38,414 nt of DNA from positions 1-38,414 of the forward strand of contig JAFGIL010000004.1 in assembly GCA_016929635.1 (NCBI GenBank). Reading direction: 5' to 3'. A program made the translations under genes and the position numbers. A model generated the notes under the pieces. That model saw only the letters and a list, made by a program, of their open reading frames with translations. It searched no databases and had not been told where the DNA came from. Positions 1-38,414 of this stretch are shown one piece after another (position 1 is the stretch's first letter; each line of letters begins with the position of its first letter). Origin of the DNA: Endomicrobiales bacterium (GTDB taxonomy: Bacteria > Elusimicrobiota > Endomicrobiia > Endomicrobiales > JAFGIL01).

Positions 1-20
1 ATTAAATCCCTGTAACTTAC

Positions 21-49
21 TTGACAGAAAAATAATTTTCATATATACT
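21..49 (+). promoter_or_regulatory. Sigma70-type promoter of nadD cluster
   Basis: TTGACA at 21-26 and TATACT at 44-49 are separated by exactly 17 bases, close to the ideal housekeeping promoter. Transcription would start near 56, leaving a leader of only about 18 bases before the nadD ATG, with no clear Shine-Dalgarno sequence. The same -35/-10 pair with the same spacing occurs on the minus strand at 30877-30905. Confidence 0.8.
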
Positions 50-74
50 TTGTTATAAAAATATTGATTAAACT

Positions 75-665
75 ATGGTAATAAAACAGCGTATTGGATT
101 GTTTGGAGGGTCTTTTAATCCTGTTCATAACGGGCATATAAGCCTTGCCCTGGCTTCTAAAAAAGAGCTTAAGCTGAAGAAAGTCATATTTATACCAGCC
201 GCATTGCCGCCGCATAAAAAGACAGTGTGCCTGGCACCTAAGAAACACAGGCTAAATATGATCAAAATAGCATTGAAAAAGCATGCATTTTTTGAAATCA
301 GCCGGTTTGAATTAAAAAGAAAGCGTTCAACATATACATATCAGACTGTTCAATATTTCATTAAGAAATATCCAAAAAAAGAGCTGTTTCTTATAATTGG
401 TTCTGATTCGCTAAGAGAGCTCAACACCTGGAAGAAACCTGAATTCCTGCTTAAAAAATGCAGCATTGTGGTTGGAAAACGGGGGAAAATACCTGTAAGT
501 ACCCCTTTAATAGGAAATAGAAGAATTCTCAGAATAAAGGAATCAATACCCCCTGTATCTTCTTCATATATAAGATATCAGGCCGGGAATAAGAGATCAA
601 TCAGAGGCTTAGTCCCGAAAAACGTCGAAAGATATATCTTAAAAAACAGCCTTTACAGCAAATGA
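75..665 (+). CDS. nadD: Nicotinate-nucleotide adenylyltransferase NadD
   Basis: This 196-residue cytoplasmic enzyme would transfer AMP from ATP to nicotinate mononucleotide, giving deamido-NAD in NAD biosynthesis. The nucleotidyltransferase signature GGSFNPVHNGH lies at residues 11-21 (H18 and H21 are the HxGH pair). The family's C-terminal SSSYIR motif, normally (I)SST-x-IR, is at 162-167. Length is typical of bacterial NadD. The ATG at 75 gives the expected short N-terminus before the first beta strand; no Shine-Dalgarno is visible, and the leader after the upstream promoter is very short. The stop overlaps the yqeK start as ATGA, so the two are probably translationally coupled. Function is assigned from motifs and gene order. 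Confidence 0.95.
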   Translation: MVIKQRIGLFGGSFNPVHNGHISLALASKKELKLKKVIFIPAALPPHKKTVCLAPKKHRLNMIKIALKKHAFFEISRFELKRKRSTYTYQTVQYFIKKYPKKELFLIIGSDSLRELNTWKKPEFLLKKCSIVVGKRGKIPVSTPLIGNRRILRIKESIPPVSSSYIRYQAGNKRSIRGLVPKNVERYILKNSLYSK

Positions 666-1264
666 AAAATATGCCAAAAAAAGATGTTGATAAGATCATT
701 TCCTATTTAAAACAGCACCTGTCTAAAGCCAGGTTTAATCACACCCTGGGCACTTGGAGGGTTGCAAGGCAACTCGCCTCTAAACACAAGGTATCCCGGG
801 ATAAAATAGACATTGCATGCCTTTTGCATGACGCAGGAAAAGGGCTAAAAAACAGGCAATTGATTAAGTACGTAAAAAAAGCTAAAATGTATCTGCCATA
901 TCTCAAAGAAATAATTAAAAATAATCCCAGCATTCTACATAGTTTTGTGAGTGCGGATATTGCAAGAAAGAAATTCGGCGTTCGTGATAAAGAGATATTA
1001 AAAGCCATATCCTCTCATACGATAGGGTCTCCCTGCATGAATACCCTGGACAAGATAGTTTATCTTGCCGATATAACAGCGCCGGACAGGAGATACCCTC
1101 TTGTCAAAAGACTAAGGTGGCATGCATCGCGCGATTTAGACAAAGCAATGAGAATGGCATTGAAAAACAAAATACAGCATGTTATAAAAAACAAAAAATG
1201 GCTGCACCCGGGCGCTGTTGAGTCTTGGAACAGCTTCGTCGCCCCGAATGTGAGTAAATTGTAG
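662..1264 (+). CDS. yqeK: YqeK-family HD-domain hydrolase (predicted Ap4A hydrolase)
   Basis: This 200-residue protein belongs to the HD superfamily of metal-dependent phosphohydrolases. Likely metal ligands are H27, the HD pair H56-D57 (within HDAGK), H93, H119 and D137. The segment around 127-143, with YLAD followed by a D-R pair, is characteristic of YqeK. Characterised YqeK proteins hydrolyse diadenosine tetraphosphate symmetrically to ADP. The gene starts in an ATGA overlap with nadD, its usual neighbour, which supports the call. An in-frame ATG three codons later (671) is an alternative start; neither has a good Shine-Dalgarno. The stop codon falls inside the first arm of a long inverted repeat that may end or stabilise the transcript. 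Confidence 0.9.
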   Translation: MKNMPKKDVDKIISYLKQHLSKARFNHTLGTWRVARQLASKHKVSRDKIDIACLLHDAGKGLKNRQLIKYVKKAKMYLPYLKEIIKNNPSILHSFVSADIARKKFGVRDKEILKAISSHTIGSPCMNTLDKIVYLADITAPDRRYPLVKRLRWHASRDLDKAMRMALKNKIQHVIKNKKWLHPGAVESWNSFVAPNVSKL

Positions 1265-1335
1265 TGTAGGGGCTTGTCCCCGTAAAAATATAAATCGGTA
1301 TTTGTTATTTTTACGGGGACAAGGGCCTACACTAC
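1261..1335. repeat. Imperfect inverted repeat, 30-bp arms
   Basis: The arms at 1261-1290 and 1306-1335 are complementary at 28 of 30 positions and enclose a 15-base loop. The core GGGGCTTGTCCCC is more GC-rich than the flanks. No T-run follows, so it does not look like a simple intrinsic terminator. It looks like a REP- or MITE-type palindrome inserted directly behind yqeK. The rest of the gap to 1396 holds only the next gene's ribosome binding site. Confidence 0.7.
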
Positions 1336-1396
1336 AAATAAATCAGATTATTAAGCATCCTGTCGCATCCGGGGAGGCTGCAAGAAAGGGAAAGTT

Positions 1397-2596
1397 TTGA
1401 AGAAGCTATTTTCTTCCATTTTAAAACTAAAATTTGACCACATAATACTTTTTGCCATAGTTTTTCTCGTTTCAATTTCCCTGTATCTGTCTTGGAAGAG
1501 CCCTGTTGCAAAAGCTTTAAGGGACGGCAGGCGTATAAACGGGCTTATAATCGGAACAGACTGGGTAGATTACGCGCGGCATTCAGACACTCTGATTTTT
1601 GTAAGCTATGACCCAATCAGAAGGTTTCTGGATATAATCTCCATACCGCGCGATACAAAATTCAGCCCCCAGGGCTATAACTTCAGGCGTATCAACGAAG
1701 TATATGCCTATCACTTCAGGACGAAAAAAAATCATCAAATAGCATCCCGTGAGGTCTGCAACTCGGTTGAAAGCCTTCTTCTAAACCGCGTTAAGATCCC
1801 GCTTTATATGCAGATTAACTACTCAAGCTTTAAAAAACTTATTGACCTGATAGGCGGGCTTACAATCGATATAGACGAGCCGATGCACTATGACGATAAA
1901 GCAGGTAAGCTGCATATACATTTTGAAACCGGAAAACAGCACTTAGACGGCGAAAAAGCCCTGGATTACGTGCGTTACAGGGGCAGGGCGGGCGATGTAG
2001 GCCGGATATTCAGGCAGCAGCGTTTTATAAGGGCAATGCTTTCCAGCTGGAAGAATCTTTTCTTTATGTGGAACCTTCCAAAAATAATAATAATAGCCGT
2101 AAAAGAAATAAATACAAACTTGTCCTTATGGGATATGCTCGTTATTATTTCAGAATTAAAGGAGATCAATGTTAAAAACCTCCGCCTTTCCCAGCTTCCG
2201 GGAGAGTCAAAAAGAGGTTATTGGGAACCTGATATCGAAAATTGTGAAGGTTTAATGAACACGGTACTTCCCCAGAAAGACGCAATAGAATCGAAGAAAT
2301 CGCGTATAAGGATTGAAGTCTGGAACGCAGCCGGTGTAAGCAAACTGGCAGAAAACGTTGTCTGGATTCTGCGCCATCACGGCTACGATGTCATAGACTG
2401 GGGCAACTTCTCGGTCCGCCAGAAAAAGACGATTATCAAAGACCTTACGGGAGATCTGGAAGCAGCCCAAAGAATTTCTAACATCCTTGAATGCGGAGAA
2501 GTTATTACGCGTTATGACGAAAAACGTTTTATCGATATATCGGTAATACTCGGAGAGGATTGTAAAATAATTACGAATACAAAAACGCAAAATTGA
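1397..2596 (+). CDS. LytR-CpsA-Psr (LCP) family envelope protein
   Basis: LCP proteins are membrane-anchored phosphotransferases that attach glycopolymers to peptidoglycan or other acceptors. This 399-residue protein has a short basic N-terminus, one transmembrane helix (about 15-32), an LCP domain (about 48-215) and a LytR_C domain (about 303-390). LCP hallmarks include the IPRD segment and the HLDGEKALDYVRYR...DVGR...RQQ block, whose arginines and aspartates bind the lipid-linked pyrophosphate. The start is a TTG at 1397: AAGGG sits six bases upstream, and the codon places KK immediately before the membrane helix, whereas the next in-frame ATG would delete both. LCP genes often sit between yqeK and rsfS, as here. 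The glycan substrate cannot be inferred. Confidence 0.88.
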   Translation: MKKLFSSILKLKFDHIILFAIVFLVSISLYLSWKSPVAKALRDGRRINGLIIGTDWVDYARHSDTLIFVSYDPIRRFLDIISIPRDTKFSPQGYNFRRINEVYAYHFRTKKNHQIASREVCNSVESLLLNRVKIPLYMQINYSSFKKLIDLIGGLTIDIDEPMHYDDKAGKLHIHFETGKQHLDGEKALDYVRYRGRAGDVGRIFRQQRFIRAMLSSWKNLFFMWNLPKIIIIAVKEINTNLSLWDMLVIISELKEINVKNLRLSQLPGESKRGYWEPDIENCEGLMNTVLPQKDAIESKKSRIRIEVWNAAGVSKLAENVVWILRHHGYDVIDWGNFSVRQKKTIIKDLTGDLEAAQRISNILECGEVITRYDEKRFIDISVILGEDCKIITNTKTQN

Positions 2597-2639
2597 AAAT
2601 GCGATGAGATTTCGGCAGTATTATCCGGGTTTAAAAAAA

Positions 2640-2671
2640 AGCTGATGGCTGACAGCTGAAATCTGATAGCT
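2640..2671 (+). repeat. Degenerate heptanucleotide tandem repeat
   Basis: The leader in front of pilT reads as successive 7-base units AGCTGAT, GGCTGAC, AGCTGAA, ATCTGAT, then AGCT. It lies just upstream of the pilT ribosome binding site AGGAGG (2675-2680). It could be a replication-slippage repeat. No function is evident. Confidence 0.5.
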
Positions 2672-2685
2672 TTTAGGAGGATTCT

Positions 2686-3750
2686 ATGGAAATGTTTGAG
2701 ATTCTTAAGCAGGCGGTGCAAAGAGGGGCTTCCGACATTCATATGGTTATCGGAAAATCCCCTGTGGTCCGTATCAGGGGGCACGTACAGGAACTGGAAG
2801 AGTTCCCCAAACTCTCAGCCGAGGACTCCAAAAAACTTATCTACTCCATTCTTTTTGAGGACCAGCGTTCGAGATTTGAACAAAGCTGGGAGCTTGACTG
2901 CTCTTTCTCAATCCCGCAGCTATCCCGTTTCAGGGTAAACGTATTTATGCAGAAAAACGGCGTAGAGGCTGTCCTGCGTGTTATATCCTCAAAAATCCCC
3001 AGCCCCGATGAAATCGGAATGCAGCAGTCTATTCTTAAATTTGCTTCACTGCCAAACGGCCTCGTACTGGTAACAGGGCCTACAGGATCCGGAAAATCCA
3101 CTACCCTGGCCTGCCTCTTAAACATTATAAATGAAACCCGGCCTGAACACATTTTAACCATAGAAGACCCTATCGAGTTCGTTTATGAGAATAAAAAATG
3201 CATAGTACGACAAAGGGAAGTTGGCCAGCAGACAAAAAGTTTTACGAATGCCTTAAAATACGCGCTCAGGCAAGACCCGGATATTGTATTAATAGGTGAG
3301 ATGAGGGACCTTGAGACTATTTCAGCTGCTTTAACCATTGCTGAAACAGGACATCTGGCTTTCGGGACCTTGCATACAACCGATGCTGCCCAGACCGTTG
3401 ACAGGATTATCGATGTTTTCCCCCCTCACCAGCAGCAGCAGGTAAGGGTTCAGTTATCAACATCGTTACGAGGTGTAGTATCCCAAACCCTTCTTCCTAA
3501 ATCTGACGGCGTTGGACGGGTAGCAGCACGAGAAATCATGACAGTGACCCCTGCTATTGCCAACTTGATCAGGGAAGGCAAAACTCATCAGATTTACTCT
3601 GCGATAGAAACAGGAGCAAAATTCGGCATGATAAACTTAGACAGGGCTTTACTGCAGCTTGTCCAAACCGGTCAGGTGAATCCCGAGGATGCGATATCAA
3701 AGGCAAAAAATCCGGATTTTGTGCGGAGCGGCGGACGAGGAGCGTTCTAA
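2686..3750 (+). CDS. pilT: Type IV pilus retraction ATPase PilT
   Basis: PilT is the hexameric cytoplasmic ATPase that disassembles type IV pili and powers twitching motility. The 354-residue protein is normal in length. It has an N-terminal PAS-like domain (1-100), Walker A GPTGSGKST at 131-139, an Asp box around 159-175, Walker B DIVLIGEMRD at 199-208 and a His box TGHLAFGTLHTTDA at 221-234. The retraction motif reads AIANLIRE at 290-297, against the usual AIRNLIRE, so the arginine is replaced by alanine. A perfect AGGAGG lies five bases before the ATG. No pilin, pilB or pilC gene is in the window. The downstream CNB-GAF gene is only 22 bases away and probably cotranscribed. A PilT-like motor for another apparatus cannot be excluded. 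Confidence 0.92.
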   Translation: MEMFEILKQAVQRGASDIHMVIGKSPVVRIRGHVQELEEFPKLSAEDSKKLIYSILFEDQRSRFEQSWELDCSFSIPQLSRFRVNVFMQKNGVEAVLRVISSKIPSPDEIGMQQSILKFASLPNGLVLVTGPTGSGKSTTLACLLNIINETRPEHILTIEDPIEFVYENKKCIVRQREVGQQTKSFTNALKYALRQDPDIVLIGEMRDLETISAALTIAETGHLAFGTLHTTDAAQTVDRIIDVFPPHQQQQVRVQLSTSLRGVVSQTLLPKSDGVGRVAAREIMTVTPAIANLIREGKTHQIYSAIETGAKFGMINLDRALLQLVQTGQVNPEDAISKAKNPDFVRSGGRGAF

Positions 3751-3772
3751 GAGTTAAACTGGGAGGAAAAAA

Positions 3773-4708
3773 ATGGACAAGATATCATTATTTAAATCTG
3801 TATATATATTCAGCAATCTTGAAAACAGCCTGATATCCCAATTCGTGGATCAGATTAAGGAAGTAAAAATTTCCAGAGACACCGAGATATTCAGGGAAGG
3901 CGACATGTCCGATTGTTTCTATATAATAGATTCAGGAGAGATAAACATATACAAACAACTCGGGGCCGGCAAGGAAAAGATCCTGGCAATTCTCGGGCCC
4001 GGAACCGTTTTCGGGGAAATGGCATTTTTCTCCGATTTGCCCCGGACAGCAAACGCACGCGCAAGGACCGATTCATCTATCCTGAAAATAAACAGGGACG
4101 ATTTTTTAAACATAGTAAACATCAAACCCAAAGAGGGCCTGAAAATTCTCTCCAGGCTTCTTGAAGTTGTAATGGGCCGCCTTGAGCAGACAAGCAGGGA
4201 GCTCGCTACCGTGTATCAGACCGGGAAGATAATATCATCCAACAAACCTTTAAACCAGATAATAAAGGAAGTACAGGATGAGATATTGTCTGCGATACCT
4301 GATGCGAATCAGTATGCAACATTTCTTTACAATGAGTTTAACCAGGAATTCGAAGCTATTTCTTCATGTGACAAAATAAAAGAGATCCCGGTTAAAAATA
4401 AAATAATTGAAAACATAAAAAATGCCCGTTCCGGAATAATCTCTAAAAACTCGAAAGACGATAATATAGCCTCAGATATGTTTTTCAAGGATTCAAAATC
4501 GTGTCTCATAGTGCCGATTTTAAGGATTGATAACCTGCTGGGATTTCTTCTGCTCTCAAACAGCGAAAGAACAAACGCATTTAAAAACAGCCATGCTTTG
4601 CTGCTCCTTGCAGTGGCAGGACAGCTCTCAGAGGCAATTGAGAACATTCACTTTAAACAGGAGGAGCGTGACAGGCAAAAGCTTCAGGCAGCCAAACAAG
4701 AATACTGA
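3773..4708 (+). CDS. Cyclic-nucleotide-binding and GAF domain signalling protein
   Basis: This is a soluble 311-residue two-domain sensor with no DNA-binding or catalytic domain visible. Residues 5-125 form a Crp-type cyclic nucleotide-binding domain; its phosphate-binding cassette is FGEMAFFSDLPRTANA at 80-95, with E82 and R91 in the ligand-binding positions. A helix (about 125-150) leads into a GAF domain at about 155-295, and a charged tail ends the protein. GGGAGG lies six bases before the ATG. It sits between pilT and rsfS with gaps of 22 and 4 bases, so it is likely in the same transcript. A role in regulating the neighbouring PilT motor is an attractive inference, but the sequence does not show it. 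The cAMP versus cGMP preference cannot be read here. Confidence 0.82.
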   Translation: MDKISLFKSVYIFSNLENSLISQFVDQIKEVKISRDTEIFREGDMSDCFYIIDSGEINIYKQLGAGKEKILAILGPGTVFGEMAFFSDLPRTANARARTDSSILKINRDDFLNIVNIKPKEGLKILSRLLEVVMGRLEQTSRELATVYQTGKIISSNKPLNQIIKEVQDEILSAIPDANQYATFLYNEFNQEFEAISSCDKIKEIPVKNKIIENIKNARSGIISKNSKDDNIASDMFFKDSKSCLIVPILRIDNLLGFLLLSNSERTNAFKNSHALLLLAVAGQLSEAIENIHFKQEERDRQKLQAAKQEY

Positions 4709-4712
4709 TTAT

Positions 4713-5075
4713 ATGGCGAGAAATAAAATCAACTTCCTAAAACTTGCAAAAATATCCGCAAAAATTGCATCAGATAAAAAAGGCTCAAAAATTTCCATAT
4801 TGAATGTCCGCCGCCTCACAACGCTGGCGGATTATTTTGTTATTGTTACCGTTGATTCAATGCCCCAGATGAAAGCTATAACTGATGCTATATATAAAAC
4901 ATTTAACGAAAAGGAAAATTATCTGCCGGTACATTCCGAAGGCAGAAAATCTTCTTTATGGTCTATCCTGGATTATGGCGGCCTCGTTGTTCATGTGATG
5001 TTATCCCAGGCAAGGAATTTCTATGCCCTTGATAAAATATGGGCTGAAGCAAGAAAGGTTAAATTACGCGATTGA
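4713..5075 (+). CDS. rsfS: Ribosomal silencing factor RsfS
   Basis: RsfS binds ribosomal protein uL14 on the 50S subunit and blocks subunit joining during starvation. The 120-residue protein shows the family pattern: DKKGSKISILNV (21-32), LADYFVIVT (38-46), the EGR-x5-W segment (77-83), LDYGGLVVHV (86-95) and R-x-FYALDKIW (101-110). The reading frame is open upstream to 4527, but that part overlaps the CNB-GAF gene and has no RsfS similarity. The ATG at 4713, four bases after the preceding stop, gives the usual length. The Shine-Dalgarno is weak, which suggests translational coupling. This gene closes the classic nadD-yqeK-LCP-rsfS group. Confidence 0.93.
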   Translation: MARNKINFLKLAKISAKIASDKKGSKISILNVRRLTTLADYFVIVTVDSMPQMKAITDAIYKTFNEKENYLPVHSEGRKSSLWSILDYGGLVVHVMLSQARNFYALDKIWAEARKVKLRD

Positions 5076-5082
5076 TACATTC

Positions 5083-5126
5083 TGCCCGTTCCCGCAACGG
5101 GCTTAGGCCCGTTGCGGGAACGGGCA
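5083..5126. repeat. Perfect GC-rich inverted repeat, 20-bp arms
   Basis: Arms at 5083-5102 and 5107-5126 are perfectly complementary over 20 bases around a TTAG loop. The composition is far more GC-rich than the surroundings. There is no T-run, so this is a REP-like palindrome or RNA-stabilising hairpin between rsfS and the flavoprotein gene, though it could also attenuate transcription. Confidence 0.8.
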
Positions 5127-5144
5127 TGCGAATACATTTAATTT

Positions 5145-6245
5145 ATGGAAAAAGTAGACATTACTATTATCGGAGCCGGGGTTGTAGGGCTTGCTGTTGC
5201 GGCAAGACTTTCAAGCTCGGGCAAGTCATGTATAATACTGGAGAAAAACTCCAAATTCGGACAGGAAACATCAAGCAGGAACAGCGAGGTTATCCATAGC
5301 GGCATTTACTATCCCCGGAACTCGCTTAAAGCAAAACTTTGCGTTAAGGGCAACAAATCCCTGTACGAATTCTGCAATAAAAACAACATTAAATTTTCAA
5401 AGCTAGGAAAAGTAATTGTTGCCACCAACCAGGATGAAATTACAGCAATAGAGAAATTAAAACAAAACGGGCAGAACAACGGCGTGGAAAACCTTCAGTT
5501 GCTGACCAAAAAGCAATTGAAAGACATGGAACCTGAAGTCAACGCACTTGAAGCATTGTACTCACCTGACACAGGAATTATAGATACCCACTCCCTAATG
5601 CAAAAATATCTGGCAATCGCACAGGAAAATGAGGCTTTGATATCCTATGACTCCGAGGTTACTGCAATAGAAAAAGCCAACGGAAGTTTCAATATTACAG
5701 TAAAAAAAGACAATTATAAGTTTCAAACCGAACTGCTGATAAACTGTGCAGGGCTAAACTCCGACAAAATTGCTTCCATGTGCGGGATAGATGTAGAGGA
5801 ATCAAAATACAGGCTATATTATTGTAAAGGAAGTTATTTCAGGACAAATCAGGCATTTAACGTTAAAAGGCTGGTATACCCGGTGCCTTCAGTGAATGTC
5901 CAGCATCTTGGGATACATTTAACAATAGACCTGGCCGGAAGTGTCAGGTTTGGCCCAAATGCACAATACATCGATACAATAGATTACTCGATTGATACAG
6001 CGCAAAAAGAAGCTTTCCAAAAATCCATAAAAACATACCTCCCATCAATACAGGAAGACGCCCTGTATCCCGACACGGCAGGCATAAGGCCTAAACTCCA
6101 GGGGCCAGAAGACGGCTTCAGGGACTTCATTATCTGCAACGAAAAGGAAAAGAAGCTTGAAGGACTGATTAACCTTATTGGTATCGAATCCCCGGGCCTT
6201 ACAGCATCGGACGCAATCGCGGAGTACGTCGAAGGATTAATTTAA
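5145..6245 (+). CDS. lhgO: FAD-dependent oxidoreductase, L-2-hydroxyglutarate oxidase (LhgO)-like
   Basis: This 366-residue protein belongs to the DAO-type FAD-dependent oxidoreductases and most resembles L-2-hydroxyglutarate oxidases, which oxidise L-2-hydroxyglutarate to 2-oxoglutarate. The dinucleotide-binding motif GAGVVG is at 10-15, with the acidic ribose-binding residue E33 ending the second strand. The family signature around SGIYYP is at 52-57 (H51 precedes it). A C-terminal segment with AGIRPKLQGP and the ending IGIESPGLTASDAIAEYV completes the FAD site. Length is slightly below the usual ~400 residues. No good Shine-Dalgarno precedes the ATG. The gene stands alone after the palindrome. 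Substrate specificity within this family is not certain. Confidence 0.82.
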   Translation: MEKVDITIIGAGVVGLAVAARLSSSGKSCIILEKNSKFGQETSSRNSEVIHSGIYYPRNSLKAKLCVKGNKSLYEFCNKNNIKFSKLGKVIVATNQDEITAIEKLKQNGQNNGVENLQLLTKKQLKDMEPEVNALEALYSPDTGIIDTHSLMQKYLAIAQENEALISYDSEVTAIEKANGSFNITVKKDNYKFQTELLINCAGLNSDKIASMCGIDVEESKYRLYYCKGSYFRTNQAFNVKRLVYPVPSVNVQHLGIHLTIDLAGSVRFGPNAQYIDTIDYSIDTAQKEAFQKSIKTYLPSIQEDALYPDTAGIRPKLQGPEDGFRDFIICNEKEKKLEGLINLIGIESPGLTASDAIAEYVEGLI

Positions 6246-6436
6246 TTTCACAAATTTTTCCCAATATTTACTCTCAAACCGGATTTTTTTTTACCGAAAA
6301 CACCCAAAAAAACATCCTTCTTTTTCCAAAAAATTCACAGATTTTCCTAATTTTTTGCATAACTTCACGATAATATATGGTATAAGCAGAACCAGAATCT
6401 GTTCAAGAAAAAAGGAACAAAAACAAGGCTAATAAA
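6246..6436 (+). promoter_or_regulatory. Leader region with possible extended -10 element
   Basis: This 191-base gap is T-rich and holds no RNA gene or clear terminator. TGGTATAAG at 6378-6386 fits an extended -10 promoter element; no correctly spaced -35 is visible (TTGCAT at 6355-6360 is 20 bases away). It would transcribe the following hypothetical gene. Confidence 0.35.
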
Positions 6437-6964
6437 ATGAAGAAACTTATTGTATTATCAATCATTATTTGCTTTTCACTGAATGGAATAGTCCCTCAGT
6501 TGATTATCCATCCGGATACCTATGATGATGTTACATATGCCCTGAAAAAGCACTCAAAGGTGTTTGAGCCATTTGCGCTAATTACCATGTCGGTAAAGCT
6601 GGTAACAAACGTATTTGTTGAACACAACCCTCTTTTAGGTGCTATAAGTAATCCCTTAAACACCGCACAGGATAAGGATAACAAAAGCAGGCGGGATTCA
6701 TCCAGTAATGCTACGCTTCTAACAAAATTACCAACTTTAAGAAGAGGTACTAACGCAAATAATAACGCGCCTGATAACAAATGTTACAGCATCCGCGGCT
6801 TATCAAACCATCAAGTCCGGAAACAACTTGATGTCTTTAATTGTATTTTTGATTTTAACTATATATTTCTAATATTATTATATACATTGATATTATTACC
6901 CAGGGGTACTATCAACGACAACAATATTATAAATCTGGGAAGATACAGCCCAATCCCGACTTAA
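6437..6964 (+). CDS. Hypothetical exported or membrane protein
   Basis: I do not recognise this 175-residue protein. It begins with KK and a hydrophobic stretch (about residues 4-19), which looks like a signal peptide or membrane anchor. A Ser/Asn-rich polar middle (about 75-115) follows, and a second hydrophobic segment lies at about 139-154. There is one cysteine in the N-terminal segment and two later (116 and 136 approximately), with no recognisable catalytic motif. AAGG lies eight bases before the ATG. A strong intrinsic terminator begins inside the last codons and carries the stop in its loop, which supports this as the true 3' end of a transcript. It might belong with the small genes downstream. 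Confidence 0.55.
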   Translation: MKKLIVLSIIICFSLNGIVPQLIIHPDTYDDVTYALKKHSKVFEPFALITMSVKLVTNVFVEHNPLLGAISNPLNTAQDKDNKSRRDSSSNATLLTKLPTLRRGTNANNNAPDNKCYSIRGLSNHQVRKQLDVFNCIFDFNYIFLILLYTLILLPRGTINDNNIINLGRYSPIPT

Positions 6965-6985
6965 TAATGGGATTGGGTTTTTTCT
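6949..6985 (+). terminator. Intrinsic terminator after hypothetical gene
   Basis: CCCAATCCC (6949-6957) pairs perfectly with GGGATTGGG (6969-6977) and is followed by TTTTTTC TTT. The stop codon of the preceding gene (6962-6964) is in the loop. Only 26 bases separate the end of the T-run from the next start codon, so the terminator may also act as an attenuator for the small genes. Confidence 0.85.
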
Positions 6986-7011
6986 TTGCCTTAAAACGGG
7001 AGGTGAATGAA

Positions 7012-7242
7012 ATGAACTACACAGAACTTGCAAAAATGCTGATTAACAAATATCCAACAAGGTTATGCTTAAAAGTATTTAACGACCTGAGCCTTTCTGA
7101 CGTTCAGAACCTGATAGCGAATATGAACAATGTGGCTTACTTTGAAAGACTGAAAAATGAATTAGACAGAATTACTACAATCAGAAAGAAGCATCATATT
7201 GAGAAGCTTCTTAACACAAAAATCAGAGCCTTAACATCGTAG
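7012..7242 (+). CDS. Small hypothetical helical protein, paralogue A
   Basis: The 76-residue soluble protein is predicted to be mainly helical and matches no family I know. The frame is open from 6967, but that start lies inside the terminator hairpin. GGGAGG at 6998-7003, eight bases before the ATG at 7012, fixes the start. The protein begins MNYTELAKML and aligns along its whole length with the next gene's product (MNY, AK-L, LI, NV, EL and I positions conserved), so the two arose by tandem duplication. The conserved features are two helices joined by a short turn, with alternating Leu/Ile and Lys/Glu. It was probably transcribed with the next two genes. No function is assigned. Confidence 0.72.
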   Translation: MNYTELAKMLINKYPTRLCLKVFNDLSLSDVQNLIANMNNVAYFERLKNELDRITTIRKKHHIEKLLNTKIRALTS

Positions 7243-7265
7243 TAAACTGTATCGGAGGTTATGTT

Positions 7266-7526
7266 ATGAATTACGAATTAATGGCAAAGCTTCTCGTGGA
7301 AAAAAATAACACGAAGTTTAGCGCCAAACTAGTACAAAATATAAAACTACTGGATGCTATATCTTTAATTTATTATATCGAAAATGTCGACTTTCTCAGG
7401 GGATTAAACCAGGAATTACTAAAAGATATTGAAACCGACAGCATAAACAGAATTATCGATTTAATAATAAAAAGAATAGTCGAACTGGAAAAAAGGGAAT
7501 TTTGCGGCAATGGAATTGCCAATTAA
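7266..7526 (+). CDS. Small hypothetical helical protein, paralogue B
   Basis: This 86-residue protein begins MNYELMAKLL and is a divergent paralogue of the preceding 76-residue product, with ten extra residues at the C-terminus including one cysteine. It is Leu/Ile-rich and helical, with no signal peptide or membrane segment. GGAGG at 7254-7258 lies seven bases before the ATG; an earlier ATG at 7261 is out of frame. The gap to paralogue A is 23 bases and to the next small gene 21 bases, so the three form a cassette. The function is unknown; regulatory, toxin-like or partner-binding roles are all possible and unsupported. Confidence 0.72.
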   Translation: MNYELMAKLLVEKNNTKFSAKLVQNIKLLDAISLIYYIENVDFLRGLNQELLKDIETDSINRIIDLIIKRIVELEKREFCGNGIAN

Positions 7527-7547
7527 ATTTAGGGGGTGGGGAATTTT

Positions 7548-7709
7548 ATGCTAAAAATCGAAAAAAACAACAATCATAAATTACTGATAAAACTGAACAA
7601 CCAGATAATATCACTTTTTGACTTGGAGATTTTACTTTTAGATTTCGGGATAATTATCGAAGTAGCAGCCTGTTTGCTAATAATATACCACATTGCTATA
7701 AAACTATAA
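7548..7709 (+). CDS. 53-residue hydrophobic membrane peptide
   Basis: The reading frame encodes 53 residues: a polar, lysine- and asparagine-rich start (about 1-19) and an almost continuous hydrophobic segment from about residue 20 to 51, with D25, E27, D32 and E38 inside it, ending IAIKL. A very purine-rich AGGGGGTGGGG ends six bases before the ATG, and the gene follows paralogue B by 21 bases. This good ribosome site and operon position support a real small gene. It may be a single-span inner-membrane peptide. Small hydrophobic peptides include toxins and motor or transporter accessory subunits; nothing here decides between them. Confidence 0.6.
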   Translation: MLKIEKNNNHKLLIKLNNQIISLFDLEILLLDFGIIIEVAACLLIIYHIAIKL

Positions 7710-7728
7710 AAGAATCAGCCATCTCCAT

Positions 7729-7757
7729 ACCCATCCTGAGTCCCCATCAGGGTGGGT
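7729..7757. other. Hairpin between convergent genes
   Basis: ACCCATCCTGA (7729-7739) pairs with TCAGGGTGGGT (7747-7757), 11 bp with one G-U pair and a 7-base loop. It lies directly before a second hairpin and probably forms part of the termination region of the small-gene cassette. Confidence 0.55.
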
Positions 7758-7764
7758 AAACCTT

Positions 7765-7800
7765 AAATAAGGAGCCGGATTTTCATTCGGCTCCTTATTT
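7765..7800. terminator. Bidirectional terminator hairpin
   Basis: AAATAAGGAGCCG (7765-7777) and CGGCTCCTTATTT (7788-7800) form a perfect 13-bp stem with a 10-base loop. Because the stem ends in A/T-rich tracts on both sides, it can terminate the plus-strand small genes and the minus-strand operon that ends at 7839. Confidence 0.75.
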
Positions 7801-7838
7801 CTCAGTAAACCCTTGTCTGCTATGTTTATCATCAGACC

Positions 7839-9911
7839 CTATTTAACTTTTAGAAGATTGTCCTTGCTGTATTCAAATATCCTTCCCATTTTTTCCGAGC
7901 ATATCCATACTTTGTCCCTGTCTCCGCTAATACCGCTTAAATTAAAACCCTTTTGTTCATAATTCGGGGGCAAATATGCATGTTCAACTGTTAAATCACC
8001 ATCCATGTTGTGGCGGTATATCCTGTTTTCGTGTGAATCCAGGCTCCATAGTTTCTCGCCATCAAAAAACAATCCGGAAGGGCTTGTCCCGGGGCTTTTA
8101 TAGGTAGCAGTGATTTTAAGGTCTTTCTCGATGTCATGAAGGTATATTTCCCCTTTTGAAGCATCGCAGGACCATAGTTTATTATTATATCCACAAATGG
8201 CGCTCGGCGAAATTCCAGAGATTGGATATGAATCCAAAATAGTCAGATTCTCATCAAGGTTATGTTTGTATATCTTTTTATTCCACGGATCAGCTGACCA
8301 CAGGTACCCGTTAATCCAGCTTATGGTGGTAATGTGTTTCTCCGGGAAATGGAATATTTTTACTAACTCCAGTTTCTTGCCTGGTTTGTGTTTGTATATG
8401 CTCTGGCCAAACCAATCGCAGATCCAGATATATTCGCCGTCAAAGGCTATGTTCGTGGGTTTCGAGTAAACCACATCATACGAAGATATGTAAGATGCAG
8501 CGGCTAAATAGTGTTTCCTTATAAAATAACCCGCAATTACGGATAAAAACAGGAAACTAAATACCAGCACAGGATTAGCATGCGACTTTTTGATCTTTAA
8601 ATCATTCCAGAATTCAGGCCATGCTACGCTGTGGTTACCTGCCTTGTTAACAATCTCCGAGACTTCTTCCACGAGACACGGCACACCCACAACAATAAAA
8701 CCTTTTGATTCAAGCTTTCTGGAGGCTTTTGCTTCCACGTCGCCATAAATAATTATTGGTATAAACGGCCAGAGTTTCCTGATTTTTTTCGCGGTTTTCA
8801 GGTATTGGCTGGAAATCACCAAAATCTGCGGTTTAGATTTTAAAACATCATCTTTTGCATGATTATTATCTAATATTTTAATCTTGAAGGAATTCCTTTC
8901 AGCCATGTTCTTCCAGAAAGGCAGTTCCTGGTTAGGTAAAATGGCAGCCAGGGTAAACAGATTGCTGTAGGAACGTTCCAGATCCGAATTTATTACAAAC
9001 AAATCCAGTTCATTTTCCGTTCTCTGCACCGCATCCCTTACAAGCCTCCAGCTTGACTTTGTGACTTTTCCATCGATAATCAGGTTTACCAGTGCAAACA
9101 CGGGACCGAGATAAGAATTCACATTACGCAGGAAATTCTGGCTTATTTTTGCAAAGGTGCTTTTCATTTCGTTTTTTTCCTGTTCATCTTTCTGCTTCAG
9201 GTTTGTAAGTTCTTCGTTCAGGCCTTCCTTTTCCTTATTTAAGGTCTCTTTTATGATGCCGAGGTCTTCTATTGCATGTTTTGTTTCTTTTATTTTCTGG
9301 TCATAATCCTGGCAGATTTTATCATACTCAGTAATTTTATGCCTCAGGTTTTCTTCCAGTTCATAAATGCGGCCCTTTAAAACAACAATCTGATCGTTAT
9401 ATAACTTAATCTTTTCCTCATACCTGCTCCTTTCGTGCGAAAAATCTTCGTAAATCTTGGACCTCTCCTTTAATTCCTGGTCCTTGATCTCGCCGATTTT
9501 CGCGTTCAGGTCCGATATTTTCTCCTGCATGCTACGGGTTTCTATCTCGGCTTCTTTTACTTTCTCCTCAGACATGAGCCTGTTCTTTTCCATTACAAGG
9601 TCCATCTCTTTGGATTTAAGCCTTTCTTCCCAGCGTCTCACGTCGTCTTCAAATTTCTTTTCCAGATCTTTTAACTTGCCGTTATATTCCTCTATCTGGG
9701 CTTTCTGCTGAAGCAGCTTTTCCTGCAAATACTTTTTTTCATCATCCTTGTTGTTCATCTTCCTGGACCAGATATGCTTCTCTTCCTCAAGCCTTTTTCT
9801 CCAGTAATCGCCTTCTGACGGAAAGTGCATCCCCTTTCCCCACTCGTCCTGAAACTCCAGCTCTTCCCTGAGTCTCGAAAGCTCTTTGTCAAGGTCTTTA
9901 AATTCGTCCAT
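7839..9911 (-). CDS. Coiled-coil / pseudo-receiver / transmembrane / beta-propeller protein
   Basis: The 690-residue protein crosses the inner membrane once and seems to connect cytoplasm and periplasm. Residues about 40-250 are a coiled coil containing W-x3-[LM]-x2-K-[DE] motifs at W48 and W94, also found in the other coiled-coil proteins of this locus. Residues about 340-425 look like a degenerate response-regulator receiver: the position of the phospho-acceptor Asp is serine (VISSQ) and the usual Lys-Pro is Val-Pro. A transmembrane helix is at about 446-463. Residues 475-690 form five or more repeats resembling G-x-x-[IL]W-x-x-D followed by IY-x-H, typical of NHL/YVTN-type beta-propeller blades. 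GGAGG lies upstream of the ATG. It is the last gene of the minus-strand cluster. No known protein with this exact architecture comes to mind. Confidence 0.75.
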   Translation of the reverse strand: MDEFKDLDKELSRLREELEFQDEWGKGMHFPSEGDYWRKRLEEEKHIWSRKMNNKDDEKKYLQEKLLQQKAQIEEYNGKLKDLEKKFEDDVRRWEERLKSKEMDLVMEKNRLMSEEKVKEAEIETRSMQEKISDLNAKIGEIKDQELKERSKIYEDFSHERSRYEEKIKLYNDQIVVLKGRIYELEENLRHKITEYDKICQDYDQKIKETKHAIEDLGIIKETLNKEKEGLNEELTNLKQKDEQEKNEMKSTFAKISQNFLRNVNSYLGPVFALVNLIIDGKVTKSSWRLVRDAVQRTENELDLFVINSDLERSYSNLFTLAAILPNQELPFWKNMAERNSFKIKILDNNHAKDDVLKSKPQILVISSQYLKTAKKIRKLWPFIPIIIYGDVEAKASRKLESKGFIVVGVPCLVEEVSEIVNKAGNHSVAWPEFWNDLKIKKSHANPVLVFSFLFLSVIAGYFIRKHYLAAASYISSYDVVYSKPTNIAFDGEYIWICDWFGQSIYKHKPGKKLELVKIFHFPEKHITTISWINGYLWSADPWNKKIYKHNLDENLTILDSYPISGISPSAICGYNNKLWSCDASKGEIYLHDIEKDLKITATYKSPGTSPSGLFFDGEKLWSLDSHENRIYRHNMDGDLTVEHAYLPPNYEQKGFNLSGISGDRDKVWICSEKMGRIFEYSKDNLLKVK

Positions 9912-9940
9912 TTCTTCCTCCGATTTTTTTTCGTTGATTT

Positions 9941-11569
9941 TTATGGTATTACAAGTATTTGTCCTGCTCTAATAGAGCCCTTTTCGATCTTGTCTTTGTT
10001 TGCTTCGTATATTTTAATCCATTCGGATTTTTTTCCGTAGTACTTCTGTGCCAGGCTTGGTAAAGTCTCGCCTGCTTTCACTTTATGGCTCTCAAGCAAA
10101 GGCTTTATCCTTTTTTCTTTTCTCTTTACTGACGTTTCTGGCTGTGGCTTTACTCCCGGAACCGCTGCAGGCTGGGATTCTATACCCAGTGCTTCTTTTT
10201 CTATCACTTCCGGCCCCGGTTTAGGTGCTATTTCCTGGGCTGTTTTAACTTCTTTTGGTGATTCTTCTATTTTTGTTTCCGGAATAACCTCAGGTAAAAC
10301 CTTGGGTGTTGTTTCTTCAGGAATAACAGGCTCCGGCTCTTCCTTTTTTTCTTCAATATATTCGGAAGTCAAAGGGTCCAAACTCAAAACAGGCACCAAT
10401 GGATAAAAATTATTCGGCACGAAAACAGTGTCAGTATTCGGAAAAACAGGAAACTTCTCTTTTTCTTTCCTTGCCTGTTCGGCTTCTTTGATTTTCTGTT
10501 CTTCTTCCTGTTTCTTTTTTAAAGCTTCCTTTAGCTTCTTTATCTGTTCTTCCTTTTCTTTTTCTTTTTTTGTTTCCTTATTTTCTTCCTTTATTTCTTT
10601 TTTCTCTTCTTTTGCTTTTACCGGTTCTTTTTTGGCCTTTTTCTTTTTCGGTTGTTTCTCTTTGCGTTTTAATTTAATCATTTTAAAATTAACTGTTAAA
10701 TAGTGTGTTCCTGCTATTCCTTCAAGCCCATTCAAAGGATAATCCAGCGAATAATTGAAGCTGTATTGCTTCATATCAAAACCGAATCCGGTGGTTATTT
10801 TCCTGAATTCGTTATTTCCCCACCCGACACCGAACCTGAATGCCATAATGTTATTCCATAGCATTTTCTCAATACCCAGAAGGAAATAATCCCTGCTTTT
10901 TATCCTCACATTCTCCAGAGTAGCCATATATCCTTCTTCTTTATACGTTACACCAATGCGGTCAGTACCTGAAATTTTGGATTTTGCCTTTATTCCCATG
11001 TCGGCACCAAGAATATTTCCCCTCGTATATCCAAAGCTGAACGGTGCAAATTTATCACAAAATATTCCGAAGTCAATATCAAAAGCGCTTTTATTCTTTT
11101 TATTTGAAAGAACCGGATCTGTCCGTGTATATTCATCGGTCTTATATGCAACGCCAAGGCTCTTTAAATTCAACCCGGCACTGCCAATATCCTTGTATCT
11201 GTATGCAACGCTTCCGATTATTGTCCTTTCTGTATATGTGTTTATTAATTCAATGCTTTTATACCCGAAACCTACTCCGATTTTCTGGGTTATCGGCCAT
11301 CCGAATGAAAGTACAGGGCTTATAATTTCACTACCGTCATTTAGCCCCCAGAAAAGCCGTCCATAACTTAAAGACACTTCCGACCTTTCAAGGTTGACAA
11401 GGCCTGCAGGCTGAACAAACACTGTCTGGCTGTCATCAGCTACTGATACAAAGGCTCCAGCCAAAGAGTTGATTCGTGCTCCGTATGAGTTGTTCTCAAA
11501 CGCAGCAAAAGCACTCGCAGAACCGTATGCAATATAGGAAATGATGATTAAAAACCTGAAAATCTTCAT
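9941..11569 (-). CDS. PorV/UPF0164-like outer-membrane beta-barrel with charged linker and C-terminal LysM
   Basis: The 542-residue protein has a signal peptide (about 1-22, ending ASAFA), a beta-barrel (about 23-300) and a Lys/Glu-rich linker (about 305-385). A Pro/Glu-rich segment follows, then one LysM domain in the last 48 residues (GETLPSLAQKYYG...AGQILVIP). The N-terminal signature (AR-x5-GAFV-x-VADD-x7-PAGL) is that of PorV/PorQ/UPF0164 barrels and matches the paralogue at 28233-29855. LysM would bind peptidoglycan, so the linker and domain should lie in the periplasm. The frame opens at 11623, but the ATG at 11569 directly precedes the signal peptide and has GAGG just upstream. The preceding gene's stop is only 8 bases away, indicating coupling. 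PorV proteins shuttle CTD-bearing cargo in type IX secretion. Confidence 0.78.
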   Translation of the reverse strand: MKIFRFLIIISYIAYGSASAFAAFENNSYGARINSLAGAFVSVADDSQTVFVQPAGLVNLERSEVSLSYGRLFWGLNDGSEIISPVLSFGWPITQKIGVGFGYKSIELINTYTERTIIGSVAYRYKDIGSAGLNLKSLGVAYKTDEYTRTDPVLSNKKNKSAFDIDFGIFCDKFAPFSFGYTRGNILGADMGIKAKSKISGTDRIGVTYKEEGYMATLENVRIKSRDYFLLGIEKMLWNNIMAFRFGVGWGNNEFRKITTGFGFDMKQYSFNYSLDYPLNGLEGIAGTHYLTVNFKMIKLKRKEKQPKKKKAKKEPVKAKEEKKEIKEENKETKKEKEKEEQIKKLKEALKKKQEEEQKIKEAEQARKEKEKFPVFPNTDTVFVPNNFYPLVPVLSLDPLTSEYIEEKKEEPEPVIPEETTPKVLPEVIPETKIEESPKEVKTAQEIAPKPGPEVIEKEALGIESQPAAVPGVKPQPETSVKRKEKRIKPLLESHKVKAGETLPSLAQKYYGKKSEWIKIYEANKDKIEKGSIRAGQILVIP

Positions 11570-11577
11570 ATTCCTCG

Positions 11578-14500
11578 TTATCTTGCCACCACCATTGTGC
11601 CGTTGTAAGTTTTTGCACCGCACTTTACCTGATACAGATAAATCCCCACCGGGGCGTCTTCCCCGTTATCGAATTTACCCGACCATGTAAGCCATGCATC
11701 AGTCACTGAATCCATCTTGGCAACACAAGCTCCGTTTAAATCGTAAATACATCCTTTAGTTTCATTGGACGTAGTGTTTTCAAACGTAACGTTAAACGCG
11801 TCGTTTCTTCCATCATTATTCGGAGTAATAATCCTCGGCCATGTTTTTAAAACCCTGAACTCGCTGGCTCCTGAAACAACTCTGAGCTGATAAGCTCCCA
11901 GATATGGGGATCTTACAACCACGTTTCCGTCATTTTCCTGCCCCCCAATGTATACCCATTCAACACCGTTGTGCCAGAATACTCCAACGTAACTTGAGCC
12001 AAAAGCAGGTGCTTCTTTTTTCAAGGCAGCAGAAAATGTGGATAACCTGAAAGTCAAAGTTAACGGCTCACCGAAAGTCATATCAATCTCTTGATTGCTT
12101 GCATCACGGGCAGTAACCATGTAGGACCCTAGAATAATTTCATCCTCATCATCCGATATTCTGGTAACCTCTATGCTTATTGCCTGAGATATGCTGCCTG
12201 CTCTATAAGAGATGGTCAAACTCTGGTCTTCAGGATATATCAGGTCAAGGCCTTCTTCCCCTACCTCTTTAATTGACGAAGGAAGACCGTCAATATCCCA
12301 GTCGTTATAAGCTTTTATCATATAATAAACTGTCTGGCTTTTATCTTTTTCGTCAACCCATGAAAGAGTTGTTAAGCTGACTGTAGTCGCCACAGAAACC
12401 GTAAATATATTATTGATGCTAAATGACTTATATACTTTATAACCGGCAAGGTTTGTCAGCGTGGAGTTGTCAGTATTCTGTGTAACCGCATTCCAGGTAA
12501 GGGTAACTACCATTGCATTACTGCTGACTGCAGCTTCAAAGTTAGCCGGTGCTTTGGGCCTTATCTCATCCATTACGGTAAACATCCAGGTGGAAGATGA
12601 TTCTGTCTGCTGTCCGTCGCTGCTTACAGCAAATACTTTCCAGTAATATTTGGCGCTGAACGAAAGGCTTTTCTGCAGAGTGTAATCCGAAGCTCCCGTA
12701 ACACTTACCTCATTTCTGAAAGTAAAGGAAGAATCCGTTGAATACCACAGAACATAAGAAATAGCGTTGTTTATATCCGGATCTATTGTATCTTCCCAAT
12801 CGAATTGAGGGCGCAGGGTGTCCAGTTTGGAGCTATCCGCTGGAGATACCAAATCAAACGGATTCGGATATTCATCATCAGCATTTACGTTAATGCTCCA
12901 GGTCTGGTTGGATTGCCTGGTATTGTCCCAGCTGTCAATAGCTTCAACGTACCAGTAGTATGTGCTATTTTCAGTTAAAACAGGAAGCTGTAATTGTGAG
13001 GAAATAATCCCTTTAGAGGATTCATACGTATTAAAACCGGAATCCAGGGAATAATAAAGCGTATAAGTAAAAGAGTCTCCTTCCGGATCGCTAGAATCTT
13101 CCCAGTCCAGAAGAGGCGCAAGGGTATTAACTATACCGCTTGAAGACGCAAGGTTAAACGTTCGCGGCGGATTATTAAGAACATTAAAACTGCGTATCTG
13201 GGTAGTGGTTTCGCCGCTTAAATCCGCGATTGCTTTAACCCACCAATAAAATGTTTTGTTATTGTATGCTGAATTTACTAAAAACGTATAGGAAGAAACC
13301 GTTACATCCACTTCCTGAGCGGCACTGAGATCGGAGCTTGTTGTATAGTACAGCTTATAGTTTGAAACAATGTCAAAAGGATCAGGATCTGATGCGTCGG
13401 ACCAGTCAAATTGAGGCTGGAAATCAGTTATCTGGCTCCCGTTCGAGGGGCTGGTTAAAATGAAATCCGCGGGGTTTTCCGGATTTACGTCAATGCCGAT
13501 AGTCCATATATCGCTGTTTCTTACGGCAGAATAAATATCGATTGTCTGTACCTTCCAGTAATAGATTCTGTTTTCCTCTAAATCGTCGATGGGTGTAAAC
13601 GATGAGGTTACTAAACCGGCAGACGATATGTAAGAGCTGAAACTAGAGTATGACGAACAAAAGAACGTATACGTGAAATCGTCACCGTCGGGATCAGTTG
13701 CGTCGGACCAGTCAAACAACGGTTTTAAATTGCTGATTATGCCGGAGGAGGCAAATAAACTGAACGAATAAGTCGAAGTGCTGACCGCATTTACCGTAAA
13801 GGATGAAATGGACGTCCAGTTAGAGTTTATAGGAGCGCCGTGGTCTTCATATACAATCCTCCACCAATATGTAACATCTTCTGCTAATGAAGATAGAATA
13901 TAATTTGTCGTCTGCAAACTTCCAATTGAACTATATTCGAGATTAAGCGTGGGATCTGAAGAAGAGTATCTTATGGTATAAGTCACATAATCGCCCGGGT
14001 CAGGCTCAACCGATTGCTGCCAGACAAGAGTTGGGGTAGAAATTCTTATTACCACGTTATTAATCGGTTCCAAAAGGGTTGGCATTGTAGGGGCATCGTT
14101 GTCGTCATTTATAATCACAATACCTGTTGAGCTGCTCACCGTATATTTCCCCAGAGAGTCGACAGCATACACTTTCCAGTAATAGGTGGCATTTTCGATT
14201 AAATCAGAGGTCGGGGTGTACGGGCTGCTTGTACGATTCGGGATTTGTGTAGTAACATTGACGTCGAAATTAATATCTGTAGAATAAAAAACGGTGTAGG
14301 TAAGCGTATCGCCCGGGTCTGAGTCAATTGAAGGCTGCCAGGTAAAGTTCGGACGTTTGGACGTCTCCCACATAAAACTGTTTATCGGGCTTGTAAGGCT
14401 GAAATCCGACGGCGCTCCGTTTACCGCGTTTACAATAAAACGCCTTTCGATCATGGAGCCGGTATAGTATGCACCCCCGGAATCCCTTGCTTTTACCCGC

Positions 14501-15195
14501 CACCAATAGGTTGTATTCTCGCTGAGTGTATATGTTATCCACGAAGCAGCTGTTATCCCTTCGGTGGTATACTTAATGGAGAAATTGCTATCTTCGGAAA
14601 TGTCTATGTAATAATCCGATATAGTATCTCCGTAATCGGAATCATTTGTTCCATCAGGGCCCACTCCTGCATTAGGAGCATTCCAAAATAGCGTAGGAGT
14701 TGAGCTGTCTACTATGAATCCGTCAGTGGCATTTCCGTTTACATTGTAACTAGTGGTAAGGTTAGGATTTGTATTTACTGGGATTCCGTTAGGGCTGACA
14801 TAGGTGGTTATTATGACTGACCAATTAATGTTATCCGTTGAAGATTTAATGGCAAAGTAGTTGTTTCCCCCGTTAACCAGGCCGGAAACCGTGGTTAAGA
14901 CTCTTTCTCCGGATACCACTTCGGCTGTAGTAAAAACTACCCTGTAAGGATATGTTGTTACTGATGAGTTATTATCCCATTTTGTTTCTGAGTTTATCTC
15001 ATTATTGGTAGAAAGGCGTATTTCGTAATATGCTGCGGTAGTACTTGAAGCATTATCATAAGGCGTGCTCCAGGAAAGTATTACGTGCCCGAACCCGGCA
15101 TTAACCACTGCCAGATCCGTAACAGCCTCTGGAGCTGCATATAATATTGTATTATAAATAATAGCAAACAAAAAAAATAAAGCAAACTTCTTCAT
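11578..15195 (-). CDS. Secreted multi-FN3 protein with CHU_C/FlgD-like C-terminal domain
   Basis: This is a 1205-residue surface or secreted protein. A signal peptide occupies residues 1-20 (ending LYA), and a first FN3-like domain follows. At least six or seven repeats of roughly 90-100 residues come next, each carrying a DW-[SE]-D-x2-DP(D/E)GD core and a Y-x-W-[KRY]-V block near its end. These are fibronectin-III/Ig-like domains. A canonical FN3 and a propeptide-like region follow. The end reads ITPNNDGRNDAFNV ... GIYLYQV, resembling gliding-associated C-terminal (CHU_C) or FlgD-like sorting domains. The ATG at 15195 was chosen over the earlier in-frame start (15237) because the signal peptide begins there and AGGG lies eight bases upstream. 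The protein is encoded directly upstream of a PorV-like barrel, a plausible export partner. Confidence 0.78.
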   Translation of the reverse strand: MKKFALFFLFAIIYNTILYAAPEAVTDLAVVNAGFGHVILSWSTPYDNASSTTAAYYEIRLSTNNEINSETKWDNNSSVTTYPYRVVFTTAEVVSGERVLTTVSGLVNGGNNYFAIKSSTDNINWSVIITTYVSPNGIPVNTNPNLTTSYNVNGNATDGFIVDSSTPTLFWNAPNAGVGPDGTNDSDYGDTISDYYIDISEDSNFSIKYTTEGITAASWITYTLSENTTYWWRVKARDSGGAYYTGSMIERRFIVNAVNGAPSDFSLTSPINSFMWETSKRPNFTWQPSIDSDPGDTLTYTVFYSTDINFDVNVTTQIPNRTSSPYTPTSDLIENATYYWKVYAVDSLGKYTVSSSTGIVIINDDNDAPTMPTLLEPINNVVIRISTPTLVWQQSVEPDPGDYVTYTIRYSSSDPTLNLEYSSIGSLQTTNYILSSLAEDVTYWWRIVYEDHGAPINSNWTSISSFTVNAVSTSTYSFSLFASSGIISNLKPLFDWSDATDPDGDDFTYTFFCSSYSSFSSYISSAGLVTSSFTPIDDLEENRIYYWKVQTIDIYSAVRNSDIWTIGIDVNPENPADFILTSPSNGSQITDFQPQFDWSDASDPDPFDIVSNYKLYYTTSSDLSAAQEVDVTVSSYTFLVNSAYNNKTFYWWVKAIADLSGETTTQIRSFNVLNNPPRTFNLASSSGIVNTLAPLLDWEDSSDPEGDSFTYTLYYSLDSGFNTYESSKGIISSQLQLPVLTENSTYYWYVEAIDSWDNTRQSNQTWSINVNADDEYPNPFDLVSPADSSKLDTLRPQFDWEDTIDPDINNAISYVLWYSTDSSFTFRNEVSVTGASDYTLQKSLSFSAKYYWKVFAVSSDGQQTESSSTWMFTVMDEIRPKAPANFEAAVSSNAMVVTLTWNAVTQNTDNSTLTNLAGYKVYKSFSINNIFTVSVATTVSLTTLSWVDEKDKSQTVYYMIKAYNDWDIDGLPSSIKEVGEEGLDLIYPEDQSLTISYRAGSISQAISIEVTRISDDEDEIILGSYMVTARDASNQEIDMTFGEPLTLTFRLSTFSAALKKEAPAFGSSYVGVFWHNGVEWVYIGGQENDGNVVVRSPYLGAYQLRVVSGASEFRVLKTWPRIITPNNDGRNDAFNVTFENTTSNETKGCIYDLNGACVAKMDSVTDAWLTWSGKFDNGEDAPVGIYLYQVKCGAKTYNGTMVVAR

Positions 15196-15343
15196 TGTAA
15201 TTACCCTGGCAAAATTTCCATAATAGAAAAACTCCACAAATATAAATTAAATTATAAATTCAATTTACAGTTGCTTTTGTTAATTCTCCTGAGAAATCTG
15301 CCGACCCGGCAAACTTATGCCAATTCCTTTACTATCAAACGCC
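15196..15343 (-). other. 148-base intergenic gap
   Basis: The gap between the 245-residue coiled coil and the FN3 protein is AT-rich and contains the latter's weak ribosome binding site. No hairpin with a T-run and no well-spaced promoter could be found, so read-through from upstream is the simplest reading. Confidence 0.4.
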
Positions 15344-16081
15344 CTATTTCTCGACATCTACGTTTACTAAGGGCTTTATAAGCCATTTAAATACTTTTTT
15401 AAATATATTTCCCTCATATTTATGTTTTCTTGAGCCATTTTTTAAAGCGTCTTTTAGTTTCAACTGTCTTATTTCATCCGTTAGTTTTTTTCTTTCTTCT
15501 TCTAATTTATTTAACCGTATAAAAAGAACTGATATCTCATTCTCTTTTTCTTTTGCCAGCTTTTCGATTTCATCATTTGCATTTGTAAGCTCATTAGTTT
15601 TATTACACTGCTTTTTCAGGTCAGCTTTTAAAAATTTAACTTCTTCGTTAAGTTCTTTCTGATTTTTTTCAACCTGAAGATATCTATCCCTGATACTCTC
15701 CTTCTCCTGCTCAGTTAAGACAAGCTGTTTACCTAGATTTCTTATTAGTATATCGACGTTATCCCTTTGAATCGAGTATCTTTTTTCCTGGCCTTTTAAT
15801 TCTGTTTTTGTTTTATCGATTTCTTTCTGCAATATACCTATTTCGTTACCCTGCATTTCCAAGTAAGACTGCATACTCTGTTTTTCCAGCAAATATCTAT
15901 TAAGGGATTCCTTCAGCTTTTCTACTTCCTTTTGAGTACCAGCCTTAGCGTCGTCAATACTTTTTCTGAAGCTATCTTCTCTAATTTCCGCTCTATCTGC
16001 TTTTTTATCATTGATTCGGTTTTCTAGATCAGAAAGCTGTTTTTCCCACTTTTCCCAAAAAGCACTAAAAGTATCTGACAT
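15344..16081 (-). CDS. Short coiled-coil protein with basic hydrophobic tail
   Basis: The 245-residue protein has a Trp/Phe-rich N-terminal segment (FWEKWEKQL), a coiled coil of about 190 residues and a basic stretch, and ends FKKVFKWLIKPLVNVDVEK. The tail resembles that of the 1130-residue coiled-coil protein encoded 49 bases upstream (MKKFWDILNEPVIII): KK, aromatic residues, then a proline and small hydrophobics. That suggests a shared membrane-binding or docking element. A TTG at 16084 could start it, but the ATG at 16081 has AGGAG six bases upstream and is preferred. No enzymatic domain is seen. It is probably cytoplasmic and part of the same assembly as the longer coiled coils. Confidence 0.75.
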   Translation of the reverse strand: MSDTFSAFWEKWEKQLSDLENRINDKKADRAEIREDSFRKSIDDAKAGTQKEVEKLKESLNRYLLEKQSMQSYLEMQGNEIGILQKEIDKTKTELKGQEKRYSIQRDNVDILIRNLGKQLVLTEQEKESIRDRYLQVEKNQKELNEEVKFLKADLKKQCNKTNELTNANDEIEKLAKEKENEISVLFIRLNKLEEERKKLTDEIRQLKLKDALKNGSRKHKYEGNIFKKVFKWLIKPLVNVDVEK

Positions 16082-16130
16082 CAATATCTCCTGTCTCCTT
16101 ACTCTTCAAAATGCTATTCAATTAAGATCT

Positions 16131-19100
16131 TTACGGTTCCTTTCTTCTGTATATAATAATTACCGGCTCGTTCAGGATATCCCAGAATTTTTTCATATAA
16201 GAAAATAAACCGCCGCTTTTTTCCGGGTTGCCTTCGCCTTCCTGCAAGATTTGGACTTCACCCCCTCCTTCTTTCTGGGCTTCATCGTTTCCTGACAGTT
16301 TCCTTTCCAGTTCATTACATTGGGCATAAAGCTCTCTTGCCTTCTCTTCCCATTTTTTCTCTTCCAGTTCTTCTGATTTCAGCTTCTGTTCCAGATTTTT
16401 TTTCTCCGCTTCCCATTTTTCATGCTCTTCCTTCAATTTGAAATCTAATTCTTCGTCCATCTTATTTATTATATCTTCTCTCCGGGAATGCTCTTCCTTT
16501 AGCTGGCTCTTTATTTCATTATACTGCTCCTGCATTTTTTCGTAATCCTTTTGTTTCTGCTCTATTTTATTCTTCCATTCCATGCGTTCGTTATTTAACT
16601 GATTCTCCATCTCCTTTAACTCTTGCTTCATTGACCTTTTAAGGCTCTCTAATTCATTTGAAACATCCCTTAAAAGCCTCTCCCTTTCCCTGCCAACGCC
16701 AATGACTTCGCTGTCGTACTTTTGCTTTAACTCGCGAATATCTTTCTCACGCGCCTGGCTGGCTGATTTTGAATCATTCAATTCCTTTTCCTTTGACAAC
16801 AGCATATTATGCCATTCGCTTTCTGATTGCTTTCTTTCATCATTCATTTCAGTAAGCCTTATGCGAAACTCATCTCTCTGCTTTGCTAAAGTATTTTTTA
16901 AATCCGATAATTTTTCCTGCATTATCAATATCTCTTGTTTGTAAAGGCTTTCTTTATTTTTCAGTTCTGATTCGATGCTCCTTTCCTTTATCGAAAACTC
17001 ATTACGCGATTTATCCAGCTCCCTTTTGTGGTATTCAAGCTCCTTTTCCAGCAGCTTAATCTCTGCCTGAAGGTCTTTATTTATCATCTCCCTTGCTTTC
17101 GAATCTTCCTGATTTTTTTGCCTTAGCGCCTTCAGTTGTTCTTCCCTTACAGCCAGCATATCATCTTTCTCCCTGCGAAACGCCTCAACGCGCGATTCCA
17201 AATCTCTTTTTTCCCTGTTATAATACTCCCTGGTTTCAGAATTATTTTTTTCCGCAAGACTAATTTTATCTTCCAGCTCCTTAACTTTCTGTTTTTCCTG
17301 TGAAAGAGATAAATATAGCTCCTGTACTTTTTCGTGATGAGTCACCAATTCTGCTTCCTTGACTTTCAGCTGTTCAATAAGCTGGGATTTGTCATTTTTA
17401 ATCTCAATCTCTCTTTGGTTAAATTCCCTGTTTAACTCATTTTCCCTATTTGCCAGCCTCTTCTCAATCGACTCATTTTCATAAATCAAATCCTTAACTT
17501 TTTGATCCAACTCGCTTATCCTATTGTCTTTTTTCGTTAATTCAATTTCCATATTGTGGGATTTATTTACATATTCGTTAATATCCTTCTCTTTTGATAC
17601 TACTTTATCTGACAGTTCACCTTGTATTTTTGTAAATTCCATCTGCTTCTGATCAAGTAATTTTCGCAGGTCTTCTTCCCTTTTTACAAGCTCATGTATC
17701 TGGTCCTGACCTTTTGTAATTTCTAACTGAAGGAAGCGTTCCCTTTCAGCCAGCTCAGTAAGTTTTTGTTCTTTATCAACTAATTTGGCAGACCATTGCG
17801 ACCTTTCATCTTTTACCTCTATTTCTTTTTGATTCATTATTTGCTTTAATTCATTTTCCCTGTTCAGGAGTTCTTTTCTTTCAATCTCAATCTCCTGTTC
17901 GTTAAAATGAAGCTTTTCCTCAAGTTCGCGTATTCGTTCTTCATTCTTAGCATTTATAACACTCATATCTCTTTCCTTGGTGAGAAATTCGCTAATCCTT
18001 TGTTCTTTAAGCTGAAGCTTCTCAGCCCACTTTTCCTGTGCATTCTTAAGATCCTCGTCTTTTTTGGCTGTCACATTGAATATTTCCTGCTCTCTTTGCC
18101 TTATTTTATCTTCCATCTCTCTGATTTTAGACTGATAATCAGATTCATTTCTTTCCCAAAAGCTTTTTAGCTCAATTTCCCTATTTTTTATCTTTTCCTC
18201 GGATTGCCTGATTATGGATGTTATTTCGGACTCCTTTTTCTCGATTTCCTGTTTCAGCTCCATCTGGCGTGTTCCTGCGGTTTGCTTTAACAAATTTATT
18301 TCATCTTCTTTGGTTTTCATCTCAATCTGATATTTTTGAAAATCTTTCTGTGCGCGTTCTTTAATAAGGAGCAGCTCCTTCAATACTTTTTCCTGCTCGG
18401 ATTTAGAGCGGGCCTGATATAATGCGAACTGGGTTTTCATAAGAAAAAAGTCTTTATCTTTCGATTCTATCTGCGAAAGCATAGAGTTTTTTTCCGCACG
18501 AAGTTTCTCTAAAACCTGCATTAACTGTTCTGTTTTATCCTTACCCTGCCGTATTTGCGTAACAAGCATCGCCTGCTGAGCTTTAATCGATAAATATTCC
18601 TTATCCCTTGTCTCAATTTTTGATAAAAGATTATTTTTTTCCTCCTGACGGACATCCCGGGAATCTTTAAGCTCTCTTTTAAGAGACTCTCTTTCATTTT
18701 CCAAATACGTAATTCTTCTTTCAAACTCTTTGCGTTCTGATTCCAGAGAAGAATCCATTTCTTTCCTCAACCTTAGAATCTCTTCTTCCTTATTCTTTAT
18801 GGATTGAGCCCAATTCAATTTTTCCTCATGCCAGCGCCTCTCCAATTCTTTAAGCTTAAGTTCAAAATGGTGTTCTAATTCTTTCTCCTGTGATTCTCTC
18901 TGTCCCAGCTGCGTTTTTAAAGTCTCCACCCAAGTCTGCCGTTCAGTACTGATCCGTTGCTCTAACTCCCTGATTTGAGCTTCTGCTTTCGCCAAAGTTT
19001 CCTGCAGCTCCTGTTCCCGTTTGTCTCTGCGCAAACGGTCCTGAATGTCTTTGAGCGACTCTTCTACTTTAGAAGACAGAGCTTCTTCTTCTTTGGCACG

Positions 19101-19523
19101 AACCGTCTGGATTAACAACTTCTCCCTTTCTTCCTGTAACTGACGCTGTAAATCCATAATCTGTGATTCCATATGTTTTCGCATTTCTTCAACTTCGTTA
19201 GATATCATCTGCGGCTGCGAAGGCATCGGCCTTGGCCCTGGAATTGAAACCGGCTCAGTCTTATGTTCCAAAGGATTTTGGTAATGAGATTTCGGCAATT
19301 CAGGTGAAGCCGGACGAGACATTGGCTGTGTCTTTCCGGGTAAAGGCGGCCTGACAGGATGTTTTTTTACATCCTTTGGAGGCATTTTAGATACCTGTTT
19401 TTCATTAAGAGATTTGTTCGTACCCGATTTATCCGCATCCACTATCGGCTTATCAGGTACCTTTTGTCCGGGTAAAGGCGGCGGATTCCTTCTTAGATTA
19501 TTAGGTTTTTTTTCTTCAGTCAT
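16131..19523 (-). CDS. Large coiled-coil protein with proline-rich N-terminus
   Basis: The 1130-residue protein has a disordered, proline-rich head (1-105) with two similar PPLPG motifs at 15-19 and 59-63. A coiled coil of about 960 residues follows, then a short acidic-Gly linker and a 25-residue tail with MKKFWDILNEPVIII. Motifs of the type W-x3-[IL]-x2-K-E recur, for example at W238, W499 and W577, as in the giant neighbour, but with irregular spacing. There is no signal peptide or full transmembrane helix, so a cytoplasmic filament or scaffold attached by its tail is likely. AGGAGG lies just before the ATG. It sits 40 bases after the giant coiled-coil gene and 49 before the short one, pointing to one operon. 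I know of no close named relative. Confidence 0.78.
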   Translation of the reverse strand: MTEEKKPNNLRRNPPPLPGQKVPDKPIVDADKSGTNKSLNEKQVSKMPPKDVKKHPVRPPLPGKTQPMSRPASPELPKSHYQNPLEHKTEPVSIPGPRPMPSQPQMISNEVEEMRKHMESQIMDLQRQLQEEREKLLIQTVRAKEEEALSSKVEESLKDIQDRLRRDKREQELQETLAKAEAQIRELEQRISTERQTWVETLKTQLGQRESQEKELEHHFELKLKELERRWHEEKLNWAQSIKNKEEEILRLRKEMDSSLESERKEFERRITYLENERESLKRELKDSRDVRQEEKNNLLSKIETRDKEYLSIKAQQAMLVTQIRQGKDKTEQLMQVLEKLRAEKNSMLSQIESKDKDFFLMKTQFALYQARSKSEQEKVLKELLLIKERAQKDFQKYQIEMKTKEDEINLLKQTAGTRQMELKQEIEKKESEITSIIRQSEEKIKNREIELKSFWERNESDYQSKIREMEDKIRQREQEIFNVTAKKDEDLKNAQEKWAEKLQLKEQRISEFLTKERDMSVINAKNEERIRELEEKLHFNEQEIEIERKELLNRENELKQIMNQKEIEVKDERSQWSAKLVDKEQKLTELAERERFLQLEITKGQDQIHELVKREEDLRKLLDQKQMEFTKIQGELSDKVVSKEKDINEYVNKSHNMEIELTKKDNRISELDQKVKDLIYENESIEKRLANRENELNREFNQREIEIKNDKSQLIEQLKVKEAELVTHHEKVQELYLSLSQEKQKVKELEDKISLAEKNNSETREYYNREKRDLESRVEAFRREKDDMLAVREEQLKALRQKNQEDSKAREMINKDLQAEIKLLEKELEYHKRELDKSRNEFSIKERSIESELKNKESLYKQEILIMQEKLSDLKNTLAKQRDEFRIRLTEMNDERKQSESEWHNMLLSKEKELNDSKSASQAREKDIRELKQKYDSEVIGVGRERERLLRDVSNELESLKRSMKQELKEMENQLNNERMEWKNKIEQKQKDYEKMQEQYNEIKSQLKEEHSRREDIINKMDEELDFKLKEEHEKWEAEKKNLEQKLKSEELEEKKWEEKARELYAQCNELERKLSGNDEAQKEGGGEVQILQEGEGNPEKSGGLFSYMKKFWDILNEPVIIIYRRKEP

Positions 19524-19563
19524 TTTTCCTCCTATTTATTGAATCTAATAATATTGTATTGAT

Positions 19564-22500
19564 TTAATTGTTCTTTAAATTCTCAATCCATTCACTAAGT
19601 TCCTTATTTTGAGGTTCCAGCTCCAATGCTCTTTCAGCCATTTTTAATGCTTCTGATTTCTTGCTCATATTCAAATAACATATAGCTATATATTGATAAG
19701 CTCCGGCAAATTTTGGATGTAATTCAATAACTTTTTTAAACGTACTGCATGCATTTTCATAATCGGCATTATTAAAATAATCAATTCCCTTGGTAAACAA
19801 ATCATCCGTCTCTTCAATACTATCTAATTTAGTATCTTTTGCTTCCATTTGCTTCATTTTATTTCTGAAATCTTCTGCCTTTGAACGCAAATCTGAAAGC
19901 ATCTCCTGAGTATGCTCACGTTCAGCAATTAATCCCTCCTCTTTAACTGTCATTTGTTCTGTCAAGTTTTGTATTTGCTTTTCTTTTGCTTCAATAAGCT
20001 TAGCCACTCTTTCACTTTCCTGTTTTAACTCATTTTCCAAATTTTCAATATCCGAGCTTATTTCCCTAAATATATTTATCACTGAGTTTTCTTTCATCTT
20101 TTGCTCTTCCTGCCATCTTTTTTCTTTTTCTCTTGTTTCACTCGTAATAGTTTCCAACTCATTTCTTAAGTATTCCAGCTTATCTTTTTTGCCCGGCAAC
20201 TTTTTATTATATTCATCCTGCAGGTTATCCACTTCTTCCCTTAATTTGTCAATATTCTTGGTAATTTCATCTTCCCTTCTCCTTACCTCTGCATTTCTCC
20301 TATCTTCACGTAAATTTAGACGTATTTTTAATGTATTTATTTCCTCTTCCTTCAGATGCAATCTGTTTAACCAGTTTTCCTTTTCTTCTGTCAATTCATA
20401 TTCTAATGCAAATAATTGTTCCTTCAGTTTGTTTTGTATCTTCCGAATTTCTCTTTCTGTCCTCTGCCTAGCTGATTGAGATGCGGTTTCCTTTAATGCT
20501 GCCTCCAGCTTGATTTTTTCTATGCGCCTTTCCAGCTCCTTGATGTTTTTATCATTAGTCATTGTTTCCTGTTTTATTCTTTTTTCCCAAGAATCAATCT
20601 CACCGAGTAAAACATTATGCTTATTGAGCAAATCTGACTCTAACTGTTTCCACTGTGTTTTTTTCTCCTGCTCACTTGCTTGAGACTCATTTTTAATTTT
20701 TAATAGCATATTCTCTTTTGTATTATATTCAGCCATATATTCTTTTTTTATTTCAGACAATTTCCTTGAAGCTTCCTTAATTTCATTTTCCAGCACATTT
20801 TTCTCATCTTCCCATAATTCTATCCTCTTTTCTTCCTCAGATTTGGATCTCAATTCCCAGAATTCCAAATTTGATTTCAATACAGAGATTTCCTTTTCTC
20901 TGCCATTCAAAGTTTCTTCCCATTCTATCTGCAACTGGGAGTATTTATCTTCTAACTCTCTTATATAAGTTGCCAGCTTATTAATATCCTCCTCCATCCT
21001 TCTCTTATCCGCACTGCTTTCTTCTTCAATTCTATTTAGATATAATTCATAATTACTTCGATAATTTTCTATCTCCTGATTCTTCTCCTGTATTTTGCTA
21101 TTAATTACTTCATTCTCTTCCCTTATCCTGTTATTTAAATTATCCAATTCTTCTTTTAGTACTGTTTTTTCGCCTTCCAACTCCTTCTCTTTTTGTTTCC
21201 AATTATCTTCCCAGGTCTTTTCCCTGTCCGATAATTCTGACTGCAGCGAAAGTATTTCTTTTTCTCTTAATCTCAATTTTTCTTGCGATATTATTTTTAT
21301 ATCTTTCAGCTTTTCTTCCAATTCAGCTTTTGTTTTTTCAGTGCTTCTTTTTATTTCTGCATACATCAATTTGTCCTTGTATATTTTTTCCTGTCTGTCT
21401 CTTTCTCTTTTTTCCAAATCAGAGCGCATTGCGACAAACTTATTGTTCATTTCTGCTATCTCAACTTTATATTTCTCTTTCAATTGATCAAACTGGCTGC
21501 TGGCCTGTTTTATACGATTTTCCATACGGCTTTCATACATTTCATATTCTTTTTGAGCTTTTTCTCTCTCATTATTATAGAATAACTGCCTCTCCTCAAT
21601 TTGTTTCCTTAAAGATTCCATCTCGCTTTCTTTAGCTTTCATTATTTGAGGATACCTTCTTTCATCCTTTTCAATTTCTTTCTCCAAGTTTACAATTTCG
21701 TTTTGCATCTGCTCTATCAGTATCTGATTTTTCTGATTCTCGGATTCGCTTTTAATAGCATACTTTTCAGTTTGTGCTAGTAACCCCTTTTCATATTCGT
21801 TATATTCCTGCTCCTTTTTAATCAACATATCATTAAGATTATTATTTATTTTTTGGCGTTCACTCTCTATTTCCGATATTTTACTATTCATATCATTTTT
21901 AGCATTGTTGATTTTATCTTTCCAGATTGTTCGCATTGACTTATACTCAGCTATTTTATCATTCAAGTTATTATTCAACGCTTCTATTTTATTATTGATC
22001 TTTAATATTTCGTCTTCAGCTTCTTCTTTTTTCATTGATAAAAGCCGCCCCAGCTCATTCTTATGCACTTCCAGCGGCCTTATTTCATTTTCATATTTTA
22101 CTTTTATGTTTTCTATTCTTATGTTAAACTTTGTCTCGTTCTCATTTAATGTTTTTTGCAATTTGCTTATCTGTTCTTCCTTCACCTTTATTTTAGCTTC
22201 ATAATCCTGTCTGTATTTTTTAATCTCATTTTTTAGTACTTCAGACTCCTTATCTCCTCTTTGCAAAATAACCGCTATTTCGTTTTCATATTTTTTAGTT
22301 TCTAATTCAATGCTGGCTTCCAATTCATTTAATTTTGCTTCCTGTTCTACTGATATTTGCTTTCTTTCTGTTAATTCTTTGCTTATCTTTCTTATTGCGT
22401 CATCCTGCTCTGATTCCAACTTCTTTATAATGCTTAACAAATCCTCCTTTTTTATTCTAAATTCCTTAATTATATTTGCTCTTTCAGCTGTGTTCTGCTC

Positions 22501-25500
22501 TTTATTTGAGTATATCCTATTTTGCAGAATGTCCTCTTCTTTTAATAATTTTTCCAGATTATCATTTAGTAATTTATTATTTAACTCTATTTCAGATTTC
22601 AAGCTTTCTATTTTTTGATGATTTATATTTTTAGCTTCAGCCAACTTTTCATTCCACCTTATTTTTTGTTCGTTCAAATAGTTTATTTTCAGGTTTCTTT
22701 TACTTCTCAATTCTGATATCAATTTATCCGTTGATATTAACTCTTCTTCGAGCTCTTTCTTTCTTATCTTACTGCTTTTTTCTATTTCTCTTTGTTTTTG
22801 CGTTATTTCATTTAGCCTGCTATTTAATTTATCTTTCAATTTATTCAACTTTAACTTAGTCTGAGATTCTATATCCTTTATATAATCGTTTAATTGGGAT
22901 ATTTTGGTTTTCTTAATACTAATGTTATTATTTCCTTCCAGTTTCACATTCTTCAATTCCTGATTTATTGAATCTATTTTATTTTGGTTTATGCTTTTAA
23001 TTGAGTTATATTCTTCTTCAAGCGCCAGAAGATCTTCTTTTGTCTTGTTTTCTATGCTTTCAATATTAGTTTTTTCTCTCTTCAATTCCTCTCTGCTATT
23101 TGATAATTTATCACTTAATGCCTTTTGAACGGATTCTTTCTCTTTTTCTAATTTTATGACATTTTCCTGCACCTTATCTATTCTATTCTTATATCTTTCA
23201 ACGATTTCATTTTCTTCCTTATGTGCCTTTTCCTTTATCATATCCAGCTTATAATCCAGCTTTGTTTTTTCTGACTCCAAAAGATTCACTTTATCATAAT
23301 TTCGCTTCTTTTGAGCCTCAATTTCACTCTTCAGATCATCTAATTTATTATTGAATACGATTTTTGTATCTTCAATATTCTTTGCCCATTTTTTTCTTAA
23401 AGATTCCAATTCGGAATGTTTTATTCTATGTTTTTCCTTTAATTCTGATATGCTATTAATAACGCCTTCTATTTTATTTTGTGCGCTTTCCTTTTCCCTG
23501 TCTATTGCTTCTTGTATTTCATCTCTCCTTTTTATCAATGCCTGTAAGCTGTTTTCCGAATCCTTTATTAGCTTATCTTTTTCAGTTGTATATTTTTTAT
23601 CTTCTTTTTCAACTCTTAATTCAAGATTCAGCAATATTTCTTCCTTTTGCTTAACTTCCTGGCTGTTTTCCTGCTTCAAATAGTTTAATTCGGATATATT
23701 CTTATTTATCTCATTATTATGTTTAGCCTGCAGCTCTTTTATCCGAGTTTCGTTTACGTATATTTCATTTTTTATATTTTCTTCAATATTTCCCAGAGAT
23801 TGCTGTAACTCCATTAACTCTTTTTCCTTTTCGGACAATGCAACTGCAGTATTTCCAATTACTTTTTCCTCTTCGCTCTTCAACCTGATAATATTTGATT
23901 CAATATCTGCTGATTTTGATTTATATTCATCGTCTAATTTATGTTTTTCCTGCTCAAATATGCTTTTAGCCGAAGATAATTTAAGAAGCATTTCCTTTTC
24001 TTCTTTTTCTAAAGCTCCGAGTTTCTCAATGAACTGATTTTTTTCAGCCTCTGCCTGTGCTTCAATTTCATTTATCCTGGCTTTATATTTTTCTTCCTCC
24101 AATTTGATTAAAGCCTGCTGATTCTGCAATTTGTTACTTAATTCAATTTCTTTTTTCTCAAATTGTTCCTGTATTTGCTGTTTCTGAATATTCTTATCAT
24201 TTATCTCATTTTTTCCCTGTTCAGTTATTCTTAATATACTCTCTTCTAAATCCTTTGCTTTCTTAACTATTGGCATTTGTTCTTTTTGCAATTTAGTCCT
24301 TAACTGCTCAATATTCTCTTTTACCTGCAACTCCTGTACAGATAATTTATTTTTGTAGAATATTACCTCTTTCTCTTTTTTCTTTAACATCTCCTGCCAG
24401 TGGGACCTTTGCTTTTCAAGATCCGCATTCAGCGAAACCAGTTTTAATTGCAATTCATCCTTCTTTGCTTTTAATTTATCAATATACTCAGTATTGCTTG
24501 AAATGAGCTCATTTTTCCTATTATTCCAGTCTTTTTGATATTCCGCGATTTCCAATTCTTTTGCTTCTAATTCCTTCCTCCAGTATTCTTTTTCCTTTTC
24601 AAGTTTTTTTTCAAGAATTGCTAACTTATTCGCCAACTCCTTTTTCTCTTTTTCTGCCTGTTTTTCTTTTTCCTCCCACTCGCTTTGTATTTCCTTTAAC
24701 CTTAATTCAGCATTTATTTTTAAGGTTTTTAGCTCTTCATCCTTGGAGATTATAATCCTCTGCCATTTATCTTTTTCTTCTTCTATTTTTCCCTTAATAT
24801 CTTTTATCTTCCTGTTAGCCAAATTTTCTGCTTCCTGCAAGTCTTTAAGATTTTTGTCTCTGTCAGCCTTTTCCTGAGTCTCTTTTAACATCAAAGAGGC
24901 TTTCGTTTGCTTGAATTCTTCTTCCCTGGCAATAAATATTTCTTTCCAACGTTCCCTTTCTTTCATTAAATGGTCTTCAACAATTTTAATTTTTTCGTTA
25001 ATCCTTGAATGATGATTTTTTATCTCTCTTTCCCTGTTGTTAGTTTCAGTATTAATAGAATTTAGACGGTTATCCAAAGCTGTGCGCAAGGCAAACAGTT
25101 CCTCGTCTTTTTGTCTGAGCATGCTTGCCCATTCTTCCCTTTGTTTTTCCAGTTTGGACTCTAAATCATGCGATTGAATCTCCCAATTTTCAATCATATC
25201 CCTTTTAAGCGACCCTGCTTTTTCATCCTCGATTTTCAGCTGTGAATCTTTGAGGGAGATCTGCATTTTTAAATTAATAATTTCATTTTCTTTATTTTTT
25301 ATCTGAGAAATCCACTGATTTTTACTTTCCAATAAACTCCTTTCCATATTTTCGCATCTCTTATTTGCTTCATCAAGCATCGCCTTTATATTATTCAATT
25401 TATTTTCAGCATCCATTTTCTTCTGGGCTTCAAGAAAGGTTGTCTGGTGTTTTGCTTCATCTATTTCCTTATCTTTTGACGAAAGGCGTTCACTCCAGTC

Positions 25501-25860
25501 TCTTATTTCTTTATCCATTATATTTTCCATCTCTTTTAAATCCTTGCGTATCTGCTCCTGCAATAGGTTTAAACTGCCCTCTCTCTTCTCCCTCTCCTGA
25601 TTGGTACGATAAATGAGCATATCCATCTGTGTTTTGAGCGCTATCCCCTCTTCTTCTTTATCTTTTATTTTTTTGTACCACTCTTCACGCTCATTTCTAA
25701 TTCGTTTTTCAATATTTTTCAGCTGTTCCTGAGCCTTCTGATATGCTTCTTCCAACTCCTCTCTATTAGGAAGAGAAATCTTCGTATCTTTTATTGGCTC
25801 ATTTAATTGCTCTTTTAAATTATCCTGTTTATCGTCACTTTTTTTCTTAAAAAACCTCAT
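19564..25860 (-). CDS. Giant coiled-coil protein with 61-residue repeats and C-terminal TPRs
   Basis: The 2098-residue protein starts MRFFKKK, has a short disordered head, and from about residue 35 to 2010 is almost entirely coiled coil. Tryptophans stand at residues 61, 122, 183, 244, 305, 366, 427 and 488, exactly 61 apart, each in a W-x3-[ILF]-x2-[KR]-[ED] context. The last ~80 residues are two TPR units (YENACSTFKKVIELHP ... AYQYIAICYLNMSKKSEALK ... AERALELEP). These closely match the C-terminal TPRs of the FliF-FliG protein encoded upstream. A GTG at 25875 overlaps the ribosome site; the ATG at 25860, eight bases after GGAGG, is the start. The coiled coil alone could span very roughly 300 nm if it forms a single rod (inference). 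A cytoskeletal or linker role is likely; no enzymatic domain is present. Confidence 0.8.
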   Translation of the reverse strand: MRFFKKKSDDKQDNLKEQLNEPIKDTKISLPNREELEEAYQKAQEQLKNIEKRIRNEREEWYKKIKDKEEEGIALKTQMDMLIYRTNQEREKREGSLNLLQEQIRKDLKEMENIMDKEIRDWSERLSSKDKEIDEAKHQTTFLEAQKKMDAENKLNNIKAMLDEANKRCENMERSLLESKNQWISQIKNKENEIINLKMQISLKDSQLKIEDEKAGSLKRDMIENWEIQSHDLESKLEKQREEWASMLRQKDEELFALRTALDNRLNSINTETNNREREIKNHHSRINEKIKIVEDHLMKERERWKEIFIAREEEFKQTKASLMLKETQEKADRDKNLKDLQEAENLANRKIKDIKGKIEEEKDKWQRIIISKDEELKTLKINAELRLKEIQSEWEEKEKQAEKEKKELANKLAILEKKLEKEKEYWRKELEAKELEIAEYQKDWNNRKNELISSNTEYIDKLKAKKDELQLKLVSLNADLEKQRSHWQEMLKKKEKEVIFYKNKLSVQELQVKENIEQLRTKLQKEQMPIVKKAKDLEESILRITEQGKNEINDKNIQKQQIQEQFEKKEIELSNKLQNQQALIKLEEEKYKARINEIEAQAEAEKNQFIEKLGALEKEEKEMLLKLSSAKSIFEQEKHKLDDEYKSKSADIESNIIRLKSEEEKVIGNTAVALSEKEKELMELQQSLGNIEENIKNEIYVNETRIKELQAKHNNEINKNISELNYLKQENSQEVKQKEEILLNLELRVEKEDKKYTTEKDKLIKDSENSLQALIKRRDEIQEAIDREKESAQNKIEGVINSISELKEKHRIKHSELESLRKKWAKNIEDTKIVFNNKLDDLKSEIEAQKKRNYDKVNLLESEKTKLDYKLDMIKEKAHKEENEIVERYKNRIDKVQENVIKLEKEKESVQKALSDKLSNSREELKREKTNIESIENKTKEDLLALEEEYNSIKSINQNKIDSINQELKNVKLEGNNNISIKKTKISQLNDYIKDIESQTKLKLNKLKDKLNSRLNEITQKQREIEKSSKIRKKELEEELISTDKLISELRSKRNLKINYLNEQKIRWNEKLAEAKNINHQKIESLKSEIELNNKLLNDNLEKLLKEEDILQNRIYSNKEQNTAERANIIKEFRIKKEDLLSIIKKLESEQDDAIRKISKELTERKQISVEQEAKLNELEASIELETKKYENEIAVILQRGDKESEVLKNEIKKYRQDYEAKIKVKEEQISKLQKTLNENETKFNIRIENIKVKYENEIRPLEVHKNELGRLLSMKKEEAEDEILKINNKIEALNNNLNDKIAEYKSMRTIWKDKINNAKNDMNSKISEIESERQKINNNLNDMLIKKEQEYNEYEKGLLAQTEKYAIKSESENQKNQILIEQMQNEIVNLEKEIEKDERRYPQIMKAKESEMESLRKQIEERQLFYNNEREKAQKEYEMYESRMENRIKQASSQFDQLKEKYKVEIAEMNNKFVAMRSDLEKRERDRQEKIYKDKLMYAEIKRSTEKTKAELEEKLKDIKIISQEKLRLREKEILSLQSELSDREKTWEDNWKQKEKELEGEKTVLKEELDNLNNRIREENEVINSKIQEKNQEIENYRSNYELYLNRIEEESSADKRRMEEDINKLATYIRELEDKYSQLQIEWEETLNGREKEISVLKSNLEFWELRSKSEEEKRIELWEDEKNVLENEIKEASRKLSEIKKEYMAEYNTKENMLLKIKNESQASEQEKKTQWKQLESDLLNKHNVLLGEIDSWEKRIKQETMTNDKNIKELERRIEKIKLEAALKETASQSARQRTEREIRKIQNKLKEQLFALEYELTEEKENWLNRLHLKEEEINTLKIRLNLREDRRNAEVRRREDEITKNIDKLREEVDNLQDEYNKKLPGKKDKLEYLRNELETITSETREKEKRWQEEQKMKENSVINIFREISSDIENLENELKQESERVAKLIEAKEKQIQNLTEQMTVKEEGLIAEREHTQEMLSDLRSKAEDFRNKMKQMEAKDTKLDSIEETDDLFTKGIDYFNNADYENACSTFKKVIELHPKFAGAYQYIAICYLNMSKKSEALKMAERALELEPQNKELSEWIENLKNN
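24219..25680 (-). repeat. Coding repeat, eight 61-codon units
   Basis: Eight consecutive 183-base units begin with the Trp codons of residues 61 to 488 of the giant coiled-coil protein. The units are similar in pattern rather than sequence: W at 1, Ile/Leu/Phe at 5, Lys/Arg at 8, Glu/Asp at 9. The same pattern with a non-Trp first residue continues in register at 549, 610, 671 and 732. Confidence 0.85.
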
Positions 25861-26037
25861 CTTGCAAACCTCCACTGAAATTCTGCGGTATAAAAACTGC
25901 TAGTATTTACAACAAGTTTTAATCACGATATAAAAAGGCAGTATTTATCCAGTCCATTTTACAGGCTTAAATAAATCTAAATTAATTATATTATGATATC
26001 AGCTTTATTCTCGTTTCCAAATTATTAATTCTGGTTG
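25861..26037 (-). other. 177-base intergenic gap
   Basis: This is AT-rich spacer between the FliF-FliG gene and the giant coiled-coil gene. It contains the latter's GGAGG near 25869-25873. No convincing terminator is visible. Weak promoter-like TTGT and TATA stretches occur, but none with good spacing. Confidence 0.4.
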
Positions 26038-27879
26038 TTAACCCACCACTCCTTTTTGTTCTGCAAGCCAATTTTTTAGTTCCTGATTATCCGGATTTAT
26101 TTTTAAAGCTTCCTCAAAAGCTGCAATAGCTTCGGCATTTTTGCCTAATGAGAAATATGAGTTCCCAAGATACTGATAAACCGCAAATTGATTGGGATCC
26201 AGTTGTGCGCAATATTCAAAATAGCTTATAGCCTGTTCGTACTGCCCTGCCTCATAAAACTCCACTCCAGCATTAAAATATTCATCAAATGAAGCCTCTG
26301 ACTGGGATGCTTCTTCACTGCCAGAAACAATGTCCTGGGCACCCTCAAGTATAATGCTCTTTGGTTTCTCCCGAATAAATATTTTTCCTTCTTTCTCCAG
26401 TTGTTTAATAACATCAAGTATTTTCTTTCTTTCCTCTTCAATTTCCTCTTGAGTCAAGGGCCTGCCGTACTCCATTTCTTCTTTTAGAACCGCTGCAGCG
26501 TTTGCGGACATGTTTGCAAAGAACTTGTTTAATATATCGGGCGATGCATCCCTTAAAGCCCTTGCCAGACTTTCTGACTTCAGTTCTCTTATTACAGACT
26601 GCATTGCCTGATCAGGAAAACTGGGTATATCCTCAAAGGTGATTATAAATTTTTTAACCTTCTCGAAAAGTTCAGGTTTATCATCCCTTAAATAATCCAA
26701 AATATTGTCTCTTGTTGTTTTATCAACTTCCTCCAGTACATTCAGCAAATGATCCAGCCCTCCAATGAGAAAATCGATTTTTTCCTTGAGGTCCGAATCT
26801 ATGTTTAACACCTGTTCATGTGTCATCTGCCGGATAGTTGCCATCTCAACCGCAACCTGAGCCTGCTGGTCCGGGGTCAAAGCACTTAAAACCTCTTTAA
26901 CATGCTCGGGTTTGAGATAACTGACGACAAGAGCAATTATCTGCGGCTCTTCCTTTCTGATTAGATAAATAAGCCTTTTTAAATTGTCGTCATCCACATA
27001 ATGAAAAGGTTTATACTTTTTCTTTTCTTCTTCAAGTGCTTCGAGATCGGCCAAGGTTCCAGGGCCACCCTTACCTCCTTTTCCCTCTCCGCCTTCTTCC
27101 TCGCCGGGCCCGCCTTCAAATTTTGAATCAACCGTTACCTCTGTACCGCCCCTGTCTCTTAAAGTTCTCACATAAGACCTGAAAAAGCTCGACAGCGGGC
27201 CAAAAAGGAAGAAAAGCAGCAGTAACGCAATGATTACCGGTATTAAAACATAAGGATCCATGAGTTTTTCCCAGAAGCCTCGTGTAAATTTAGTCTTTCT
27301 AAACTCGATTTTATCCCCGCGTTTCTCGTTGATTTTTAATGAAGCAATTATTGCATCTCTGACCATATCAAGTTTCTCTTTGCTTACTTTCTCATCATGC
27401 AATATTGTAACTACCTGCTTTTTTAAGACTGTACGCACTTCCACTTTTGTCCTTCTTGCTTCACCTGTCTCCTGTTTAGATTCTCCGGGTGCAGACTCCT
27501 GAGTTACTGATTTAGGATTTGGCACCCCGGGTAAAAGATATTCCATTTCGCCAAGCCTTTTTTTTCTGTCTGTCTTCTTTTCCTGGGCTTCCTGTTTTGT
27601 AACCTTTGTCTCAACGCCTAACTCTATATCAACTATAACAACTGCTTTTTCAGGGCCAAGGATTTTATCAAGTACAAACTGCTGCAGATACTCGGCTTTA
27701 TCTTTCTCATACTTTATTTCCTGCTCCATTAATGACATCTGGCTTGTATCTGTAACAGCTGTCTGAGAATAGCAGATCCCGATGAGCAGTATGCTGCAAA
27801 ATAGAAATAAAATTATAAAAGCATAGCGCTTAAATAATGTAAAAATTAAATTATTAGCCGTGGGCATTATCCTTTTCAC
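26038..27879 (-). CDS. FliF C-terminal domain fused to FliG (M and C domains) with TPR tail
   Basis: This is a 613-residue inner-membrane protein. Residues 19-38 form a signal anchor. Residues 55-198 match the C-terminal periplasmic part of FliF (LDKILGPEKAVV, then IASLKINEKRGDKIEF). A second transmembrane helix is at 210-227, and a Gly/Glu-rich linker at 252-275. Residues 292-418 match the FliG middle domain: EEPQIIALVVSYL, then IGGLDHLLNVL and the FITFEDI block. Residues 420-503 match the FliG torque domain: IRELKSESLARALR, FFANMS, and ILDVIKQLEKEGKIFI. TPRs occupy 530-605. FliF's N-terminal ring-building motifs and the FliG N domain (its FliF-binding part) are missing, as expected for a covalent fusion. 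The GTG at 27879 is nine bases after AGGAGG; an ATG at 27867 is possible. No other flagellar gene is nearby. Confidence 0.85.
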   Translation of the reverse strand: MKRIMPTANNLIFTLFKRYAFIILFLFCSILLIGICYSQTAVTDTSQMSLMEQEIKYEKDKAEYLQQFVLDKILGPEKAVVIVDIELGVETKVTKQEAQEKKTDRKKRLGEMEYLLPGVPNPKSVTQESAPGESKQETGEARRTKVEVRTVLKKQVVTILHDEKVSKEKLDMVRDAIIASLKINEKRGDKIEFRKTKFTRGFWEKLMDPYVLIPVIIALLLLFFLFGPLSSFFRSYVRTLRDRGGTEVTVDSKFEGGPGEEEGGEGKGGKGGPGTLADLEALEEEKKKYKPFHYVDDDNLKRLIYLIRKEEPQIIALVVSYLKPEHVKEVLSALTPDQQAQVAVEMATIRQMTHEQVLNIDSDLKEKIDFLIGGLDHLLNVLEEVDKTTRDNILDYLRDDKPELFEKVKKFIITFEDIPSFPDQAMQSVIRELKSESLARALRDASPDILNKFFANMSANAAAVLKEEMEYGRPLTQEEIEEERKKILDVIKQLEKEGKIFIREKPKSIILEGAQDIVSGSEEASQSEASFDEYFNAGVEFYEAGQYEQAISYFEYCAQLDPNQFAVYQYLGNSYFSLGKNAEAIAAFEEALKINPDNQELKNWLAEQKGVVG

Positions 27880-27975
27880 TCTGTTAAACCTCCTATAACT
27901 TTATCTTTAAATTTAAAACAGTTATATTAATCTTTAAATCGTTTTACATATTCAAAAAACCACTGGAAAAGCAAG

Positions 27976-27996
27976 AAAAAACTCTATTTATAGAGT
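27976..27996 (-). terminator. Weak intrinsic terminator
   Basis: On the minus strand ACTCTA-TAAA-TAGAGT forms a 6-bp, AT-rich stem followed by six T residues. It could partly separate the PorV-TPR gene from the FliF-FliG gene, but the stem is weak. Confidence 0.4.
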
Positions 27997-28047
27997 AATA
28001 TTCCTTATCCTTAACCTTTCCACTGGTCATAAACTATTCCTTCTCGT

Positions 28048-28152
28048 CCCGTTAGGGTGCCCCTCGTTACCGTCGTTAAGTATGAATTTAGCCCTTATAA
28101 CTAATATTCACTGTAACAAGGGGCAGAATGCCTGGGGAACATTTCTAACGGG
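28048..28152. repeat. Nested inverted repeat, possible MITE-like element
   Basis: The outer arms CCCGTTAG (28048-28055) and CTAACGGG (28145-28152) are perfect. Inner arms 28057-28070 and 28113-28126 match at 12 of 14 positions (GTGCCCCTCGTTAC against GTAACAAGGGGCAG). The segment is GC-rich compared with its flanks. It may be a miniature inserted element or a structured RNA in the operon leader. Confidence 0.5.
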
Positions 28153-28232
28153 CCATACCTGGCACACTCCGAGTACCAGATGATTTTGATGAACCTATAT
28201 ATTTATATATAGAATTAAATATATTCATTTTA

Positions 28233-29855
28233 TTACTGCATCTGATTTAAAAATTCCGGAACCACCTTATTGGTCGGATCAAGCTCTATGACTTTCATCC
28301 AGATTTCTTTTGCTCTCTCAGCCTGATCCATCATAAAGAACGCTGAACCCATAATTTCAAGAGCTATGATGTTTTCGGGTTCCAGATTCAATATTTCCTG
28401 GCATTTTATTAATGCCTGGTCATACTTACCTTCAATAATTGCCTGTCTTGCATCATATACCTTCTGATCTATTATGGTAAACCCTACCACGTCTTCCTTG
28501 TGCGATTCTGTAAGTTTTATGCCTAAATCTCTTTCAATTCTGTTCAATAAACCAAGCAGTTTCATGTTGCCCGGATTTTTGTAATATGCATAACGGAAAG
28601 CATTAATGGCTGTCTTTTCATCGCCCTCTACATATCCTCCTACACCTTTACGAATAGAAACTGCCTCTTCGCTTTCTCCCGTAGCGCTCTGGACAAATCC
28701 AACAACTACATGCATTTTGTTATACATCTTCTTTACTTCTTTGCTGGTTGGGTCAACATCTAGAGCTGCCTCGATTCTTTCTATAGCTAATAAGAAATTA
28801 CCCTGCCTGTAAGCTTCTATGCCTTCCTGAACAAAACGGCGCACCAAAGCATCGCGGTCATGTATGATTGAAGGCCCAAATCTCCAGGAACCGGATATTC
28901 TGTGTGAAAGCCCTAAATCATGCAATGCAAATGAATAATCAATCCCGTAGTCTTTATATTTCACACCAAAGCCTGCCGTGGTTTCACGAATCCCTTTTTC
29001 ACCTTCAAAACCCAAACGAAGTGACGCAAAATTTATTAACCAATACTCTGCGCCTAAATGCCAACCCATGTTAGCTCTTATATTTTTATCTATATCAAAA
29101 GCAATAAGAAGCTTATCTCTTAAGAATTTATGACTCGCGCCTGTCCTGAAAATCAACGGAAGCTTGTCATCTGTATCCCCGAATTTAGTACTTAAAAGAT
29201 TCTGTATTCCAAATCCGAGTTTTAAATTCGCAAATTTATGATTTATTCCGTCAATTAAAACCGTAGTATCAAAAGTAATAAAACCGTTTGTAGATGTATC
29301 AAGTGTATGAGTAATATACTTGCCTGCCAATCCGACTGAAAGGTTTTCTCTTATCTTTTTTCCATATGCTGTGGTAAATGCCATCCTTGAATCGTCAAAA
29401 GTTCCCAAAGTCTGTATATCTATAATATCTTCTTTGTTTGAATCAAAAGTAATTGCTATTTTTTCGAACCCCCCGGAAAAAAGGCGCGTCAAGTTTACTC
29501 CGAAAACACCAAGCTTCGGGGTGGGATGTACATAGCTCAAGAAATCGTAACTTGTATCAGCAAAAAGGTTTACGTGTAAAGCCATTATCTCTTTTCTATC
29601 CAGCTGTGTCAGTCCTGCAGGATTCCAGTACGTTGCTGAAGCATCATCACAAACTGCAAAGAACGCTTTTCCCATTCCAAGAGATCTTGCACCGGCTCCC
29701 CAAGAAAGGAATTGTCCCGGCTGGCCTCCGGTAGCAGCCGCATACAACAGGGTACATGGCTCAGGGAACAGCGCATAGCTTATAACAAAGACAAAAAGCA
29801 TTGCCTTTGTTATTCTCTGCGCTATTAAAATGGTCGTTTTAAGAATTCCCTTCAT
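28233..29855 (-). CDS. PorV/UPF0164-like outer-membrane beta-barrel with C-terminal TPRs
   Basis: The 540-residue protein has a long N-terminal signal region (about 1-40), then the family signature GARSLGMG-x-AF-x-AVCDDASATYWNPAGL at 55-81. A beta-barrel runs to about 345, and two groups of tetratricopeptide repeats occupy about 350-540. The barrel is paralogous to the one at 9941-11569, which has a LysM instead of TPRs. The TPRs would lie in the periplasm, where they could dock partner proteins. In type IX secretion PorV delivers CTD proteins to the surface, and the gene just upstream (25 bases) encodes such a CTD. The ATG has AGGG a few bases before it. Length exceeds ordinary PorV because of the TPRs. 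Function in secretion is inferred from homology only. Confidence 0.8.
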   Translation of the reverse strand: MKGILKTTILIAQRITKAMLFVFVISYALFPEPCTLLYAAATGGQPGQFLSWGAGARSLGMGKAFFAVCDDASATYWNPAGLTQLDRKEIMALHVNLFADTSYDFLSYVHPTPKLGVFGVNLTRLFSGGFEKIAITFDSNKEDIIDIQTLGTFDDSRMAFTTAYGKKIRENLSVGLAGKYITHTLDTSTNGFITFDTTVLIDGINHKFANLKLGFGIQNLLSTKFGDTDDKLPLIFRTGASHKFLRDKLLIAFDIDKNIRANMGWHLGAEYWLINFASLRLGFEGEKGIRETTAGFGVKYKDYGIDYSFALHDLGLSHRISGSWRFGPSIIHDRDALVRRFVQEGIEAYRQGNFLLAIERIEAALDVDPTSKEVKKMYNKMHVVVGFVQSATGESEEAVSIRKGVGGYVEGDEKTAINAFRYAYYKNPGNMKLLGLLNRIERDLGIKLTESHKEDVVGFTIIDQKVYDARQAIIEGKYDQALIKCQEILNLEPENIIALEIMGSAFFMMDQAERAKEIWMKVIELDPTNKVVPEFLNQMQ

Positions 29856-29880
29856 TTTACCCTGACCTCTATGTTCTTAA

Positions 29881-30276
29881 TCAGTGTATCACACCAATTT
29901 TTCTTGTTGCCAAAATTCGGTTAGAATCATTTGTGATTTCAACAACACAAATGTAACCTCCTTTTGCAACTTTCTGACCGCTTTCGTTTGTTCCATCCCA
30001 TCGAATCCTCTTAATACCGGACATCATTCTTTCAGAAGGATACTCACGAACCAAATTACCGAAAAGGTCATAAATCATCATTTTTGTGTTTGCTTCATAC
30101 GAAACTTTACAAATAATCTGCGTTGATTCATGCCGACTATCAAAAGGATTTGGATAGTTTGTAACCAGGTTTTTGTGCAAATCATAGACGTTTGCCGGTG
30201 AAATCGCATCCACGCATACCAAACCTAAAATTACAACCTTTAACAAAATCAGTTTGATAAATCTTTTTGCTTCCAT
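29881..30276 (-). CDS. Mini-protein: signal peptide plus FlgD-like C-terminal sorting domain
   Basis: The 131-residue protein consists of a signal peptide (about 1-26) and one FlgD-like Ig domain. That domain has N-x-PNPFDSR, IYDLFGNLVREY, IRWDG-x-NESGQKVAKGGYI and the ending RKIGVIH. The domain is closely related to the C-terminus of the giant protein that ends at 30982, whose last residues are RKIGIIH. Such domains close many secreted proteins and can act as sorting signals. An ATG at 30285 directly abuts AGGAG (30286-30290), so the start must be the ATG at 30276, nine bases downstream. An intrinsic terminator and two c-di-GMP riboswitches precede it. It may be a decoy, a stub left by gene truncation, or a real small surface protein. 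Confidence 0.8.
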   Translation of the reverse strand: MEAKRFIKLILLKVVILGLVCVDAISPANVYDLHKNLVTNYPNPFDSRHESTQIICKVSYEANTKMMIYDLFGNLVREYPSERMMSGIKRIRWDGTNESGQKVAKGGYICVVEITNDSNRILATRKIGVIH

Positions 30277-30304
30277 TTTACTCATCTCCTGTATCTTTCT
30301 AAAA

Positions 30305-30340
30305 TAAAAAAAACCGAATTGTCGCCACGGACAATCCGGT
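30305..30340 (-). terminator. Intrinsic terminator of proximal riboswitch
   Basis: ACCGGATTGTC and GACAATTCGGT form an 11-bp stem (one G-U) around a short loop, followed on the minus strand by eight T residues. It sits between the proximal c-di-GMP aptamer and the ribosome site of the mini-protein gene, so it can gate the operon. Confidence 0.88.
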
Positions 30341-30425
30341 TACCGTTTTTATATTATTATTTTTATAATAATATTTATATGATTACTGAGGGCTGTGACT
30401 CCTGTCAGAGGAGTACAGTAATCTT

Positions 30426-30552
30426 TACTTCGGTAACCCAGCCACCTTGCTTCAATTTTAATTGAAGGTTAGGTCCGTGTTTCAGCGTTCTGCTAAAACT
30501 CGCTATACAGCGAGGCTTTGCGTCCCCCGGTTTCCCGGGGTTTGCCATCCCG
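30426..30552 (-). promoter_or_regulatory. c-di-GMP-I (GEMM) riboswitch aptamer, proximal
   Basis: On the minus strand the conserved blocks occur in order: GGCAAACC (30539-30546), a GGGAAACC tetraloop stem, GACGCAAAGCC (30514-30524), then GGTGGCTGGGTTACCG (30431-30446). Together these match the GEMM-I consensus, including the GNRA tetraloop and receptor-type 3' block. The P3 arm is longer than usual. A perfect hairpin ATCCCGCC/GGCGGGAT (30547-30564) abuts its 5' side. A terminator follows at 30305-30340. Confidence 0.88.
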
Positions 30553-30680
30553 CCTGGGCGGGATAATCATCCCAACATACATTGAGATGACTTTTATCGG
30601 CTTCTACCCAATAATGGGTAGCTTTTATTTTGAAAGAGCATACCTGCTTTTCCTTTGGTAGTTTGAGGGCTAATTCTTAT

Positions 30681-30719
30681 AAAAGAAAAACTACCGCCCC
30701 GTTAATCGGGACTCGGTAG
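30681..30719 (-). terminator. Intrinsic terminator of distal riboswitch
   Basis: CTACCG...CGGTAG with an inner CCCG/CGGG forms a strong stem, followed on the minus strand by TTTTTCTTTT. It lies downstream of the distal c-di-GMP aptamer and would be its expression platform. Confidence 0.85.
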
Positions 30720-30754
30720 CTAAAGATAGGGAGTTATAATTCTCTATTCTCGAA

Positions 30755-30845
30755 TTTTTCGGCAACCCGGCTAGCTTGGATAGCCCCCTACCTTTAGCTC
30801 CGTGGCTTTGCGTCCTCCGGTTTCCCAGAGTTTGCCATTTATCGT
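30755..30845 (-). promoter_or_regulatory. c-di-GMP-I (GEMM) riboswitch aptamer, distal
   Basis: On the minus strand GGCAAAC (30830-30836), a GGGAAACC tetraloop stem, GACGCAAAGCC (30804-30814) and GCTAGCCGGGTTGCCG (30760-30775) match the GEMM-I consensus. It starts about 25 bases after the predicted transcription start. A 15-base segment inside it (30784-30798) is complementary to 30719-30733, just in front of the terminator. Confidence 0.88.
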
Positions 30846-30876
30846 CGATAAAACACTATATTTTTCCTTCTAGTTA

Positions 30877-30905
30877 AGTATAACAGATACACCTTGATTT
30901 GTCAA
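30877..30905 (-). promoter_or_regulatory. Sigma70-type promoter of riboswitch-controlled operon
   Basis: On the minus strand TTGACA (30900-30905) and TATACT (30877-30882) are separated by 17 bases, a consensus-quality promoter. Transcription would begin near 30870, immediately upstream of the distal riboswitch. Confidence 0.88.
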
Positions 30906-30970
30906 GGGTTTTTTATTATCTTATGTCTCCTATGCGGTTAATATCATATTTTAGCAGCAAAATAAGCAAA

Positions 30971-30984
30971 TAAAACCGGTTTTA
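30971..30984. other. 14-bp perfect palindrome at the giant gene's stop
   Basis: TAAAACCGGTTTTA is a perfect palindrome without a loop that overlaps the TAA stop of the giant gene. It does not resemble an efficient terminator. It may be a weak terminator or a chance occurrence. Confidence 0.35.
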
Positions 30985-33900
30985 ATGGATTATTCCTATC
31001 TTACGTATTGCAGTAATTACACCCCTGTCTGATTTAACCTTAATATGGGCTATATATCCGCCTTTTGACACTTTCTGGCCAGCTTCATTGCTACCATCCC
31101 ATGGTATCCTATTGGCACCTTTCTTACCACCCATCTCACCCGGATTGAACTTCCATTCATAAACCATATAACCCAGCAAATCATACAAAGTTATGGTTAC
31201 TTCAGCATCCTGATTAAGAATATAGACTATATTTGTCTTACCTTCTTCCCCGCCTTTACGGGTATCGACTGGGTTCGGGAAATTGGATACTGATGATATA
31301 ACCTTATCCGGCATTCCCGTAGGTGCAGCAGGTGAAGCCTCTGACCATGCCCCCCAGCTGCCTGCTGCGTTCTTTGCACGTATCCTGTAATAATAGAAGT
31401 GTCCCTGAGCTCTTGATTCATCTTCTATAGGTTCACCTTCCTCGTCAGCTGCTGCTCCATCGCCTACATTAATACTGAACTGGCCTCCGCTGACTACATC
31501 TATGGTCTTCCATACAGGATTTGTATCCACTCTTTCCTGTATTTCATAGAGTTCAACGCCAGACTCAAAGTCTTTTGCATGTACCCATGTAATCTCATAC
31601 TTTCCTTCTGTAGCAGGTTCAGCTCCGGCTTTTGCAGGTGCGGGAAGCACGTCTTTCGGTTCAGATGGTGCTGATAAGTCAATCTTTAAAACACCCCATC
31701 TGGGAGGCGTTTCACCGGCAAGGCTGGAAACTGCTTTAATTTTGAAGAAATATGCTTTATTAGTTACCTGGTCACCTTTATAATGGTCTTCTATTTCGGT
31801 ACCTAAAGCACCTCTAGTGATTCCAGTAAATGCGTCTCCGTTAGCACTCAAATCTGAATATTGTATTATTTCCTTTCCTACTATGATATAACCTGAACGA
31901 TCAAATCCAGATGTAGGTATATAATCCTCCCCTCTCTTAGGATGGCCTTCAGGGAACTCTACTGTTATGCTTCCTTCCTGTTTTGATGTTAATAAATCAT
32001 CCGCAAGGAATACAACCAAAGGCTCAGACAATGCAAGCCCTCGTATTTCGATGCTGTCTTCTGTAGTTGTTGTCCAGCCTTTTTCTCCCATGCCTATGGT
32101 AGCATCTTCATTGTTAGGATTGCTTCCAATAGCAGCTTTATACGCCTGCACGTCAGCTGCCTCCACTTTTATAATTTCCCATTGTGCGCTTGCTTTTGTA
32201 TTAGAGTTATGCCAGGCCACTTCCTGGACACCTGTCTTATCAGGCCTTACATCTACCATCATTATTGCCACGTCAGCGATGCTGAAATTGACGGATTTAT
32301 ACGGGAAAGTATTATCACTGTCTGATATTGACGTTGCCGGTACTATCCATAAATCATCAAAATCGACCAATTGAACACCAGCTGTATGCTGATAAATATT
32401 ATGATCTCCGAAATCAGTGGAACCTATATCAGCAGTTATGAAGAACGATTTACCGCTATTCGATACATTAATTCCGCAACTGAGAATTGCCATACCTCCC
32501 GAGAAATTGCGTATGCTTTCCGGATCAAGACCATGATCCATCAACCACTTCTTATGAGGAATGCTATCTAGTTCCGTGTCAACTTTTGCATTAAAGAACC
32601 CGTCACCGTCATCCATCCACAGTTTAATCTTTGACAAATCTCCGTCACCGATACCGAGATAATAGTTATTGTTCGTAGGAGGCGTCTCAATGGTTCCTGT
32701 CTGCTGTATGGTTATGGAAGATATTTTTACAGTATTTGAATTAGATACAAATTTCAACCTAAGTATCGGCACATCCTGGTCACCCGGAAGCTTAACAAGA
32801 GGGGCAACACTTTCACTCTGTACAATAATTTTAATCGGTTTTATTTCAACCCTGGAACTATTGAAATATCCTTGTTCACTGAACGGCAGTGTTGTCGGGA
32901 AAACCTCAACGCTGTTTGGATTATTTACAGTTATCCACGATCTGTCTTTAACACGTACTCCTATGCTGTTTCCTGCATGTGCTGACAAAGCAATGTCGTA
33001 CAGCACAAAGTATACCTGAGGCACAGGGCGTAAAGTCTGAGGCAGAGTTAAATCAATGTCGACTGTCGGCCCGATAGTATCGCTCGGGAAAGCATCGCTG
33101 CCGCTGGATATCAGGGTATCACCTGCATCAAACTTTTCGTTTCCATTTGAATCCGCATATATCTTTACATATTCAACATCATTATTAGAAGCATTTGTAG
33201 GTTGCCCGGGCGCACCTACTCCGATTCTTTCCACCCTTAATTTACTCCAGACAGCTTCTGAGACATCCGTTTTAAGACGGAACATTAAAGCCGGCACGTT
33301 TCTATCTCCCTGAGTCACTTCTTTTCCATAAAGAATATCCCTGTTGTTTTCCGGGTCATGCCATGGATAAGGCTCAAAAGTAACAGTATCCGGATATTCG
33401 ACTATTTTTACTAACTCCGTTTCATATGGAGGAGGCAATATAAATTCAACCTGGTCAGGGGTATCAACCAGAATATAATCTGTTGAAGCAAGTGAAACGC
33501 CTACAGTATGACCAACCTCCGCGAGTGAATCAATTGTATATGTAATAAAGTATTTTGAAGTTTCAGTGGAGGAGATAACCTGCGGGGTTTTAAGTGTTAT
33601 TGTTACGGTTTTATCTGCGAAATGCTCCGTACCATAAGAAATCATTCCTATATAGTTACCTTCGCTTTCAGCTTTGTCTCCAGCGTCAAAATAATCGTTA
33701 TCATTCAAATCCTTCCATATATTTACAAGTGCTACGTCTTTATCAACACAATCTCCTATTAAATCCACTTTAATGCCTTCCCATATTACTGTATTCTGAT
33801 TTGCCTTAAGCTCCAGCCTCATCATGCCTACATCCATATCATTCTGATTAACAGTACCTGCTTTTATTGCTTCATATCTTGTTTCTAAAGTATCCTCGGT

Positions 33901-36900
33901 TGCATATAAGAACATATACCCTGAGCGGAACGGGAACGGATCTCCAGGAAAATCAGACACAGCGCCGTCTATAATGGTATGTTTTCCGTCATCCATCTTT
34001 GAAGCGCCTATCTTCATATAGCTGACTTCCTGGCATTCTATACCGATAACCGAGCCTTTATTTGCGGTTTCATCTATATCTAACGTGACCCAATAAACGG
34101 TCGGGGTTGTCTTAATTAATATGTACGATGCGCCTTCGGAGTCCACTCCATCGCCTGTAAGTAAAGTCCAGCTTACTGCATCAGTTCCTTCAAGCCCTCC
34201 GACATTGTCGCCGAATTTTGCGGTGTTTGCGGATACAAGAGTTTCCACTGCTATTAATCCTGTCACTGGATCTCTGTCTAAAGTACCATTCCCGTTATCT
34301 CTCCATATCTTTACTCTTGTAACATCTTCATCATATCCAATAAGACCCGAACCTTTCGGCACTGCACGCCTGAATTTCAATCTATACCATCTTACCTGGA
34401 AGCCGTCGCAAGATAAGGTCATCTTAAGGTATGGGGCATTAACAGATCCTTGTTTATAAGACCTTGAAACCATTTCTCCGTTGGAATGTGCAGATGCAGC
34501 ACTGCCCCATGCACCGCGAGTTAATCCGCTAAATGAGTTAGTCCCTGTATTTCTGCTAGTATAAAGAATAATTTCTCCATCTATAACCAAGCCGCCTTCA
34601 TCCGGGAAGTTTGCTACAGAATCCACATAAATCGTACTATCCTGCGCGCCTGCGCTTGCAACCAAGTATGCAACATTTATAGGCTCAGGAACCACTGTCA
34701 CACTACGCGGGGAAGCAACTATTTCGATTAAATCTGAGTCAAACGGCAGATTAGTTTCTGCTATAGTGTTAGGATCTGAAACCGTGAGCGCATCAGCACC
34801 TTTTATTCTTATGCCTAAAGTTTCATCAGGAGGAGCGGTATTTGACATATCATAAGTTACAAAATAATACTTCTGGCTTTCTGCTACTGTAGTAATCTTG
34901 CGCCACAGATTAGGATGCACAGGATAGCCTCCTTCAAGAACAATCGTATCTGTTGCTATCGTGACAAGAGCCTCTCCTGCAGTTCCCGCATTACCAAAAT
35001 AACCTTCTCCTATCACCCAGTCATTTGTAGTGTCAGGACGCAAGAATCCGTTTAAGTCCCCGTCTAACCATACTTTTACTGCCACAACATCAGCATCCGT
35101 TGCAGTTCCCAAACGGTTGAATGTTATGTTATTAAAGTATGCTTCTGAATGATCTGTGTGCATGCTAAAACCAAGGACTGCCTGGCATGTGGTAGCCTGA
35201 GTCAAGACTTTTCCATCTTCCGGATGCCAAGGATTTACAGTAGTCGTATTATTAGGCACGATAGTAACTTCATCAGCATACTCTGTTACCCTTGTGATTT
35301 CACTGTCAAATGAGAAATTCTGAGGAGAAACCAGTTTAGGAGAATTAACTCTGAAATAACCTGTATTCTCAACATTCAAGCCAAGCTGTATCTGCCCTAA
35401 AGTTGAGAAATAACTGATGTCATATGCTATGAAATAAGTCTTTCCTATTCCTCCATTGCCTAAAGAATAGTCAAAGAAAATTTCCTGCCCGCCTTCCGGC
35501 CCAAGGATGTCGAGCTCAACTGTCGAAGAAACGAAATAATCATAACCACCGCTTGGGGCTGCAGATACAAGCTGGTCAGTAGCAATATTAAGTTTTTCGT
35601 CTCCTGTTGCAATTACCAGCTCACCCTGATTATGGGCAACAGGGGCGGTATTCAATACTCCCCTGCCGTTTGAATCAAGCACCATAACAGCGTTCATAGT
35701 ACTTATAAGCTGGGTATATTTGATTATTTCGTTGCCCACATACAGATAGCCGGCTGAACCCATTGCATAAGTGGTTGTAAGTTTAATAAGGCCTGTTGTA
35801 TCTACATTTAAGGGCTGTGCAAGATAAGATACTCCTCGGTCATAATAAACCTTAACCTTTGAAACATCCGAATCTTTATTTAACCCGGTAACATTTCTGC
35901 GGTCAACTTTCAATCTGTTCCAAATTACACTTCTTGCATCAGCACGCAATCTTAATCTCACCAATGGCACGTCAGTATCACCCTGCACCACTGCACCAGG
36001 CACAACACCACCGCTTACTGCTTCTTCGACTATTAAAGTATCCTGGGTAGGCTGGATGCTTACTACCGTCGATGTAACCGGGAATAATGCATACTGCTCA
36101 GGATACTGGGTAGAATGCTGCCCCGCCATTGTTGCTCCGCCGGCAAATTGGAAATTAGTACGAGATAGTGTTACTCCAATTGTATTATCAATACCGGCAG
36201 AATCTGCAATATTGTAAACAAGGAAGAAATATTTTGTAGTCTGCCCGATTAAACCAACCGGCTTCCCGTAGTCATCAGTCAATGCATTGTCTATGTCTAC
36301 TACGGCCTGTCCATATTCAAATATGGCTGCAGGAGAAATAGGATCATCAAATGTATCCTGGTAAACCCCATCATCATTATCATCATTAAACATTCTGCAG
36401 GATACAACGTCATCATCATCACCCGAACCTGTAAGGGTGACTATTAACCTGTCCCAAGTTGCATCGTATTCATTAGTCCATAATCCTATTCTAAGCATAC
36501 CTACGTTGACCTTGCCCTGGGGCACAGTGCTGTTTTGTTGTAAGGGCTCAGGGCTTCCGGCTCCGTCCGGATCATACCAGGCTGCTATATCAACAGGCTC
36601 TATAAGTACTTTTGCAGGCTCAGTTTTAACTTCAGATTCAAATGAATCAAACGGGAAGTTATTTCTTGCAAGTAAAGCATCTCCTTCCAAGGTTAAAGAA
36701 CCTATTTTAAGCCTCATGCCCAAAGTGGAGCCCGTAGGGGCATTTGCAGGGAGTCTTACGCAAACAAAATATGTCTGTGCTGCGCCTTTAGAAATGGGCT
36801 GAGGCGTATTTAAAGTTAAAACTGTCTCATACTGGGTAGCATAAGCATACGAAGCGCTTGAAAGGAATAAATCCATAGCACTGTACGGATTCCCTAATAC

Positions 36901-38414
36901 GGTATCTCCGTCGAAAAGACCATTGCCGTTAGCATCTTTATATATACAAACTTCCGTAATCTCGTCAAAATTCAAAGTTCCGAATCTTTCAACTGTAACG
37001 TGTGTTAAAGTTGCCGTAGACTGAATTGCAGGCAGGTTTGGCTGAACCTGAACCGAGAATCTTATCATTGGTACAGGAGAAGGTTTGTCAACCAATGTGC
37101 CGTCTCCCTGATATAATGAATCTGACAGCAGGTAAATATTTCTTTTATCCGAATCTAAAGGATCAGGGGCAAAATCAGTCGGGCTCATAACGACACCAAC
37201 CGTGACCACATCGTCATCAGAACCGCGCACATCCGTCGTCCATCCGTTTATGTCGATATTTGCATAATCACTTGCTCCTATACGCAGTTGTTCCTGTATA
37301 AGATCCGTTATGGATAACTGTACGTACCTGCCCGGTTCAGTTTGGTCTGACCCGTAACCGCTTATCAGGAATGTATAGGTTGACGGTGACATTGTAAACA
37401 TGTCCGGCGTTCCATTATTCCAGAACACAACAGTACCTTCATAGTAATTACCGTTAACCGTATCTCCTTTTGCCCTGTTCCCATACTGGTCCCGGGCCTG
37501 AACAGTAACCTTACCCTGTATTTGCACAGAGAGAGGATTTGATTCATCGTAGGGATGTTCAATACTAAAATGAGTTGCAACATTAGGAGTAATTATCTGG
37601 CTTTGATAAGCATCCTGCAGGCCTGATATCCTCGCCCTGAGCGGTACCGAACCAGACAATGTTCCTTTAAAGTAGAAATCTGCCTGCGATTCACCTACGT
37701 TTAATGTAAGCGAAAGCGGTGTATCATTCGGGTTAATAGGGGTATACATTGTAGCACCGGGGTCTTCCGATGCTTCAGCACCGTAATTAATTGTACCTGT
37801 GGATATTACAGATATAACAGTTACTCCCATTGAAGGAGTAACAGGAGAAACATTTCCGAAGTAATCCTCAAGGTTTACTTTTATAACAGTGTCCGTAGTG
37901 GTTCCAACCTGATAATCAGGGTAATACTGTATTGTTGTTCCTGCTATCAGCCTTCTTTGAGGCGTGCCAAACTTGATCTGGTAAGGCAGGTTTGCAATAA
38001 CCGTATAAGTTTGTACCGCGACAGTCCAGCCGAATCCTCCATATAAAATATCTTCATCCGCACTTAAATTGTAATTCCCTAATAATGTATCAATCATACA
38101 GAAAGAAGTGGTATGAGAACCAATTCCTATTACTGCAAGTCCTGTGTTGTTCTGCCAGTCGTATCTGTCACTTCTATACTGCTGCTGACCCGGGGCGTTA
38201 GAGGTTATGCTGTAAAGTATTCCATCGTACGGCACATGGTCATTTGCATCATCTAGCTGTACAACTGAAGGGTTAGAATACTTGTCCTGAGTCTGTAATA
38301 AGAAATTGTAAGATGTTACGCCTGCAGTTAATACCTGATGACTTGAGATAAATACAGTTTTTGATATGTCAGTAGGAATAATGTCAACTAATTGAGTGGC
38401 TAAAGACCAGGCCC
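30982..38414 (-). CDS. Giant secreted modular protein, N-terminus beyond window, FlgD-like C-terminus
   Basis: At least 2476 residues lie in the window. A GTG at 38235 looks like a start but is not: the frame stays open to 38414 and encodes similar material (VLTAGVTSYNFLLQTQDKYSN) upstream. The first ~270 visible residues are Ig-like units of the TAG...DQYGN type. About eight beta-rich modules follow, each with a Ca-binding-type loop (for example KDANGNGLFD). Three inserted segments of the EII-x-Y...TRGALGT-x3-H type are spread through the protein. Near the end are an FN3-like domain (about 31330-31660) and a FlgD-like domain (30982-31310) ending AIRKIGIIH. This is a cell-surface protein, perhaps an adhesin. 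It is directly upstream of the riboswitch locus, and its C-terminal domain is shared with the mini-protein there. Confidence 0.82.
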   Translation of the reverse strand, partial: AWSLATQLVDIIPTDISKTVFISSHQVLTAGVTSYNFLLQTQDKYSNPSVVQLDDANDHVPYDGILYSITSNAPGQQQYRSDRYDWQNNTGLAVIGIGSHTTSFCMIDTLLGNYNLSADEDILYGGFGWTVAVQTYTVIANLPYQIKFGTPQRRLIAGTTIQYYPDYQVGTTTDTVIKVNLEDYFGNVSPVTPSMGVTVISVISTGTINYGAEASEDPGATMYTPINPNDTPLSLTLNVGESQADFYFKGTLSGSVPLRARISGLQDAYQSQIITPNVATHFSIEHPYDESNPLSVQIQGKVTVQARDQYGNRAKGDTVNGNYYEGTVVFWNNGTPDMFTMSPSTYTFLISGYGSDQTEPGRYVQLSITDLIQEQLRIGASDYANIDINGWTTDVRGSDDDVVTVGVVMSPTDFAPDPLDSDKRNIYLLSDSLYQGDGTLVDKPSPVPMIRFSVQVQPNLPAIQSTATLTHVTVERFGTLNFDEITEVCIYKDANGNGLFDGDTVLGNPYSAMDLFLSSASYAYATQYETVLTLNTPQPISKGAAQTYFVCVRLPANAPTGSTLGMRLKIGSLTLEGDALLARNNFPFDSFESEVKTEPAKVLIEPVDIAAWYDPDGAGSPEPLQQNSTVPQGKVNVGMLRIGLWTNEYDATWDRLIVTLTGSGDDDDVVSCRMFNDDNDDGVYQDTFDDPISPAAIFEYGQAVVDIDNALTDDYGKPVGLIGQTTKYFFLVYNIADSAGIDNTIGVTLSRTNFQFAGGATMAGQHSTQYPEQYALFPVTSTVVSIQPTQDTLIVEEAVSGGVVPGAVVQGDTDVPLVRLRLRADARSVIWNRLKVDRRNVTGLNKDSDVSKVKVYYDRGVSYLAQPLNVDTTGLIKLTTTYAMGSAGYLYVGNEIIKYTQLISTMNAVMVLDSNGRGVLNTAPVAHNQGELVIATGDEKLNIATDQLVSAAPSGGYDYFVSSTVELDILGPEGGQEIFFDYSLGNGGIGKTYFIAYDISYFSTLGQIQLGLNVENTGYFRVNSPKLVSPQNFSFDSEITRVTEYADEVTIVPNNTTTVNPWHPEDGKVLTQATTCQAVLGFSMHTDHSEAYFNNITFNRLGTATDADVVAVKVWLDGDLNGFLRPDTTNDWVIGEGYFGNAGTAGEALVTIATDTIVLEGGYPVHPNLWRKITTVAESQKYYFVTYDMSNTAPPDETLGIRIKGADALTVSDPNTIAETNLPFDSDLIEIVASPRSVTVVPEPINVAYLVASAGAQDSTIYVDSVANFPDEGGLVIDGEIILYTSRNTGTNSFSGLTRGAWGSAASAHSNGEMVSRSYKQGSVNAPYLKMTLSCDGFQVRWYRLKFRRAVPKGSGLIGYDEDVTRVKIWRDNGNGTLDRDPVTGLIAVETLVSANTAKFGDNVGGLEGTDAVSWTLLTGDGVDSEGASYILIKTTPTVYWVTLDIDETANKGSVIGIECQEVSYMKIGASKMDDGKHTIIDGAVSDFPGDPFPFRSGYMFLYATEDTLETRYEAIKAGTVNQNDMDVGMMRLELKANQNTVIWEGIKVDLIGDCVDKDVALVNIWKDLNDNDYFDAGDKAESEGNYIGMISYGTEHFADKTVTITLKTPQVISSTETSKYFITYTIDSLAEVGHTVGVSLASTDYILVDTPDQVEFILPPPYETELVKIVEYPDTVTFEPYPWHDPENNRDILYGKEVTQGDRNVPALMFRLKTDVSEAVWSKLRVERIGVGAPGQPTNASNNDVEYVKIYADSNGNEKFDAGDTLISSGSDAFPSDTIGPTVDIDLTLPQTLRPVPQVYFVLYDIALSAHAGNSIGVRVKDRSWITVNNPNSVEVFPTTLPFSEQGYFNSSRVEIKPIKIIVQSESVAPLVKLPGDQDVPILRLKFVSNSNTVKISSITIQQTGTIETPPTNNNYYLGIGDGDLSKIKLWMDDGDGFFNAKVDTELDSIPHKKWLMDHGLDPESIRNFSGGMAILSCGINVSNSGKSFFITADIGSTDFGDHNIYQHTAGVQLVDFDDLWIVPATSISDSDNTFPYKSVNFSIADVAIMMVDVRPDKTGVQEVAWHNSNTKASAQWEIIKVEAADVQAYKAAIGSNPNNEDATIGMGEKGWTTTTEDSIEIRGLALSEPLVVFLADDLLTSKQEGSITVEFPEGHPKRGEDYIPTSGFDRSGYIIVGKEIIQYSDLSANGDAFTGITRGALGTEIEDHYKGDQVTNKAYFFKIKAVSSLAGETPPRWGVLKIDLSAPSEPKDVLPAPAKAGAEPATEGKYEITWVHAKDFESGVELYEIQERVDTNPVWKTIDVVSGGQFSINVGDGAAADEEGEPIEDESRAQGHFYYYRIRAKNAAGSWGAWSEASPAAPTGMPDKVISSVSNFPNPVDTRKGGEEGKTNIVYILNQDAEVTITLYDLLGYMVYEWKFNPGEMGGKKGANRIPWDGSNEAGQKVSKGGYIAHIKVKSDRGVITAIRKIGIIH

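Follow-up and report, generated by a model that had tools for sequence, protein, structure and literature searches.

A single open reading frame in the 38,414 nt stretch of DNA analysed here (the window) joins parts of the flagellar proteins FliF and FliG in one chain, and on balance we favour the view that its product serves as the rotor subunit in a rotary motor driven by ions, which is composed of the flagellar rotor and stator core alone and powers a surface machine. The motor core is well supported by homology, and gliding is inferred. At the protein level this is a previously undescribed variant of FliF/FliG, with a motor core that is plainly flagellar. We found no earlier description of a natural FliF-FliG fusion, of FliG without a flagellum, or of motility in Elusimicrobia in the open-access literature searched (preprints excluded); a 2026 review of gliding mentions neither FliG nor Elusimicrobiota (PMC13104615), and a 2025 study of stator evolution does not mention Elusimicrobia (PMC12505986).

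Organization of the fusion protein

The fusion gene is transcribed leftwards (minus strand), starts with GTG and contains no internal stops. The domains of its product, shown by sequence or fold, are in order a membrane helix, FliF RBM3, a second membrane helix, a Gly-rich linker, the FliG middle and C-terminal domains, and two TPRs; the hydrophobic helices lie at aa 20-38 and 211-229. The chain has no FliF RBM1-2, no FliF tail and no FliG N domain. The features are as follows.

26038..27879, minus strand: FliF-FliG-TPR fusion, proposed rotor subunit (613 aa, one open frame)
27295..27741, minus strand: FliF RBM3 (S-ring) domain, aa 47-195, with a shortened collar insertion
27193..27255, minus strand: second membrane helix, aa 209-229 (hydropathy 2.9 at aa 211-229)
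27031..27150, minus strand: Gly-rich linker, aa 244-283 (low confidence, pLDDT <50), standing where a FliF tail and a FliG N domain would be
26374..26976, minus strand: FliG middle and C-terminal (stator-facing) domains, aa 302-502
26050..26280, minus strand: two TPRs at the cytoplasmic end, aa 534-610 (TPR_2, 1.5e-15)

The original prediction, made from the sequence alone, was that the C-terminal part of FliF, its second helix, a Gly-rich linker and the FliG middle and C domains are present in one chain, and that the linker replaces the tail of FliF and the N domain of FliG; both claims held. It overlooked that FliF RBM1-RBM2 is absent, that the gene lies on the minus strand and that the chain ends in a TPR pair (about aa 530-610, E=1.5e-15).

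Both FliG domains are matched above the Pfam cut-offs (FliG_C, PF01706, E=1.1e-28; FliG_M, PF14841, E=1.4e-15), phmmer aligns aa 289-503 with Thermotoga maritima FliG (1lkv, E=8e-39), and the fold of this part matches a stator-bound FliG (8ucs_H) with a TM-score of 0.92 of the target. A separate FliG N domain was not found; the PF14842 match falls on the FliG middle region (aa 312-398), and the TIGR00207 match, which starts at model position 100, scores 142.8 bits where the cut-off is 226.7. The position corresponding to Escherichia coli FliG D288 is acidic (Glu) in all 21 fusions with TPRs that were compared, and the FliM-binding EHPQ motif is degraded in these proteins, which is the pattern expected if contact with MotA is kept and FliM is lost. 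The FliG torque residue R281 is also lost (Gly in 18 of the 21), and the stator contact must therefore differ in part.

The FliF homology is weak by sequence and, as predicted by the structural model, strong by fold. PF08345 matches aa 70-198 with E=0.0016, under the Pfam cut-off, and is matched in 11 of 17 relatives (best 7e-6); a profile of the FliF part retrieved no FliF from the PDB, and there is no PF01514 match that would correspond to RBM1-RBM2. Modelled in isolation, the FliF part gave FliF MS-ring chains as its 18 top fold matches in the PDB (E from 3e-6 to 6e-5), and the next match had an E of only 0.05. The predicted order of elements is helix-strand-insertion-strand-helix-strand followed by the membrane helix, a layout that the model indicates to be the one of FliF RBM3, but with the collar shortened. 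The insertion loop contains a conserved LPG. A spurious match was considered, given the weak sequence similarity, and rejected because the isolated fold matched only FliF MS rings. Structural comparison of the two parts, by which the original prediction could be checked, returned FliF MS-ring chains and stator-bound FliG. The AlphaFold model of the whole fusion is of modest confidence (mean pLDDT 66, pTM 0.29), and the argument therefore rests on the fold match and not on its details.

The family is varied. Locus L159 (8547-11447) and others have long fusion frames of 960-1,280 aa, compared with 650 aa, and may hold extra domains. Relatives also contain additional FliF-FliG fusions that lack TPRs, most of which adjoin a MotA gene, usually with two MotB genes. 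The source genome itself has a second, very divergent operon on another contig (C48, locus L061), encoding a fusion (620 aa), two unidentified envelope-type proteins, MotA and MotB.

Stator genes and genomic context

No rod, export, stator or filament genes are seen in the window, as had been claimed, although the original description of the fusion as being without flagellar neighbours is true of the window only. In most of the phylum MotA and MotB are encoded in the fusion's operon, about 3 kb downstream and behind a coiled-coil gene; in the source genome and its class they are in trans to the fusion. The flagellar-type pair of the source genome is on contig C27 (locus L120), where MotA finds a solved MotA at 5e-61 and MotB carries both a peptidoglycan domain of the OmpA type and the aspartate of the channel (YSD/YAD motif). 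This stator is of the flagellar MotA/PomA/MotP type.

The co-occurrence and linkage of fusion and stator are shown by sequence. In a MotA tree, copies encoded in cis group in one clade (support 100/99) with the in-trans copies from this class, that of the source genome among them, and their partners, the fusions with TPRs, likewise form a single clade (support 100/100). Among 341 genomes, 122 have both the fusion and this MotA, 31 the fusion only, 3 the MotA only, and 185 neither, such that MotA of this clade is present in 122 of 153 fusion genomes and 3 of 188 fusion-free genomes (Fisher p=3e-58, uncorrected for relatedness). Sixty-nine of 102 strong fusion copies are no more than 10 kb from such a MotA, with a median gap of 3.2 kb. 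The ion-carrying Asp of MotB is kept in nearly all copies read, and in the torque loop of MotA the basic pair is kept and the acidic residue mostly kept. At locus L079, one of two MotB copies (15052-15678) lacks the channel aspartate (SYTGMALL), which raises the possibility of mixed MotB dimers.

The fusion lies within a cluster of leftwards-transcribed genes that, with two riboswitches, extends across much of the window.

30982..38414, minus strand: last 2,476 aa of a surface protein of 17,969 aa (whole open reading frame C31:30982-84891)
30758..30846, minus strand: c-di-GMP-I riboswitch 1 (RF01051, 81.7 bits, E=1e-14), its place conserved in relatives
30429..30556, minus strand: c-di-GMP-I riboswitch 2, in tandem with riboswitch 1 (RF01051, 43 bits, E=3e-5)
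29881..30285, minus strand: small protein with an N-terminal hydrophobic segment and a FlgD_ig / T9SS-tail-like domain (PF13860, 4e-9)
28233..29855, minus strand: PorV/PorQ-family outer-membrane barrel with C-terminal TPRs (NF033709, 1.2e-40, above cut-off)
19564..25875, minus strand: 2,103-aa predicted coiled coil with a C-terminal TPR and no membrane segment
16131..19523, minus strand: 1,130-aa predicted coiled-coil protein
15344..16084, minus strand: 246-aa predicted coiled coil with an amphipathic C-terminal end
11578..15237, minus strand: secreted protein of 1,219 aa whose sorting domain resembles T9SS type B (TIGR04131, 8e-7, under cut-off)
9941..11623, minus strand: LysM (peptidoglycan-binding) protein (LysM, 3e-7) with a weak PorV-family match (NF033709, 1e-8, under cut-off)
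7839..9911, minus strand: predicted coiled coil with a membrane helix (aa 446-464) and a weakly propeller-like C-terminal part

The FlgD-tailed small protein, which also matches T9SS tail regions, and the PorV-family gene (TPR_2, 4.7e-9) stand upstream of the fusion on the same strand, and PorV-family genes are also found beside the motor in relatives. The 2,103-aa coiled-coil gene is the conserved next gene in loci of the Endomicrobia class; in other classes a coiled-coil gene stands between the fusion and MotA. The 17,969-aa protein has an N-terminal signal-like segment, bacterial Ig-like domains and a FlgD_ig tail (loci L185-L187); its reading frame is uninterrupted, and it is very large for a bacterial protein. 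On the plus strand, 2686-3750 encodes a PilT-like type IV pilus retraction ATPase, judged by eye only.

The tandem riboswitches, also shown by sequence, are located between the giant gene and the fusion operon. A c-di-GMP-I riboswitch immediately precedes the PorV/fusion operon in 13 of 15 TPR-fusion loci, across classes, and was found in none of seven loci with other fusion types or trans MotAB. In some relatives a GGC subtype (RF03167) occupies the riboswitch position. Judged by sequence alone, the tandem pair may bind c-di-GMP or cGAMP, and there are 11 matches to GGDEF proteins in the source genome. The intergenic segment between the PorV-like gene and the fusion (28040-28170) looks structured, and an Rfam search with it gave no match.

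Distribution in Elusimicrobiota and absence of flagellar genes

The source genome belongs to the Elusimicrobiota, and its named relatives are MAGs of Endomicrobia/Elusimicrobia. Conservation of the fusion is shown by a profile search, in which in-frame and intact relatives were found in 153 of 341 Elusimicrobiota genomes and in 69 of 100 genera. This count may include ordinary FliG, as there are weak matches in flagellated genomes (e.g. G265 at 2.4e-29). The intact relatives rule out a chance resemblance, and also an assembly artefact, which would have refuted the original prediction.

The lack of flagellar genes is likewise shown by sequence comparison. The export gate protein FlhA was detected in five of the 341 genomes, is missing from 149 of the 153 fusion genomes (many of them 95-100% complete), and was not found in any of 27 genomes that include the source genome. 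FliM/FliN exceeds the cut-off in four of the 341. In the source genome FliM/FliN, FlhA and flagellin were looked for and none was found, so that of the genes originally suggested for a whole-genome search only motA and motB are present. Flagellin was identified only in the flagellated G265 and G208 among 31 genomes tested, and the N-terminal part of FliF is absent from the fusion genomes tested except for these same two.

A 2024 study reports that Elusimicrobiota genomes all lack flagellar machinery and that every isolate is non-motile (PMC11257099). The five genomes with FlhA (G208, G215, G265, G267 and G286; loci L160-L164), four of which also have FliM/FliN, contradict the published claim of a flagellum-free phylum. 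The reduced family f6, which we take to be the Endomicrobiaceae, lacks the fusion.

Proposed machine, alternatives and comparison with known systems

We propose that copies of the fusion would assemble into a ring through their periplasmic FliF S-ring domains, and that the flexible linkers would leave the FliG C domains suspended in the cytoplasm. MotA and MotB would anchor to peptidoglycan, conduct ions and push the FliG C domain, and the motor would run without an export gate, FliM/FliN switch, rod or filament. Torque would pass to an envelope machine whose parts are encoded alongside the fusion. Its long coiled-coil proteins would lie on the cytoplasmic side, probably docked on the TPRs of the fusion, and on the outside would be the PorV-like protein of the outer membrane and the giant Ig-like surface proteins, which carry T9SS-like tails. 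Adhesins moved by the motor would give rise to gliding, with expression set by c-di-GMP, and we infer that movement of surface adhesins, in gliding or adhesion, is the most likely output. It is only inferred, without experiments, that the fusions form rings, that these rotate, that torque crosses the envelope by this route and that the cells glide; no periplasmic coupler from the FliF ring to the outer membrane was identified, and no culture carrying the system is known to us. The description of the phylum's isolates as non-motile (PMC11257099) is a point against a motor, but the reduced family f6 does not have the fusion. A bolder reading, over which we are evenly divided, is of an undescribed, phylum-wide machine for locomotion or surface transport, in which a one-piece rotor and MotAB turn giant T9SS-type adhesins under c-di-GMP, with several specialised paralogous motors per cell.

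The main alternative is that the motor energises the secretion or assembly of surface proteins, as a T9SS engine replacing GldLM, and does not move the cell. The cluster does contain PorV-family genes and proteins with T9SS-like tails, and divergent SprA-like translocon matches are present in 29 of 30 genomes tested; a search for GldM gave no match, but control genomes gave none either and its absence is unproven. However, the SprA-like matches fall in collinear pieces, with best values per genome from 4e-10 to 2e-22, and in no genome do they reach the curated family cut-off; SprA-like proteins are also present in the fusion-free genomes G006 and G014; secretion should therefore not need the fusion, and we regard this explanation as unlikely. 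Less likely still is a static or sensory ring that does not rotate continuously and serves either as a scaffold or, in attachment controlled by c-di-GMP, as a stator/ring that senses load. The loss of R281 in the rotor, the reported non-motility of the phylum's isolates (PMC11257099) and the c-di-GMP riboswitches, which often govern attachment genes, are consistent with such a role, but the MotB Asp, the charged residues of the MotA torque loop and the acidic residue of FliG are largely or wholly kept, which indicates selection for working torque units.

Two further explanations can be all but set aside. The fusion could be a functionless remnant of a lost flagellum, given that FlhA is kept in just five of 341 genomes, but the frames are intact, there are several paralogues per genome, and the operon and riboswitch are conserved across the phylum. 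It could also belong to a cryptic true flagellum whose remaining genes fall in assembly gaps, as the source genome is only about 90% complete. The absence of FlhA from nearly all fusion genomes, including many complete or almost so, and of FliM/N, flagellin and the FliF N-terminal part from those tested, bar the flagellated G208 and G265, leads us to reject this at the level of the phylum.

The surface-motor interpretation, if confirmed, would describe a new kind of machine. We infer that many flagellum-free Elusimicrobiota probably move something on the cell surface with a stripped-down flagellar motor, and gliding may therefore occur in a phylum that has been described as non-motile. This is an apparent natural case of a flagellar rotor and stator working without export gate, switch complex and filament; with it, the smallest set of parts that the motor needs becomes open to test, and it bears on the evolutionary separability of the motor from the secretion apparatus. 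A linker-joined rotor without FliM/FliN would also be a simple system for torque generation without switching.

The system shares with the flagellar motor the FliF S-ring fold, the FliG M and C domains, the MotB aspartate and an OmpA-type anchor. It differs in having FliF and FliG in one chain, extra TPRs and different gene company, and in lacking RBM1-2, the FliG N domain, FliM/FliN, the export gate and flagellin; because the export gate, switch complex and flagellin were not found, we conclude that it is not a flagellum. It also matches no gliding machine described in the literature examined. With the Bacteroidota T9SS/gliding machine it shares the PorV family, a giant surface protein with a T9SS-like tail and an ion-driven stator of the 5:2 class, alongside divergent SprA-like matches under the family cut-off, but the Bacteroidota machine uses GldLM in place of MotAB and a FliF-FliG rotor (no GldM match was obtained, in a search lacking a positive control). 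The Agl-Glt machine of Myxococcus has in common a proton motor of the stator family, cytoplasmic coiled coils and an envelope complex, and is not known to include a FliF/FliG rotor. The AglRS stator of that machine belongs with the non-flagellar ExbBD/TolQR side (PMC12505986).

The closest parallel to the rotor itself is in Salmonella, where flagella built with a deletion fusion that lacks the same two joints (fliFGd-f) remain motile (PMC6445934); in non-motile hosts, rings are assembled from a full FliF-FliG fusion (PMC6079021). Since the first of these swims and the second forms rings, a one-piece rotor is mechanically sound, and the original argument from Salmonella mutants that a natural fusion is plausible is supported (PMC6445934). 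In both fliFGd-f and the natural fusion the same joints are removed and the two proteins form one chain, but the Salmonella fusions are laboratory mutants in a complete flagellum, whereas the Elusimicrobiota fusion is natural, phylum-wide and flagellum-free.
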